64,000 nt of DNA, taken from the NCBI GenBank assembly GCA_018818125.1, contig JAHISQ010000174.1:1-64000 (forward strand), given 5' to 3'. Both the position numbers and the translations under genes were made by a program. The notes beneath the pieces were generated by a model. The model saw nothing but the letters and a program-made list of their open reading frames with translations. It had not been told where the DNA came from and made no database searches. The DNA is from Candidatus Rifleibacteriota bacterium (GTDB lineage Bacteria > Muiribacteriota > Ozemobacteria > Ozemobacterales > Ozemobacteraceae). Each line of letters starts with the position of its first letter. Positions within the stretch are counted from its first letter, which is position 1. Positions 1-64,000 of the stretch are shown here, one piece after another.

Positions 1-461
1 TCGGATTCGCGCTTTCAGAAACGGCCAAGGGTTCTGGCGATACCAACTTCCGACTCCATGTCGTAGATACCCGACCTCAGCTCCAAATTGGGGCAGACGG
101 CGGCCAAACCATGCGGATGAGCTTTTCCAAAATGAGCGCGAAGGCTCTGGGGGTAGAAAACCTCGATCTCACCACTATCGATGGGGCTCAACGCTCCATA
201 GGCAAGATCAACATGGCTATCGATAGAGTTTCCGCAGAACGCTCGAAACTTGGGGCGTTCCAAAATCGTCTGGGATACACCATCAGCAACCTTAATAACG
301 CCCAGACCAACCTGATCTCCGCCGAATCCAGATTGCGCGATGCCGACATTGCCGCGGAGATGATTGATTTCACTCGAGATCAGATCGTGTCCCAGGCGGG
401 AACGGCGATGTTGGCCCAGGCCAACCTGGTTCCTCAGGGTGTCTTGCGGTTACTTCAGTAG
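1..461 (+). CDS. fliC: Flagellin, C-terminal part (5' end outside window)
   Basis: The reading frame is open from base 3 and runs to a TAG at 459-461, so only about the last 152 residues are seen. Flagellin is the secreted filament subunit of the flagellum. The segment has the conserved C-terminal D0/D1 signature: a block reading QIGADGGQT, then a heptad-like helix containing RLGYTISNL and SAESRLRDADIAAEM, then a tail ending VPQGVLRLLQ, close to the usual VPQNVLSLL. The C-terminal helices polymerise in the filament core, so the protein is intact at this end. The neighbouring Nudix gene converges on it with a gap of only 21 bases and no visible hairpin. The symbol is generic; whether this is the major or a minor flagellin cannot be told from this fragment. 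Confidence 0.92.
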   Translation, partial: GFALSETAKGSGDTNFRLHVVDTRPQLQIGADGGQTMRMSFSKMSAKALGVENLDLTTIDGAQRSIGKINMAIDRVSAERSKLGAFQNRLGYTISNLNNAQTNLISAESRLRDADIAAEMIDFTRDQIVSQAGTAMLAQANLVPQGVLRLLQ

Positions 462-482
462 GAATCGAGGTAAGCAACCGGT

Positions 483-944
483 TCAGGTGTTTTTCAATAA
501 CTCCAGCAGGCCAACCGGGTATAGTGGCGGTGTTTTGGAGTTGATAGCACTGAGATTGAGCCAGATGGCGTTAAAGGGTTCACCGTTGCTTTCACAAGCT
601 TTGAAGCTGTCTACAGCATAAAGAGCTTTGTCTGACAGTTCAGCATCATAGACAAATACAATCTCGTGCCCTTTTTTGCCGTCAAAAGTGAACAGATTTT
701 CTAATACGCCGAGTAGAAGCGGGTTTTCTATTCCTGAGCCAAGTTCTTCTTCAATCTCACGGCGCAGAGCCACTTCACTTGATTCGCCAAACTCGATTCG
801 ACCACCCGGCGGACAGTAAAAAAGCTGCTGCTTCGTCGGATCAAAGGCATCGCCGACGAGAATTTGGCCCTGGTTACGAAAGACACAGACAACCTTGGCT
901 CTGATGTATCCGGTTAATGGGTCATTCGGCATGTCTGTTTCCAT
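483..944 (-). CDS. Nudix hydrolase
   Basis: A 153-residue Nudix family pyrophosphohydrolase, which cleaves a nucleoside diphosphate linked to another group X. The Nudix box is complete: GGRIEFGESSEVALRREIEE, followed by ELG, matches G-x5-E-x7-REUxEE, with the glutamates that bind the catalytic metal. The length is usual for a one-domain member. The substrate cannot be read from sequence; the context (a cytosolic HD phosphohydrolase immediately upstream) suggests nucleotide housekeeping. The ATG directly abuts the stop of the HD gene (TAA then ATG), so the two are translated from one message; an alternative ATG lies four codons in. It ends 21 bases from the convergent flagellin gene. Confidence 0.9.
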   Translation of the reverse strand: METDMPNDPLTGYIRAKVVCVFRNQGQILVGDAFDPTKQQLFYCPPGGRIEFGESSEVALRREIEEELGSGIENPLLLGVLENLFTFDGKKGHEIVFVYDAELSDKALYAVDSFKACESNGEPFNAIWLNLSAINSKTPPLYPVGLLELLKNT

Positions 945-1835
945 TTAGCCCTCCTTCAGTCGGCTGTCGATGTGGTGAAATACTGCGGTGAAAATATCTC
1001 TAACCTCTTCGCTATCGGGAAGGAATGACTGCAGCATTTTGAGATAGCCCCGCTCCTTCAGTCGGCGCAGTGTGGGCAGAAAATTAATGTCATACACCCA
1101 GCCGACCTGGAGAAGTTTGAAATCATTGAGATTCTTCAGGCTATCAAAAAGGATGGTTTTGCCATTAATAATATTTTTGTAAACTTCCGGTGAAATGCCG
1201 GGTGTATCTGCAAGATCGAGTTCGAGACCTTCGTTGTTTACACCGGCAGCCTTCTGGCGGTAATAATCGGTCACTACCCACCAGATGTCGAGTTTGTCAG
1301 CATCCCGCAGCAGACGAGAATGCAGCAGAGATCTGTCGTCTCCGTCATCAGCCAGTATTGCCCGGTTATGCAGCAAAATGGATCCAATAATGAGGTTCTG
1401 CTCAGATTTGTCGAGATGCGATAAAACGCTTTTATCGCGCAGAATCTCGACGCCAAAGGCGGCATGATTGATTGATCTTTTGTCGGAAAAGGTTCGGTAG
1501 CGCTTGAATTGTTCAAATCTGCCGACATCGTGAAACAGTGCGGCAATCTCGGCCAGGCAAAGGTTTCGTTCGTCAAGTCCGAGATCTTTGCCGATATTGA
1601 CAGCTGCACGACAGACCCGCTGCGTGTGCTGATACTTCAGATCTATGTTTGTCTGAATTGCGGGGTCATCAGACGCAAAAGTCCCGACGTAAGAATCAAA
1701 CCAGTTCTTAAAATGCGGAAAATCAGTCGAAGTAAGTGTCGTCAGAGAATCTGCACGAACAGGAACTTTGGGAAAATCATCACCATGCATATATTCACCT
1801 GCCAATATCTCTGAACGGTCTGACTGAAGGTTCAT
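945..1835 (-). CDS. HD-domain metal-dependent phosphohydrolase
   Basis: A 296-residue cytosolic protein with an HD domain over roughly residues 60-220. The metal-binding set is visible: an early His in KYQHTQRV, the HD doublet in ALFHDVGRFEQF, a His in INHAAFG, a His in LLHN and a late Asp in RDADKLD. HD proteins of this kind hydrolyse phosphate esters of nucleotides. The C-terminal third has no motif I recognise. First gene of a two-gene unit with the Nudix hydrolase. The first ATG has only a weak ribosome site; a second ATG lies at residue 16. Function beyond phosphohydrolase is not determinable. Confidence 0.85.
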   Translation of the reverse strand: MNLQSDRSEILAGEYMHGDDFPKVPVRADSLTTLTSTDFPHFKNWFDSYVGTFASDDPAIQTNIDLKYQHTQRVCRAAVNIGKDLGLDERNLCLAEIAALFHDVGRFEQFKRYRTFSDKRSINHAAFGVEILRDKSVLSHLDKSEQNLIIGSILLHNRAILADDGDDRSLLHSRLLRDADKLDIWWVVTDYYRQKAAGVNNEGLELDLADTPGISPEVYKNIINGKTILFDSLKNLNDFKLLQVGWVYDINFLPTLRRLKERGYLKMLQSFLPDSEEVRDIFTAVFHHIDSRLKEG

Positions 1836-2078
1836 TCAATACTGCTTTCAAGTAACGCTTATTTTAAGGCTTTTTTTCAATTTTCGCAATCTGGCTGTGC
1901 CAGGTCGTTTTAAAAATTGTCTCAAGAGATTGACAGCTTATAAGTGCATACATATAATGCGTAGAAAGTTGCAATGCTGACGAAACCGTTCATCAGGAAA
2001 GACTTGGTATGGTCATTTCAGCTGATGGGATTTCAAATTATCGACGCATAGTTCAATGTTCAGAAACCAGAGGTCAAC

Positions 2079-3065
2079 TTGAAAAGAAATCAACCAGATC
2101 TTTCGCAGCATGAAGTCAGCCTTGGTCTGCTAGCCAGCATCTTTCCGCAACTTGCACCTTTAGCACGCTTTATGGGCGTCGGCAATGTTACCTATACCCG
2201 CAGTACTGCTTTTATTGGCATTTTAAAGCAGCTTTTTCTTGTAGCGGTTGCCTCTATAATATTCTCTTTGGCTATCACAGCAATCGATTATCTAAACAAA
2301 CTGATTGGTATCCCGGAATTAGAAAAATCTATCTCTAAACTTTCAGGCACTCTGTTTGCACTGCCGCTGATGCTTTTTACTCTGGTTGCTCTGAATAATG
2401 CTTTCGACCTCTTTTATCTGATACTGACTGGGCATCAGTTCAATGCCGCCGGAGAAGAGCTCAGATCGGTCAAGATCTTAGTTCTTGCGGCCAGCTTTGT
2501 TGGCAGTATGGCTCTTGGCGTCGTTCTCTGGGTAAACGGCGGATCTTACCTCGAAAAACGCATGGGTCTGCATAAAGAACAAAAAGAATATTTCAGCTAC
2601 CTTGATCAGGGGTGTGATGCCTGGAACAGTTACATTACGGCCGGCCCTCAGCACAACATAGACTTCAGCTATACCGACCTGTCAAATCGAAATTTCAATG
2701 GTTTTTTCTTTAAATACGTCACCTTCAAATACGCCAACCTGACCGGCACCGTCTTCGAAGACTGCAACCTGCAAAGCGCCTGGTTTGAAGGTGCAATCTG
2801 CCAAAAAACCAGCTTTAAAGAGTCGTACCTTCGTATGGCTGATTTTACTGAGGCCGATCTTACCGACGCCAGCCTTGAAGGCGCATATGGTGAAAAGGAA
2901 GACTTTAAAAGGGCAAATATAGACCTGCGCGAGCTCGAAAAACTTCGCTCACCTGTCGATTCACGCTGGCATAATTCCTCATGGCAGGATTACCATTCCC
3001 CCGAGTGGCTCCGTGAAAAGGGCTACTACATTGAGTCCAAACCCACAGCAGAAAGCCAATTCTAA
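2079..3065 (+). CDS. Membrane protein with pentapeptide repeats
   Basis: A 328-residue protein beginning with TTG (preceded by AGAGG). Residues about 15-165 contain three to four hydrophobic segments (for example around LFLVAVASIIFSLAITAI and LFALPLMLFTLVAL), resembling a Yip1-like membrane domain. Residues about 190-275 form pentapeptide repeats of the A(D/N)LxX type: YTDLSNRNF, YANLTGTVF, MADFTEADLTDASL. Such repeats fold as a right-handed quadrilateral beta helix and usually mediate protein contacts. The region upstream (1836-2078) separates it from a divergent HD gene. No partner is obvious and I cannot assign a function. If an upstream start were used the N-terminus would change; TTG is the first sensible start in frame. 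Confidence 0.75.
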   Translation: MKRNQPDLSQHEVSLGLLASIFPQLAPLARFMGVGNVTYTRSTAFIGILKQLFLVAVASIIFSLAITAIDYLNKLIGIPELEKSISKLSGTLFALPLMLFTLVALNNAFDLFYLILTGHQFNAAGEELRSVKILVLAASFVGSMALGVVLWVNGGSYLEKRMGLHKEQKEYFSYLDQGCDAWNSYITAGPQHNIDFSYTDLSNRNFNGFFFKYVTFKYANLTGTVFEDCNLQSAWFEGAICQKTSFKESYLRMADFTEADLTDASLEGAYGEKEDFKRANIDLRELEKLRSPVDSRWHNSSWQDYHSPEWLREKGYYIESKPTAESQF

Positions 3066-3163
3066 TTTAGAGCAGACACATGATCAGGTTTATTGAGTCA
3101 GTCGTCTATTTGTGGTAATCTGCAGGCGATAAAAATGGCAAAATCTTCAGTTGAGGTTTGTTA

Positions 3164-3877
3164 ATGCTGGTAAAAAGCGTAAATTTCAGGGTAGCAATGC
3201 TCCTGGTGTGCCTGGTTCTGGTAACGTCTACTTCTCAAGCCGATGTTGGCGTTAAAATTGATTATGTAAACCGCTATATTTGGAGAGGCTTCGATCTGAA
3301 CCCTGACAATCATTATGTGGTTCAGCCCTCTCTGGATTATGCTTTTCCTGAAAGCCGCTGGTCAGTAAACGTTTGGCACAGCATTTCGGCTGAAAACAGC
3401 AAGACGAACGAAATAGACCTGACATTCAACTATAATTTTCCTGCCTGTAAAGACATATCGATGTCGGCCGGTATTATTCACTACGGATTATATTGGGCTG
3501 ACAACTACAACCAGGACGACAACACAAGCATTGAAACCTATTTTTCAGCCAGCTGGGACAAAGTCGCATTGCACCCGAAACTTTCTTTCTACCATGACTG
3601 CAAAAACGGCAATGGCCTGTATACGCAATTGTCTATATCCGAAGAGATCGCTCTGTCGAAAAAGCAGAACCTCGATATTAGCTCTTCTTTAGGTTACAAC
3701 CAGAAGCAATGGATCAACAGAGCCGGTTTCAGCGATTTGAGCCTGACCGCCTCATTGCCCTTAACCAGCGGCAAAACGACGATAACTCCATTTGCCGGCA
3801 TTTCATGGCCGCTGATGAAAGAAATCAACCCCGGTGTCGACAGAGAATACTGGCTTGGGCTCAGTCTCGGATTCTAA
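3164..3877 (+). CDS. Outer-membrane beta-barrel protein (TorF-like putative porin)
   Basis: About 238 residues with a signal peptide (residues 1-24, cleaved near SQA-DVG) followed by alternating beta strands and a C-terminal phenylalanine (GLSLGF), the usual outer-membrane insertion signal. The opening strand YVNRYIWRGFDL resembles the TorF family of putative porins. The start at ATG 3164 is chosen because GAGG lies seven bases upstream; a TTG two codons earlier is less well placed. Likely a small channel or structural barrel in the outer membrane. Monocistronic; the next gene is convergent with 16 bases between stops and no visible terminator. Confidence 0.75.
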   Translation: MLVKSVNFRVAMLLVCLVLVTSTSQADVGVKIDYVNRYIWRGFDLNPDNHYVVQPSLDYAFPESRWSVNVWHSISAENSKTNEIDLTFNYNFPACKDISMSAGIIHYGLYWADNYNQDDNTSIETYFSASWDKVALHPKLSFYHDCKNGNGLYTQLSISEEIALSKKQNLDISSSLGYNQKQWINRAGFSDLSLTASLPLTSGKTTITPFAGISWPLMKEINPGVDREYWLGLSLGF

Positions 3878-3893
3878 TAATGAATGCGACCTG

Positions 3894-5132
3894 TTAATCC
3901 TGCGCTGATTTAAGCCTTTTTTCGATTGCTTTTGCCCACTTGTTTTGGCACTCCATCTTTATTGAAGAGCAGCCGTTAAAACTCGAAAATTCGCTTATGC
4001 GCCTGGCAACAGCACGAACTAGATTCTCTTTATCGCAGGACTTTGCCGGGAAATCTGACAGGTGGAGATTTTTTACTATTAACATCCTGTCTGAGCGATC
4101 GGCTTTGGCGTCAATTGTTCCGATCAGATCTGTTCCCGCAAGAATCGGGCACGAGAAATAGCCGAACTTTCTGTTGGCCTGCGGAACATAGCATTCGAAA
4201 ACGTAGTCGAAGTTAAAGAGCCTCTTGACGAAATCACGGCGTATCATCATGTTGTCAAAGGGCGAAAGAATGTGCACCTTTTGCCCGTTTTGCCCTGTGT
4301 TCCCGCCATATTCAAAGTGAATTGACAAAGAGTTTTCCAAAACTGTTTTTAGAGCATAATACTGATCTGCAAGATTCTCGATCTTGAGCAACTGGACTTC
4401 TCCGGCACCAATCATTTCATTAAGCACGCTGGTCGCTGTTGTTTTGTCTTTGATAAACCAGAGCAGATCAGCTTTATTTGCTACTCCAAGAGTTCTAAAA
4501 ACGCGCATCAAATAGTGCCGGTGGGTTTCTTCATGGCTCGGCATCAATGTTGAGGGCTTTTCCCCGGTGAGCGAAAATGCGCGTTCGGTAAGATCGTAGT
4601 AGCGCTTGAAATTTTTGCGGTGTGAGATCATGAGTTCGCCCTGCCAGTAGAGCACCTCAAGGATCTGCTTGGCAGGTTTACGCTCCCACCATCCACCGCC
4701 CTTGAAATCAGGCGGGGCCTCAAAATCTGAAGCCGATACCGGTCCTTCCGCCATAATCCGTTTGCGGATATCTTTAACTAACTTTTTGTTATTAGAAAGG
4801 ATCTCCCGGCAGTCTTCGCGTTCACGAAACGTCTGCATGAGCGGAAGCGAAAATCTGTAATCACTCATCGGAAGATACGACATCGCATGCGCCCAGTATT
4901 CAAAAACAGCCTTCTCGTTACCATGGAGATTACTGAGGTCGTCAGGTGTGAACTCCGGACATCTGGACCACAGAGTGTGATTGTGTGCCCTCTCAACCAC
5001 ATAAATTGAATCGATCTGGATATAGCCAAGGTGGTCGATGATCTCAGACATTGAACCGTTGAAATCAGAAAGGAACTGCTGTCTGAGGATGATTTTACGG
5101 GCATTGGAAATAGAGATAAAGTGGCTTGTCAT
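3894..5132 (-). CDS. YcaQ/AlkZ-like winged-helix DNA glycosylase
   Basis: About 412 residues belonging to the HTH_42/YcaQ family. E. coli YcaQ (AlkX) and Streptomyces AlkZ unhook interstrand DNA crosslinks by removing alkylated bases. The catalytic Q-phi-D motif appears as LGYIQIDSIYVVERAHNH near residue 35, and the family's WSRCPEF and YWAHAMSYLP blocks follow. Three winged-helix modules are expected; the C-terminal part (about 250-390) contains LSPFDNMMIRRDFVKRLF, also typical. Two starts are possible: ATG 5132 (used here) or GTG 5147 five codons earlier; neither has a clear ribosome site. A role in repair of alkylation or natural-product damage is inferred from family only. Confidence 0.85.
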   Translation of the reverse strand: MTSHFISISNARKIILRQQFLSDFNGSMSEIIDHLGYIQIDSIYVVERAHNHTLWSRCPEFTPDDLSNLHGNEKAVFEYWAHAMSYLPMSDYRFSLPLMQTFREREDCREILSNNKKLVKDIRKRIMAEGPVSASDFEAPPDFKGGGWWERKPAKQILEVLYWQGELMISHRKNFKRYYDLTERAFSLTGEKPSTLMPSHEETHRHYLMRVFRTLGVANKADLLWFIKDKTTATSVLNEMIGAGEVQLLKIENLADQYYALKTVLENSLSIHFEYGGNTGQNGQKVHILSPFDNMMIRRDFVKRLFNFDYVFECYVPQANRKFGYFSCPILAGTDLIGTIDAKADRSDRMLIVKNLHLSDFPAKSCDKENLVRAVARRISEFSSFNGCSSIKMECQNKWAKAIEKRLKSAQD

Positions 5133-5189
5133 GCGAAATTTTAGCACTGCTGCCCGGTCAGGTCAATTATTAAAGAACTAAACTGAAAG

Positions 5190-6371
5190 CTAATCTTGAC
5201 GGGGAACGAATTCACGGATGAGAGTCTGTTTGTCGGCGTCCCAAAATTTTACTTCAGGGAAACAGTCGGCGACACCAACATCACGCCCGCCATTGTCGCT
5301 GCCCGAAACAATTATTGAGTCGTCTGCAGCGAAAGTAATGCCTCTGACGTGCGAACTATGACCGACCCAGGACTTAATCAGCTCGCCACTGCGCAGATCC
5401 CATAGTGAAATACGACCAGACACACCTCCAGCAACCAGTTTCGTGCCATCATGGCTGAGAGAAATCGCACGAATCCAGTCTTTGGTCTCGGTCACCATCT
5501 TTTTTCCGACACCATTTTCATCAACAATATGGATTTCTGACGAATCTGCACTTGTAGTCATCACTGCAAGCGACTTTCCGTCGCCAGAAAAGGCCAGAAG
5601 ACGAATTGTCCCGGAAAGCTCAAAAGGCGTGAACCAGGCTCCCGTATCTTTTTGGGTGAGCTCAGGCAGATTATAATACTTTAATTGTGAGCCAGTCCCA
5701 CAGACTAATATAGGAAAAAGCGGATGCGCCGCCAGTTCGGCACTGTAAATACTGTCCCCGGGAATCTCGACAGTTTTAAGAATCTCGCCATTTTCAGCAT
5801 TCCAGCAGCGCATCAGAACCCCGGGATCTTCTGACAGAGCTCCGATGAGAAAGTGGCTGTCGTGCGAAAAAGCTGCCGAGCTCGGGCACTGATGTGCCTC
5901 GAAGTCATCTGAATCACGTTCTCCCAGAAAATCAGGCGGCCAGAATGGCCCGAACCTGATTTTGCCAACCTGCTTCGCTCCAGGCAGATCCCACAGGGTT
6001 GTATGACAAAAATCGGAAGAAGGCACAATCGCAACAGCGCGGGTTCCGTCGGGTGAAACCAGTGGCACGGCAATTCTTCCGGCAAACAGGTTTTCGGATT
6101 TAGTTGGCGACAGTTTTTTTACGAATTTCCCTGTCTCAAATTCCCAGAAATAAAGCTCACCGTTGCGATTGACAGTGACAACGTGCCTGCCATCAGGAGT
6201 AACAGAAAGTCCCCACACCGCTGTCCTCATCGCCTCATAATGATTTGTCTCTGCCGACTCCTCGCTTGCAGATGCGAGAAGTCGACTATCCGAAGTTTGG
6301 GCAAGAATATTACCTGAAGTGAAGATTCCATAAAGAATCAGCGCTAACAATTTCCATCCAATTGTCTTCAT
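5190..6371 (-). CDS. Exported WD40-repeat protein
   Basis: 393 residues. The start at ATG 6371 is chosen because AAGGA lies just upstream and the protein then opens with a signal peptide (MKTIGWKLLALILYGIF, cleavage after NILAQ). The rest is a chain of WD40 blades: AVWGLSVTPDGRHVVTVNRN, then LVSPDGTRAVAI, AFSHDSHFLIGA, LLAFSGDGKSLAVM, LSHDGTKLVAGG with SLWDLRSGELI, and ITFAADDSIIVSGSDNG. About six or seven blades, enough for one propeller. WD40 propellers are protein-interaction platforms; in an exported setting the partner is unknown. Monocistronic. Bacterial periplasmic WD40 proteins are not rare in large-genome environmental lineages. Confidence 0.85.
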   Translation of the reverse strand: MKTIGWKLLALILYGIFTSGNILAQTSDSRLLASASEESAETNHYEAMRTAVWGLSVTPDGRHVVTVNRNGELYFWEFETGKFVKKLSPTKSENLFAGRIAVPLVSPDGTRAVAIVPSSDFCHTTLWDLPGAKQVGKIRFGPFWPPDFLGERDSDDFEAHQCPSSAAFSHDSHFLIGALSEDPGVLMRCWNAENGEILKTVEIPGDSIYSAELAAHPLFPILVCGTGSQLKYYNLPELTQKDTGAWFTPFELSGTIRLLAFSGDGKSLAVMTTSADSSEIHIVDENGVGKKMVTETKDWIRAISLSHDGTKLVAGGVSGRISLWDLRSGELIKSWVGHSSHVRGITFAADDSIIVSGSDNGGRDVGVADCFPEVKFWDADKQTLIREFVPRQD

Positions 6372-6717
6372 TACAATTCCTTTTATACTTAAACTGTGAG
6401 CAAAGGCTCCGACAATCTGAAGCAGTATTTCACCCGAGCGTAGAAGTGTTCGATCCTGAGGTTCTGAACAGGCTGCTGTAGACAGCCTTAATACTGTGTC
6501 CAGCAAAAGATCTCCACGCAATATTAAACCAGATTGAGCAGGCAGGCGCAATGCAAATTATTTTGGTTTGGAGTGATCCTGACACATGGTAATATATGCC
6601 TGTTTTGAACTGACTTACAGAATAACCCCGTTAAGTTGCCTGATGAAGACATGCTGATATCGCCCCCCGCCGTATGAAGATAAGAGAAACAGAGCACGTG
6701 CTTGAAAACAGATTTTA
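6372..6717. other. Divergent intergenic region, no gene seen
   Basis: 346 bases between the divergent WD40 gene and the membrane-protein gene at 6718. Open frames here on either strand lack a ribosome site and recognisable protein features. Promoters for both flanking genes must lie here, but I see no hexamer pair that I would trust and no dyad or terminator. Confidence 0.5.
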
Positions 6718-7422
6718 ATGACAAAGGCAAAGCACCGAACAAAACACAATACTACTTCGAAGCGAAATAGATTCGAGGCAGCACTGCTGACAACTGTCGA
6801 GCTTCCGACAGATGGGGTTCAACGACCGGAACACTGGCTGGCAAAGCTGTTATGGCCTGAGTTCGAAGAACTGCCGGTTGGTCTGATGTCTATTACTTTA
6901 ATTCTCATGCTTGCGCTTGAGAAGGACCTGCAGATGTTTGTCATGGAAACACTGGCCGGCTCGTTCAGTCCATTGCTGGTTATTCTTTTTTTCAATCTCA
7001 TCGCTTTCGGCATACTGGCTTTGTATCATGTTTTTTCAAAAGCCCCAAAGAGTGATCTTGAAAAACGTGGCATGATTGGGTTTGCAGTCGTCTGTTGTGC
7101 CACTTCTGGGCTTCTGGGCGGATATCGCCTTTATCTTGAACAAAGCTCTTGGCTGCAATTATTTGGCATCTGGAATGTGCTTCAGGGCGTATCTCTTGTA
7201 ATTTTATTCCAGACAAAGGCTCTCAACGAAAAAAGCATGTCTGATCAGAATGCGCCACTGGCTGGCACCATAGCCAACTTCATCCTTGTTGGCTCCCTTT
7301 ACGTAATTCTAAAATACGGCTTTAATCTGCATTATATCGACAATTTTTCCATCTGTGTCGCATATGCCATGAGCGTTTCTTTGTGGGTTTGTGACTATAT
7401 ATACAGCAATAATAGAGAGTGA
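6718..7422 (+). CDS. Polytopic membrane protein of unknown function
   Basis: 234 residues with a basic N-terminal tail (KAKHRTKHNTTSKRNR) and then six probable transmembrane segments from about residue 55 onward, including PVGLMSITLILMLAL, LLVILFFNLIAFGILALY and GMIGFAVVCCATSGLLGGY. No family is recognised and there are no catalytic-looking motifs. It lies 11 bases upstream of the VanX-like dipeptidase gene, so the two are probably one transcript; a role linked to the envelope is possible but not shown. No convincing ribosome site precedes the first ATG, so the start could be internal. Confidence 0.6.
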   Translation: MTKAKHRTKHNTTSKRNRFEAALLTTVELPTDGVQRPEHWLAKLLWPEFEELPVGLMSITLILMLALEKDLQMFVMETLAGSFSPLLVILFFNLIAFGILALYHVFSKAPKSDLEKRGMIGFAVVCCATSGLLGGYRLYLEQSSWLQLFGIWNVLQGVSLVILFQTKALNEKSMSDQNAPLAGTIANFILVGSLYVILKYGFNLHYIDNFSICVAYAMSVSLWVCDYIYSNNRE

Positions 7423-7433
7423 GGTAATAAGCT

Positions 7434-8141
7434 ATGTTAAAAACTATCAGATCTGCCGGGTTTGTTCTTCTGCTTGTTGTTTTTATGACTTTAACTGTTA
7501 GCGGTTTTACGAAAGACGATACCCAAACAGACACGCTGACAGCAAAGGGATTTCTATGCCTGCAGGATCTCGTGCCAGAGATCATACCAGATGTCAGATA
7601 CGCAACAACCAATAACTTCACGCATAAACAGATTTATGATTCTGATCGTCTATACCTGCTTGCTCCGGCAGCCAGACAGTTTAAGATGGCAGCCAGATAC
7701 CTGAAGATCACCAGCAATCTTTATTTCCGGGTATTCGATGCTTATAGACCGCTCTCGGTGCAGAAAAAATTCTGGGCGATTCTGCCCGATCCGAATTTCG
7801 TTGCTGATCCGAAAACCGGTTCACGTCACAATCGTGGGGCGGCAATTGATCTTACTCTGGCCGACAGCGAAGGCAATGCTCTGGAAATGGGAACAGAGTT
7901 TGACGACTTTACCAGTCTGGCAGCATGGTCTGCCGAAGCCATTTCAGACGAGGCCCGGCAGAATCGAAACAAGCTGAAAGAAGTTATGGAAAAATTCGGT
8001 TTTAAAGCTCTACCATCTGAATGGTGGCATTTCGACTTTGTCGAGCTTCAGAACACAGTAAACCTCGACATCCCTATTCCGCCAAAAAAGCAGGATGCCG
8101 ATAGCGCTGACAACCAGTTAACTTGCCCTGAGCAAAATTAG
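7434..8141 (+). CDS. D-alanyl-D-alanine dipeptidase (VanX/DdpX-like, M15D)
   Basis: 235 residues; an N-terminal signal peptide (VLLLVVFMTLTVSGF) places it in the periplasm. Family M15D enzymes hydrolyse D-Ala-D-Ala. The zinc site is complete: SRHNRGAAIDLTL supplies His and Asp, and EWWHFDF supplies the catalytic Glu and the third ligand His. The conserved FRVFDAYRPLSVQ block is also present. In this context, with a signal peptide and no vanH or vanA ligase nearby, peptidoglycan turnover (as for DdpX) is more likely than glycopeptide resistance. Preceded by GAGGTAATAAGCT before the ATG. Follows the membrane-protein gene by 11 bases. Confidence 0.9.
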   Translation: MLKTIRSAGFVLLLVVFMTLTVSGFTKDDTQTDTLTAKGFLCLQDLVPEIIPDVRYATTNNFTHKQIYDSDRLYLLAPAARQFKMAARYLKITSNLYFRVFDAYRPLSVQKKFWAILPDPNFVADPKTGSRHNRGAAIDLTLADSEGNALEMGTEFDDFTSLAAWSAEAISDEARQNRNKLKEVMEKFGFKALPSEWWHFDFVELQNTVNLDIPIPPKKQDADSADNQLTCPEQN

Positions 8142-8155
8142 TTCTTAACGCCAGT

Positions 8156-10195
8156 TTATGGATTTTGCAGTGGTATGTTCAATTCTTCTGTGCCGGCTAC
8201 TGCGAAAAGGCCATTGGAAATAATTGGAATCCTTGTGCCATCAGTCTTAACCGCGCTGATCTCTGCCAGCATATCATATGGAAGCGTGATATCAATGTGC
8301 TTATGAGTATATGCCTGCGCCGGGTCAGTTTTACGCAGAGAGCTCTTTTCATTCTCTGTTGAAATAATGAGTTTCTTAGACAACAGAGAATGATGAGCAC
8401 TGTCTTCTTCGTAGGAATAGCAGGTATCACCAATAGCAAAGTGTGGCCCCATTTTCTCAGTTATGAGAATGGGCAGCAAATGATGAATGTCATACTTATG
8501 TGCCATACGATAAGCCTTGGTGTTCGTACCTATTGCGAATTCGCCAATCGGAAGAGATTTGTTCGGTTTTAACAGGTTGTCGAAAATGTATTTGCGATTT
8601 TCTGATTCTTCCGAAAAGTTGCTGCAGCTGTATTCTGTAATCATTCCATCTTTAAAGTTCAGTTTAAGATTGAAAAAGCGCAAACCAGCCAGAAATGTGT
8701 CAGCAACGTGTAAGACGCCTTCTGTTCCTGTAAGTTTCGGAGTTGTAAACACTTCTCCGACAGGAATATTCACATCGGCCACGCAGTTTTCAAAAAGCGT
8801 TTCCCGACTTGGATCAGCGATTTTCTGGAACTGCACCCTGAGGTCGGTTTCATTACCGTCAACGCCTTTGATATGAACATAATCAGCCTGGTCAAGAATA
8901 TCGATCATGAACTGCTGAATCTTTGCATAATGCATGTTGTCGAGCATGTTTAATTCAAGCGTATCTGTAAAGATAGCAGCAAAATTGTCACCAATTTCAG
9001 TCGAAGGGAAAGCTATCATACTAAAGCTGGTCTCTTCGCGTGGAGCTGTCTGGTAAAACAGTCTGGTAGTTTTACCCTGCATTTGATGCTGGATCTTATC
9101 CTGCTCTTCACTCATCGTAACAGTTGTGTTCTTAATAACCGGAACAAAGGGTTTTTCGCCGAAAAGCAGTATGACCAGCGGGCCGGCTTGAAGCTTAAGT
9201 TGTTTTTCCATTTTTGCAAGCGCATCACTGATTATTGAAAAACGTTTATCTGCATATTGCTGATCGAAATATAGGCCCATACTGAAGCGCAAATCGTAGG
9301 AATATTGCTCATTGGCGCCTTTTACTGCTGGCGCACCGACCGATGCGGTTAAACCAATTGCAGCTAATTCCTGCATCATCATTAACGCCAGTCTTTCCAT
9401 GCCCATCGGGTAAATTACACGGGCATATTTCTTTTTGCGATAATCCTGATTTTTTCGTTCAAAACTCTGTAAATAGGCATTTACATGGTGTTTTGCGATA
9501 TTCCGCAAATCAGATTCGGGGTAAGCAGCGATAAATTCGGCCATTTTTAATATTTCTGGTTTAACATAAGCCCCGAAGCGATACAGGTAGCGGACATCCG
9601 CAAAGTCCGAGCTTTCCAGGATATCCTTATATAGAGTGTATTCGGGGTCGTGTGAACGATAAAAATGAAGAAGCGTGCTCATTTCCATGTTGCTGAAAAG
9701 ATATGATTTATAGGCATCAAGAGAATTTTCAAAGCCGATATTACCGTGCTGCCATAATTCATAAAGGTTCAAAAACAGCTTGTTACATTCACTCATTTCT
9801 GTGTAATTGCCTATTCTTGCAAAAAAGCAGGAATCACGCAAAGCCGAATAGACAAGAGAAACTAACTGTCCAGTCTGCAACCCGAACTTTGCCGCAGCAT
9901 AATCCGGGTTGGCAAAACAGATTTCATAGCTATCTGCACCAGGAACAATTTCAGCAAAATAGCTGAGATTGTTCTTTTGCAGGTGCTCCAGTGAGAAGCT
10001 TCTGAAGCTTTGATCCTGCTCAAGCATCTGCTCGAATTCAGCTCCGTTAATTATTATGTCACGAACAGCGGCAAAAAATTGGCCCCAGGCTTCTTCGGTT
10101 GATATATCAAGAGCACGGATAGTCTGTAAAGTATCGGCCCAGGCCCCCTTGCCTTTTTTCATCCATTCATTGAGTGTAGTTTTGATGTCTGACAT
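8156..10195 (-). CDS. M29-type aminopeptidase with long N-terminal extension
   Basis: 679 residues; GGAG before ATG 10195 supports the start. The C-terminal half (about 330-679) matches family M29 metallo-aminopeptidases (AmpS, AmpT, PepS), which remove N-terminal residues using two metal ions. The ligands appear in order: Glu in NIPVGEVFTTP, Glu in GEFAIGTN, Glu and His in EKMGPHFAIGD, and the paired KHIDITLP. The usual enzyme is near 410 residues; the extra N-terminal 280 or so residues are mostly helical and unrecognised, with no signal peptide. A possible promoter for it is TTGCCA (10248-10243) and TAGAAT (10226-10221), spacing 16. Possible role: cytosolic peptide recycling. Confidence 0.8.
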   Translation of the reverse strand: MSDIKTTLNEWMKKGKGAWADTLQTIRALDISTEEAWGQFFAAVRDIIINGAEFEQMLEQDQSFRSFSLEHLQKNNLSYFAEIVPGADSYEICFANPDYAAAKFGLQTGQLVSLVYSALRDSCFFARIGNYTEMSECNKLFLNLYELWQHGNIGFENSLDAYKSYLFSNMEMSTLLHFYRSHDPEYTLYKDILESSDFADVRYLYRFGAYVKPEILKMAEFIAAYPESDLRNIAKHHVNAYLQSFERKNQDYRKKKYARVIYPMGMERLALMMMQELAAIGLTASVGAPAVKGANEQYSYDLRFSMGLYFDQQYADKRFSIISDALAKMEKQLKLQAGPLVILLFGEKPFVPVIKNTTVTMSEEQDKIQHQMQGKTTRLFYQTAPREETSFSMIAFPSTEIGDNFAAIFTDTLELNMLDNMHYAKIQQFMIDILDQADYVHIKGVDGNETDLRVQFQKIADPSRETLFENCVADVNIPVGEVFTTPKLTGTEGVLHVADTFLAGLRFFNLKLNFKDGMITEYSCSNFSEESENRKYIFDNLLKPNKSLPIGEFAIGTNTKAYRMAHKYDIHHLLPILITEKMGPHFAIGDTCYSYEEDSAHHSLLSKKLIISTENEKSSLRKTDPAQAYTHKHIDITLPYDMLAEISAVKTDGTRIPIISNGLFAVAGTEELNIPLQNP

Positions 10196-10220
10196 GTTAA
10201 CTCCTGCTTGCTTTAAACTG

Positions 10221-10248
10221 ATTCTATCTAGTCTTTAATCTCTGGCAA
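10221..10248 (-). promoter_or_regulatory. Candidate sigma70-type promoter for the M29 peptidase gene
   Basis: On the minus strand, TTGCCA (10248-10243) and TAGAAT (10226-10221) are separated by 16 bases, 26 bases ahead of the ATG at 10195. Match is good but the spacing is one short of ideal; predicted by eye only. Confidence 0.35.
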
Positions 10249-10435
10249 TAATTTTAAACTGGCATTTCAGAAGAAGCATTGTTTTTACAAGGTCAATGCC
10301 ATTCAAAAATTCTGCCAGGAAAAGTCAAAAGCCGACTATTCAAGATAGCTGAAAATTCTGGGAACATTATACTATTGCTGTCAAACCTCGGCAAATGTTT
10401 ATGCGAATCCCTGCGAATAGAGCCCCGCCTAATTC

Positions 10436-12433
10436 TTATGGGTAAAGCACGATGTCGTCGTCAGTGCCAGACTGCCCATCGGGGCCAACGCTGAAAAGAT
10501 GAGGAGCAGAAGCGACTTCGTAATTAAGAAGCCCTCCTGAAAATAGATCGCGTGGTGGTTGAACAGGTGATGTTGAAACTTTAAGCCAGTCGCACAGTTC
10601 CGCAAGACTGGCCGGAGCGCTGCCGGTTTCGGCCTGATAGGAAGCCAGCGCCGCAGCAAAACCCAGTGTGTGCAGATACTGACGGCCTTTAGTGTCTTTT
10701 ATCCATATCTCGCCCCAGTCATAATCAAAATATATCAGCGTCATAAAATTTTGCAGCTGAAAAGGCAGTAGTAGTTTGCCGTAAACTCTGTAGCCCCATC
10801 CTTCAATCGTCATGGACGCTACACCTTTGCAGCGATTGAGGTCGACAAGAATTGCAGGAAAGGTGGCGTTGCCAGCTTCAAAACTTTTGAGAACCGGCAG
10901 CGGAAGTTCGAACAGAGCCAGACGGAGTTGCTTTATTTCTGGAGTTTCAGGGTCAGGGAAAGGGGCCTTGCGTGATGTCTCTGCGGGCAAGTCAGCGGCC
11001 GCGAAACAATACTGCTTCAGTTGCTCAGACCAGCATGCATCCTCGGTCTTAAGTAAGGTTGCCGAGGTTGGCAGGACTGTCTCCAGCTCTCTGACGAAGT
11101 TTATCAGTTCAATTGCGGATTTTCGTGAAATCTTTCCGCGCGACTGATACTCTCTCAACGTATCAGCTGCAAAATATCTATATGCCGCGGCTGCTCCCGT
11201 TACATAACCTGGAAAAATCTCTGCCTGTGCGCCCTCAAGCTCAGCGGCGCACAAACAAAGTCCGCGCACAAGGCCGAGAATGACATCTTCCCTCTCTATG
11301 GTCGGGGCGAGGCCGCGCCAGAATCTGCGACGATTGCCAGATTCTACTACACGACGGTTAGAAAGCTCGACTTTTATGGTTCCGTCTGGGGGCGATTCGG
11401 GCTGTGCTGCAATCATAGTCGGATCAGCCGTTGTATCAATCAGAATGCGTTCGTAAGATGCTCGTTCTTCTGCTGGCCAGTCCTCTATTGCCTGCGTCAG
11501 ACTCGCCATAAACTCGTTACCATAGCTTGATTGTTTAAACAGGCTTTCAAAACGCGGGGGCGGGTCAAGAGCGGCCAGACGACTTGCAGACAATTCAGAT
11601 GCCGGTGTCCGCGCCTGCTCTTTTGGATCAGGCCGGTCAGCCATTTCGACAGCTTCAAAAACACACAAAACAGTCACAATCAATATTGGCACCAACATCA
11701 TGTCTAGCGCGGGGTTGCGCCGTTTTATGGTTGCTCCCTCAGGGATAATCACTGCGGACAAGAATCTGTGCATAGCAAACATAATAGTGCTGAACAGAAT
11801 TAAAAACAGGGCTACGCGAACTAATCCTGATGTAAGCTCCGATATTGCCGCCAAAAGAGAAAGCATAAAGATGAGAATGCCGAGTGTTGCTAGAATTGTT
11901 TTTACTGTTGAGATCTGCCAGCCGCGTTTAACGGTTTCCGATTGTTCAACCAGCGGCAACCCGAGTCTGTCGGTTAATTCTCTGATCAGTCCCTGTTGAT
12001 CAATAATGTGATCAGGAAGAAATCTTTGTTTGTTGTCAATTACCAGAGCTAACATTCTGGGTGTAAAAATACTGCTGGTATTCGCAGGCACAACTGCCTG
12101 TAGACGCGTTTTTTCGATGATAGCGCGACTGTAATAATCTTCGATGACAATGCCTGCATCAGAAACCGCAATGAAGAAAAAGCTCTTTGCCTTGGAAAAT
12201 TTGAACATGCGATGCTGTGAAAAGCTGACTACAGTGCTGAAAAAAAACAGCCGGCTGATAACCGCCCAGTCAGGGAGATAACCGAATTCGAACATCCAGT
12301 TGTATAGGAAAAAGAGGTTGGCGAGAAAAACCAGCACATCAATCCAGAAGGTAAGGCGACTCGCCTTTGCATGCGTTGCAGCAGCCAATTCTGGGTCCCG
12401 TCTGAACACCGCCGGCTCTTTTGTCGGGTTCAC
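10436..12433 (-). CDS. Large membrane protein with pseudopilin-like C-terminal tail
   Basis: About 666 residues. I choose GTG 12433 because it sits 8 bases after the upstream stop; an ATG at 12499 would add 22 residues read entirely inside the upstream gene. Residues about 20-75 hold two membrane segments, residues about 170-260 hold two or three more, and another lies near PILIVTVLCVFEAVEM. A large soluble region follows with no recognised domain. The last 70 residues resemble the globular end of GspG-type pseudopilins: LASYQAETGSAPASLAELC, then DLFSGGLLNYEV, then LFSVGPDGQSGTDDDIVLYP, a calcium-loop-like ending. There is no N-terminal pilin helix, so it is not a pilin. Co-transcribed with the exported protein upstream. 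Confidence 0.6.
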   Translation of the reverse strand: MNPTKEPAVFRRDPELAAATHAKASRLTFWIDVLVFLANLFFLYNWMFEFGYLPDWAVISRLFFFSTVVSFSQHRMFKFSKAKSFFFIAVSDAGIVIEDYYSRAIIEKTRLQAVVPANTSSIFTPRMLALVIDNKQRFLPDHIIDQQGLIRELTDRLGLPLVEQSETVKRGWQISTVKTILATLGILIFMLSLLAAISELTSGLVRVALFLILFSTIMFAMHRFLSAVIIPEGATIKRRNPALDMMLVPILIVTVLCVFEAVEMADRPDPKEQARTPASELSASRLAALDPPPRFESLFKQSSYGNEFMASLTQAIEDWPAEERASYERILIDTTADPTMIAAQPESPPDGTIKVELSNRRVVESGNRRRFWRGLAPTIEREDVILGLVRGLCLCAAELEGAQAEIFPGYVTGAAAAYRYFAADTLREYQSRGKISRKSAIELINFVRELETVLPTSATLLKTEDACWSEQLKQYCFAAADLPAETSRKAPFPDPETPEIKQLRLALFELPLPVLKSFEAGNATFPAILVDLNRCKGVASMTIEGWGYRVYGKLLLPFQLQNFMTLIYFDYDWGEIWIKDTKGRQYLHTLGFAAALASYQAETGSAPASLAELCDWLKVSTSPVQPPRDLFSGGLLNYEVASAPHLFSVGPDGQSGTDDDIVLYP

Positions 12434-12440
12434 CTGTTCG

Positions 12441-13244
12441 TCAATCGCGATGAAGAGTGCTAAAGCGACGTCTGTTGGCAATCTGGCGCGAAACAGCATC
12501 AGGAAGTGCTTCGGCGCTGATTTCTGCGGGCAACAACGGCGTCAGAATGAACGCAAGTTGCTCAACACCTGGGTGACCGGCCGATTCAAGGCGAACAATG
12601 GTCTCTAACCACTTCTCGGCGGCAGAGACACTGATTACTTCTGCGGTGTTTACGTAAATCAGCAGTTCATTCTTGGGATCATCGAGCACAGCGCGATCGA
12701 TCAACATGCGAACCCAATAAAAATCTTCAAAAACGCTGATTTCACAGGTTTGCTGAATCGGCCACCCGTAACCGGGCTGGTTGACAATAATATTGGCCGG
12801 ATTTGCGTGTGGCCAGCTTTTTATCGGCAGATAAAGATTGATGGCATAAAGTTCGCCAGGGGTGTTGCCCTGATAGCGGTCAAAATATGCCGACACGATC
12901 GGCTTATAATTAAAATCTTCGACTGAGAGCCGTGGTTGTTTATCTGACAGTCGGATCATGGCTGAATAAGACATTATGCCGGGTTTTACGGATATTTCAT
13001 GGGTCTGAGCAAAATAACCCGGGGCTGAGGCGGAAACCTTGATGACTTTTCCTGATAGTCTGCAGGTGACATGGGGATTCGGTATGACCTGCGTGAGACT
13101 GGTGCGAACATCAACATCGATAAGATAAGGGCCGGCCTTATACTCAGCGCCCAAAATGTCCATAGGGAACCCGAGAATAAAAGCGAACAGCAACAAACAT
13201 GAAAACGCTGTACGCAACCGGAAAATTACCATTGGGCCGGTCAT
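12441..13244 (-). CDS. Exported protein of unknown function
   Basis: 267 residues with a signal peptide (FRLRTAFSCLLLFAFILGF, cleavage near GAEYK). The mature part is beta-rich with segments such as PHVTCRLSGKVIKVSASAPG, which resembles a carboxypeptidase-regulatory or Ig-like beta sandwich, but I cannot name a family. A GGAAAT stretch precedes the ATG at 13244; a second ATG is four codons in. Immediately upstream of the large membrane protein (8 bases to its likely GTG), so the pair probably act together at the cell envelope. Confidence 0.6.
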   Translation of the reverse strand: MTGPMVIFRLRTAFSCLLLFAFILGFPMDILGAEYKAGPYLIDVDVRTSLTQVIPNPHVTCRLSGKVIKVSASAPGYFAQTHEISVKPGIMSYSAMIRLSDKQPRLSVEDFNYKPIVSAYFDRYQGNTPGELYAINLYLPIKSWPHANPANIIVNQPGYGWPIQQTCEISVFEDFYWVRMLIDRAVLDDPKNELLIYVNTAEVISVSAAEKWLETIVRLESAGHPGVEQLAFILTPLLPAEISAEALPDAVSRQIANRRRFSTLHRD

Positions 13245-13709
13245 TCGCTGTTATTTCCTTTCGCCAGAAACCATTTATCTGACAAAAATTTTACCACGCC
13301 CGGCAACGATAAAACAAGCCTTTTGGGCGCCTGAAAATCATTTTTTCTATTTATATAATCATGAAAAATATTACGCATAATATCGATCGGAGCTGCTTCT
13401 GTATGCTTGAGCACTTATTCTTACCAGGAAAACGTTTTTGTTGTCGATAATGTTGCGACATAGCGACTTAATATGTTTGCGCTTAAAGTTGCTTCTAGTT
13501 GCAATAACCATTATCATTTATATGTAAGTGTCGGAAAAAAAACAAAACAGAACTGCCAGCTTTAACCCTGACTGCCTTTGGCAAATCAATCTGCAGAGAG
13601 TTTCTGAAGAATCTTAAAACCTGAATATGAGGCTCAATTTGAGCTGACATAGTCTCTTGAAAGACTGTTAGCTTTATGCTGGAGCAAAAGTTGCAATTTC
13701 TCTAAAAAC
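13245..13709. other. Divergent intergenic region, no gene seen
   Basis: 465 bases between the exported-protein gene (minus) and the hybrid kinase gene (plus). It is A+T-rich compared with the flanking genes. Only short frames without ribosome sites occur. It must hold both promoters; several AT-rich candidates exist and I cannot pick one. No dyad or repeat stands out. Confidence 0.5.
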
Positions 13710-16010
13710 ATGCAAAGGCGGAAAATGCCAAAAGATCGTTACAGAGAGCTTTTCGAAAGGTCTTCCGATGCTATCCTTATTATTATCGGGGATAAATTTG
13801 TTGATTGCAATGACGCTGCAACCAGGATGCTCCGCTATAAAAAGAAAAAGGATCTTCTTAATGCGCATCCTTCGCAATTGTCTCCGGAACGCCAACCTGA
13901 CGGTCGTTTGTCTTATGAAAAAGCGAATGAAATGATTGCTGAGGCCTTTAAAAATGGCTCTAATCGATTTGAATGGGAGCACAGGCGAGCAGATGGCGAA
14001 GTTTTCCCGGTTGAGGTGTTACTTACTGCCGTAAAAGAAGCTGATTTGGATACTCTTCATGTTGTATGGCGTGAGATTTCTGATCGCAAACAAGTAGAAA
14101 AATCCCTCCTTCGACTCACCTCTATTATTGCCTCAACAAGCGACATGGTTTTAACTGCAACACCTGATGGCAAAATTCAATTCGTGAATGATGCTGGTTT
14201 AAGAATGCTTGGATGGGAACAAGAAAGCCTGGCAGACCGAAAAATTTCTGATGTGCATCCTGAATGGGCTTTGAAAGCTGTTAACTCTGGCATTCAGGCT
14301 GCAATCAGCGAAGGAATCTGGACTGGAGAATCGGCGGTTATTGGAATTGACGGGCGTGAAATTTTTGTTTCACAGGTCATAATGTCGCATAAAAGTTCAC
14401 ATGGTGAACTGGAGTCTATTTCGACCATCATTCGTGACATTTCTGATCGCATAGAAGCTGAGAATAATCTTCAAAGCAATCTTCGTCTGCTCAATTCAAT
14501 TATCGAAAATCAGCCATCCTGCCTGAAGCTGGTAAAATTTGATGGAACACTTCTTGATATGAATCCCGCCGGACTAAAAATAATTCAAGCAAAGTCAAAA
14601 GAGGAAGTGATTGGAAAGAATGTTTATGATCTTGTTCTCGATGTTGATCGAGAGCGCTATCGGAAATTCAATGAAAGAATTTGCCGCGGCGAAAATGACA
14701 CATTCACCTTCAGTATGTATGCCCTGGATGGCTCTATTCATCAACTGGAAACGGTAGCTGTACCTCTCTATCTTGGCTCTGAAAAAGGCACTGTCCAGCT
14801 TGGAATTTCAACAGATATCACCCAGAAACTTTCTTATGAAGTCGAAAAGAAAAAACTTGAAAGTCAGCTTAATCAGGCCCGAAAAATGGAATCAATTGGT
14901 ACGCTTGCCGGCGGTATTGCTCACGACTTTAATAACATTCTGTCGGCTATAATGGGCTTTGCCGACATTGCCATGATGGAATCAGAGAATCCCGTGAAAT
15001 TGCGCAGAGACCTTGAGGAAATTTTAAAAGGTGCCAACAGAGCAAAAGAATTGGTTCGGCAAATATTAACTTTCAGTCGAGAGAGTCCACAACAAATTCA
15101 GTCCATCAAAGCTCAAATAGTTGTTGAAGATACATTGAAGCTCCTGCGTTCAACGATTCCAACGACAATTGAGATTCGAACAGATATTAATCCAGACTGT
15201 CAAACAATTCTGGCAGACCCCACTCAGATTCACCAGATTGTCATGAACCTCTGTACAAACGCATATCAGGCAATGAGAGGAAAAACAGGAACATTGGCTG
15301 TTTCATTACAACAGGTAACGTTACATCAGTCTGATGTCAGCCACAAAATAAATATGAAACCAGGATCATACATCAGGCTCATTGTTAGTGACTCTGGTAT
15401 CGGAATGAGTAAAGAAATTCAGGATAAGATTTTTGATCCCTATTTCACCACAAAAGAAAAGGGCGAAGGAACAGGGCTTGGCCTTTCGGTAGTGCATGGA
15501 ATTGTAATAAGTCTTCTTGGTGACATAACTGTCTATTCAGAAGAAGGTATCGGAACAACCTTTAACGTCTATTTACCTGTGATTGGCAAAGCTGTAAAGG
15601 AAATACCAGAACGTGAATTCGCTATTCCAGCATCAGAAAATGGTGAACACATCCTTCTGGTAGATGATGATGAAGTAATCGTCTTTATGTTAACAATAGT
15701 TCTCGAACAGTTGGGCTATCAGGTAACTTCGCTGTCAAGTAGTCTGGATGCCCTTGAAATGTTCAAACAGGATTCGGGGAAATACGATCTGATAATTTCT
15801 GATATGACCATGCCGAAGATGACCGGAGAAAAGCTTATTAAGCAAATACTGGCAATCAAACCGGAAATTCCAGTAATTTTATGTTCAGGTTACAGTGAAA
15901 TGATGGATGTGGAAACAGCCAATGCTATGGGAGTTTCTCACTATATTCTTAAACCAGTTACAAGAAAAGACCTTGCCGTGGCTGTCAACAAAGCCTTGAA
16001 TGGTGTTTGA
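13710..16010 (+). CDS. Hybrid sensor histidine kinase, PAS-PAS-PAS-HisKA-HATPase-REC
   Basis: 766 residues, no signal peptide or membrane span, so cytosolic. Three PAS domains (about 9-125, 135-250, 258-390) precede a HisKA domain with GGIAHDFNNILSAIMGF; the phosphoacceptor is His405. The ATPase domain shows the N box NLCTNAYQAM, the G1 box SDSGIGMS, TTKEKGEGTG and GLGLSVVHGIV. A C-terminal receiver (from about 645) has VDDDE, the phospho-Asp in IISDMTMPKMTG and the Lys in ILKPV. PAS domains sense small ligands, redox state or light; the signal here is unknown. No separate regulator lies nearby. Start is ATG 13710, though ATG 13725 with AAGGCGGAAA before it may be the real one. Confidence 0.92.
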   Translation: MQRRKMPKDRYRELFERSSDAILIIIGDKFVDCNDAATRMLRYKKKKDLLNAHPSQLSPERQPDGRLSYEKANEMIAEAFKNGSNRFEWEHRRADGEVFPVEVLLTAVKEADLDTLHVVWREISDRKQVEKSLLRLTSIIASTSDMVLTATPDGKIQFVNDAGLRMLGWEQESLADRKISDVHPEWALKAVNSGIQAAISEGIWTGESAVIGIDGREIFVSQVIMSHKSSHGELESISTIIRDISDRIEAENNLQSNLRLLNSIIENQPSCLKLVKFDGTLLDMNPAGLKIIQAKSKEEVIGKNVYDLVLDVDRERYRKFNERICRGENDTFTFSMYALDGSIHQLETVAVPLYLGSEKGTVQLGISTDITQKLSYEVEKKKLESQLNQARKMESIGTLAGGIAHDFNNILSAIMGFADIAMMESENPVKLRRDLEEILKGANRAKELVRQILTFSRESPQQIQSIKAQIVVEDTLKLLRSTIPTTIEIRTDINPDCQTILADPTQIHQIVMNLCTNAYQAMRGKTGTLAVSLQQVTLHQSDVSHKINMKPGSYIRLIVSDSGIGMSKEIQDKIFDPYFTTKEKGEGTGLGLSVVHGIVISLLGDITVYSEEGIGTTFNVYLPVIGKAVKEIPEREFAIPASENGEHILLVDDDEVIVFMLTIVLEQLGYQVTSLSSSLDALEMFKQDSGKYDLIISDMTMPKMTGEKLIKQILAIKPEIPVILCSGYSEMMDVETANAMGVSHYILKPVTRKDLAVAVNKALNGV

Positions 16011-16066
16011 CTTTCATTTTTCCTGCAGGGATTACAATCCGACATATTGCCGTAGACACTAATGAT

Positions 16067-16107
16067 AAAGCCGTTTTTGCAGCTTATCAGACTGCAAAAA
16101 ACGGTTT
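16067..16107. terminator. Bidirectional terminator hairpin
   Basis: Left arm 16067-16082 (AAAGCCGTTTTTGCAG) pairs with right arm 16092-16107 (CTGCAAAAAACGGTTT) around a 9-base loop, with one bulged A and one G-T pair. T and A runs are built into the arms so it can work in both directions. It lies between the convergent kinase and phosphoesterase genes. Confidence 0.75.
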
Positions 16108-16127
16108 TATTGCAATATGCTCCGATT

Positions 16128-17438
16128 TCAGATTTTCAATATTTTCATGAGGCCCGTCCATAGCCCGTTTAAAAGTTTATTGATAGCTTTTATTAAATCC
16201 TTTATTACTTCAACTGTGGTGCTTACTACAGTGCTTACACCTGATGACTGAGGCTGCTGCCCCGCCGGCGTTGTCACTGAAGATCCTGACTGATTGCCAC
16301 TGACGGTTGAGGTTTGTTCTGTTGCCGACGTTGAAGATCCAGACTGATTGCTGGCAATGTTGGGTGTTTGAGGCGCCGGAGTTGAATTGCCACTTTGGGT
16401 GCTGGCCTGTTTTGTTGGTTTATGCTGGAATACGCGGTCGAATTTTTTGACATACTTTTTGGTTTTGGGGTTGTAAGTTCTTACTACAGCCTTTTCTGGA
16501 GATAACTTAATGGTATGAACCCAGGACGATTTTGGTTGAACACTGGGGATATGTATTACGGTAACCTTACCAACCTTGTTTACCGGTGAAAAGTAGTCTT
16601 TTGTACTCGGGCTCATGTGCAGATGCCCGGCAACCCAGAGAAAAACCTGTGGATTATTCTGCAGAATATCGTGGATCTTGCCTGCCGGCTGGGCAGTAGC
16701 GTGCGGAATCGTAAGCCCGCGCTCTTTTTCGTAACTGCCTTTAAGCGGAGCATGGCAGAAAACAATGGTCGGAAGATCACGATTTTCTTTAAGAGTTTGT
16801 CTCAAAAACTCCAGAGTGCCATCTGAAACCTGCACCAGCAGTTTTTCTTTCAGCTCGTCGTCTGGAAGAAAAACTAGCAGATGACCACCAGCTTTTCGCG
16901 TATAACGTAGAGATCTAAGTTTCAGAGCCTTACGGAACCGTTCCAACTTAGATTTCTTCTCGGCCGGGCCAGCAACAAGTTTTTTGTTATTCTTGCCAAA
17001 ATGATCGCGATATCTTACATCGTGGTTGCCCGGAACTGCCAGTATCGGCACAGAAAAACGGCTTAGTGCCTGAATAAGTGTTGTATATTCATTTTTTGAA
17101 CCAATTTTTTTACACAGGTCACCTGTGATTGCTACTGCATATATATTGGGCAACGAATTAATGGCTTTAACAGCTGACATAAACATTTCATAATTTTCGT
17201 CTCTGATGTGAAGATCGCTCATAATTGCGATTGTGCATGTATCATTGTCTGCTTCGTTCTTTTTCTCAAAATAGAGAATACCTGAGCCAGAACCAACGTT
17301 AGAGGCGCTTTTCGACAGATCAACATCATTCTTAAGCTCGAATGGATTAATCTGTTGTGCGTAACTTGCAGATGAGCTCAATAAAACCAGAAAAATCAGA
17401 ACAATAAAAAATGATAAAGCCTTCTGGTTACAGATCAT
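16128..17438 (-). CDS. Exported calcineurin-like metallophosphoesterase
   Basis: 436 residues with a signal peptide (ALSFFIVLIFLVLLSSSASY, cleavage near YAQQ). The phosphoesterase core spans about 70-310 with all metal motifs: MSDLHI, ITGDLC, PGNHDVRYRDHFG, FCHAPLKG and VAGHLHMSP. These enzymes hydrolyse phosphomono- or diesters with two metals. Then comes a low-complexity stretch (about 330-400) rich in Ser, Thr, Gln and Gly with repeated NQSGSS-type units, probably a flexible spacer, and a hydrophobic C-terminus LLNGLWTGLMKILKI that could bind a membrane. Start supported by GGAG before ATG. A possible promoter is TTGATT (17509-17504) and CATAAT (17485-17480), spacing 18. Confidence 0.85.
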   Translation of the reverse strand: MICNQKALSFFIVLIFLVLLSSSASYAQQINPFELKNDVDLSKSASNVGSGSGILYFEKKNEADNDTCTIAIMSDLHIRDENYEMFMSAVKAINSLPNIYAVAITGDLCKKIGSKNEYTTLIQALSRFSVPILAVPGNHDVRYRDHFGKNNKKLVAGPAEKKSKLERFRKALKLRSLRYTRKAGGHLLVFLPDDELKEKLLVQVSDGTLEFLRQTLKENRDLPTIVFCHAPLKGSYEKERGLTIPHATAQPAGKIHDILQNNPQVFLWVAGHLHMSPSTKDYFSPVNKVGKVTVIHIPSVQPKSSWVHTIKLSPEKAVVRTYNPKTKKYVKKFDRVFQHKPTKQASTQSGNSTPAPQTPNIASNQSGSSTSATEQTSTVSGNQSGSSVTTPAGQQPQSSGVSTVVSTTVEVIKDLIKAINKLLNGLWTGLMKILKI

Positions 17439-17655
17439 GTAATTTCTCCAATCATTTGATTACTGTCCAATACTACCGTATTATGTGAATAAAAGTTTAT
17501 ACAAATCAATACTCTTCATGTTTCACACCTTACTTTACTCATACGATTATTTGCCACTAATACGAAACTGCTAATACAGGCATGTTAAATCTTTGCAAGA
17601 CATCTACGACATATCCGTGGTAAATTTGCCGTCGAACTAAACTGGCGGTAACATT

Positions 17656-18918
17656 ATGGAACAGAAAAATTCATTAACGCGACGCATTCTGACCGGGCTG
17701 GCGCTGGGAGCTGGCACCGGTCTGGCGATGTCATATCTTCCCTCATGCAATTTGCGTGACCTGTGGCTCAGCGGTCTTTTCGACCTGGTTGGCGGTCTGT
17801 TTATCAACTCGATTCGCATGCTTGTCGTGCCCCTGGTTTTTGTATCGCTTTTCTGTGGAATAAACAGTCTGGGTGATATCTCGCGCCTTGGCCGAATCGG
17901 CGGCAAAACCATGGCTTTTTACCTGCTCACAACAGGCCTGGCTATTACACTCGCGCTCATTGTTTCGGTGGTTGTGCAACCGGGCCAGGGCCTTAACATG
18001 GCTGAACTCTCAAAACATGAGCCAACTATCGCTTCCCGTCAGTCGATGGTGAAAACATTACAGAACATCATTCCCAATAATCCGGTTGCCGCCATGGCCG
18101 AAGGAAACATGCTGCAGATAATTTTTGTGGCACTTCTGACCGGAATCAGCGCCACCCTGGTCGGCGGCCGCGCCAAACCGGTTGTCGACCTGTTTGAGTC
18201 AGCCAATGCCGTGATCATGAAAATGGTTATGTTGCTTATGCATCTCGCTCCCTATGGCGTATTTGCGCTGATTGCAAAGACCTTTGCAACGGTCGGCCTT
18301 GATGCCATGATGCCACTGCTTAAATATACGCTGACGGTTTTGTTTGCACTGCTGCTGCACATGACTCTTATTTACATGGGCGCTCTCAAGCTTATCGGCC
18401 GACTCAACCCGCTCAAATTTTTCCGCAATTTTCTGCCGGCAATGAGTGTAGGCTTCTCGACCGCGAGCAGCAACAGTACACTGCCAGTAACGATTGAGAC
18501 TGTCGAAATGCGTTGCGGCGTTTCAGGCAGTGTTGCTTCATTCTGCCTGCCCCTTGGCGCAACCATAAATATGGACGGAACCGCTATTATGCAGGGCGTC
18601 GCCGTTGTTTTTATAGCGCAGGTTTATGGTATTCCCTTGCCGCTCAGTTCATTTCTGACCGTTATTTTGACTGCCACCATGGCATCGATCGGAACTGCCG
18701 GGGTACCGGGAGTTGGTCTGATTACTCTTTCCATGGTGCTTGAGTCAGTCAATCTGCCGGTGGAAGGTATTGCGCTGATCATCGGTGTCGACCGTATTCT
18801 TGACATGGCGAGAACCGTTACCAACATCACCGGAGATGCTGTCTGCACTATACTGGTCGCCAAGTCAGAAGGTGAGTTTGATGCCACCGTTTATAACGCC
18901 AACAATTCGAGCGAGTAG
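17656..18918 (+). CDS. Sodium/proton:dicarboxylate or amino-acid symporter (DAACS family)
   Basis: 420 residues with about eight transmembrane helices and two re-entrant hairpins. The hallmark DAACS motifs are present: FSTASSNSTLPVT (serine-rich hairpin 1), INMDGTAIMQG (TM7) and DRILDMARTVTNITGDA (TM8), which bind substrate and cations in the GltPh, GltP, SstT and DctA transporters. It imports glutamate, aspartate, serine or C4-dicarboxylates by cation symport; which one cannot be read with confidence, although the TM8 Arg-Thr-x2-Asn pattern favours acidic substrates. Located in the inner membrane. Followed 35 bases later by an unrelated-looking gene on the same strand. Confidence 0.92.
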   Translation: MEQKNSLTRRILTGLALGAGTGLAMSYLPSCNLRDLWLSGLFDLVGGLFINSIRMLVVPLVFVSLFCGINSLGDISRLGRIGGKTMAFYLLTTGLAITLALIVSVVVQPGQGLNMAELSKHEPTIASRQSMVKTLQNIIPNNPVAAMAEGNMLQIIFVALLTGISATLVGGRAKPVVDLFESANAVIMKMVMLLMHLAPYGVFALIAKTFATVGLDAMMPLLKYTLTVLFALLLHMTLIYMGALKLIGRLNPLKFFRNFLPAMSVGFSTASSNSTLPVTIETVEMRCGVSGSVASFCLPLGATINMDGTAIMQGVAVVFIAQVYGIPLPLSSFLTVILTATMASIGTAGVPGVGLITLSMVLESVNLPVEGIALIIGVDRILDMARTVTNITGDAVCTILVAKSEGEFDATVYNANNSSE

Positions 18919-18953
18919 GTTGCTGCCTTCATAAGCAAGATAAAGGTGAGTTA

Positions 18954-19880
18954 ATGAAAGTATTCCTTACAACGTTTATTATTTCACTGACGCTGATTCT
19001 TGGCAGTTACTACCTGATAATCGAATATCAGAAACCATTGCGGTTTGATTTGCTCGAAATCAAAGACCTTGAAGCTCTTGGGCAGCTGGAAGCCAGACAG
19101 TATCTTTTCACACATAAAAGCTTCCTGGATGCCATTGCTAAGGATGATGTTGAAGCTGTCAGCCTGTTTGTAAAATCAGGTATGAAAACGGAATTTGCTA
19201 TAGATTATAGTTACAAAATATCCGATAACAGTCCATATCTATTTTATGCCAGTCAGACCTTCATGCTTTATAATCCGGTTTCACTGGCAATAATAGCTGA
19301 ATCCGGGAAGTCACTGCCTATTTTACTGGAGAGCACAGAAAATTTTGGTATTTTAAACAACCTGACTTTGCACCCATATTCAAAACTTAAAGATAAAAAT
19401 TCGTTTGACCTGCTGGCTCTCGCCATCAGAACTGACAACCTTGAGTTGTTGCGTACATTGCTGAAGGCTGGCCTTAAGCCAGAAAAACAGATATATCTTG
19501 TCGTTGCTATGCATGGCAGAAAAGAAAATGAAAAAAAATCGCCAAACGCTCATGAAAGATATTTGCCAAACGCTCAAGAAAGATATTTGCCAAACGCTCG
19601 TGAAATATCTTCGCTAGAGACTATTGAAGAAACCACCGCTTTTTTGCGCGCAAAAGCCGAGATTATCCTTGAGTTGATAAATAGCGGGCAAAACATTGAA
19701 CAGCGAATTCCGATACCAATACCTATACCGACAGCAATTGAAATGTATTTTTTGATTGCTGGCAGTGAAATCAGAGAAAACCTGATTGCCAGAGTCAAAG
19801 ATCCCGCTGTAAGAAAGAAACTGCAGGCAATTTCGGATAAAATTATTGTAAATCCGCCCCCAAAAAAATCAGCTGAATGA
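18954..19880 (+). CDS. Membrane-anchored protein, ankyrin-like, with internal tandem repeat
   Basis: 308 residues. An N-terminal hydrophobic segment (FLTTFIISLTLILGSYYLII) is a signal anchor; the remainder would face the periplasm. Segments such as FLDAIAKDDVEAVSLFVKSG and DLLALAIRTDNLELLRTLLK, followed by AGLKPEKQI, read as diverged ankyrin repeats, a protein-binding fold. Around residue 198 an eight-residue unit of the type PNAHERYL is repeated three times, encoded by a 24-base tandem repeat, and a proline-isoleucine run (IPIPIPIPT) follows. RBS-like AAGGTGAG precedes the ATG. Possibly co-transcribed with the symporter upstream. Function unknown. Confidence 0.6.
   Translation: MKVFLTTFIISLTLILGSYYLIIEYQKPLRFDLLEIKDLEALGQLEARQYLFTHKSFLDAIAKDDVEAVSLFVKSGMKTEFAIDYSYKISDNSPYLFYASQTFMLYNPVSLAIIAESGKSLPILLESTENFGILNNLTLHPYSKLKDKNSFDLLALAIRTDNLELLRTLLKAGLKPEKQIYLVVAMHGRKENEKKSPNAHERYLPNAQERYLPNAREISSLETIEETTAFLRAKAEIILELINSGQNIEQRIPIPIPIPTAIEMYFLIAGSEIRENLIARVKDPAVRKKLQAISDKIIVNPPPKKSAE
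19542..19613 (+). repeat. 24-base tandem repeat, three copies, in frame
   Basis: Units at 19542-19565, 19566-19589 and 19590-19613, each starting CCAAACGCTC and carrying GAAAGATATTTG or a close variant. Copies 1 and 2 differ at one base; copy 3 is more diverged at its end. The unit is a multiple of three, so copy-number change would keep the reading frame. Confidence 0.9.
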
Positions 19881-19908
19881 GATCTATTTTGCTGATTACT
19901 TAAGGCCT

Positions 19909-20865
19909 TTAACCGGAAAAGTTGCGCCGAACCGAAATCAACTCGGCGGCAATACTGACTGCGATTTCCTGCGGGGTCTGGGCGCCGAATTTGAGACCAA
20001 TCGGAGTACGAATTCTTGCCAGTTCTTCTTCGCTGGCGCCAAGATGGCTCAGTTCCTTGAATAGTGTGATAATTTTGCGTTTGCTGCCAAGCATGCCAAG
20101 ATAGGCAAGCGGGCGTTTGATTACGGCGGAGATGGCGTCGAGATCGTCACGATGACCGCGAGTGCATATTACGACATACTCGGCTGGGGTCAGCTGCAGA
20201 TCAGCAAGAATGTCTGGAATCTGGCCGCAGAGAGTCTCGACACCATCCGGGAAACGCGATTTTACAAGCATATCCGGGCGATCATCGATTACCCTGACGG
20301 CGAAGCCAATACGTTGCGCAACCCATGCCACTTCAATGCCGACATGTCCAGCCCCTGCAATAACAAGACTGGGGCTTGCGATCAGGTGTACCGCGTAAAA
20401 TTCCACGCCAGATTGAGTTGGAACTTCAAGAAGCAGAATAGCTTCATGTCCTTCTCTTGCCTGCGCGCTAAGCAGTTCAAGTTCCTGCGCCCGCTCTGGT
20501 GCGACTGAAACCAGGGCAGCCGTCATTTCGCCGCCGCAGATCATGCCGTCACGAACGCTTACATCATGGTTTAGCGCCAGAACAGTTTTGAGCGAACCAC
20601 CGCCGAGTAAAAGATCCCAGGCCTGACGGCGCACTGCAGCTTCGAGACAGCCACCCCCGCCAACTGTGCCAATCGAGCGACCAGCCTGATCACAGGCCAT
20701 CATTGATCCTGTTACCTGTGGTGTCGAACCACTGGTCTTAACTATCACACAGAGAACCGCAGCACGCCCAGCAGTTAACTCATCAACAACATGATAAAAA
20801 GGTTCCAGCCCGCCTGAGGCAACGACATGCTGCACGCCTTCGGGTAATCTCAAGCTATGACTCAT
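19909..20865 (-). CDS. XdhC/CoxI family molybdoenzyme maturation factor
   Basis: 318 residues. XdhC proteins bind molybdenum cofactor, assist its sulfuration and hand it to xanthine dehydrogenase-type enzymes. The N-terminal XdhC/CoxI domain includes VKTSGSTPQVTGSMM and TVGGGGCLEAAVRRQAW with the conserved Cys. The C-terminal Rossmann domain starts VIAGAGHVGIEVAWVA and continues RVIDDRPDM, then ICTRGHRDD and YLGMLGSKRK, all family signatures. AGGTGG before the ATG supports the start. No xanthine dehydrogenase or other molybdoenzyme subunit occurs in this window, so its client must be encoded elsewhere. Confidence 0.88.
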   Translation of the reverse strand: MSHSLRLPEGVQHVVASGGLEPFYHVVDELTAGRAAVLCVIVKTSGSTPQVTGSMMACDQAGRSIGTVGGGGCLEAAVRRQAWDLLLGGGSLKTVLALNHDVSVRDGMICGGEMTAALVSVAPERAQELELLSAQAREGHEAILLLEVPTQSGVEFYAVHLIASPSLVIAGAGHVGIEVAWVAQRIGFAVRVIDDRPDMLVKSRFPDGVETLCGQIPDILADLQLTPAEYVVICTRGHRDDLDAISAVIKRPLAYLGMLGSKRKIITLFKELSHLGASEEELARIRTPIGLKFGAQTPQEIAVSIAAELISVRRNFSG

Positions 20866-21119
20866 TTTTCCACCTGATAAAAAGATGCGATCCGCCAGAT
20901 CATAATACTTGAGCCACGTAAGGATAACAATCCGGAACAGTCAAATTTTACTCGAAAATTTCCACACTACATGTTAAGATTACCCGCAAACAACTGGCAC
21001 CCTACTAAATCTGGCGCCCTGCAAAGACAGTCTCAGCAGCAGAATCTGATGCTTCGGCGGTCAACGCGGGCGACAGGCGTAAAGTTATTTAGATTCTGAA
21101 CAGACACAGGAAGGTCGGC

Positions 21120-24100
21120 ATGAAGCGTATAGAACCAAAATTTGAACCACTGGCGATTGTAGGCATGAGTTGCCTGTTCCCCAAAGCTCAAAGCGTTGAA
21201 GATTACTGGGCCAACATCAAAGAAAAGGTTGACGCAATAACCGAAGTGCCGCCCACACACTGGAAAGCCGAAGATTACTTTGACAGTAATAAAAAGCGCA
21301 CAGACCATGTGTACAATGCCACTGGCGGTTTTCTCGACCCGATCGATTTTACCCCAGGCGAATGGGGAATCGCGCCATCTGACCTCGATTCTATCGACAC
21401 ATCACAGCTGCTAAGCCTGGTTGTAGCACAGGGCGCTCTCAATGACGCCGGCTACGGCGCAACTCGCGAATTTAACCGTGATAACGTCAGCGTAATTCTT
21501 GGTCTGACTGGAACCCTTGAACTGGTTGTTCCGCTGGGTGCACGACTTGGTCACCCGATCTGGCGCCGGGCAATGCAGCACGCTGGCATTCCCGCCGATA
21601 TCACCGAAGAAGTTATCAATAGCATCGGCAAAGCCTACGTCGGCTGGCAGGAAACCTCGTTTCCAGGTCTCCTCGGCAATGTTGCCGCCGGCCGCATCGC
21701 CAACCGCCTCAATCTTGGCGGCACTAACTGCGTGGTAGACGCTGCGTGCGGAAGCTCACTGGGCGCCATCAATAACGCAGCTCTCGAACTCTGGACCGGT
21801 AAAACAGACATGGCGATTACCGGCGGAATCGATACTTTCAACGATATTTTCATGTATATGTGCTTCTGCAAGACGCCAGCGCTTTCACCGACCGGCCATG
21901 CGCGGCCCTTCAGTATCGACAATGACGGAACCATTCTTGGTGAAGGTATCGGCATGGTTGTGCTAAAACGTCTTTCAGATGCTGAACGCGATGGCGACCG
22001 CATCTACGCCTGCATTAACGCTGTTGGCACCTCAAGCGATGGCAAAGGCAAGGCCATATATGCCCCAAGTTCGGCTGGTCAGAAAAAAGCCCTGATCCGC
22101 GCCTACGATATGGCCGGAATTACTCCCCGCGACATCAGCCTGGTTGAAGCACACGGAACCGGAACCAACGCCGGTGACGAGGTCGAAACCACAGCACTCA
22201 AAGAAGTGTATGGAGATGCCGAAAACGGCCGACCATGGTGCGCGCTCGGCTCAGTTAAGTCTCAAATCGGTCATACCAAGGCAGCTGCCGGCTCAGCCGG
22301 TATTATTAAAGCGGCGCTCGCGCTCTATCATAAGGTTATTCCGCCGACAATCAAGATTTCGCAACCGGCAAAGGGTGTCTCTGGCGAAAACATTCCTTTC
22401 TATCTGCCCGACAAAATCAGGCCTTGGATAACTGACGATGCAAGGCCTCGCTATGCCGCGGTCAGCGCGTTGGGGTTTGGTGGCAGCAATTTTCATGTGG
22501 TCGTTTCTGAATATAAGGCCGAAAAGCCTGGCGACGACTGGAAGCAAAGCGTCGAACTGATAACCATATCCGGTAAAACCCATGGCGATGTCGAAAAACA
22601 CCTTTCAAGCCTGACCGCTTGCAAAAACGCGCAGCAGCTACGCAAATTTGCAGCAGAGTCGCGTCACAGCTTTGATGCTGATGAAAACTGCCGCCTGGCC
22701 TTTGTTGTCGAATCAACCAATGACATCGACAAGCTGGTCGCTGACATTAAAGGCAGTCTGGCCAATAAATCCGACTCTTTCACCTTACCAAACGGCGCAT
22801 ACTTTGCCACTGGCAAACAGAAGGCAGCGATTGGCGTTATTTTTCCCGGGCAGGGTGCGCAGTATCCTGGCATGAGCCTTGATCTGGTCTGCGGTAATAA
22901 TGAAGCATTCGCAACCTTTGTCGAAGCTGATCGCGAAATAGCAACTCTCGATGGGCTGGGCAACCATCTCGTTGATTATGTGTTTCCGCGTCCGACCTAT
23001 AATGCCGAGAATGACAAGGTCAATGACGAAAAGTTGCGTGCCACTGATATCGCACAGCCTGCCATCGGCGCAATTGCACTCGGACAATATCGCATGCTCG
23101 AAGGTTTTGGACTGCATGCTGACGGTTTTGCCGGCCACTCTTACGGAGAACTGGTCAGTCTCTGCGCAGCGAAAGTATTTGACAGCACAACCTTGGCCAG
23201 GCTTTCCCGCAAACGCGGTCAGCTCATGGCTCAGGGAAGTGGTGATCGTGGCGGCATGATCGCCGTTGCCGCCGATAGAACTGCAGTCAAAACAGTAATT
23301 GCCGACGAAAAGCTCGATCTCGTTGTCGCCAATCACAACTCACCTCAGCAGGTGGTTCTCTCTGGTAAAACCTCTGAAATAGAACGTTCCCGCGAAATTT
23401 TCAAGCAACGCAAGATGCGCGCAACTGTGCTCAACGTAGCCGGGGCTTTCCACAGTTCTTTTGTTGCGGATGCCGCCGAGCCTTTCCACGCTTTTCTTGC
23501 CGGCGAAAAAATGAATAAGCCGGCAGTGCCGGTTTATGCCAATACAACCGCCGCACCCTACCCTGCTGACATCGAAGGAATCAAAAAAATACTTGGCTTT
23601 CAGCTTGCCAACCAGGTGCGTTTCGTCGAAATCATCGAAAAAATGTATGCCGACGGCATAAGAACCTTTATCGAAGCCGGCCCTGGCGGTAAAATCACCG
23701 GCCTGATCAAAGCCATTCTCGAAGGCCGCAGTTGCAACATAATTGCTGTTGATTCTTCTGCCGGCAAACGCTCTGGGCTCACTGACCTTGCCAGAGTTCT
23801 GGCACAGCTGAGTGCTCTTGGACATCGACTGTTAATCAACCGCTGGCAGAACGGTGAAATCTGGCTGTCTCAACAGCCAGCTCCGGGCAAGCCTAAACTG
23901 ACTTTCCCGCTTTGTGGCGCCAATTACAAATCAGCTGCTCATAAAAAATTCCTTGAAGAACTTGCAAAACCTGCACCAGTTAAGCTGACCACCAGCAAAC
24001 CAGACGCTGCTACACCAAGTCTGGTAACACCAGCATCGATTCCGATGGCGACACCCGCTGTTGCGGCATCAGCAACAGCTTACCCTCAGACCCGGACAGG

Positions 24101-27100
24101 TAATATGAGCAACAATAACAACTATCCGCAAAATCCATCGTTTACAGCTCCGACAGCGTCTAACGACGCTCTCAGACTTTCGCGCGAAACACTTTCGGCC
24201 TTGCAGCAGTTGCAACAGCAGACTGCCGAACTACACCGCAAGTTTCTTGAAGGCCAGGAAACCGCACAAAAAACGATCATGGCATTAATCTCGGGTCAGC
24301 GTATGCCGGCCACGACATCATTTTCAGCTCCAGCACCGGTTTATACCCAGCCTGCCGAAGCACAAATCATGCAGCCGCGAGTTCAACAACAGCCTGCCGC
24401 CAGCTATAAGGCATCTGCCTCGGCACCGGTTGTTCAAACAAAGCCCGTTGTAATGCCAGCCGTGGTTGCAGCTCCGGCACCTGCTGACACCAGCCGCATT
24501 CAGGCGGTATTGCTCGAAGTTGTCAGCGAAAAAACCGGTTATCCGGTCGAAATGCTCAATCTCGACATGGACATGGAAGCAGACCTTGGCATTGACTCAA
24601 TCAAACGTGTAGAAATCATGTCGGCCATGCAAGAGCGTCTGCCCAATGCGCCCGTTGTGCAACCCGACCAACTTAGTAAACTTCGTACTCTGGCTCAGAT
24701 TCTGCAATATCTTGGCAGCGACTCCAGAGCATCTACCGCAGCAGCGCCAGCGAATATTGCTGCTCCAGCCGCTGCCAACAGCAGTCGCATTCAGTCGGTA
24801 TTACTTGAAGTCGTCAGTGAAAAAACCGGTTATCCGGTCGAAATGCTCAATCTCGACATGGACATGGAAGCAGACCTCGGCATTGACTCGATCAAACGTG
24901 TCGAAATCATGTCAGCAATGCAGGAACGCCTTCCCGACGCGCCAGTTGTGCAGCCTGATCAGCTCAGCAAACTTCGCACCCTGACTCAGATTCTGCAATA
25001 CCTTGGCAGCAATTCTGGAGCATCTGCGACTGGTTCTGCGCAAGCGAATGCAGCGGCGCCAGCCGGACAAGGCAACAACACAGCAAATATTAAGCCGGTT
25101 TTAATCGAGATTGTCAGCGAAAAGACTGGCTACCCAGCTGAGATGCTAAATCTCGACATGGACATGGAGGCAGACCTCGGCATAGACTCAATCAAACGTG
25201 TCGAAATCATGTCAGCGATGCAGGAACGCCTTCCCGACGCGCCAGTTGTGCAGCCCGATCAGCTTGGTAAGCTGCGCACTCTCTCTCAAATTCTCGACTA
25301 TCTCGGTTCTGGCAGCAGCAATGCGGCGGCGCAAACGGCAGTGGCAGCACCAACTGCGATGATACCAGGCATGAATGGCATTCTGCTCGAAGTTATCGCC
25401 GACAAAACTGGTTACCCAACAGAAATGCTCAACCCCGACATGGATATGGAAGCCGATCTTGGAATTGACTCAATCAAGCGGGTCGAAATTCTTTCTGCTT
25501 TCCAGGAACGGGTGCCCAGTGCGCCGGTCGTACAACCTGGCGACCTTGGCAAATTCAGAACTATTGCCCAGATTCTTGAATACCTAAATGCTGGCAATGC
25601 TACAACTCCTGCACCAGTAAAGACTCTACCTGCCACACAGCCGTCTGCACCGGCAAAAACCGAGTCGGTCCCCGCAGTAAAAGCCTCGGCAGAGCATTTT
25701 CCGATCAAAAGAACAGTATTAAAGGCATACGAACTTGACAGCACTCTGACCACACCGATTAAGGCGCTCAAAAAGGGTGACAGTCTGATTGTTGTCGATG
25801 ATGGTTTCGGACTGGCCGAAGCGGTCTGCGAACAATTTGCCGCCGCCGGCTTCAAGCCCTGCCGACTTAAACTCAAAGACGTGGTCAACGCACAGTTCCT
25901 CAACGATGCCAAAGGCTTCATACTGCTTGCGCCTTTGCCAGAAAAAGCTTCACATAACCTCTGGGAAAAAGCCTCTGAAGAATGGCTTAAAGACTGTTTT
26001 ATTGCCACCCAGAAAGTTGGCATGGCAATAAGAGCCAACGGCACTGGTCTGATTGCGACGGTTTCGCGCCTGGATGGCGCCTTTGGCCTTGAATCTCCAA
26101 CACGCACCATCGACCCGATTCAAGGCGGCCTCGCTGGACTAAGCAAGACCATTACTCATGAATGGCCCGAAATGAATGTTCGCGCAATCGACCTCGATTA
26201 TCGCTTTAAAGATGTGCAAGGCGCAGCCGAAAAGCTGGTAAAAGAATTGCTGCACGAAGGACCTGTTGAAACTGGGCTGACCCGTTCATGTCGATATGGT
26301 CTACGCGAAGTTGAAGAACAATTGGCAGAGCAGCCTGGCTCTCCGCTTCTGCATCAGGGCGAGGTTGTCGTGGTCACTGGCGGTGCGCGTGGTGTTACTG
26401 CCGAAACCGCGCTGGCAATGGCAGAAAAATACAAAACAAACATGGTTCTGGTTGGCCGCTCGCCCGAGCCTCGCCCAGAACCAGCCTGGCTTGCCGATGT
26501 AACCGCAGAACCGGCAATAAAACAAGCCATACTTGCGAACAGCGGCAAAAAGCTCACACCAAAAGAGCTCGAAGCAGAATTCAGATCGGCAATGGCAAAC
26601 CGCGAAGTGCTCAATAATCTAGAGCGCATTCGCAATGTCGGAGTCAAAGCATTCTACCACTCCGCTGACATTCGCAATGCCGAAGATATTGCGCGAGTAA
26701 TTGAACGCTCGCGCCAGGAAGTCGGGCCGATCTGTGCCCTGATACACGGCGCCGGAGTTCTACGCGACCGCCGAATCGAAGACAAAACCCGCGATCAGCT
26801 CGACGATGTCATCGACACCAAGATTACCGGCCTGCGCAACCTGCTGCTGGCAACTAACAAAGATGACCTTAAAGCAATTATTCTGTTTTCGTCGTTTTCC
26901 GGGCGCTTCGGGCGCACCGGACAAGTCGATTACTCCATGGCCAACGAAGTTCTGAACAAGGCAGCACACAAACTGCGTATTATCAAACCTGAATGCCGGG
27001 TACTTTCGTTTAACTGGGGGCCGTGGGACGGCGGTATGGTAACGCCGGCTCTGCGCAATGTCTTTCTGTCGGAAGGGATTGGCCTGATTCCGCTGTGCGA

Positions 27101-28067
27101 TGGCGCATGGCAACCGATAGTAGAACTAAGCCAGCGCAGTTCTAATGCTGTTGAAATCGGTATAATCGGCGAGATTACCAGCGTAGAGGCACCGCCCCCC
27201 GGAAAAAAGTTTGACAGGGCGTTTGACTTTGAGCTGAATCTCAAAGAAAACGCCTGGCTTAAAGACCATGTGATCAATGGCGACCCGGTGTTACCCATGG
27301 CGGTAGCGACCGAACTGCTGGCTCACGCTGCTACTCTACGCAACCCGGGCCTGCAATTTGTCGGCTATAATGATCTGCGTGTTCTCAAAGGCCTTGTTCT
27401 CAAAGGCGAAAGTCTACCGATAGTCATTTATGCCTCCCGCCCGCAGAAAACAGACGAAGGCTTCATGGTAACCTGCGAGATTAGAAGCAACCATGGCGAT
27501 CGTGAAATGGTAAACGTGCGCGCCGACGTTCTTCTTGCTGAACGCCTGCCGGCCAAAGTCCCGTCACCTGAACAGGTAGACGCACACCTGATTTATCCGG
27601 ACTCAATAAATGAGGCTTATCAGAACCATCTGTTTCATGGTGAATTTCTCAAGGCCTTGAACAGCATCGCCGGCTGGTCAGAAAGCGGTATGGTCGCAAG
27701 TTCATTTACTGCTGTCGACCCGACCGGCTGGTTTGCCCGACCGCCGATGTTACGTTGGTATACAGATCCGCTCGTTGTCGATGCAGCCTATCAGCTCATG
27801 ATTCTGTGGACAACTCAGGCCTGCGGCGCACCTTCCCTGCCTGGCTATGCCAAACGTTATCGCCAGTATGCCAGTGGCTTTGGTTCTTCACCGGTAACCA
27901 TTTCGGCCAATACCAGGCGCAGTGGCGCGATGATGGCCGCTGCAGACATAGACTTCATAGATGCCAAAGGCCAGCTGATAGCCAGACTTGAAGGCTATGA
28001 ATGTACTATGAACGAAAACCTGCGCAATGCTTTCAAACTTAGATCTGTCGCTGGAGCCGAAAAATGA
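21120..28067 (+). CDS. pfaA: PfaA-like polyunsaturated fatty acid synthase, KS-AT-ACP4-KR-DH
   Basis: 2315 residues; AGGAAGG precedes the ATG. Domains in order: ketosynthase (about 8-465; catalytic Cys210 in VDAACGSSLG, His motifs EAHGTGTN and GHTKAAAG), malonyl acyltransferase (about 565-880; FPGQGAQYPGM, Ser674 in GHSYGE), an Ala/Pro/Gln-rich linker with a short helix, four acyl carrier domains with pantetheine serines at 1160, 1257, 1357 and 1451 (each in LGIDSIKRVE), a ketoreductase (VTGGARGV near 1753; Tyr in VDYSMANEVLN) and a C-terminal hot-dog dehydratase (His in DHVINGDPVLP). This is the PfaA order of the iterative PUFA synthases of marine bacteria and myxobacteria. First gene of a six-gene operon; its stop overlaps the next start by ATGA. 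Confidence 0.93.
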   Translation: MKRIEPKFEPLAIVGMSCLFPKAQSVEDYWANIKEKVDAITEVPPTHWKAEDYFDSNKKRTDHVYNATGGFLDPIDFTPGEWGIAPSDLDSIDTSQLLSLVVAQGALNDAGYGATREFNRDNVSVILGLTGTLELVVPLGARLGHPIWRRAMQHAGIPADITEEVINSIGKAYVGWQETSFPGLLGNVAAGRIANRLNLGGTNCVVDAACGSSLGAINNAALELWTGKTDMAITGGIDTFNDIFMYMCFCKTPALSPTGHARPFSIDNDGTILGEGIGMVVLKRLSDAERDGDRIYACINAVGTSSDGKGKAIYAPSSAGQKKALIRAYDMAGITPRDISLVEAHGTGTNAGDEVETTALKEVYGDAENGRPWCALGSVKSQIGHTKAAAGSAGIIKAALALYHKVIPPTIKISQPAKGVSGENIPFYLPDKIRPWITDDARPRYAAVSALGFGGSNFHVVVSEYKAEKPGDDWKQSVELITISGKTHGDVEKHLSSLTACKNAQQLRKFAAESRHSFDADENCRLAFVVESTNDIDKLVADIKGSLANKSDSFTLPNGAYFATGKQKAAIGVIFPGQGAQYPGMSLDLVCGNNEAFATFVEADREIATLDGLGNHLVDYVFPRPTYNAENDKVNDEKLRATDIAQPAIGAIALGQYRMLEGFGLHADGFAGHSYGELVSLCAAKVFDSTTLARLSRKRGQLMAQGSGDRGGMIAVAADRTAVKTVIADEKLDLVVANHNSPQQVVLSGKTSEIERSREIFKQRKMRATVLNVAGAFHSSFVADAAEPFHAFLAGEKMNKPAVPVYANTTAAPYPADIEGIKKILGFQLANQVRFVEIIEKMYADGIRTFIEAGPGGKITGLIKAILEGRSCNIIAVDSSAGKRSGLTDLARVLAQLSALGHRLLINRWQNGEIWLSQQPAPGKPKLTFPLCGANYKSAAHKKFLEELAKPAPVKLTTSKPDAATPSLVTPASIPMATPAVAASATAYPQTRTGNMSNNNNYPQNPSFTAPTASNDALRLSRETLSALQQLQQQTAELHRKFLEGQETAQKTIMALISGQRMPATTSFSAPAPVYTQPAEAQIMQPRVQQQPAASYKASASAPVVQTKPVVMPAVVAAPAPADTSRIQAVLLEVVSEKTGYPVEMLNLDMDMEADLGIDSIKRVEIMSAMQERLPNAPVVQPDQLSKLRTLAQILQYLGSDSRASTAAAPANIAAPAAANSSRIQSVLLEVVSEKTGYPVEMLNLDMDMEADLGIDSIKRVEIMSAMQERLPDAPVVQPDQLSKLRTLTQILQYLGSNSGASATGSAQANAAAPAGQGNNTANIKPVLIEIVSEKTGYPAEMLNLDMDMEADLGIDSIKRVEIMSAMQERLPDAPVVQPDQLGKLRTLSQILDYLGSGSSNAAAQTAVAAPTAMIPGMNGILLEVIADKTGYPTEMLNPDMDMEADLGIDSIKRVEILSAFQERVPSAPVVQPGDLGKFRTIAQILEYLNAGNATTPAPVKTLPATQPSAPAKTESVPAVKASAEHFPIKRTVLKAYELDSTLTTPIKALKKGDSLIVVDDGFGLAEAVCEQFAAAGFKPCRLKLKDVVNAQFLNDAKGFILLAPLPEKASHNLWEKASEEWLKDCFIATQKVGMAIRANGTGLIATVSRLDGAFGLESPTRTIDPIQGGLAGLSKTITHEWPEMNVRAIDLDYRFKDVQGAAEKLVKELLHEGPVETGLTRSCRYGLREVEEQLAEQPGSPLLHQGEVVVVTGGARGVTAETALAMAEKYKTNMVLVGRSPEPRPEPAWLADVTAEPAIKQAILANSGKKLTPKELEAEFRSAMANREVLNNLERIRNVGVKAFYHSADIRNAEDIARVIERSRQEVGPICALIHGAGVLRDRRIEDKTRDQLDDVIDTKITGLRNLLLATNKDDLKAIILFSSFSGRFGRTGQVDYSMANEVLNKAAHKLRIIKPECRVLSFNWGPWDGGMVTPALRNVFLSEGIGLIPLCDGAWQPIVELSQRSSNAVEIGIIGEITSVEAPPPGKKFDRAFDFELNLKENAWLKDHVINGDPVLPMAVATELLAHAATLRNPGLQFVGYNDLRVLKGLVLKGESLPIVIYASRPQKTDEGFMVTCEIRSNHGDREMVNVRADVLLAERLPAKVPSPEQVDAHLIYPDSINEAYQNHLFHGEFLKALNSIAGWSESGMVASSFTAVDPTGWFARPPMLRWYTDPLVVDAAYQLMILWTTQACGAPSLPGYAKRYRQYASGFGSSPVTISANTRRSGAMMAAADIDFIDAKGQLIARLEGYECTMNENLRNAFKLRSVAGAEK
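24490..25590 (+). repeat. Four tandem acyl-carrier-domain repeats
   Basis: Four units spaced about 282-300 bases apart inside pfaA. Copies 1 and 2 share long runs of identical DNA around the GAAATGCTCAATCTCGACAT block; copy 3 is close, copy 4 more diverged at the third position and in the flanks. Linkers between units are Ala/Ser-rich. The pattern points to recent duplication or ongoing gene conversion of copies 1-3. Confidence 0.9.
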
Positions 28068-31000
28068 GCGACGCCGCCCACCAGAAAAAACCTTTTGCCA
28101 TAGCAATAACTGGCGTCGGCGGTATTTTCCCGGGTGCTGACAATCTTGATGAATTCTGGCAGATGATCGCAGAGTCGAGAAGCGCCTCTGAAGAAGTGCC
28201 AGACGGACGTTGGCCAGAACCTGCTCTTAAATATCATGATTCCAGACCGGGCACACCCGATAAGGTGCTGTCTTCGCGTAATTGTGCAATAAAAAAAATA
28301 CCGCAGAATTATAAACATTTGCAGATCAGCCATGAGCTCATAGAAAAACTCGATCCGCTGCTGGCCATAACCCTGCAGGCCGGACGCGATGCGTTCTTTG
28401 ATGCTGTTAACGCAAATCTCGACAAAAACCGGGTTCAGGTCATTCTGGCAAACATAGTTCTGCCAACAGATACTGCCAGCGCCATTACACGCGAACTAAA
28501 TCTTAGAGCACTAAAAAAACAGCTAGGCAAAAGCAGCTCTGTTGAAGAAGAATCAGAGATACACCCGTTGAACCGGCTGGCGGCAGAATTACCGGCCACT
28601 CTTCTGGCAACTGCGCTTGGTCTTGGCGGCGGCGGTTACACCCTTGATGCAGCCTGCGCTTCTTCGCTTTACGCGATTAAGTTGGCCTGCGAAGAGCTGA
28701 CAGCCGGGCGTGCCGATGCAGTGCTGACTGGTGGCGTGTCGCGACCTTCTTCGCAGTTCACGCAGATGGGCTTTTCGCAGCTGCATGCACTTTCTAAAAC
28801 CGGAGTCTGTAGACCTTTCGACAAGTCAGCGGATGGTCTTGTCGTCGGTGAAGGCGCCGGCATATTTCTGCTCAAGCGCCTTGAAGACGCACAAAAGTCT
28901 GGCGACAAGATTTACGCGGTAATCCGTGGTATCGGTCTTGCCAACGACGTTGGTGGCAGTCTGCTGGCGCCTGACTCAGAAGGCCAGATGCGCGCCATGA
29001 CCCAGGCATACCAACAGGCTGGCTGGCAACCACACGATGTTCAACTTATCGAGTGTCATGGCACTGGCACCCCAAAAGGTGATTCCATCGAGTTTTCAAG
29101 CCTTAAACAACTCTGGAAGGATGAAAAGGCATCGGTTGCCAAATGTGTTATCGGCTCAGTTAAGTCAAATGTCGGACACCTGCTCACCGGGGCCGGTGCT
29201 GCCGGGTTGATGAAGCTCCTGATGGCGCTTAAGAACAAAGTTCTCCCGCCCCAGGCCAATTTTTCACAGACCGACCCGACAATGGGCATCGAAGCCAGTC
29301 ATTTCGAAATTCTTCAGAAACCACGCCCATGGAACCCGACCGCGGCAGATCAGCCCCGACGCTGCGCTTTGAGCGCATTCGGGTTTGGCGGAATAGATGG
29401 CCATGTGTTGCTGGAAGAATACAGCGAAAGCTCTGTAGAAGCTCAAAAAGCCAGTCATAAAGAAGAAGCATCGGTTGAACCGCTGCCAGAAATCGCTATC
29501 GTCGCGATAGAAACCAGAGCAGGCACATTGCCCGATCTCAAAGCTTTTCAAAAAGCAGTTATTAATTGCGAACCGGCAATCAGGGATCTGCCTGAACATC
29601 GCCACCCATTTAACACCGGCGAAAAATGGCTCAAACAAGGCGCTTATATCGACGAAATCGCCATAACACCTGGCGAATTCAAAATCAGCCCTAAAGAAAT
29701 ACCAGAAATTCTACCACAGCAACTGCTTATGCTGCAGACTGCCGATAGAGCTTTGCGCTCGCTCAAATTTACCCGTGAAGAAACCCGAAACTGGGGCACC
29801 TTTATGGGCATCAATCTTGATTTTGCCAGTACTAATTTTGCCAGTCGCTGGGCAATTGAAAAAGATGCCCAGCTTGCCGATCTTGATGATTTAGATGTGC
29901 AGAAACTTGCTGATGCGATAACTCCTGCACTGAACAACCCAAGAACGGTTGGCGCACTCGGCGGCATTGTCGCCAGTCGCATTGCCCGCGAATACAACAT
30001 AGGCGGGCCATCGCACACTTTTGCGAGCGGCGAGAACTCTGGGCTTTCCGCTCTTGAAGCCGGCGTGCGCGCCCTGCAGCGCTACGAAATCTCGGCAGCA
30101 TTGGTCGGTGCCGTTGATCTGGCCGGCGATTTGCGCAACCTTAAAACCATTGATGCCCTCAGACCTTTCTCACGTAAAAACGGTTCAGTGCCCTTCGACG
30201 AAAGCGCCGACGGTGCATTCCCAGGCGAAGGCGCCGTAGCTCTTGTGCTGAAGCGCAAAGAAGATGCGCTGCGCGATGGAAATCGCATTTTTGCGATGGT
30301 AAAGGGCGTAGGACGTGCTTCTCTCACCTGCCCCGGTGATTCTGCAGCGGCAGTAGATGCTTACAGTCGTGCCATGCAATCTGCCTGGAAAGATTCAGGG
30401 CTGAACATCTCAAACATGGGACTTCTCGAAGCCAATGGCAGCGGCAATCCCGATGAAGACAAAATAGAAGCCACTGCGCTGGCAGCGACTCTACCGGCCA
30501 AAGATCAATCGCCACAAGATCGCTTTAAAAGCAACGATCAGCTCTGCGCTATCTCTGGCAGCAAAATGGTTATCGGTCATACCGGCTGCGCCGCCGGTCT
30601 ATTTGCTCTAGCCAAAGCTGCAGTGTGCATTTATCAGCAGATTCTGCCCAGTTATCCCGGCTTACAGAAACCAGTTGCAAAACTGCAACAACGCGAAGAC
30701 TTCTTTTTTACACCGGCCGAACCGCAATACTGGTTGCGCAACCGCATCCAGGGCCCAAGAACCGCTGGCGTAAGCAGTTTCAGCATAGACGGAAACTATT
30801 ACCACGTAGTTCTGCAAGCTTTCGAAAACGAAGAAAAGCTAACTGAAGAAGTTAAGCAACTCAATGAAAAGGCGCGAGTCTACCCGGCCGGCGAGCCTGA
30901 AGAGAATCTGTTTATTATTGGCGGCATCAATGCCTGTGATGTACGCGAAAGACTGGCAGCGCTTAGAAACATGTCTGAACGGCCAATCAAAGAGCTTGCC

Positions 31001-34000
31001 CGCGAATATTGGCAACACTACGCCCCCAGAGATGATGCAAAGTCCTTTGCGGCAATTGTCGCTGATTCAGGCGCAACTCTGCAGCGCCGAACCGAAATCG
31101 CGCTGAACCATCTTTACAACCATGAAAACAAACCGATGCCTGCAGGCCCCGAAATACAGGATCGTATTTTCTACAACCCTGCGCCACAAGCGCTTAATGG
31201 CAAGGTCGCGTTTGCCTTTCCGGGGTCGGGCAACCATTTCCTCGGCATGGGAACTGAACTCGGCCTGACCTGGCCCGAACACCTGCGTCGCCTGGATTCT
31301 CAGTATGATCTGCTGGCTGCTCAGTTTGCGCCGCGCCTGACGGTGCCATGGCGACTGAACTATGCACCAGGCTGGGAAGAAGACGCCATGCGGCAACTGA
31401 TCGCCGACCACAACTCACTGGTTTTCAGCCACGTTTCGTGCTGTGCCCTGGTCAGCGATGTGGTCAGAAGCTTTGCCATCGAACCCAATATAATCATGGG
31501 TTACAGCCTCGGCGAGACAGCCGGAAATTTTGCGACCCGCACCTGGCACGAACGTGACGAAATGGTGCGCCGCATGCGCAGCTCAAACCTTTTTACCAGC
31601 GAGTTGATCGGCCACTATAATTCAGCGCGCAAACACTGGGGGCTTGCAGACAGTGAGCCAGTTGAATGGTATCTCGGGTTAATTAGCAGCCCGGCCGAAA
31701 ATGTCGAAAAACTTCTGGCGGATTTCCCTCAGACTTACGTTCTTATCGAAAACACACCCGAAGAGTGCGTGATAGGCGGCAACCGTGCGCAGGTTGAGAA
31801 ACTGGCCAAAGCGATTGGTAAAGCTTTCTTTCCGCTCGAAGGCGTTTCCTCGGTGCATTGCGAAGCCGCTCTGCCCTCTGCCGAAGCCTATCGCGCTCTA
31901 CATCTCTATGACTGTCATCCACCTGAGGGCATGACATTCATCAGCAGCGGAAAGGGCACTGTTTTTACGCCGCAGCGCGAAGTTTCTGCCGATTCGATCA
32001 AGGCTCAATGTATTGGCCGCATCAACTTTATCAGGTGCGTAGAAACAGCTTATGCCGAAGGTGTTCGCGTATTCCTAGAAATCGGACCGCGCGCCTCGAT
32101 GTCGCGCATGATCAGCAACATACTCGGTCAGCGCCCGCACTTTACCAGATCAGCACTGCTGTATGGCCAAAGCCAAACCAGCGCTATGCTGCGATTTGTC
32201 GGAAATGTCTCTGCCGAAGGCATAAAGGTTGATCTTACACCGCTTTATCGCCCTGCCGCAGAGCCTGCAGCCATTGCCACCAGTAGAACAGCTCCGATTA
32301 TCGTTAAGGTTGCTCACCAGATTTCTGCCGATAAACTGCGACAACTCAACAGCTCAACGGAGCCCGCCACAATTCATGTCTCACAGGTTTCAGTAGCCAG
32401 CAGTGCAAAACCAGTCGAAAGAGTCATGTCTGCCGATAGTTCGGCTTTGTCGGCCTCGTCATTCTCAACGACAACACCGGCTCAGCCCCTGCCTCCCTCC
32501 CATACCCCGCCCCACACTCTTCCCCTCACGCAGATGCAGCAACCGATATCAATCAACCAGCAGACACCAGTCTCAGATGGTTCAAACCAGCTGCTCAACG
32601 AATGGATCGCGGCACAACATGAAACTGCCCGTGCACACGAAGTATTCCTGCGTCTCAGCGACCAGCTGAGTCAGGCACAAACCAGACTGCTTGAACAACA
32701 ACTCCAGATTATGCAGGGCTTGCCGGTTGACGTTGTTAACACCGCCTGGTTCGAACAGCAACTGCCTCAGTCAGCCCAAACCTTGGCAGCACAGAGTTCA
32801 GCAGCGCCTGCCAGAGCGCAGCGCATGCCATCACCATACACTGGCCCTCTGTTCATCGACTGGCCAGGTTCAATGGAATTTGCCGTCGGCAAAATCGGCA
32901 AAGTTCTCGGCGAATATTTTGCGCCGATAGACAACCACCCGACCCGTGTGCGCCTACCCGACATACCTCTCAACTTTGTCGACCGCATAGTTATGGTCGA
33001 TGGCGAAAAGGGTTCGCTCGGTAAAGGCCGCGTCGTTACCCAGCACGATGTCTACCCTGACACCTGGTATCTCGACAACTACTGCATGCCAACCGGACTC
33101 GCTGTTGAAGCTGGCCAGGCCGATCTATTCCTGTCTGCCTGGCTTGGAATCGACTTTAAGACGCATGGCGTTGCCAAATACCGTCTACTAGACGCTGTTG
33201 TTACCATCCATGGCCCCCTGCCCCGCCCCGGCGACACAATTAATTACGACATTCGCATCGATCGCTTTATTAGACAGGCAAATACTTACCTGTTCTTCTT
33301 CGAGTTCGACGGCAGCATCAATGATAAACATCTGATCACCATGCGCAACGGTTGCGCTGGCTTCTTTACTGATCGCCAGCTCGCCGATGGGAAGGGAATA
33401 GTGCTGACCGACGACGACACCCGGCCAGATCCCCGCCCCAACCTGCCTGGGCGTCAGAATCTTCCCGCCATGCGTATCGAAGCCTTCAACGACTCCGCCC
33501 TCGCAGCCCTGCGCCAAGGCGATCTCGCCAGCGCGTTTGGCAGCGAATTTGCCGGCCTGGGCATCACGCCGCAGACCATTCCTTCAGGCAAAATGGCAAT
33601 GATCGACCGCATTACCGAAATCGACCCGAACGGCGGACGTTTCGGTCTTGGCCGCATCAAGGCCGAAATAGATATTCCCGAAGATGCCTGGTTTTTAACC
33701 CAGCATTTCTGCGACGACCAGGTCATGCCCGGCACTCTGATGTATGAATCCTGCATGCAGTCTCTGCGCGTGTTCCTGCTACGCATGGGTTGGATCGCTG
33801 ACGCATCGACCTCAGCTTTCGAGCCGGTTCTTGAAGTAAAAAGCCTGTTGCGCTGCCGAGGTCAGGTAACACCGGGCGTCAAAAAAGCGCTCTACGACAT
33901 CTCGATCAAAGAACTCGGCTACAACCCTGAACCTTATGCAATTGCCGATGCTCTCATGTTCGCCGATGGCAACCGCATTGTCCAGGTGCTTGATATGAGC

Positions 34001-35248
34001 ATTCGCTTGACCGGCGTAACCAACGCCGACATTGAGGCACTGTGGCACCGTCGAAGCCAGCATTCGGCATCGGCGGCACCCATACAATTCATCAACAACG
34101 AAATACTGCCGGCTGTCTTTACCGGCCAGCAGATTCTCGAATATGCGATCGGCAAACCATCTCTGTGCTTCGGCGAAAAGTTCGCCATATTCGACGAACA
34201 GAAATTCCTCGCCCGCCTGCCCAACCCGCCCTATCTATTTGTAGACCGTATCACTGCTGTAAATGCCGAATCGCTGAAAATAAAAACCGGCGGTACAGTG
34301 CAGGGGCAATTCGATATCAGTCCAGATGCCTGGTTCTTCAAGGCTAATCGCCAGACCAGCATCCCATTCGCAATTCTGCTGGAGTTCCCGCTGCAGGTCT
34401 GTGGCTGGTATTCGTGCTATATGGGCTCGGCCTTTGCTAACGATAAAGAGCTGCACTACCGGAACCTTGACGGCTCGGCCACTCTTTACGAAGACATCAA
34501 CGTCAACAGCGGCACTCTAACGGCGACTGTCGTTTCGACAAGGGCTGCCAACTCCGCCGGCATGCTGATTCAGTCTTTTGATATGCTGGTAACGCAGGGA
34601 GGACGCAAAATTTACGAAGGCCAGACCACCTTCGGCTTCTTCGCGAAAGAAGCGCTGGCCAACCAGGTCGGCTTTCGTGGCATAGAGCTTTACGAGCCTT
34701 CCGCCGACGAAAAACTTCGCCACATTGACTTTCCTTTGCCGCTGGCGACACCGCTTAATCCGCAGGATAACCGCGTCGATGCGATGAACGGCCTCAGCCT
34801 GCCGGGCAAATGCTATCTGATGCTCGATCGCATCGACTGTTTCGTGCCCGATGGTGGCCCAGCCGGACTTGGCTTTATCAGAGGAATCAAACAGGTTGAT
34901 ACTTCAGAATGGTTTTTCAAGGCACACTTCTATCAGGACCCGGTCATTCCAGGTTCGCTCGGCCTCGAATCATTCATTCAGCTGATGAAAGTAGCTGCCA
35001 TTCATCGTTGGGGGGGCGAGCTTGCCGGCCGCAACTGCCATTTCGAGCCGATCGCGCTGAACCATAAACACACATGGTCTTATCGCGGTCAGGTAATCCC
35101 TCAGGATAAACTCGTCACTGTCGATGCCTGCATTAACAGAATCGATGACGCTGATCATCTGATGGTTGCCGAAGGTTTTCTCAAGGTAGATGGGCGTATA
35201 ATCTACAGCATGAAAGATTTTGCGCTCAGAGTTGTAATTGATGCCTAA
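28064..35248 (+). CDS. pfaC: PfaC-like PUFA synthase, KS-CLF-AT-(hot-dog)4
   Basis: 2394 residues. Domains: active ketosynthase (1-450; Cys198 in LDAACASSL, ECHGTGTPKGD, GHLLTGAGAAG); chain-length-factor-like second KS (about 470-900) where the Cys position is Glu657 (FASGENSGLSAL) and the first His motif has become EANGSGNP; an acyltransferase (about 1040-1390; FAFPGSGNHFLGMG, Ser1148 in GYSLGE); a Gln-rich linker; then from about 1590 four FabA-like hot-dog domains. Only the second (His1881, QHFCDDQVMPGTL) and fourth (His2288, KAHFYQDPVIPGSL) keep the active His; the first and third have Asn there. So two dehydratase units, each a pseudo-domain plus an active one. The AT is usually on a separate PfaB in marine bacteria. 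No enoyl reductase or lipid acyltransferase domain is present. Confidence 0.92.
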   Translation: MSDAAHQKKPFAIAITGVGGIFPGADNLDEFWQMIAESRSASEEVPDGRWPEPALKYHDSRPGTPDKVLSSRNCAIKKIPQNYKHLQISHELIEKLDPLLAITLQAGRDAFFDAVNANLDKNRVQVILANIVLPTDTASAITRELNLRALKKQLGKSSSVEEESEIHPLNRLAAELPATLLATALGLGGGGYTLDAACASSLYAIKLACEELTAGRADAVLTGGVSRPSSQFTQMGFSQLHALSKTGVCRPFDKSADGLVVGEGAGIFLLKRLEDAQKSGDKIYAVIRGIGLANDVGGSLLAPDSEGQMRAMTQAYQQAGWQPHDVQLIECHGTGTPKGDSIEFSSLKQLWKDEKASVAKCVIGSVKSNVGHLLTGAGAAGLMKLLMALKNKVLPPQANFSQTDPTMGIEASHFEILQKPRPWNPTAADQPRRCALSAFGFGGIDGHVLLEEYSESSVEAQKASHKEEASVEPLPEIAIVAIETRAGTLPDLKAFQKAVINCEPAIRDLPEHRHPFNTGEKWLKQGAYIDEIAITPGEFKISPKEIPEILPQQLLMLQTADRALRSLKFTREETRNWGTFMGINLDFASTNFASRWAIEKDAQLADLDDLDVQKLADAITPALNNPRTVGALGGIVASRIAREYNIGGPSHTFASGENSGLSALEAGVRALQRYEISAALVGAVDLAGDLRNLKTIDALRPFSRKNGSVPFDESADGAFPGEGAVALVLKRKEDALRDGNRIFAMVKGVGRASLTCPGDSAAAVDAYSRAMQSAWKDSGLNISNMGLLEANGSGNPDEDKIEATALAATLPAKDQSPQDRFKSNDQLCAISGSKMVIGHTGCAAGLFALAKAAVCIYQQILPSYPGLQKPVAKLQQREDFFFTPAEPQYWLRNRIQGPRTAGVSSFSIDGNYYHVVLQAFENEEKLTEEVKQLNEKARVYPAGEPEENLFIIGGINACDVRERLAALRNMSERPIKELAREYWQHYAPRDDAKSFAAIVADSGATLQRRTEIALNHLYNHENKPMPAGPEIQDRIFYNPAPQALNGKVAFAFPGSGNHFLGMGTELGLTWPEHLRRLDSQYDLLAAQFAPRLTVPWRLNYAPGWEEDAMRQLIADHNSLVFSHVSCCALVSDVVRSFAIEPNIIMGYSLGETAGNFATRTWHERDEMVRRMRSSNLFTSELIGHYNSARKHWGLADSEPVEWYLGLISSPAENVEKLLADFPQTYVLIENTPEECVIGGNRAQVEKLAKAIGKAFFPLEGVSSVHCEAALPSAEAYRALHLYDCHPPEGMTFISSGKGTVFTPQREVSADSIKAQCIGRINFIRCVETAYAEGVRVFLEIGPRASMSRMISNILGQRPHFTRSALLYGQSQTSAMLRFVGNVSAEGIKVDLTPLYRPAAEPAAIATSRTAPIIVKVAHQISADKLRQLNSSTEPATIHVSQVSVASSAKPVERVMSADSSALSASSFSTTTPAQPLPPSHTPPHTLPLTQMQQPISINQQTPVSDGSNQLLNEWIAAQHETARAHEVFLRLSDQLSQAQTRLLEQQLQIMQGLPVDVVNTAWFEQQLPQSAQTLAAQSSAAPARAQRMPSPYTGPLFIDWPGSMEFAVGKIGKVLGEYFAPIDNHPTRVRLPDIPLNFVDRIVMVDGEKGSLGKGRVVTQHDVYPDTWYLDNYCMPTGLAVEAGQADLFLSAWLGIDFKTHGVAKYRLLDAVVTIHGPLPRPGDTINYDIRIDRFIRQANTYLFFFEFDGSINDKHLITMRNGCAGFFTDRQLADGKGIVLTDDDTRPDPRPNLPGRQNLPAMRIEAFNDSALAALRQGDLASAFGSEFAGLGITPQTIPSGKMAMIDRITEIDPNGGRFGLGRIKAEIDIPEDAWFLTQHFCDDQVMPGTLMYESCMQSLRVFLLRMGWIADASTSAFEPVLEVKSLLRCRGQVTPGVKKALYDISIKELGYNPEPYAIADALMFADGNRIVQVLDMSIRLTGVTNADIEALWHRRSQHSASAAPIQFINNEILPAVFTGQQILEYAIGKPSLCFGEKFAIFDEQKFLARLPNPPYLFVDRITAVNAESLKIKTGGTVQGQFDISPDAWFFKANRQTSIPFAILLEFPLQVCGWYSCYMGSAFANDKELHYRNLDGSATLYEDINVNSGTLTATVVSTRAANSAGMLIQSFDMLVTQGGRKIYEGQTTFGFFAKEALANQVGFRGIELYEPSADEKLRHIDFPLPLATPLNPQDNRVDAMNGLSLPGKCYLMLDRIDCFVPDGGPAGLGFIRGIKQVDTSEWFFKAHFYQDPVIPGSLGLESFIQLMKVAAIHRWGGELAGRNCHFEPIALNHKHTWSYRGQVIPQDKLVTVDACINRIDDADHLMVAEGFLKVDGRIIYSMKDFALRVVIDA

Positions 35249-35281
35249 GTTTGTTATCCTTCCCAAACCACAACGAATATT

Positions 35282-36322
35282 ATGAAATTTACCCGAGTTT
35301 TCCTTGAAGCCATCGGCTATGAGCTGCCACAACACATTGTTACTTCGGCATGGATCGAAGAACAACTGGCTCCTCTGTACCGCAAACTGTATCTGCAGCC
35401 GGGTCAGCTCGAAGCATTGACCGGAATCCGCGAGCGCCGCTGGTGGGGTAACGCGCATGTTAACGCTGTCGAAGCAGCTAAAGCCGCAAAAAAAGCACTC
35501 GCCGAAACTGACATACCCGTTGAAGACATTGGAGCAGTGGTTTATGGCGGCGTTTGTCGCGACAACTACGAACCGGCTACTGCCTGCCATGTTGCCGCTG
35601 AACTTAAAGTTCGCGCTGAAACTGCTATCTGCGACGTCTCTAATGCCTGTCTTGGAGCCTTAAGCGGCATTATTGATATCGCCAACCGCATTGAGCTTGG
35701 ACAAATAAAGGCCGGCATTGTTGTTGCCTGCGAGACCGCCCGTGAAATTACCCAGATCATGATTCAGCGCATGCTCGAAGAAGGCAGCATGGAATTCTTT
35801 AAGCAGGCTCTTGCCACCATGACCGGCGGTTCCGGTGCCTGCGGCATAGTGCTCAGTGATGGTTCATACGGCCATAAGGGGCCGCGCCTCGCCGGCGGCG
35901 TCACTCTCGGCGCACCAGAGCACCACCGGATGTGCAGATGGGGTGCCGACCAGCGTATACCTGCCCGCGCTCCACAGATGATGGAAACCAACGCAATCGG
36001 CATGCTCAGGCATGGCGGCGAGCTGGTTCGCAAAGTCGGCGATGCATTTTTTCGCGAACTGAACTGGACAAATGACCAGCTCGACAAAATAATTTCGCAT
36101 CAGGTTGCCAGCGCCAATCGTGATGCCATACTTAATAATCTCGGTCTTACTCTCGAGAAAGATTTCTCGACTTTTCAGTTTCTTGGCAACATGGGAACGG
36201 TCTCACTACCGGTTACTGCAGCAATAGCCATGGAACGCGGTGTTCTTGAAAAAAACCAGAAAGTCGGCTTTATCGGCATCGGGAGCGGCCTTAACAGCAT
36301 GATGCTCGGATGGGAATGGTAA
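35282..36322 (+). CDS. oleA: OleA: head-to-head acyl-condensing thiolase
   Basis: 346 residues, typical length for OleA. OleA performs a non-decarboxylative Claisen condensation of two fatty acyl-CoAs to a 2-alkyl-3-ketoalkanoate. The thiolase catalytic set is present: Cys123 in VSNACLGALSG, His273 in ISHQVASANRD and Asn303 in FLGNMGT. The EPATACHVAAELKV segment carries the glutamate that in Xanthomonas OleA reaches the partner subunit's active site as a base, which separates OleA from ordinary KAS III. It lies 33 bases after pfaC and one base before oleB, so the acyl chains made by the PUFA synthase are its likely substrates. KAS III (FabH) is the alternative, but the ole neighbours argue against it. 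Confidence 0.92.
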   Translation: MKFTRVFLEAIGYELPQHIVTSAWIEEQLAPLYRKLYLQPGQLEALTGIRERRWWGNAHVNAVEAAKAAKKALAETDIPVEDIGAVVYGGVCRDNYEPATACHVAAELKVRAETAICDVSNACLGALSGIIDIANRIELGQIKAGIVVACETAREITQIMIQRMLEEGSMEFFKQALATMTGGSGACGIVLSDGSYGHKGPRLAGGVTLGAPEHHRMCRWGADQRIPARAPQMMETNAIGMLRHGGELVRKVGDAFFRELNWTNDQLDKIISHQVASANRDAILNNLGLTLEKDFSTFQFLGNMGTVSLPVTAAIAMERGVLEKNQKVGFIGIGSGLNSMMLGWEW

Positions 36323-36323
36323 C

Positions 36324-37217
36324 ATGACATTCAACCACGCAGAATACAAAGATATCTACCCCTTTGCCCCTCACTATTTGACCCACAAATCTGGCCTAAA
36401 GCAGCACTTTGTCGATGAAGGCTGCGGAGAACCGCTGGTAATGATACACGGCAACCCCAGTTGGTCGTTTTTATATCGAGACATGATCAAAGCCTTTTCT
36501 GGGGACTTTCGCGCCATAGCGCCAGATCACATCGGCTGTGGCCTTTCCGACAAACCCGGCCTCGACTCTTTTGGCTATACGCTGCGCGAACACATTGATA
36601 ATCTCGAAGCACTCATCGAAAGTCTGCAACTGCAGCAACCAATTAATCTCGTCGTTCACGACTGGGGCGGAGCCATAGGCATGGGCTATGCCACCCGCCA
36701 CCCAGACAAAGTTAAACGCCTGATAATGCTTAATACCGGCGCATTCAGACTGCCTGATAACTGTCCGTTTCCGTGGCCGGTCTGGCTGTTCAGAAACACC
36801 GACCTTGGTGCCTGCCTGAACCAGACTTTTAACGCCTTTTCATTTATTGCCAGCCACACCTGTTCACTCAAAGGCATGAGTCGCAAGGTCAGACATGGCT
36901 TCAGAGCGCCCTATGATAAGCCGGCAAATCGCATCGCCACCACCAGATTTGTTCAGGATATTCCGCTGACTCCTGACGATCCGTCATATTCTGAACTGGT
37001 AAGCATCGAAGAGAATCTGCATAAACTCGCCGATAAGCCGGCGCTAATCTGCTTCGGGCGCCTGGATTTTGTTTTCACCCGTCATTTTTACAACGAATGG
37101 AAAAGGCATTTTCCGAAAGCGGCAGCACACAGCTTTCACGCTGGACACTACGTTCTTGAAGACGCAGGCGCAGAAATTTTCGCTCTGATGCGCAAGTTGT
37201 TTGACGCCCAAGCCTGA
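36324..37217 (+). CDS. oleB: OleB: beta-lactone decarboxylase (alpha/beta hydrolase)
   Basis: 297 residues of the haloalkane-dehalogenase-like alpha/beta hydrolase fold. OleB opens a cis-beta-lactone through an Asp nucleophile and loses carbon dioxide to leave a cis-alkene. Visible: HGNPSWSFLYRDMI (oxyanion and Asn of the HGNPTSS-type motif), nucleophile Asp113 in VVHDWGGAIGMG, and a late catalytic His in FHAGHYVLEDAG. On sequence alone it could be called a haloalkane dehalogenase; position between oleA and oleC fixes the assignment. The ATG is one base after the oleA stop. OleB is not fused to OleC, unlike in actinobacteria. Confidence 0.9.
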   Translation: MTFNHAEYKDIYPFAPHYLTHKSGLKQHFVDEGCGEPLVMIHGNPSWSFLYRDMIKAFSGDFRAIAPDHIGCGLSDKPGLDSFGYTLREHIDNLEALIESLQLQQPINLVVHDWGGAIGMGYATRHPDKVKRLIMLNTGAFRLPDNCPFPWPVWLFRNTDLGACLNQTFNAFSFIASHTCSLKGMSRKVRHGFRAPYDKPANRIATTRFVQDIPLTPDDPSYSELVSIEENLHKLADKPALICFGRLDFVFTRHFYNEWKRHFPKAAAHSFHAGHYVLEDAGAEIFALMRKLFDAQA

Positions 37218-37233
37218 CTACAGGAGACAAAAT

Positions 37234-38904
37234 ATGGCTGAACAGCAGACTCAGGGCTATAACATGGCCACCTTTATCCGCCAGAAAGCCGCAGAGACGC
37301 CTCATAAAAGGGCTGTAGTAGTTCCAAGCAGCAGAAACCAATACGGCCGTGTTGCCTATACTCAGATTACCTTCAAACAGCTTGAAGAAGATTCCAACCG
37401 TTTTGCCCGCGGCCTCAACCGTATCGGCATCGGACGCGGCACCAAGACAGTGCTGATGATAACACCAGGTATTGAATTTTTTATCGCTTTTATGGCGCTA
37501 TGCAAGGTTGGCGCAACTCTGGTGATGATCGACCCCGGCATTGGTATGAAAAGCCTTAAAACCTGTATCAATGAAACAAAGCCCGAAGCTTTTATCGGTG
37601 TCAGTAAAGCCCATGCCGCCCGCGTTCTTATGCGCTGGGCACCAGAGAGCATTAAAATTCGTGTAACCCTCGGACCCAGGCTTTTCTGGGGTGGCCATAA
37701 GTTTTATGATCTGCTCGGTAACGATGCCTCGCCCTACGAAATCCAGATGCTGCCCCGCGACGAAATGGCCGCACTGATGTTTACGTCTGGCAGCACCGGT
37801 ATTGCCAAGGGCGCGGTGTATACTCATGGCATCCTTTGCAGCCAGGTGCAGTTCATCCAGGAAACCTATGGCTTCACGCCTGAAGATGTTGATCTCGCGA
37901 CATTTCCGCTTTTTGCACTGTTCGACGTTTGCCTCGGCATGACCGCAATAATTCCAGATATGGACGCCACCAAACCGGCGAAGGCCGATCCGCGAAAGCT
38001 TATCGAAGCTATCAACGACAACGGCGCCACCTCGATGTTTGGTTCGCCGGCGCTGATTGATACGCTCAGTCGCTGGGGTGTCGAAAATTCGGTGACGCTT
38101 GGCTCGCTGCGGCTCGTTTTGTCATGTGGCGCACCCGCCCGTAACGATATTCTGCAGCGCTTTCACCGCATGTTGCCCGAGAACTGCGAAATTTTTACGC
38201 CATACGGCGCCACGGAAGCGCTACCGGTCAGTTCCATAGGCAGTCGCATGATTCTTGGTGAAACTGCAGCGATAACCGATAACGGTGGCGGCACCTGCGT
38301 TGGTTATCCGAACCCGCACGTGCAGGTAAAAATAATTAAAATCAGCGACGAGCCAATTACGCAGTGGAACGATGACCTTGTCGTCACAGTCGGTGAAATT
38401 GGTGAAATCGTTGCCAAAGGCCCGATCGTAACCCGAGAATATTATTGTCGCCCCGAAAACACGATGCTCGCAAAAATTGCCGAGGGCGACGAAGTCTGGC
38501 ATCGTATGGGCGACCTCGGGCGCATCGACGAGCAGGGTCGCATCTGGTTCTGCGGCCGCAAATCGCACCGTGTCGTCGGCGATAATCAGGTCTGGTTCTC
38601 GGTTCCATGTGAGCGCGTGTTCAATCAGCATTCACATGTATTCAGAACTGCGCTTTCCGGAATTGGCAAAAAGGGTCACCAGGTTCCAGTAATCTGTGTC
38701 GAGCTCGAAAAGAATGTTGCTGAAGTTAACACCGAAAAACTGATAACCGAACTCGTTCAGATTGGCAGCAAACACCCTCACACGGCCGCAATAAAGCACT
38801 TTCTGATTCATCCTGGCTTCCCTGTAGATATTCGCCATAACGCCAAGATTACCCGCGAAGCTCTATCTGAATGGGCCACTGAGAAGCTCAAAGGCCGTAT
38901 TTAA
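37234..38904 (+). CDS. oleC: OleC: ATP-dependent beta-lactone synthetase
   Basis: 556 residues, ANL (AMP-forming acyl-CoA synthetase) superfamily. OleC adenylates a beta-hydroxy acid and closes it to a cis-beta-lactone. The P-loop-like motif is MFTSGSTGIAKGAVYTHG (near residue 190), followed by TPYGATEALPVSSIGS (A5 motif), MGDLGRIDEQGRIWFCGR (A7/A8) and HNAKITREAL with the catalytic-loop lysine. Start ATG 37234 is chosen because CAGGAG lies just before it; a TTG further upstream overlaps oleB and is unlikely. 16 bases after oleB and 13 before oleD. Without context it would be annotated as a fatty-acid--CoA ligase. Confidence 0.9.
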   Translation: MAEQQTQGYNMATFIRQKAAETPHKRAVVVPSSRNQYGRVAYTQITFKQLEEDSNRFARGLNRIGIGRGTKTVLMITPGIEFFIAFMALCKVGATLVMIDPGIGMKSLKTCINETKPEAFIGVSKAHAARVLMRWAPESIKIRVTLGPRLFWGGHKFYDLLGNDASPYEIQMLPRDEMAALMFTSGSTGIAKGAVYTHGILCSQVQFIQETYGFTPEDVDLATFPLFALFDVCLGMTAIIPDMDATKPAKADPRKLIEAINDNGATSMFGSPALIDTLSRWGVENSVTLGSLRLVLSCGAPARNDILQRFHRMLPENCEIFTPYGATEALPVSSIGSRMILGETAAITDNGGGTCVGYPNPHVQVKIIKISDEPITQWNDDLVVTVGEIGEIVAKGPIVTREYYCRPENTMLAKIAEGDEVWHRMGDLGRIDEQGRIWFCGRKSHRVVGDNQVWFSVPCERVFNQHSHVFRTALSGIGKKGHQVPVICVELEKNVAEVNTEKLITELVQIGSKHPHTAAIKHFLIHPGFPVDIRHNAKITREALSEWATEKLKGRI

Positions 38905-38917
38905 CAGGAGATGAGTG

Positions 38918-39940
38918 ATGAATAACCAGATCAAAGAACTGGTGACTGGCCAGATCGCGCTGGTAACAGGCGGGAGCGGCTTTCTTGGCCGTGCAATTGT
39001 TAAACAGCTCCTCGACAAAGGACTCAATGTGCGCATTCTTTGCCGCAGCGACTACCCCGATCTTATAGAAGCCGGCTGCACAATTTTTCGTGGCGAAGTT
39101 TCTGACGCTGAGCTCGTCGACAAGGCTGTTCAGGGCTGCGACCTGATTTTTCATACCGCAGCCAAAGCCGGTGTTGAAGAGCCTTATTCAGAATACGAGC
39201 GCATCAATTATCAGGGCACCCTCAACATTCTCAATGCCTGCCGCAAAAATCAGGTGAGCCGACTTATCTACACCAGCTCGCCGAGCGTAGTTTTTTCGCA
39301 TGGCGACGTTGAGGGCCGTGACGAGAGCATGCCCTACCCTGACCATTACGATGCATACTACCCAAAAACCAAGGGTATGGCCGAAAAAGAAGTGCTCAAA
39401 AGCAACTCCGACAAACTTGCCACCGTCGCACTCAGGCCACACCTGATCTGGGGGCCTGGTGACAACCATCTTGGGCCACGACTGGTTTCGCGCGCACGCG
39501 CCGGACGTCTCAAATTCGTTGGCGACGGTAAAAATAAAATTGACACTGTTTATATCGACAATGCTGCTGATGCCCATATCCTCGCGGCCGAGCGTCTGTT
39601 TATCGGAAGTCAGGTCGCCGGAAAAGCATATTTCATCACCAACAGCGACCCACGCCCGATTTCCGAGATAACCAATCTGATTATCGGTGCTGCAGGCTGT
39701 GCACCGGTCACCGCTACAATTTCACCCAGAATTGCCTGGTTTATCGGTTATACCTGCGAAGTATTGTACAAGACGCTCAATATCAAAGGCGAACCGCCGA
39801 TCACACGATGGGTCGCCGGCGAACTGTCGACTGCGCACTGGTTCAATATCTCCGCAGCCCGTAACGATCTAGGCTACGAACCTCGTGTCAGCATAGAAGA
39901 AGGCATCAAAAGACTCCGCGAGTATTACAAAGAACAATAG
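38918..39940 (+). CDS. oleD: OleD: NADPH-dependent 2-alkyl-3-ketoalkanoate reductase
   Basis: 340 residues, extended short-chain dehydrogenase/reductase resembling 3-beta-hydroxysteroid dehydrogenases. OleD reduces the beta-keto acid from OleA to the beta-hydroxy acid used by OleC. The cofactor loop is VTGGSGFLGRAIVKQLL, with RILCRSD after strand 2; the catalytic serines lie in YTSSPSVVFSHG and the YxxxK motif is YYPKTKGMAE. Start ATG 38918 is seven bases after AGGAG; a GTG just before it is possible. Last gene of the operon; no clear terminator follows before the SYLF gene. Confidence 0.9.
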   Translation: MNNQIKELVTGQIALVTGGSGFLGRAIVKQLLDKGLNVRILCRSDYPDLIEAGCTIFRGEVSDAELVDKAVQGCDLIFHTAAKAGVEEPYSEYERINYQGTLNILNACRKNQVSRLIYTSSPSVVFSHGDVEGRDESMPYPDHYDAYYPKTKGMAEKEVLKSNSDKLATVALRPHLIWGPGDNHLGPRLVSRARAGRLKFVGDGKNKIDTVYIDNAADAHILAAERLFIGSQVAGKAYFITNSDPRPISEITNLIIGAAGCAPVTATISPRIAWFIGYTCEVLYKTLNIKGEPPITRWVAGELSTAHWFNISAARNDLGYEPRVSIEEGIKRLREYYKEQ

Positions 39941-40084
39941 TCTAAAACATTGTCTCAGATGTATTTGACTAGCTGTTTATGACCATTTACTTTAGATGTA
40001 TTCAGCGATATGGTACTGTATCAAATACTGTGCTGAAGGCTCGGTATTAACTTAAGACTTAGATAAAACCCGGTGGAGGTCTTT

Positions 40085-40633
40085 GTGAAAAAATTCAGTA
40101 TTTTGTTGAGTTTGGCTTTTTTCTTCTGTTGTTTTGCTGATACTGCTTCGGCAGGCTTGTTCAATAACCGCCACCGCCGCAGCGGCGAAGAAAATGCGCA
40201 ACTGTTGATAAAAAGCATGAAAGATAAAGATCCCGGCATTCAGAAAGTGTTTGATAAAGCTGTTGCCTGGGCTGTCTTTCCGAAAATTAGCAAGGCTGGT
40301 ATCGGTATCGGCGGCGCTGGCGGTAACGGGCGAGTTTACCGCAAAGGCACCTTCATCGGAACTACTACCATGTCTCAGATTTCTATTGGGTTTCAGCTCG
40401 GCGGGCAGATTTACGGCGAAGTCATCTTTTTTCAGGACGATTTTACTCTCGATAAATTCAAAAATGGTAAATTTGAGCTCGGCGCCAACATTTCAGCGGT
40501 AGTTTTTGATGTCGGTGCAGCAGAAACCGCAGGCTTTAAAGACGGCACCATGGTCTTTGTCATACCTAGTGCCGGACTGATGTATGAAGCCACCCTCAGC
40601 GGCCAGAAATTCACCTTCAAAGCTAAAAAATAG
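40085..40633 (+). CDS. Exported SYLF-domain (YSC84-like) lipid-binding protein
   Basis: 182 residues. GTG 40085 is taken as start because GGAGG (40074-40079 region) is correctly spaced; the upstream in-frame GTG lies within that site. A signal peptide (KKFSILLSLAFFFCCFADTA) is followed by a SYLF domain over nearly the whole protein: DKAVAWAVFPKISKAGIG, then IGGAGGNGRVYR, IGFQLGGQIYGEVIFF and FELGANISAVVFDVGAA. SYLF domains bind phosphoinositide-like or other lipids in eukaryotes; bacterial members are mostly exported and uncharacterised. It follows the ole operon on the same strand by about 140 bases, so it may be a separate transcript. Confidence 0.85.
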   Translation: MKKFSILLSLAFFFCCFADTASAGLFNNRHRRSGEENAQLLIKSMKDKDPGIQKVFDKAVAWAVFPKISKAGIGIGGAGGNGRVYRKGTFIGTTTMSQISIGFQLGGQIYGEVIFFQDDFTLDKFKNGKFELGANISAVVFDVGAAETAGFKDGTMVFVIPSAGLMYEATLSGQKFTFKAKK

Positions 40634-40684
40634 TTCCACCGGCATTCAATATCATATATCTTTATTGGCAAAGCACCCGAAATA

Positions 40685-40717
40685 AAAATTTGTGCCACAG
40701 CCGGTGGCACAAATTTT
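40685..40717. terminator. Perfect 14-bp hairpin, probable bidirectional terminator
   Basis: Arms AAAATTTGTGCCAC (40685-40698) and GTGGCACAAATTTT (40704-40717) pair perfectly around AGCCG. T-rich right arm. It lies between the convergent SYLF and histidine kinase genes, 52 bases after the first. Confidence 0.8.
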
Positions 40718-40811
40718 AAAAGGGACAACTCGTATTAGAAGACCCATTGAAGCCAAAAGTTTTTAAATCAGATGGACACCCTGTTTAAACGCTACACGGA
40801 AAATAATCGGA

Positions 40812-42374
40812 TTATTCTGAGTGCCTGGGAAGATAAATTCGGAAAATGGAACCGCATCCTGGTGAACTGGTAACATAGATGTATCCTTGATTTTGCTTAA
40901 CAATTCCATAGACCATTGCCAAACCTAACCCCGAGCTCTGCCCGAAACGTTTGGTCGTGAAAAACGGTTCAAATACCTTCCCCAAGTGCTTATCATCCAT
41001 CCCACAACCGTTATCGCCGACAGAAAGCATGACAAAATCGCCAGGAATCAACCCTGGACTGTCAACACAATCAAGACTCGAAAACACCACATTCGCGGTT
41101 TCTATTGTCACCCTTCCATTTTGTTCTATGGAATCACGTGCATTAGCACACAAATTTGCAAGAATTCTGTCGACCTGCCCAGGATCAATTTTAACATTCC
41201 AGACATCGGAACCAGGCACCCAGGCCAGTTCGATATCTTCGCCAATCAGGCGATGTAACATTGTAATCATTCCGGATATCTTTTCATTTAGACTTACGTC
41301 CCGAGGTACCGCATCCTGTTGTTGAGAGAAAGCCAAAAGCTGTTTTGTAATCTCAGCAGAACTCTTGGCCGCTTTAAGTATTTCTTCCAGGTCAGCCAAT
41401 ATTAAATTCTCTGGAGTAAGCTCTCCTATCGCCATTTCTGCATATCCGATTATTACGCCAAGCTTGTTATTGAAATAGTGAGCAACACCACCCGCCAGGC
41501 GGCCGATTGATTCCAATTTATGAGAGTGCTCCAGCTGGAGTTGTAGTTTTTCTTTCTCTCTTTCCGCTGTCTTAGCTGCAGTGATATCTTCGTAGGTTCC
41601 AAGAACACCCATAATATTGTTGTCTTGATCTCTGAGGGGAATTTTGCTGGTCTTGACTATCTTAGTATCATCTGAAGTCATTTGTGGCTCTTCATAATTG
41701 AGCATTTCAACACCGGTTTCGAGAACCCACTTATCATCAATTCCGTATTGTACCGCCCTAACCTTCCAGGTCATTTGCGAATCATCTTTGCCGATAATTT
41801 CAAGTGGTGACGCAAAGCCGGCATCCTGAGCAAAAAGCTTGTTACAGCCAAGATATTTCAGGTTTTTATCCTTCCAGAAAACCCGAACAGGTATATTGTC
41901 GAGAACTGCTCTAAGCATCCGCTGGGATTCAAATAGGGCAGCTTCTATCTGCTGTTTTTTTTCTTTGAGTCGAAACGAGGTCAAGCAGTCATCGAATCTT
42001 CTTGCCAATATACCGTACAGTCGCCTGGTTCGATCATCGATCAGCAGAGCTTGTTCAAAAAACAGAAGACTCTGCTCAGAAGTATTTTCGTTGAACATAA
42101 TCACCATTCTGTTGTCGTGATTTTCTATACTTTGAATTCTATTGAGAACTTCTTCCAGCGAGTCTATGCCAAATGAAACAGCAAGCTCCCGGCTCGGCTC
42201 TATTCCTGAGACAACGGCAAAATAGGTTGTACCAAAGAATCGGGTGACTTTTTCAATAACCTCCCAGATCAATTGCTGTTTAGTTTCTGCCATTGCAAAA
42301 GCAGACAACTCGTGAAGAATGGTTAATTCGGCAATTATGCTTGAATCGGGCATGGAATTGCGCTGCTTAGGCAA
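40812..42374 (-). CDS. PAS histidine kinase coupled to FIST sensor, H-box Asp changed to Tyr
   Basis: About 520 residues. I take TTG 42374 as start: GGGAGG lies seven bases before it and it overlaps the stop of the FIST gene, a classic coupling. An N-terminal GAF-like region (about 1-140) precedes a PAS domain (about 160-290, with DNIPVRVFWKDKNLKYLG) and a HisKA/HATPase core. The H box reads AGGVAHYFNNKLGVIIGY: the residue after the phospho-His, nearly always Asp in this AHDFNN class and needed for catalysis, is Tyr (codon TAT). The ATPase motifs are intact: NLCANARDS, VGDNGCGMD, TTKRFGQSSGLGLAMVYG. No receiver domain and no response regulator nearby. Activity may be altered. Confidence 0.88.
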   Translation of the reverse strand: MPKQRNSMPDSSIIAELTILHELSAFAMAETKQQLIWEVIEKVTRFFGTTYFAVVSGIEPSRELAVSFGIDSLEEVLNRIQSIENHDNRMVIMFNENTSEQSLLFFEQALLIDDRTRRLYGILARRFDDCLTSFRLKEKKQQIEAALFESQRMLRAVLDNIPVRVFWKDKNLKYLGCNKLFAQDAGFASPLEIIGKDDSQMTWKVRAVQYGIDDKWVLETGVEMLNYEEPQMTSDDTKIVKTSKIPLRDQDNNIMGVLGTYEDITAAKTAEREKEKLQLQLEHSHKLESIGRLAGGVAHYFNNKLGVIIGYAEMAIGELTPENLILADLEEILKAAKSSAEITKQLLAFSQQQDAVPRDVSLNEKISGMITMLHRLIGEDIELAWVPGSDVWNVKIDPGQVDRILANLCANARDSIEQNGRVTIETANVVFSSLDCVDSPGLIPGDFVMLSVGDNGCGMDDKHLGKVFEPFFTTKRFGQSSGLGLAMVYGIVKQNQGYIYVTSSPGCGSIFRIYLPRHSE

Positions 42375-43503
42375 GTGTTTTCCTCCCGACTGATACCACT
42401 GTCGTTTTATTGTGAAGCAGTGGCACAGAACCATAACTCCCGATTTCACCAAACGTAAGAGCGCCTAAAAACGGTGCTTTTGAATCAATAACTGTCTGCA
42501 GAGCTGCTATTTCTTCAGGAAAGCGATTACCAAACAGGAGAACTCTTGAGATACAATCAAACACCAGAGAAAACTCATGATCTGGAAGTTGACTTACTGC
42601 ACCTTTCGCAGCAAGAACCGCAGTGTCAATCAGTTCATCGATTTCGCAATCCATTATGCTGCCAACAGAATGTGACGGAATCTCGGTTACGAAAGTAATA
42701 CTGTCGTCATCATTGACGCCGAGAGGATCTCTGATGATGTAGCGCCCGGCAATATCAGGAAACCCAAGAGGATGCATCATTCCAAGAACTTTGAACTCCT
42801 CTTTCGAGCCGCAGCCTATCAATTTGCTATAAGCCTGATAGGCAGGGATAGCGTTTATCTCATAGACAATCTTTCCCTTCGCTCGAGTCACAACAACCGG
42901 ACTACCCACAGGATACCAGCCATGACCGACACCTATGCTGAAATCTATGCCTTCGATAAGTGCCACAGCGACAGCATCACTGGCTACCTCTACCTCTGTA
43001 AACTGCCAGGTTTTGAAAAACTTCAAGTTATCGCCAGCGCCGCCACCAATGTAATTGAACGACGGGCCAAGCTTGTTATAAAGACCACGCAACATTTCGG
43101 AAAGGTTGGCCTGAAAACCGTCAGGCAGAACAATTGCTGTGCCTCTTTTTATTCCGCTTGCCAGCAGGGTCTCTGCAATTCTTTCGCCCGTCGCAAAGGG
43201 GTTGGCGCTAAGTTCTTTTTGTATAGCGGTTGTTGCAGAAAAATTTCCACTCAGAGCACAAATGCCCACGCCCTGTTTATGTATTCCGGCATTCGTAATG
43301 ATTCCGGCGCAACAGAAACCTACTATTTTCGTTTCATTTACTACTGACTTGATTCCCCGTAAAACCTCTTCAGGATTATATTCATCAGTAATGAAAACAA
43401 TCATCAGTCGGGGTTCTCCTGAAGTTTCGACAGCCGATAACGCGGCAGTTCTGCCGGCAAGCTCAGATTCAGTTTCGAGAGAGAACGCTATTGCAACCTT
43501 CAT
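42367..43503 (-). CDS. FIST N/C-domain sensory protein
   Basis: 378 residues with the FIST_N domain (about 30-220; ADNAALSAVETSG-like opening, VGFCCAGIITNAGIHKQGVG, GGGAGDN) and FIST_C domain (about 225-365; EINAIPAYQAY, HPLGFPDIAGRYIIRDPLG, GALTFGEIGSYG). FIST proteins are thought to sense small ligands, probably amino acids, and typically sit next to signalling genes. Here the kinase downstream starts within the FIST stop codon, so the pair almost surely forms one pathway. No membrane segment, hence cytosolic. A run CATACACCCTCCTTGC at the 5' side supplies a reverse-strand AAGGAGG ribosome site. Confidence 0.9.
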   Translation of the reverse strand: MKVAIAFSLETESELAGRTAALSAVETSGEPRLMIVFITDEYNPEEVLRGIKSVVNETKIVGFCCAGIITNAGIHKQGVGICALSGNFSATTAIQKELSANPFATGERIAETLLASGIKRGTAIVLPDGFQANLSEMLRGLYNKLGPSFNYIGGGAGDNLKFFKTWQFTEVEVASDAVAVALIEGIDFSIGVGHGWYPVGSPVVVTRAKGKIVYEINAIPAYQAYSKLIGCGSKEEFKVLGMMHPLGFPDIAGRYIIRDPLGVNDDDSITFVTEIPSHSVGSIMDCEIDELIDTAVLAAKGAVSQLPDHEFSLVFDCISRVLLFGNRFPEEIAALQTVIDSKAPFLGALTFGEIGSYGSVPLLHNKTTVVSVGRKTLA

Positions 43504-43846
43504 ACACCCTCCTTGCTAGACCAGAACGTCGCTATATTTCACCCATCGTGTAGTGTCTTAAAAGGAGTTTTCAGCAGCTTCACTTAAGAATAACAGATAT
43601 TTCTAAACCCTGTAAGTTTGCTGCACAAAGCCTGGCAATAGAGATTCCGGCTTGTGAGGAAGCGCTCTGAAAAACGGGCGGGTTGAGTTGTAATGTAAAA
43701 CCAGCTTAGCATAACTGGCGCAATGCACGCAAAAATGAGGAACCTTCTGCACTGCTACTATTCTTATCTTTTTACAGCGCTTCAGACACACAAATCTATT
43801 GCTAAAAACAGCGTAGACGATTAACTTTGAAGTATAGGATAAAGCA
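43504..43846. other. Divergent intergenic region, no gene seen
   Basis: 343 bases between the FIST gene (minus) and a membrane protein gene (plus). One minus-strand frame overlaps the start of the latter gene but has no ribosome site and an implausible composition. No convincing promoter pair, dyad or repeat identified. Confidence 0.45.
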
Positions 43847-44905
43847 ATGGATATAATCACACAGGGCTTACTGGGTTCTACTGCAGCACAGGCCGGTTAC
43901 AGCACAAAAATCGGACGGAAAGCCGCGTTTTACGGCTTTGTAATTGGGCTTCTGCCAGACTTTGACATACTTGCCGGAATGTTTGGCCCCTGGGCCTCAC
44001 TCAAGTATCATCGCGGACTAACTCATTCCTTTGTTGCTCTGACGTTGCTGTCCATACCAACCGGTATGCTCTGCAAACGCCTTGCGCGCTCAGATGTTGA
44101 ACAGAAACACTGGATAGGTCTGGCATTTTTGAGCATGATCACCCATCCGATTATCGACTGGTTTACCGCATACGGCACCAGCCTATGGTGGCCATTCAAC
44201 GATCGACGCTATGCTATCGATGCACTCTCAATAATAGATCCGGTTTTTTCGTTCCCTTTGCTGGTCGCGACTTTGGCAGGACTGTTCGCCTTTTCGACAC
44301 CAATGCGTCTTAAAAAACTTGCAATAGCTGCATTGTTAATCTGCGCCCTTTATGCCGGTTACGGCTATCACAACTCACAATCTATGGTGGCCATGGGCAT
44401 AGAACTTTTCAGAGCAGAGGGCTTTGAGCCAATCGAAACTCGTGCCAATCCAACATTCATGAACATTTCTGTTTTTCGTGTTGTCGGATGCGATGCTGCC
44501 GGCAATATCATGGCGACCTATCTTAAAACCGCGTCAAAACAGCCGCTGACCCCTATTTTCCTGCACAAATCCGATACCGACGAATTTGCTCTAAAGGCCA
44601 TGCAGCACGAGCACGCGAAGCTTTTTAAATGGTTTGCCATGGGCATGCTGCAGGTGCAAAGCATCGTTGCCCCTGACGGCAAACATAAAGTATTGCTCAA
44701 CGACATGCGATATGGCTTGATGACCGCTCCTGACAAGCCATTGTTTTCTGCCGAAGTCGAATTTGACCTTGCCGGAAATGTAACCGGAGTTACCCGCCGC
44801 CATGCCCGGGCATCGGCCAGCTTGAATGAAGAATTCAAAAAAACCATGGCACACGTTTTCTCTGGCGAATTTCAGACCATTGATGCTGACCTGGGTGCTA
44901 AGTGA
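43847..44905 (+). CDS. YdjM/DUF457-type membrane-bound metal-dependent hydrolase
   Basis: 352 residues. The N-terminal half carries the DUF457 pattern: MDIITQGLLGSTAAQAG, FVIGLLPDFDIL, KYHRGLTHSFVAL (His/Asp metal ligands) and MITHPIIDWFTAYG. Four or five transmembrane helices occupy residues 30-180; the rest (about 185-352) is a soluble domain of unknown fold. YdjM (LexA-regulated inner membrane protein) is the best-known relative; biochemical function is unestablished. AGGA lies before the ATG. It overlaps or abuts the ispH start, so both are one transcript. Confidence 0.85.
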   Translation: MDIITQGLLGSTAAQAGYSTKIGRKAAFYGFVIGLLPDFDILAGMFGPWASLKYHRGLTHSFVALTLLSIPTGMLCKRLARSDVEQKHWIGLAFLSMITHPIIDWFTAYGTSLWWPFNDRRYAIDALSIIDPVFSFPLLVATLAGLFAFSTPMRLKKLAIAALLICALYAGYGYHNSQSMVAMGIELFRAEGFEPIETRANPTFMNISVFRVVGCDAAGNIMATYLKTASKQPLTPIFLHKSDTDEFALKAMQHEHAKLFKWFAMGMLQVQSIVAPDGKHKVLLNDMRYGLMTAPDKPLFSAEVEFDLAGNVTGVTRRHARASASLNEEFKKTMAHVFSGEFQTIDADLGAK

Positions 44906-44907
44906 CT

Positions 44908-45741
44908 ATGGAAATAATACTGGCCAAAACCTCGGGCTTTTGTATGGGCGTAAAACGTGCCATGCAAATCGCTCTCGACACTGCCGGCAAATCAACTCAA
45001 CCTGTCTACACCTGCGGGCCGCTTATTCACAACCCACAGGCCGTTGCCTACTTAAAAGACAACGGGGTCGACTCGGTTGCTGACTGGCAAAACATTAAAG
45101 AAGGCACAATCATCATTCGTGCGCATGGCATGCCAAACGGCAGCATCGAAAAAATGAAAAGCCATGGTCTTGGTGTGGTCGATGCGACCTGCCCGCATGT
45201 CGTCACCAGTCAACGTCAGATAAGAAAATACAGTGAAGAGGGTTATTTCGTTTATATCATTGGCGATCCACATCATCCCGAAATTCTAAGCCTGCAGAGC
45301 TTCGCCACCGACAACCACAGCCTTATCGCTAATTATGCCGAAGCAGAAGCTGAAATGCCTCCGGCAAAAATTATGATAATCGCTCAGACCACCTATAACG
45401 CAGTCGAATTTAATAAGATCGCGCAGTTACTCAAATCTCGTGCACAAACGGCCATTATCTGCGATTCAATCTGTCAGGCAACATCAGAGCGCCAGGAAGA
45501 AATCAAGCAACTGGCTGCTGAAGCCGATGCCGTCGTGATTGTAGGCGGCAAGGACAGCGCCAACACCCGCCGACTCGCCGAAATAGCACAGTCTTTGTGC
45601 CCGCGAACTTATCATGTTGAGACCGATGAGGAACTGATCGACAAGGATTTTGCCAGTATCAACCGCGTGGTAATCTCAGCCGGCGCCTCAACCCCTGATT
45701 TTATAACCCAAAGAGTCATCAATTATCTGAAAAGCTTGTGA
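44908..45741 (+). CDS. ispH: 4-hydroxy-3-methylbut-2-enyl diphosphate reductase
   Basis: 277 residues. IspH (LytB) is the last enzyme of the non-mevalonate isoprenoid pathway and makes IPP and DMAPP with an iron-sulfur cluster. Three cluster cysteines are seen in TSGFCMGVKRAM, DATCPHV and CDSICQATSERQEE. Also present are IIRAHGM, GDPHHPEI, IAQTTYN and SAGASTPDF. I place the start at ATG 44908 since MEIILAKTSGFCMG aligns with the ends of known IspH proteins; a GTG two codons earlier overlaps the upstream stop. The enzyme is oxygen-sensitive but universal to pathway users, so it says little about lifestyle. Confidence 0.95.
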   Translation: MEIILAKTSGFCMGVKRAMQIALDTAGKSTQPVYTCGPLIHNPQAVAYLKDNGVDSVADWQNIKEGTIIIRAHGMPNGSIEKMKSHGLGVVDATCPHVVTSQRQIRKYSEEGYFVYIIGDPHHPEILSLQSFATDNHSLIANYAEAEAEMPPAKIMIIAQTTYNAVEFNKIAQLLKSRAQTAIICDSICQATSERQEEIKQLAAEADAVVIVGGKDSANTRRLAEIAQSLCPRTYHVETDEELIDKDFASINRVVISAGASTPDFITQRVINYLKSL

Positions 45742-45830
45742 TTCTGCAAAGCCACTTACAGAAAAAAAGCGCGAGTTTTTACTATTTTTTGCGTCAAATC
45801 TATGGTTGGCCGTGCTAATCGTTAAAAAAA

Positions 45831-45859
45831 TTCACATTTAATAAATGAAAAGCTATAAT
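45831..45859 (+). promoter_or_regulatory. Near-consensus sigma70-type promoter for the PqqD operon
   Basis: TTCACA (45831-45836) and TATAAT (45854-45859) are exactly 17 bases apart, with an A-rich tract just upstream. It lies 20 bases ahead of the PqqD-like start codon, so the transcript would begin only about a dozen bases before it. The best promoter I can see in the window. Confidence 0.65.
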
Positions 45860-45879
45860 CTCTTTCAGAGGAAATAACA

Positions 45880-46125
45880 ATGAAAAAACTCTCTGAACGT
45901 TTCAATAGTTTAGACTCCGGGTTGATTATCGATCAGATGTCGGGAAAATTCTTTTCCGCCAATGCAGCAGGACTCCTGATATTCCGTGGAATCATCGCCG
46001 GGAAGAAAAAGCAGCAGTTGATAGATTCTTTGACCAGGGAATTTGATGTAGATGCTAAGACCGCCGCACGCGATGTCGAAGAATTTATTGTTGAGCTGCA
46101 ATCCTTTAACCTGCATGAAAATTAA
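45880..46125 (+). CDS. PqqD-like small protein
   Basis: 81 residues. GAGGAAATAACA before the ATG. The pattern RFNSLDSGLIIDQMSGKFFS, a short NAAGLLIFRGIIAG helix, a Ser/Leu helix and a hydrophobic DVEEFIVELQSF end fits the PqqD winged-helix fold (LNxTAxxIxxLxDG-type). PqqD-like domains bind leader peptides of ribosomal peptides, or serve as stand-alone partners in other pathways. First gene of an operon with an ATP-grasp enzyme and a decarboxylase; its last 11 bases overlap the next start. No short precursor-like peptide was identified next to it. Confidence 0.75.
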   Translation: MKKLSERFNSLDSGLIIDQMSGKFFSANAAGLLIFRGIIAGKKKQQLIDSLTREFDVDAKTAARDVEEFIVELQSFNLHEN

Positions 46126-47218
46126 TCTTGCCGTTTCTGGACTGAACGCATCTGACAGTCCCGGCCCAGGCCTCGGAATAATAAAGTGCCTGCGCAACCA
46201 GAGCCGGTTTGACATCCGTATCATCGGCCTCGCCTATGACGCGAATGAAGCCGCAATTTACGTCAGAGAGGCGTGCGACGAAGTCTATCTGATGCCATAT
46301 CCTTCTGCCGGGATTGAAACATTTCAGAAGAGAATTCGTTATATTGTAGAGAAAGCTCAGGTCAATTTTTTCCTGCCCGCTCTAGATTCAGAGTTAACAA
46401 ACTTTCTATCCATGGAGCAAGAGTTTTTAAGAATGGGCGTCAAGACCTTTCTCCCAACCAGAGAAATGATTGAAATGCGCTCTAAAATCAAACTCCAGGA
46501 GCTGTGCAAAAAAGCCAGACTTAAATACCCGAAAACCATTGAAATTGGCAATTTTGATCAGCTTTTTTCGGCCGCCAACAAGCTCGGTTACCCCTGTCTC
46601 GTCAAGGGCATTTTTTATGAGGCTGTGGTGGCACACAACGAGGCAACCCTCGAAAAAGCGGCACATTCAATTTCCTCGCGCTGGGGCTTTCCACTCCTTC
46701 TTCAGCAATGGGTTGCCGGAGAAGAGTTCGATATCGCCGTCGCAGCAGATGGCAAAGGCAACATTCTCGGCATGACTGCCATGAAAAAGATGCAGTTAAC
46801 CGAAAAGGGAAAAGCATGGGGCGGAATGACTATTCATTCGAAGGGTCTCTTCGAATGTGCCCGTCGCCTGGTAAAACATCTGCAATGGCGGGGGCCCATG
46901 GAAATTGAGATCATGAGAAATGAAAAAACAGACGAATACTATCTAATCGAGATCAACCCACGCTTTCCCGCCTGGATTTTTCTCAGCCACGGAGCAGAGT
47001 GTAATCTTCCCGAAATACTGCTCAGGCATGTTTATGAGAAGATTCCATCCGGACAGATTCCCATTATTGCGAAACCAGGAACCATGTTTCTACGGTATTC
47101 TCAGGACATGATTATTTCCATGTCTGAATATGAGCGTGTCATGATCATGGGTGAGCTTAACCGTGACTCCGCGCCAGCAACAGGAAAACCCAACAGGAGA
47201 AAACAGCGTGAAACGTGA
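46115..47218 (+). CDS. ATP-grasp ligase
   Basis: 367 residues with the start inside the PqqD-like stop (ATGAAAATTAA overlap). Domains: N-terminal Rossmann-like region (1-100; AVSGLNASDSPGPGLGIIKC), then a carbamoyl-phosphate-synthase-like ATP-grasp core: YPCLVKGIFYEA (ATP-binding Lys), LLLQQWVAGEEFDIAVAADG, and the metal site EIEIMRNEK with EINPRFPAW. ATP-grasp enzymes join a carboxylate to an amine through an acyl-phosphate. The substrate is unknown; the adjacent PLP decarboxylase that makes amines and the PqqD partner suggest an amide bond between an acid and an amine. No signal peptide, so cytosolic. Confidence 0.88.
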   Translation: MKINLAVSGLNASDSPGPGLGIIKCLRNQSRFDIRIIGLAYDANEAAIYVREACDEVYLMPYPSAGIETFQKRIRYIVEKAQVNFFLPALDSELTNFLSMEQEFLRMGVKTFLPTREMIEMRSKIKLQELCKKARLKYPKTIEIGNFDQLFSAANKLGYPCLVKGIFYEAVVAHNEATLEKAAHSISSRWGFPLLLQQWVAGEEFDIAVAADGKGNILGMTAMKKMQLTEKGKAWGGMTIHSKGLFECARRLVKHLQWRGPMEIEIMRNEKTDEYYLIEINPRFPAWIFLSHGAECNLPEILLRHVYEKIPSGQIPIIAKPGTMFLRYSQDMIISMSEYERVMIMGELNRDSAPATGKPNRRKQRET

Positions 47219-48581
47219 GTATCAGAAACCCAGAATCAGGCCGCACATCGAAGGGCCAATGAATAAATTTGGCTCACCCACAGGATCTCACAAAGACTCT
47301 ATTGATGGAATTAAGGTCGATACTCTGATAAAAGAGTTTGGCTCACCACTGTTTGTTTTTTCTGAGCGCGCTATCCGCGAAAAATACAGGCAAGCAGTTG
47401 GCGATTTTTCTCATAAATATTCGCAGGTTCAGTTTTCATGGTCATATAAAACCAACTACCTCGATGCAATTTGCAGAATTTTTCATCAGGAAGGCTCATG
47501 GGCCGAAGTAGTTTCGCTCTTTGAGTATGAAAAAGCGCTAAAACTCGGGGTACCTGGCGATAAAATCATATTTAATGGGCCATACAAGCCCTATGAAGCT
47601 TTAAAGCTGGCTGTCAAAATGCAGTCAAAGATCAATGTTGATAATATGGAAGAGATTTTCAACCTCGAAAAGCTCGCTACAGAGATCAGCAAGCCTATTG
47701 ATCTCGGGATCAGAGTTAACCTTGATGCGGGTATTTATCCGGCCTGGACCCGCTTTGGATTCAATCTTGAGAACAAGGCTGCTTACTCGGCTGTTGCAAA
47801 AATGCACTCTACCGGGAAACTCCGCCTAAGAGGTCTTCATTGCCATCTCGGCACCTTTATCCTGGAGCCAAAAGCATATAAGACAGCCATTCAGAAGCTT
47901 GCTCTCTTTGCAAAGAAGTTGAGAGACGATTTTGCCATCAAAATCGAATATATAGATATCGGCGGCGGGTTTCCCTCCACAAACACTCTCCACACGCAAT
48001 ATCTACCGGGAAGCCAGACCAACCCTGGCATTGACAAGTTTGCCGAAATGATAAGTGAGGAACTGCTGGTCAGAACAGATTGCTTTTCCTCGCCACCTCT
48101 GCTGATCCTTGAAACCGGAAGAGCACTAATTGACGAAGCAGGCTACCTTATCTCAAGCGTCGTCGGGACAAAACGACTGACTGACGGTACACAGTCTCTC
48201 ACGCTTGACGCGGGCGTGAATCTTCTGTTTACCTCAACATGGTACAAATACAACATCACTCCTGCCCAACCCCATTCGGATTTTCTCGAAAACACTGTTA
48301 TTTTCGGCCCTCTGTGCATGAATATAGACATTGTACGTCCACTCATTCAGTTCCCTGCCCTGTCGCCAGGCGAACAGGTCGTTATTCATCCGGTTGGGGC
48401 CTACAACGTTACTCAATGGATGCAGTTTATTCAATATCGACCTGCCATTGTCCTTATTGACGAACAAGGCAAGACTCATCAGATAAGAGCCAAAGAAAAT
48501 CTTGAGTACATGACCATGCTAGAGTCGATCCCAGAGCACCTGCAGGAAAAGAAACAAAACTCAAAAACCAAAAAGAAATGA
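47208..48581 (+). CDS. PLP-dependent decarboxylase, fold type III (Orn/Lys/DAP family)
   Basis: 457 residues. GTG 47208 is preferred because CAGGAG precedes it and it overlaps the ATP-grasp stop. Alanine-racemase-like barrel plus beta domain: Lys81 in SWSYKTNYL binds PLP; LHCHLGTF, DIGGGFPS and LILETGRALIDEAGYL are the phosphate-binding and catalytic segments; GPLCMNIDIV contains the Cys/Asp pair used at the dimer interface for substrate. Family members decarboxylate meso-DAP, ornithine, lysine, arginine or carboxynorspermidine. It is not canonical LysA, which would have GPxCESxD; here Met-Asn-Ile replaces part of it. Substrate not determinable. The 25 N-terminal residues are basic and extra. 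Confidence 0.85.
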   Translation: MKREYQKPRIRPHIEGPMNKFGSPTGSHKDSIDGIKVDTLIKEFGSPLFVFSERAIREKYRQAVGDFSHKYSQVQFSWSYKTNYLDAICRIFHQEGSWAEVVSLFEYEKALKLGVPGDKIIFNGPYKPYEALKLAVKMQSKINVDNMEEIFNLEKLATEISKPIDLGIRVNLDAGIYPAWTRFGFNLENKAAYSAVAKMHSTGKLRLRGLHCHLGTFILEPKAYKTAIQKLALFAKKLRDDFAIKIEYIDIGGGFPSTNTLHTQYLPGSQTNPGIDKFAEMISEELLVRTDCFSSPPLLILETGRALIDEAGYLISSVVGTKRLTDGTQSLTLDAGVNLLFTSTWYKYNITPAQPHSDFLENTVIFGPLCMNIDIVRPLIQFPALSPGEQVVIHPVGAYNVTQWMQFIQYRPAIVLIDEQGKTHQIRAKENLEYMTMLESIPEHLQEKKQNSKTKKK

Positions 48582-48627
48582 GCAGGTTTCTGACTGACAG
48601 AGTTAAAATCGTATCTTCTCAAAAAAA

Positions 48628-48815
48628 TGGAGGAGATTCCTCACCCGGTGAGCACTGCGGGACACGTGGCTCTAATTGGCCAAAGGCCAAAAGAGCCACC
48701 TCACATTCGTTCGGAATGACAAACAGGACTGTCATTTCGGCAGGTTGCGCTTCTTTCCTGTGGCGCAACTGCATAAGGCCATCCTTGGCCAAAACAGAAG
48801 GGAGAAATCTCTCAG
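48628..48815. repeat. Nested-hairpin intergenic repeat element
   Basis: A block of stacked palindromes inside an operon. It opens with GGAGATTCCTCACCC and closes with GGGAGAAATCTCTC, a loose inverted repeat. Between them: a perfect nested hairpin at 48666-48699 (arms GTGGCTCT and AGAGCCAC; inner arms TTGGCC at 48676-48681 and GGCCAA at 48685-48690), a second hairpin at 48715-48736 (AATGACA and TGTCATT), and an echo of the first inner arm at 48780-48790. The ends and ATTCGGAATGACA core resemble the short dispersed AGATTTCTC...GAAATGACA elements common in environmental genomes. It is not an insertion sequence: no transposase, and its open frame has no protein features. Confidence 0.75.
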
Positions 48816-48855
48816 TTAACCTGAACAGATTGCGTTGCAGGCGCAGTGATTTGCT

Positions 48856-51054
48856 ATGAAAGTATCTTTTGAAGCGGCATTAAGACAATGTCGGGAAATT
48901 GTTCTCTGGTATAGCGGAATTTTCTTTTCGCAGCGGGTTCTTCCCGGAATTCTGATTATGTTTGCAGCGGCCGGGTCGGCCGACTGGGGCATATCATCGC
49001 TGCTATGCCCGTTCCTCATGATTTTCTGGGGAAGACTATTCGAGTTCACAGATGAAGACATCAAAAGCGGCGGATACTTTGCCAATGCCATTCTCTTCGG
49101 GCTATATCTGGGCAACACATTTTCCAGCTTTTCAACTCTGGCTGTGCTTGGCTTCACAGGCAGTTTTCTGTTGTTTATTCTCACCAGATCGTTGAATCAG
49201 GTTCTCTGGATCAGATACCGACTGCCTACCTGCTCATATCCGTTTGTTCTTATTGTGTTTCTGTTTACCATTCTTCACCGGCCAGAAGGACAACCAGACG
49301 GAAGCTTTTTTCTCAAAGCCTGGTCATATTCTGGCGGCAGAATCGACATTTTTTTTCAGAACCCCGACACCCTTAGCTGGATAAACAAGCTTGCCTACGA
49401 ATTCCTTGGGTTTGTTTTCTCGGTCGGCTCGATTTTCTTTCAGAAGAAATTCTTACCCTGCTTGCTCGCAACAGTTGCTTTGGCGCTGACTTCGCGCATC
49501 ATTACCTTTATGGCAATTCTGGGGTATGGTTCATCCAGAATTCTAATGGCAATTTTTCCCTTTTTCACCGGAGGATATCAGGTTGCCTACGGCTTTAATG
49601 CGGTCCTCATCGGCATAACTATTGGCGGAGTTTTTTTTGTTCCCGGAAAGAAAGCGACATTGCTGATGATTGCATCACAGATCATTGGTTTTTTTCTGGG
49701 GATTTTCTGTATCAATCTGACGCGCCTAAGCGGAGGAGACTGGACTGTTTTGCCATTCAACCTTGTTTTGACCGGAATCCTGCTGTCCTTGCAGGGAAGG
49801 AATCCACAAGCAAAGCCGATGAGGCCGGGAATGGACTTTGCGACCCCAGAAGAAGCAATCTGCTATTACAAGCGCTACGAGGAAAGAATATTTCTGCATT
49901 CTGTTGCCTTTCCGGTATTTGGTCGCTGGAAAATCGTTCAGGGCTTCAATGGCAACGAAACTCACAAGGAATACTGGCGATATGGAGTCGATCTGGCTGC
50001 GGTAGACGAGTCAGCAAGCCGTTACCGATCTACAGGAATAAATATTGAGGACTATTATGCCTTTAACGCCCCGGTCCTTTCGCCGGTGGAGGGCGTAGTT
50101 TCGGCTGTCTGGGGCGAAGTAGACGACAACCCGCTTGGAGAGATGAATCTGGCTGCTCCATGGGGAAACTTTGTCATAGTCTACTCAGCCGGGATCTATG
50201 TGGGCATGTATCACCTGAAAAAGGCATCTATTCTGGTGGTTCCTGGTCAGTCAGTATTTGTAGGCACCCCGCTCGCAAGGACAGGCAATTCTGGAAGAAG
50301 TGCTCTTCCCCATCTGCATCTTCAGTTGCAGCTAAATCCTGTTGCTGGTGCGGCCAATATAGCCTTTTTATTCCGCGATCTATTGGTCGAGAAACAGAAC
50401 GCCGCCGTCTTTTATCCATTTTATAAGCCTGAAGAGGCGCTCGTTGCGTCTTCTGTTCCTCAAAACGACAGTGTTCGCCAACTTCTGTTCCCGCAGAATG
50501 GCGAGTGCTGGCATCTTGAGATAGAAGAAAAAGGAGCGAAAAGAATTATCAACTGGAAATTCGCGTATACCCTTTATGGTAACGTCATAGCGACCTCTGA
50601 AAACGGCGAGGAAATTGAATACAGTATTGGTTTGAAGTGCGTAGAAGTGATAAGATTTTCCGGCAAAGGGTTTTCGCCGCTGAACCTTTTTGCAATAAGT
50701 CTCTCAGACATGCCCTTCGCTCTCAAACACAACCTTCAGTGGCAAACTGTGCTTTTCGGGAAAAATGCTTACCATTTTCTCAGCTTGCCCAAAAAAATAC
50801 TTTCATGGGTCGCAGGCGACATTTTTTCAGCAATGTCATTCAAAACTGCTTTTGAGGAAACTCTTGAATTAGAGGAGACGTCAGGGACCACTTTGTCTAT
50901 TGTCTCCAGTTTTTCTCCTCCCTCCATACAGAAAAATAAACAAGAAGCGCAAGTTTTCTTTAATTTTGGCCGATGTGGATTTTTGTCCATATATGTAAAA
51001 AGCGATCAACACACCCTGTTAAAAATAGAAAAAATCGCTTCAAATCAGTCTTGA
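48856..51054 (+). CDS. Urea-transporter-like membrane protein fused to M23 peptidase
   Basis: 732 residues. Residues about 1-315 are a polytopic membrane domain of the urea transporter (UT/Yut) family: ten or so helices with the family segments YQVAYGFNAVLIGITIGG and DWTVLPFNLVLTGILLSL. Residues about 355-520 form an M23 (LytM-type) metallopeptidase: THKEYWRYGVDLA supplies His and Asp, and ALPHLHLQLQLN supplies the HxH pair; both halves are present so it is probably active. A C-terminal beta-rich region follows. M23 enzymes cleave peptide crosslinks in peptidoglycan. Location: inner membrane with the peptidase likely facing outward, although topology is not proven. No clear ribosome site precedes the ATG, which lies just after the repeat element. 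Confidence 0.8.
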   Translation: MKVSFEAALRQCREIVLWYSGIFFSQRVLPGILIMFAAAGSADWGISSLLCPFLMIFWGRLFEFTDEDIKSGGYFANAILFGLYLGNTFSSFSTLAVLGFTGSFLLFILTRSLNQVLWIRYRLPTCSYPFVLIVFLFTILHRPEGQPDGSFFLKAWSYSGGRIDIFFQNPDTLSWINKLAYEFLGFVFSVGSIFFQKKFLPCLLATVALALTSRIITFMAILGYGSSRILMAIFPFFTGGYQVAYGFNAVLIGITIGGVFFVPGKKATLLMIASQIIGFFLGIFCINLTRLSGGDWTVLPFNLVLTGILLSLQGRNPQAKPMRPGMDFATPEEAICYYKRYEERIFLHSVAFPVFGRWKIVQGFNGNETHKEYWRYGVDLAAVDESASRYRSTGINIEDYYAFNAPVLSPVEGVVSAVWGEVDDNPLGEMNLAAPWGNFVIVYSAGIYVGMYHLKKASILVVPGQSVFVGTPLARTGNSGRSALPHLHLQLQLNPVAGAANIAFLFRDLLVEKQNAAVFYPFYKPEEALVASSVPQNDSVRQLLFPQNGECWHLEIEEKGAKRIINWKFAYTLYGNVIATSENGEEIEYSIGLKCVEVIRFSGKGFSPLNLFAISLSDMPFALKHNLQWQTVLFGKNAYHFLSLPKKILSWVAGDIFSAMSFKTAFEETLELEETSGTTLSIVSSFSPPSIQKNKQEAQVFFNFGRCGFLSIYVKSDQHTLLKIEKIASNQS

Positions 51055-51061
51055 GGTAATT

Positions 51062-53440
51062 ATGAAGCGGCTTTTTAATACGACAATAATTCTGCTGATT
51101 TTTACGATGTTTTTTTCGACAACATCATTTTCAGCGACAACTGGCTGGGAGCCGATTCTGGCGCAAAACCCGCAGAATCAGACAGCTCTCTTCGCCATGG
51201 CGAAAACATTGAATGTGCCCCCGGAATTGGTTAACACCAAGCTTTATGTCAACCGACTAAGCCGGGATTTTCGGACAACATTCGCATCAGAAGAAACATT
51301 TTATGAGCTGGTCGCTTGTTATGAGGCGCTGGGCGAGTTTGAAAACGCCAGAAAGGCTATTGCTGGTTACATCTCAGCCCACCCACAGATTGCCAGGCCA
51401 CTTCTGAGCATGGCTTATGACTACTATCTGGAAGGGAATTACCAATATGCGCTTGCATGGTATGACAGGGCAATTGCCCAGTTCCCAGGTGAACTGGATG
51501 CCTTTCACGGGAAAATGCTCACCCTGATTGCTCTAGTACAATACGATCAGGCTCTGAAAATCGGCATGTACATTCTGTCGGTTTCGCCCAACAACTATTT
51601 TGCTACTCTCCGGGTTGCCAACATCCTTTATGCCCGCAAAGATTTTCATAACGCGTTCAAATATTACTCAATTTTCTATGACAAAATTGATAATCAGCTT
51701 GGAATGGGGCTTTGCTTCTTTAATCTCAGCGGTTTTAGTCAGGCGGCACCACTGCTACGGGCTGTTGCCAGCTATTATCCACAGAATCAGGAGCTTCTTG
51801 CTGCCCTCAAACATATAAACCGCCTCGAAATCGCTGGCCTGTTACAGCAGTTATCTACGGGGCAGCTCCAGTTTCGGCAATCTGTGGAAGTTGGTCAGAG
51901 AGTGGCCGAGCTCTATGAACTGAACGGAGAATTTGAAAAGGCTGCTGATCTTTTATGGCAGATAGTTTCCCGCCCACCCCTGTTAAAGGAACTTTTACGT
52001 ATAGCTGCAGACTACGCGGCGGCAGGAAAATATCAAAAAGCAGGAAACACTTACCTCAAAGCAATCCCCATTTCCACCGATTCCTGGGCCACAAGCCTGG
52101 CAGCGGCGAACAGCTTTCTGCTTGCAGGAGACACCTCGCAGGCAAGAAATATACTGCTTAAGCTCCAGGAACAAAACAGAACGAATGAACTCTGGCCATA
52201 CCTGGGACGCCTGTATTTCCAGATGAAAGACGTAGTTCAGGGCAAAAAATATTTTAATCTTGAGGGTGCAGGAAGCGAAAAATTAGCCGGCACCATGATC
52301 GATTCGAGAGCAACTTATATCTATGCCGTCGACTGTTACCTCAATGCCGGAAATTATTCAAGAGCGAAGACAATTCTTGATCACATAAACTCTTTCGCCC
52401 CTGGCATTGATCTGGACAGAAAATACATTCGCTATTTTTCCGAACAGAAGGATTTTTCAGCAGCAATTTCGCTCTGCTCAAAATTTCCCGGTGATCCGCT
52501 GGTACAAAACTCCAAAGGCTGGGCTTATGTTGGCCTTGGTGACATCCGCAGTGCCGAAAAAACCTTCCGAAATGTTCTACGCCTGTATCCGCAAAATGTC
52601 GGAGCAAAAGCCGGCCTTGATTACACCGACAAACACCAGCCATGGGAATTTTTTCTAGGCTATACAGGCACAGACTATAATAGCTTTCAGGATGATCGGG
52701 GTCTAATCACCAACACCTTACGCTATAGCTACAAAAAAACGACATCAACCCTCTCCTACACCCGCACAGACGTCAATAATCTCAGCGCAGGTGCTACAGA
52801 CTTCAACGAGAATCTTTTTGGCGGAAAAGTCTATTATCAGGCGAGACATAATCTGGGCCTGCAACTGCATCTGCTGAAATTTTACAATGACGACGCAGCT
52901 ACTGATGGTTCCACAGTCGTTGGCGGAAAAGTTTTCTGCTACCCCGATTCCAGCTGGCTTGTTGGTGCCGGCCTCGACTTTTCACGCTATAACAGCTACA
53001 AGGGATTTCAGCTCAGCCCCTTTGTGGGATATCAGTTCAACAAACGCTTCCGTGCCGATCTGAAAGCCTTGTTTACCTCTTCCAGCGGGCGAATGATGCG
53101 AGCATCACAATCTTCTTCGGCAGGTGGTGGCGTAATCAAAGCGACTTACACTCCGAATGACCGGTTCATGTTATCGCTGGGCGGATTGTTCGGAAAACGC
53201 AGACTGGGTGTTGATGGCGAGAACCTGTTTGCTTATAACACCCTCGATTTGTACAAGAATGGCGGCTTTGCAAAAATTCTGTATACCTTCAACGGCAGAT
53301 GGAAAGCATATCTTGGCTATTCCGTTGACCAATTCAGCAGTGAAACGCGGTCAGCAGCGAACGAAAAAGCGGGTGTCATGCTGGCAGACCCAGATCAGAC
53401 AAGCAAAAGACTGACTACAGGAGTAATGTTCCAATTTTAA
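51062..53440 (+). CDS. TPR protein with C-terminal YaiO-like outer-membrane barrel
   Basis: 792 residues. Signal peptide (TTIILLIFTMFFSTTSFSA). About residues 75-520 are tetratricopeptide-type helical repeats (ELVACYEALGEFENARKAI, AYDYYLEGNYQYALAWYDRA, LANILYARKDFHNAFKYYS-like). From about 535 the protein becomes strand-rich (WEFFLGYTGTDYNSFQD, TLRYSYKKTTSTLSYTRTD, YLGYSVDQFSSE) and ends FQF, an outer-membrane barrel with C-terminal Phe; the YaiO family is the closest. This TPR-plus-barrel design is shared with polysaccharide exporters such as BcsC and PelB. GAGG precedes the ATG. It follows the UT-M23 gene by 7 bases. Confidence 0.82.
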   Translation: MKRLFNTTIILLIFTMFFSTTSFSATTGWEPILAQNPQNQTALFAMAKTLNVPPELVNTKLYVNRLSRDFRTTFASEETFYELVACYEALGEFENARKAIAGYISAHPQIARPLLSMAYDYYLEGNYQYALAWYDRAIAQFPGELDAFHGKMLTLIALVQYDQALKIGMYILSVSPNNYFATLRVANILYARKDFHNAFKYYSIFYDKIDNQLGMGLCFFNLSGFSQAAPLLRAVASYYPQNQELLAALKHINRLEIAGLLQQLSTGQLQFRQSVEVGQRVAELYELNGEFEKAADLLWQIVSRPPLLKELLRIAADYAAAGKYQKAGNTYLKAIPISTDSWATSLAAANSFLLAGDTSQARNILLKLQEQNRTNELWPYLGRLYFQMKDVVQGKKYFNLEGAGSEKLAGTMIDSRATYIYAVDCYLNAGNYSRAKTILDHINSFAPGIDLDRKYIRYFSEQKDFSAAISLCSKFPGDPLVQNSKGWAYVGLGDIRSAEKTFRNVLRLYPQNVGAKAGLDYTDKHQPWEFFLGYTGTDYNSFQDDRGLITNTLRYSYKKTTSTLSYTRTDVNNLSAGATDFNENLFGGKVYYQARHNLGLQLHLLKFYNDDAATDGSTVVGGKVFCYPDSSWLVGAGLDFSRYNSYKGFQLSPFVGYQFNKRFRADLKALFTSSSGRMMRASQSSSAGGGVIKATYTPNDRFMLSLGGLFGKRRLGVDGENLFAYNTLDLYKNGGFAKILYTFNGRWKAYLGYSVDQFSSETRSAANEKAGVMLADPDQTSKRLTTGVMFQF

Positions 53441-53465
53441 TGATGGAATGTTGAACTTCAACTTA

Positions 53466-53494
53466 TTGCATGTGAGCAAACGATGTAATAGACT
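53466..53494 (+). promoter_or_regulatory. Candidate promoter for the GyrI-like gene
   Basis: TTGCAT (53466-53471) and TAGACT (53489-53494), spacing 17. The only reasonable hexamer pair ahead of the ATG at 53524; the -10 element is imperfect. Confidence 0.4.
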
Positions 53495-53523
53495 CTACTG
53501 ATTGAATTACAAATGGAGGCTCT

Positions 53524-54060
53524 ATGAAAAAAATATTATTTGCATTGGCTATTTTGGCGCTTTGTTGCGGATCTTTGATGGCAGTAGAGAAGGCTTCTTC
53601 TTTCAAAGCAGAAGTTCGCAATGTTCAACCCTTCACCTACATGTGCCTGGAAGGTACAGGCCCTTACGCAGGATTGCCGCAGCTTGAAAAGTCCTTTCTG
53701 GCAAAATTCAAGTCTTCCGGTCTTAAGGCTGCAGACAAAGAGATTACCGTCTACTGGAACAGTCCGTTCTATGTCGCGCCCGAAGATCTGGAATGGGATA
53801 TCGGCTACCCGGTTGCTTCCAATCAAACTGATAAAGCCGGCTTGAAGGCTAAAAAATTCGAATTCAACAAAGTCGCTGTCGCCATGCACGTTGGTTCATA
53901 TGAAACCACATATATAACCATCAATAGCCTTTATAAGTGGATTGTCGAGAACAAACTCGTTGTTCTCGGTGGCCCATGCGTTGAAAGGTATTTCGATGCC
54001 CCAAACAGCACAACTCCAGATTCAAAAAAGAAAACCGAGATCTGGATTCCTATTCAGTAG
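53524..54060 (+). CDS. Exported GyrI-like small-molecule-binding domain protein
   Basis: 178 residues with a signal peptide (KKILFALAILALCCGSLMA) followed by a single GyrI-like (SBM/SOUL-like) domain: FTYMCLEGTGPYAGLPQLEK, WDIGYPVASNQ, VAVAMHVGSYETTYITINSL and TEIWIPIQ at the end. GyrI-like domains bind hydrophobic ligands as in BmrR-type regulators and E. coli SbmC. Most are cytosolic, so a secreted version is unusual. GGAGG precedes the ATG and a strong terminator follows. Monocistronic. Confidence 0.82.
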   Translation: MKKILFALAILALCCGSLMAVEKASSFKAEVRNVQPFTYMCLEGTGPYAGLPQLEKSFLAKFKSSGLKAADKEITVYWNSPFYVAPEDLEWDIGYPVASNQTDKAGLKAKKFEFNKVAVAMHVGSYETTYITINSLYKWIVENKLVVLGGPCVERYFDAPNSTTPDSKKKTEIWIPIQ

Positions 54061-54095
54061 AACCTGGGTTTCCTTTTACCAGATCACTAGAACAT

Positions 54096-54123
54096 AAAGA
54101 GACGCGAGCAATCGCGTCTCTTT
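54096..54123. terminator. Bidirectional terminator hairpin
   Basis: Arms AAAGAGACGCGA (54096-54107) and TCGCGTCTCTTT (54112-54123) pair perfectly over a GCAA tetraloop, followed by AATTTA. Lies 36 bases past the GyrI-like gene and 155 before the end of the convergent kinase. Confidence 0.85.
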
Positions 54124-54278
54124 AATTTACTCATCTATAGAGCCAAAACAGTAACATCGGACAACAGCAAGATCGAGTTTGAATCAAGCTGATTTCCACT
54201 GGTTGAATGGCTGCAGACCGCGCAAGACAAGCATCAACACTAATGCTTTAAGCAACACATAGAATCAGCAATTACCAT

Positions 54279-56222
54279 TCAAATGGTCGGGTTATTTATT
54301 TTACCAGTAGCTTTGATTAATGCTGGGTTTGAGACGGGAAAAACGAGGGTAAAGGTGCTGCCTTTTCCTGGCGAAGATTCAACTTCAACCCGGCCGCCAT
54401 GGTCATCAGCAATTTGTTTTACGAGAGCCAGGCCAAGCCCGGTACCACCGACTTCCTGCAAAAGAGTGCTCTCAACGCGGAAAAACTTTGAAAAAAGTTT
54501 CTGCTGATCTTCAGCAGAAATTCCGATCCCGTTATCCTTCACGATTATTCTGTAAAAGCCTGAGTCATCAGGAATCGTCAACGTCACGTAAATACTCCCG
54601 CTATTCGGGGTATATTTCACCGCATTGTTCACCAGGTTAAGAAGGGCCTGGTAAAGCATGTCCTGGTCAAACACCGCGACAAATGAGGGTTCTGGAATCT
54701 CAGCCTCAATCGTCTGCCCTTTTTTTTGCGCCTCTGACATTACCATCTGAACGGCCTTCTGTAGAAGTTTCCCAGGTTCGGCGGCACAAAAACGATAGAC
54801 TTTTTTCCCCGATTCCATTTTGGACAGATCAAGAATGTCGTTGATCAGGTTGGTTAAGCGCTCAGCCTCATCAAGAATCACCATAAGATACTCACGTGTC
54901 GTTTCGGGGTTTTCCGTTTCGCCGTCAAGCAGCATTTCGGCATAAGCTCGAATTGATGTAAGTGGCGTGCGAAGCTCATGACTGACATTACTTACAAATT
55001 CTGACTTAACACGGCTGATCTCGCGCTCAAGAGTAGTATCACGGCTCAGAATCATTGTCGCAACAAACTCGTCTGAACTGTTGGTGATTTTCCGGGTGTA
55101 AAATGAAATATTGCGCCTCACCCCTCCCTTTTCATCTAGAATTGAGATTTCACCCGTGTCAGAAGAGAGGTTGCGCTGAACCTCATTATAGCCCGAACGA
55201 TCGATAATCTCACTCCAGGTCATATCTGAAACCAGATCCGCAGAAATCTCAAACAGCTCGGAAAATGCAGGATTTGCGAAGACTGCTTTCATTTCACGGT
55301 CAAACAGGGCAATCCCCTCTCTGGTGGTCTCAAAAATAGCGCGCAGTTTAACACGCTCGTCCTCCAGCATTTCCCTGGCCTGTTGCAAAGCCTTATCCGA
55401 CTCCTTCAGCTTGCCCTCAAGAGAGTCCGCCAGTTTTGCTGCCTTAGAACTGATAGCCGGGAAAAAAGTCTGGTAGAATCCGAAAAAGAAGAGCCATGCG
55501 AACAGTATCGAAAAACCATGATTTACCAGCTCTATAGGCAAACGATTAAGATTGCCTTCGGTTGCTCTGAAAGCCTTGTCAATCGAATTCCAGAAGCCCA
55601 GAAAAGTCACACAAAGCCCCAGAATACCAGCCCAAAGATGCCGCCTTCTGATGCCGAAGCCGAGCGTAAGAAGAATTGCTCCAAAGCCTATTATGCCCAA
55701 AGAATACCAGAGCGCCTCTGAAAGCTTGAGGGCAGAGTAAATGAAGCGAATTTGCATGTATCTGAGAGGCCCGACAAGAAGTCCGACAAGGGTTATCACT
55801 AAACCGGGAAGGATAAAAAAATAGCTGAAATAATCAACCCATCGATCGTGGTTGATGTCAGTCCAGTTTTTGAACAGCCTCTCGCGAAGTGCTCTGAAGA
55901 CGCGACCACCAGTAAGCAGATAACCCACGGTAAGGGGAAAAGCAGCTAAAAACCAGTTGAAAAACAGCAATGCAAGGCCCAGAATAAACAGCCACCAGCC
56001 CAAATCCTCAAGCCTTGATTGGTTATCCTTCAGCATCCCGTCTCTGGGATTATACAGTCTGTTATCACAGACAACCAAAACGATCGCCAAAAGCAGAAGA
56101 TGAGGTATATGCGTAAAAACAAGCGCAAAAAGTCCTGCAACAAACAATGCCAGCCCTAGCCAGCCAGCCTTTGAGTGCAACCTGTTTTCCCGTGGTAGTA
56201 GAACATCCCCAGACTCTTCCAT
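54279..56222 (-). CDS. Membrane sensor histidine kinase with PAS domain
   Basis: 647 residues. About eight transmembrane helices fill residues 18-270 (for example LGLALFVAGLFALVFTHI and FFILPGLVITLVGLLVGPL), then a coiled coil (about 270-305), a PAS domain (about 305-410; AIFETTREGIALFDREMKAV), and a PhoR/VicK-type HisKA with SNVSHELRTPLTSIRAYAEM. ATPase motifs: NLVNNAVKYTPNSG, VKDNGIGISAED, GGTGLGLALVKQI. Complete and probably active. Its gene points away from two receiver genes, so the regulator at 56344 or 56762 is its likely partner. The signal sensed by the multi-helix domain is unknown. Confidence 0.9.
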   Translation of the reverse strand: MEESGDVLLPRENRLHSKAGWLGLALFVAGLFALVFTHIPHLLLLAIVLVVCDNRLYNPRDGMLKDNQSRLEDLGWWLFILGLALLFFNWFLAAFPLTVGYLLTGGRVFRALRERLFKNWTDINHDRWVDYFSYFFILPGLVITLVGLLVGPLRYMQIRFIYSALKLSEALWYSLGIIGFGAILLTLGFGIRRRHLWAGILGLCVTFLGFWNSIDKAFRATEGNLNRLPIELVNHGFSILFAWLFFFGFYQTFFPAISSKAAKLADSLEGKLKESDKALQQAREMLEDERVKLRAIFETTREGIALFDREMKAVFANPAFSELFEISADLVSDMTWSEIIDRSGYNEVQRNLSSDTGEISILDEKGGVRRNISFYTRKITNSSDEFVATMILSRDTTLEREISRVKSEFVSNVSHELRTPLTSIRAYAEMLLDGETENPETTREYLMVILDEAERLTNLINDILDLSKMESGKKVYRFCAAEPGKLLQKAVQMVMSEAQKKGQTIEAEIPEPSFVAVFDQDMLYQALLNLVNNAVKYTPNSGSIYVTLTIPDDSGFYRIIVKDNGIGISAEDQQKLFSKFFRVESTLLQEVGGTGLGLALVKQIADDHGGRVEVESSPGKGSTFTLVFPVSNPALIKATGKINNPTI

Positions 56223-56343
56223 GTCGCTAAGATATCACACCACGCGCCTCACGACCAAACAATAAATTTGACGACAGCGGGTTTCCATGCTGGAACGAAC
56301 TGTGATAGAATTGTCACGGCAAACAAATGAAAAATGGTGCAAA

Positions 56344-56724
56344 ATGGCTTTAATTCTTGTGGTGGAAGACGAGAAGAACATTGCAAGGGCTGTCAAGGAC
56401 AAGCTTGCCCGGGAAGGCTTCACGGTAGAATCCGTTTATTCAGGAGAAGAAGCACTTTCATGCCTTGAAGAAGGTATACCGGCCTTGGTCATTCTGGATG
56501 TTATGATGCCCGGGATGGGTGGTTACGAGGTCGTTCGCCGAATCAGGGCCGACAAGAGAATGCAATCTGTGAAAATCATGCTGCTAACGGTTCTTCCAGA
56601 AGAAGAAAAAGAATCTGACATTGAAGTTGACGCCTGGCTGAGAAAGCCCTACAAAGGGTCAGACCTGATTGAAAAAGTCCGGGCGCTCACGGCACCAGCA
56701 AACCCACCCGCCACATCCGACTAA
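56344..56724 (+). CDS. Stand-alone receiver-domain response regulator
   Basis: 126 residues, receiver only. Opening LILVVEDEKNIARAVKD, phospho-Asp in VILDVMMPGMGG, switch Thr in MLLTVLP and Lys in WLRKPY. The start ATG 56344 fits the first beta strand; an upstream extension would add 19 residues of poor quality. No output domain: it must work by contact with another protein. Followed 37 bases on by a second receiver gene; a divergent kinase lies 121 bases upstream. Confidence 0.88.
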   Translation: MALILVVEDEKNIARAVKDKLAREGFTVESVYSGEEALSCLEEGIPALVILDVMMPGMGGYEVVRRIRADKRMQSVKIMLLTVLPEEEKESDIEVDAWLRKPYKGSDLIEKVRALTAPANPPATSD

Positions 56725-56761
56725 CCGCCCGGAATTAAGGAAAATCATAAGGAGGCTCATA

Positions 56762-57151
56762 ATGACAGAGAAAAAAATACTCGTTGCCGATGATGAACCG
56801 CATATTCTGAGAATTGTTAAAGACAAACTTTCCAACGCAGGATTCAGTGTGATTGCGGTAACAAACGGCGAAGAGGCATTCACTGCCGCAAAAAGCGAAG
56901 CTCCCGATCTGATACTTCTTGATGTTATGATGCCAAAAATGAACGGCTTTGAAGTCTGCAAAAAACTGAGACAGGATGCCTTGTTTAAATCAACCCCAAT
57001 TATCCTTCTTACTGCGCGGGGTCAGGAGTCAGACATGAAGACCGGTTTCGACGCCGGTGCAACCGACTATATCACCAAGCCTTTTAGCCCAAGACAGCTT
57101 CTTGAAACGGTCAAAGCCAAACTTGACATTGGTAATGTAAAAACCCAATGA
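56762..57151 (+). CDS. Second stand-alone receiver-domain response regulator
   Basis: 129 residues; AAGGAGG before ATG 56762 decides the start over earlier in-frame ATGs. Receiver motifs: ILVADDEPHILRIV, phospho-Asp in LLDVMMPKMNGF, Thr in ILLTARGQE and Lys in YITKPFSPRQ. Very close to the first receiver in design but not identical. Its stop overlaps the HD-GYP start (ATGA), so it is translationally coupled to that enzyme and is probably its regulator. Confidence 0.9.
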   Translation: MTEKKILVADDEPHILRIVKDKLSNAGFSVIAVTNGEEAFTAAKSEAPDLILLDVMMPKMNGFEVCKKLRQDALFKSTPIILLTARGQESDMKTGFDAGATDYITKPFSPRQLLETVKAKLDIGNVKTQ

Positions 57152-58479
57152 CCGCGCCACTTAAAAAACTTATCAACGGGGACAGGATCAAAGCTTTTCT
57201 TTCCACTCTCGGCGGAAAGTATGAACTTCACGTTGAATCGACTGGCAACGACCTACTAATAGATCTTTCCAACGACATGACAGTCTTTCTTCGCTGCCCT
57301 GTCGAGGTTGAACCCTCTCAAACGAAGATCGTTTCCGACGCATTGACGGGAATGCTCTTGCTTGAATATGAGCTTTGTGACCTGACAAACGAGCTTTCAG
57401 ACGTGTATGAGGAATTAACCCTTTTATACAGATTGAGTTCGGCGTTCTCAGGCACTCTCCAGATTGAGCGGATACAGCAAAAAGCTCTAGAGGAGATAAC
57501 CACAATCCTTGATGTCGAAAGAGCTGGGGTCTTCATGCTCAACGAAGCGGCAGATGAGCTGATTCTGGTAGCCGGAATCGGATTCGCTCCATCCGACATC
57601 GGTCAGGTTACATGGCCCAAGGGATCTGACACGGCCTGGGATGTGCTGCAAAACGGCACGCCTGTTTTTTCTAACTTCGATTCAGCCGGTAACGGCATTG
57701 AGCTGGGCAGAAAAAATCGCCAAACGCGCCTTTTGGTTGCGCTTCCGTCAAAAGCGGGCATCATAGGAGTTCTTGCCGTTTTCCAAAAAGGCGAGAACGA
57801 AGAGTTCGACTCTAAAGACGAGAAACTGCTTTCGGCGATCGCCCAGCAGATGGGTGGAATGCTTGAAAACGCCGGGTTATATCACGAAGCCCAGGAACTG
57901 TTTCGAAACACTGTCGAGGCACTATCTGCAGCAATAGACGCAAAAGATCCCTATACGCACGGTCATTCTCGCAGAGTAACTAATTACTCTGTTGCAATCG
58001 CAAAAGAAATGGGTCTTCCACAAGATCAGGTCGAAAACATCAGAATTTCAGCGCTATTGCATGATATCGGCAAGCTCGGGGTCTCTGAAGCAATTCTTCG
58101 AAAACCCAGCAGGCTGACATCTGAGGAGTTCGAACAGATAAAGCAGCACCCAGTCATCGGGGCTGATATCATGAATCATGTTAAGAAACTTTCCCGGTTC
58201 TTGCCAGGAATGATCGACCACCATGAAAAGTTTTCAGGCGGCGGCTACCCGACCGGAAGATCCCAAGAGGAAATTTCCCTCGCGGGAAGAATAATTGCGG
58301 TTGCCGACACCTTTGATGCAATGACCTCAGATAGGCCATACCACGAAAACTGCAAAGGCAAGCCAGACGATGTCGCGCTCACAGAACTGAAACGATGCAG
58401 CGGCACCCAGTTTGAACCAGCCATTGTCGACTGCTTTTTAAGAGCTTACGAGAAAGGCGCCGTCAAAAATTCCAAATAG
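57148..58479 (+). CDS. GAF and HD-GYP domain phosphodiesterase
   Basis: 443 residues. A GAF domain (about 95-245) precedes a full HD-GYP domain (about 260-435): HGHSRRVTNYSVAIAKE, LLHDIGKLGV (HD), HPVIGADIM, HHEKFSGGGYPTG (the GYP motif) and VADTFDAMTSDRPY. HD-GYP proteins hydrolyse cyclic di-GMP or, in some lineages, cGAMP-like dinucleotides; all metal-binding residues appear present. Coupled to the receiver gene upstream, so phosphorylation and cyclic dinucleotide turnover are probably linked in trans. Followed by a strong hairpin terminator. Confidence 0.93.
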   Translation: MTAPLKKLINGDRIKAFLSTLGGKYELHVESTGNDLLIDLSNDMTVFLRCPVEVEPSQTKIVSDALTGMLLLEYELCDLTNELSDVYEELTLLYRLSSAFSGTLQIERIQQKALEEITTILDVERAGVFMLNEAADELILVAGIGFAPSDIGQVTWPKGSDTAWDVLQNGTPVFSNFDSAGNGIELGRKNRQTRLLVALPSKAGIIGVLAVFQKGENEEFDSKDEKLLSAIAQQMGGMLENAGLYHEAQELFRNTVEALSAAIDAKDPYTHGHSRRVTNYSVAIAKEMGLPQDQVENIRISALLHDIGKLGVSEAILRKPSRLTSEEFEQIKQHPVIGADIMNHVKKLSRFLPGMIDHHEKFSGGGYPTGRSQEEISLAGRIIAVADTFDAMTSDRPYHENCKGKPDDVALTELKRCSGTQFEPAIVDCFLRAYEKGAVKNSK

Positions 58480-58613
58480 CCACTCCAAGCAAAAAACAAG
58501 TGTAAGCGCTTAGCTTTTCCATGGCTATATCCATTTTCCGGCTTAAACCGCGGTCACCCGCGTCTCTTTGCTTTACTCAAACTCTTTGCAAGAGAGATAT
58601 CGAGAGCATCCCA

Positions 58614-58659
58614 AAACCAAAGCCGGGGGCAAACTTATGTTTGCCCCCGGCTTTGGTTT
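58614..58659. terminator. Perfect 21-bp hairpin, bidirectional terminator
   Basis: Left arm 58614-58634 and right arm 58639-58659 are perfect complements around TTAT; the core is GCCGGGGGC and GCCCCCGGC. Lies between the convergent HD-GYP and small exported-protein genes. Just upstream, at about 58559-58569, CGCGTCTCTTT repeats half of the terminator at 54096. Confidence 0.88.
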
Positions 58660-58672
58660 CGCGAAATTAGGT

Positions 58673-59218
58673 TTACTGTTTGCCGTTTGAAGGTGCCGGA
58701 TTTTTGATTTTGCCGGTTGCCTCGATGTTAACAGTGGTTTTCGAGCCATCCTTAGCTTTCTGAGAGAAATCGGCTTCATGTTCGTTAAGTATGTGAATCA
58801 TGATTTCGAGTTCTGAATTACCGTTGGTTATGAACAGCTTGAGAAAAACCGCGCGGTCCTTGAGCATCTTGATCGAGGCAAGCGCGACTTCAACAGTTAT
58901 ACTGTCACTTTCGTAAAGGTTTATGATTATGGCAAGAGCCGTTGCTACGCCTTTGGCTGTTTCAATACCACGAATCATACTTTCGAGCTCAGCATTAACC
59001 TTGTCGGCTTTGAGCCACACAAATTCATCATCAGCCGGGCTACCCTTAGCGGAATCTCCACCCTTACCTGAATTGCCGTTATTACCAAGCGTTGCAAGCT
59101 TTGTGACGATCTTGCTGTAACCTTCGAGAACCGATCGTAATTTAGCTTCATCAAAAGCCATGGCCTGCACACTGCAGACCAGGCTGATCAGTATCATTAG
59201 TCCTATTATCTTATTCAT
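58673..59218 (-). CDS. Small exported protein of unknown function
   Basis: 181 residues. Start ATG 59218 follows GGGAGGAAG and gives a signal peptide (IGLMILISLVCSVQAMAF). The mature protein is mainly helical with a glycine/serine-rich loop (NNGNSGKGGDSAKGSPA) near residue 50 and a basic, low-complexity end. No family recognised. The next gene upstream on the same strand also encodes a small unknown protein with 65 bases between. Confidence 0.6.
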   Translation of the reverse strand: MNKIIGLMILISLVCSVQAMAFDEAKLRSVLEGYSKIVTKLATLGNNGNSGKGGDSAKGSPADDEFVWLKADKVNAELESMIRGIETAKGVATALAIIINLYESDSITVEVALASIKMLKDRAVFLKLFITNGNSELEIMIHILNEHEADFSQKAKDGSKTTVNIEATGKIKNPAPSNGKQ

Positions 59219-59283
59219 AACTTCCTCCCTGTGGGAACGCATACTTTAGTTGTAAGGAAATTATGACGAGGTGTCCAGTGTTC

Positions 59284-59619
59284 TCAGCCGAATATGTTTG
59301 CCATGCTTGCCGCCATTTCGTGGGCAATTCGTGACAATTCGGCTTTTTTCTTTTTCAAGAATGTCGGCACATTGGCTTTGCTGACCTTAGACAATTCGCT
59401 GATCTTTTCAACGAGCTCGCGAAGGGTCAATTCGTAATTTTTTGGGGTGCGCGGAATATCAACCATGGCATGCATCTCAAACTTCACGGTTGCGATGCGA
59501 AAATCCATTTCGTCGAGAACATCAAACTGCTCGTTGATCTTGCGATCCGGATCAAACTTCTGGTCGCTGTCAGCTTCGCCTTCGATAAATCTAAGATAGT
59601 CCAGCAGTAGTTCTTCCAT
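59284..59619 (-). CDS. Small cytosolic protein of unknown function
   Basis: 111 residues, GGAGGAAAC before the ATG. Acidic N-terminus (EELLLDYLRFIEGEADSD), a central beta stretch (MDFRIATVKFEMHAMVDIP) and a lysine-rich helix near the C-terminus. No signal peptide or membrane segment. Lies 24 bases from methionine aminopeptidase in the same direction, so it may be co-transcribed with it. No function proposed. Confidence 0.6.
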   Translation of the reverse strand: MEELLLDYLRFIEGEADSDQKFDPDRKINEQFDVLDEMDFRIATVKFEMHAMVDIPRTPKNYELTLRELVEKISELSKVSKANVPTFLKKKKAELSRIAHEMAASMANIFG

Positions 59620-59643
59620 GTTTCCTCCAGAGAATTTTGAATA

Positions 59644-60528
59644 TTAGAGTTCGTAAGGGGTCAGACTTTCGTAACCGTCTTCAGTTACAACTATAGTCTG
59701 CTCGAATTGTGCAGAAAGCGAACCATCGCGGGTAACTGCTGTCCATTGATCGTCAAGCACCCGCAAAAAGCGCTTACCAAGATTTACCATCGGCTCAACC
59801 GTAAAAACCATGCCAGGAACCAGAACTATGCCAGTGTTGCGGCGGCCAAAATGCGGCACATCAGGTGGCTCATGAAAGACCTTGCCAATCCCGTGCCCGA
59901 TAAATTCGCGCACAACAGAGGCGCCCTGCCCTTCGGCATATTGCTGAATCTCAAACCCGATATCGCCAATCGTGTTATCAGGCTTGACTGCAGCCAAAGC
60001 CAGCTTTAGTGACTCACGAGCAATATTCACGATCTTGTGCGCATCAGGACTGCATTCACCAACAAAAAAGGTCATGTTGGCATCGGCGAAATATTCGTCT
60101 AGAATCGAGGTTACATCAACGTTGATGATATCGCCTTCGATTAAAACCCGCTCAGAAGGGATACCATGACAGATAACCTCGTTGACCGAAGTGCAGATAC
60201 TCTTCGGAAACCCTCGATAATTAAGGGGAGCCGGCCGTGCACCATTCTTAATTGTGTAATCGTGCACCAATTTGTTAATAGCGTTCGTTGTTATGCCTGG
60301 TTTAATATACTCTTCAGCTAATCTGAGAGTATCAATCACCAATTTGCCTGCTTTTTTGATCCCGGCAATATCTTTGGCAGTCTTGAGCTTGATCCGATAA
60401 TTGTTCAGATAAAGCTCGGCTACACTTACGTCATGGGCAGATCGAACAAACATACAGCATCTTTTGTATTTCAGCCCACTTCCGCAGGGGCAGAGATCGT
60501 TGCGGCCAGCCACAAGTTCTTCTTTCAT
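59644..60528 (-). CDS. map: Methionine aminopeptidase type I with N-terminal SEC-C motif
   Basis: About 294 residues. Start ATG 60528 follows GGAG; the longer upstream reading is unlikely. Removes the initiator methionine from new proteins. Residues 5-25 are a SEC-C zinc motif (RNDLCPCGSGLKYKRCC), which may bind the ribosome. The peptidase core has the five metal ligands: two Asp in GDIINVDV and DEYFADANMTFF, His in GHGIGKVFHEPPD, Glu in VFTVEPMVN and Glu in QFEQTIVVTEDG. Length beyond the usual 250-270 is due to the zinc region. Essential housekeeping enzyme. Confidence 0.95.
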   Translation of the reverse strand: MKEELVAGRNDLCPCGSGLKYKRCCMFVRSAHDVSVAELYLNNYRIKLKTAKDIAGIKKAGKLVIDTLRLAEEYIKPGITTNAINKLVHDYTIKNGARPAPLNYRGFPKSICTSVNEVICHGIPSERVLIEGDIINVDVTSILDEYFADANMTFFVGECSPDAHKIVNIARESLKLALAAVKPDNTIGDIGFEIQQYAEGQGASVVREFIGHGIGKVFHEPPDVPHFGRRNTGIVLVPGMVFTVEPMVNLGKRFLRVLDDQWTAVTRDGSLSAQFEQTIVVTEDGYESLTPYEL

Positions 60529-60622
60529 CAATTTCTCCTGAGTCTTTATATGGCCAGAAACCATCTATTTAATGAGCATTAAAGTATACTCTCAAGCCTT
60601 ACCATAAACAAGTATAAAATGC

Positions 60623-60651
60623 TTGCGATAAAACTCATTTCCATCTAGTAT
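60623..60651 (+). promoter_or_regulatory. Candidate sigma70-type promoter of speA
   Basis: TTGCGA (60623-60628) and TAGTAT (60646-60651), spacing 17, lying 34 bases before the start codon. The -10 can also be read as TATAAA a few bases on. Confidence 0.45.
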
Positions 60652-60685
60652 AAACCCTTATCTACATCAACCTCGGAGGTATCTG

Positions 60686-62584
<1,899 letters not shown>

Positions 62585-62594
62585 AATTCGGTAA

Positions 62595-62636
62595 AAAAAA
62601 GCCTCGCTGACAGATTATCTGCAGCGAGGCTTTTTT
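62595..62636. terminator. Bidirectional terminator between speA and glnS
   Basis: AAAAAAGCCTCGCTG (62595-62609) pairs with CAGCGAGGCTTTTTT (62622-62636); the 12-base loop carries a smaller palindrome. A and T runs on either flank suit termination in both directions. Confidence 0.9.
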
Positions 62637-62644
62637 ATTGATAA

Positions 62645-64000
62645 TCAGTCTGGTTGATTTTTCTGAATCTTGGCCCAACCGTCTTTCAGCGTTAACGTGC
62701 GATTAAACACGAGATGATCGCCAGTTGAATCCTGATCCATGCAGAAATAGCCCATACGCAGGAACTGAAGCGCAACGCCGACTGCGACATCAGCGAGAGC
62801 CGGTTCTAGAACGCAATCGCTGAGAACTTCAAGTGACGCCGGGTTGATTTTGTTGATAAAGTCTTCGCCTTCTGCAACCTTTTCGGGGTTTTCCTGGTTG
62901 AAAAGATGGTCGTAAAGACGTATCTCGGCTTTTCGACCCAGCGTGGCAGAAACCCAGTGCAACGTACCTTTTACTCTGCGACCATCCGGAGATGACCCGC
63001 CACGACTGGCGGGATCGTATTCGCAGTGCAACTCAACGATATTGCCGGCGGCATCTTTGATCACGTCTTTGCAGGTCACGTAATAGGCGTGTTTAAGTCT
63101 TACTTCTGCGCCCGGTGCCAATCTGAAATACTTTTTCGGCGGGTCTTCCATAAAGTCTTCAGATTCGATGTAGAGCTCTTTGGTAAAAGCCACTTTGCGG
63201 GTACCGGCAGTCGGATCTTCGGGATTGTTATCAGCATCGAAAACTTCGACCTGATCAGCCGGGTAGTTTGTGATAACCAGCTTGATCGGACGCAAAACCG
63301 CCATGAAACGGAGAGCATTGCGATTCAGGTCGTCGCGCACACAGTTTTCCAGCATCGCGAATTCGACAGTGCTGTTAGCCTTGGCAACGCCAATGCGATC
63401 ACAGAATTCACGCAAAGAGGCTGCTGGATATCCGCGGCGGCGCATTCCCGAGATGGTTGGCATGCGCGGGTCGTTCCAGCCCGATACTTTCTTTTCCTGC
63501 ACAAGGCGCAGCAGTTTGCGTTTGCTCATAACCGTATAAGTCAAGTTCAGGCGGGCAAATTCATACTGATGAGGCTTAGCTGGCAACGGAAGGTTTTCAA
63601 TGAACCACTCATAAAGTGGGCGATGATCCTGAAATTCGAGAGTACAGATCGAATGCGAGATATGCTCGATCGCGTCAGACTGACCATGTGTAAAGTCATA
63701 CATCGGGTAGACGCACCATTTGTCGCCAGTGCGTGGATGCTCGGCATGCAGAATGCGGTATAAAACGGGGTCGCGCATATTGATATTGGGTGCAGCCATG
63801 TCTATTTTGGCTCTTAGAACGCGTTCTCCGTTCTTGAATTCACCGTTTTTCATTCTGTTGAATAAATCCAGATTTTCTTCGACGCTGCGATCACGCCATG
63901 GCGAGTTTTTGCCAGGCTCAGTAAGAGTGCCGCGACTTGCCCTGATCTCGTCAGCAGTATGGTCGTCAACATAGGCCTTGCCAGACTTAATAAGTAGAAC
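62645..64000 (-). CDS. glnS: Glutamine--tRNA ligase, C-terminal part (5' end outside window)
   Basis: The frame is open to base 64000, giving about 452 residues; the N-terminal HIGH region lies beyond the window. An internal ATG at 63853 is not the start, since in-frame sequence ([35 protein letters not shown]) continues upstream. GlnRS charges tRNA-Gln. Visible: [45 protein letters not shown] (the class I KMSKS equivalent), [17 protein letters not shown], and the GlnRS anticodon-binding barrels to the end. The choice of GlnRS over GluRS rests on the DPRMPT block. Coded convergently to speA. Confidence 0.95.

Follow-up and report, generated by a model that had tools for sequence, protein, structure and literature searches.

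A pfa-ole gene row in Candidatus Riflebacteria, a member of a known and widespread kind of cluster predicted to direct polyene hydrocarbon synthesis

The window (the whole stretch of DNA that was analysed, 64,000 nucleotides of a Candidatus Riflebacteria genome) contains a row of six pfa and ole genes on the + strand at positions 21120-39940, listed in Table 1. The earlier note had reported the six genes, their order, the single strand and inter-gene gaps of -4, 33, 1, 16 and 13 bases, all of which are confirmed to the base by the open reading frames and profile matches; the gaps are those obtained with the ATG starts of oleC at 37234 and oleD at 38918, and the reading frame limits also allow starts at 37201 and 38915, respectively.

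Table 1. Genes of the pfa-ole row, with positions in the window.
Gene	Position	Strand	Domains or basis of assignment
pfaA	21120..28067	+	KS-MAT-ACPx4-KR-DH (PKS type)
pfaBC fusion	28064..35248	+	KS-CLF-AT and two FabA-type DH regions (four FabA Pfam stretches)
oleA, head-to-head condensing thiolase	35282..36322	+	NF006720; alignment to X. campestris OleA; motifs
oleB, beta-lactone decarboxylase	36324..37217	+	haloalkane-dehalogenase-like family; HDWGG nucleophile and GH motif
oleC, beta-lactone synthetase (AMP-binding)	37234..38904	+	profile matches; ATG start 37234
oleD, 2-alkyl-3-oxoalkanoate reductase	38918..39940	+	NF042422; GGSGFLG and YxxxK; ATG start 38918

Catalytic motifs of the row are intact. 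PfaA matches TIGR02813 with 1704 bits (cut-off 1010) and has the KS-MAT-tandem ACP-KR arrangement, with the KS C/H/H residues, the MAT motif GHSYG, four LGIDSI ACP motifs and the KR motif YSMAN all present. The second gene had been described as pfaC-like, and its Pfa identity stands; it is more precisely a pfaBC fusion, a single open reading frame of 2394 aa with the organization KS-CLF-AT(PfaB-like)-DH2, in which the KS motifs are DAACASS and HGTGT, the CLF is without Cys (FASGENSG), the AT motif is GYSLG, and the PfaB model matches residues 1045-1355 weakly (80.6 bits). OleA matches NF006720 with 426 bits (cut-off 285) and aligns to the X. campestris OleA 3row (E=7e-47); according to the alignment and motifs, the catalytic Cys, Glu, His and Asn of that enzyme are conserved in the window protein, the first two as Cys123 and Glu97. 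OleB is an alpha/beta hydrolase of the haloalkane-dehalogenase-like group. OleC scores 710 bits against NF006754 (cut-off 478), and 625 and 616 bits against the olefin beta-lactone synthetase models, which falls short of the strict cut-offs (850 and 900); OleD scores 407 bits against NF042422, under its cut-off of 580. A complete oleABCD set thus adjoins the pfa genes on the same strand.

The six genes are presumed to be co-transcribed; promoter and terminator scans of the row gave signal no greater than in shuffled sequences, neither supporting nor opposing this. The flanking XdhC (19909-20865) and SYLF lipoprotein (40073-40633) genes were considered as operon members and left out, since neither has a match scoring over 60 bits among related loci L034-L149. 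Farther to the right, a PAS histidine kinase gene overlaps that of a FIST-domain protein on the - strand (40812-43503), and at 46052-48581 the gene of an ATP-grasp protein overlaps that of a PLP-dependent amino-acid decarboxylase-like protein; the two may form a small biosynthetic pair.

The row itself has neither pfaD (enoyl reductase) nor pfaE (phosphopantetheinyl transferase, PPTase), so that the description of the pathway as fused in one operon holds for six of its eight genes and fails for these two. We considered whether PfaD is missing from the genome and rejected this: the two genes overlap as a pair on a separate contig (C84:3280-5686), and the PfaD matches TIGR02814 with 602 bits. 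With these, the pathway is complete in the window genome, though not within the row. That pfaD and pfaE are unlinked in the window genus is a point against reading the row as a polyene-making Pfa-Ole cluster. Their linkage varies within the family: they lie about 60 kb from the row on the same contig in one related genome (G002), and in another member of the family all eight genes form one cluster in the order D-E-A-BC-oleABCD. We therefore treat pfaD/pfaE linkage as not defining for Pfa-Ole clusters.

G002 has the six-gene row complete; in a second genome (G004) the row continues to the limit of the retrieved sequence, and in two others (G001 and G003) only contig ends interrupt it. The pfaBC-ole junction is also present in eight further genomes. 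In five genomes of other genera of the family the ole genes and pfaBC are on different contigs, so the linkage is not obligatory, which also counts against that reading. Beyond this family, the Riflebacteria family f3 has a distant pfa set; in one genome (G032) this set, as pfaD-pfaA-pfaBC, is divergent from and adjoins oleABCD, a separate linkage of the two pathways. Three more families (f4, f5 and f7) have oleABCD wholly or partly, with no PfaBC match. We also note that a genome of the window genus, G003, encodes a second, very distant OleA-like protein, which forms a long branch beside X. campestris OleA.

The layout recurs well outside the Riflebacteria. Our survey of named genomes took the 80 closest PfaBC loci. 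Flanking sequence suffices for a judgement in 72 of them, and in 57 of these oleA lies directly downstream of PfaBC (53 within 500 bases and four more within 2.5 kb), making the arrangement far commoner than the earlier note had supposed. By the record labels, some of which are doubtful, these 57 loci span eight phyla or more: Thermodesulfobacteriota, Planctomycetota, Pseudomonadota, Elusimicrobiota, Myxococcota, Verrucomicrobiota, Sumerlaeota and Riflebacteria. Because the identical order recurs in sister genomes and in many phyla, the six-gene arrangement is not due to chance. In several Geobacteraceae pfaD is just upstream of pfaA, and a PPTase gene follows oleD. Three of the Pfa-Ole clusters are in metagenome-assembled genomes titled Klebsiella pneumoniae, Akkermansia muciniphila and Bordetella parapertussis, which look like mislabelled environmental MAGs.

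The two pathways are also inherited together. Among 146 genomes of the Geobacter class (Desulfuromonadia), Pfa-type OleA is found in 96 and PfaBC in 98; PfaBC is present in every one of the 96 OleA genomes and occurs without OleA in only two (Fisher p about 1e-36, which is only indicative because the genomes are related). The OleA and PfaBC genes share a contig and strand in 88 pairs, and 73 of these pairs are within 500 bases. Among 369 Gammaproteobacteria, four have an OleA that is 56-57% identical to the window protein over the first two thirds, with overall identity lowered to 46-48% by an insertion, and all four have PfaBC; five others have an OleA at 30-36% identity, none with a PfaBC match. 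Each of the four Pfa-linked proteins has 399 aa and carries about 53 inserted residues, placed after residue ~224 in window OleA numbering. This co-inheritance, like the gene content, intact motifs and conserved layout of the row, is directly observed.

These data bear on what the Pfa synthase is mainly for. It could chiefly make PUFA for membrane phospholipids, with OleABCD as a side branch that takes up a shorter intermediate; in Shewanella, likewise, a single Pfa set yields EPA as well as C31:9 (PMC6463001). We regard this as unlikely for the window organism, given that the six genes form one row and that Pfa-type OleA never occurs without PfaBC in the sampled Desulfuromonadia, while just two PfaBC genomes are without OleA; both observations point to a dedicated path.

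Two OleA trees were built, of 87 and 94 sequences, none of them from Shewanella or Photobacterium. A supported branch (99) separates all Pfa-cluster OleAs of the window kind, including those of the window's Riflebacteria family, from 19 other OleAs, among them those of the Pfa-less Riflebacteria families, family f3 and X. campestris; outside the Riflebacteria and Gammaproteobacteria samples the OleAs were chosen for their proximity to PfaBC, a bias toward this result that the class surveys partly offset. The OleA tree and a tree of PfaBC DH regions both group the window cluster with Geobacter-type clusters, and they match in part elsewhere (e.g. Sumerlaeota is beside Riflebacteria in both). 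The clade also bears on the reading that the two gene sets are neighbours only, OleA being supplied with acyl chains by ordinary FAS II while the Pfa synthase makes an unrelated lipid. The presence of oleABCD with no PfaBC match in other Riflebacteria families indicates that Ole can work without Pfa, but the OleAs of those families are only ~37-44% identical to that of the window and fall outside the Pfa-associated clade, and the co-occurrence of Pfa-type OleA with PfaBC is near-perfect; we consider this reading highly improbable.

Six near-invariant columns separate the two OleA groups, Y88, C102, C150, G182, A313 and R319 in window OleA numbering. At G182 and A313, ordinary OleAs have larger residues, mostly Leu or Ile. 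Aligned by hand, G182 corresponds to Leu203 of the tagged X. campestris protein, a residue that we take to line the acyl channel; none of the papers searched for channel-lining residues of OleA names them. We suggest tentatively, with the odds somewhat against it, that the Pfa-partner OleAs are a distinct signature clade in which G182 and A313 may open the acyl channel for polyenes, such that the OleA sequence by itself might tell the pathway type.

The proposal that the Pfa-type synthase feeds OleA for polyene hydrocarbon production fits all of the evidence, including the co-occurrence, the OleA clade, and the production of C31:9 by a Geobacter with the same row, and from the genes we consider it very probable that the window organism makes a long-chain polyene in this way. 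PfaA and PfaBC, together with PfaD and PfaE from the C84 pair, would assemble, on the tandem ACPs, an acyl chain containing several skipped cis double bonds, and OleA would condense two such acyl-ACP or acyl-CoA chains head to head. OleD would then reduce the beta-keto acid, OleC would close the beta-lactone, and OleB would decarboxylate it to the polyene. Two 16:4 chains would give hentriacontanonaene (C31:9), and this or a near relative is the most likely product; the PfaBC DH region is only ~51% identical to those of the Geobacter relatives, so the chain length may differ, which counts against this assignment. Both chain length and physiological role are here predicted from the genes.

The earlier note had regarded the layout as unusual, which does not hold: a tandem cluster is already published (PMC4882568), ole linkage has been called frequent (PMC3098273), and the arrangement is widespread in our survey. 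The analysis extends the known row to Riflebacteria and finds it common rather than exceptional. Modestly new are its occurrence in Riflebacteria, a row that in the window genus has lost pfaD-pfaE, linkage that varies within a single family, figures for OleA/PfaBC co-occurrence, and the Pfa-associated OleA clade with its six signature residues. A practical rule from the survey is that an OleA of this clade accompanies a Pfa synthase, and it predicts polyene hydrocarbon in uncultured lineages.

Among known systems, the stand-alone oleABCD sets of Xanthomonas and other Riflebacteria families have the same four enzymes and catalytic residues as the window, but have no PfaBC match in the sampled genomes, and their OleAs are 30-44% identical and outside the clade. 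Shewanella and Photobacterium have the same two pathways meeting at OleA, which joins them in vivo (Allemann et al. 2019, PMC6463001), and a C31:9 product, with the operons adjacent in P. profundum SS9; they differ in having separate pfaB and pfaC, two operons that are together or apart depending on the host, and EPA as a further product (PMC6463001). The closest likeness is to Geobacter bemidjiensis, a C31:9 producer in which the genes pfaD, pfaA, pfaB, pfaC, oleA, oleB, oleC, oleD and pfaE stand in tandem (Yoshida et al. 2016, PMC4882568), and to similar Type I-like clusters, ole genes being often linked to such Pfa-type clusters (Shulse & Allen 2011, PMC3098273). These share with the window the order pfaA-pfaBC-oleA-oleB-oleC-oleD on one strand, the fused pfaBC, and an OleA clade common to the Geobacteraceae relatives; the differences are that the window row is without pfaD/pfaE (a separate pair on another contig) and that its OleA is ~55% and its PfaBC DH region ~51% identical. 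As the row is already published in Geobacter, that of the window belongs to a known kind and its layout is not novel; judged by sequence, it is a Riflebacteria copy of the Pfa-Ole cluster, like the 'Type I' of Shulse & Allen with fused pfaBC and linked ole genes.
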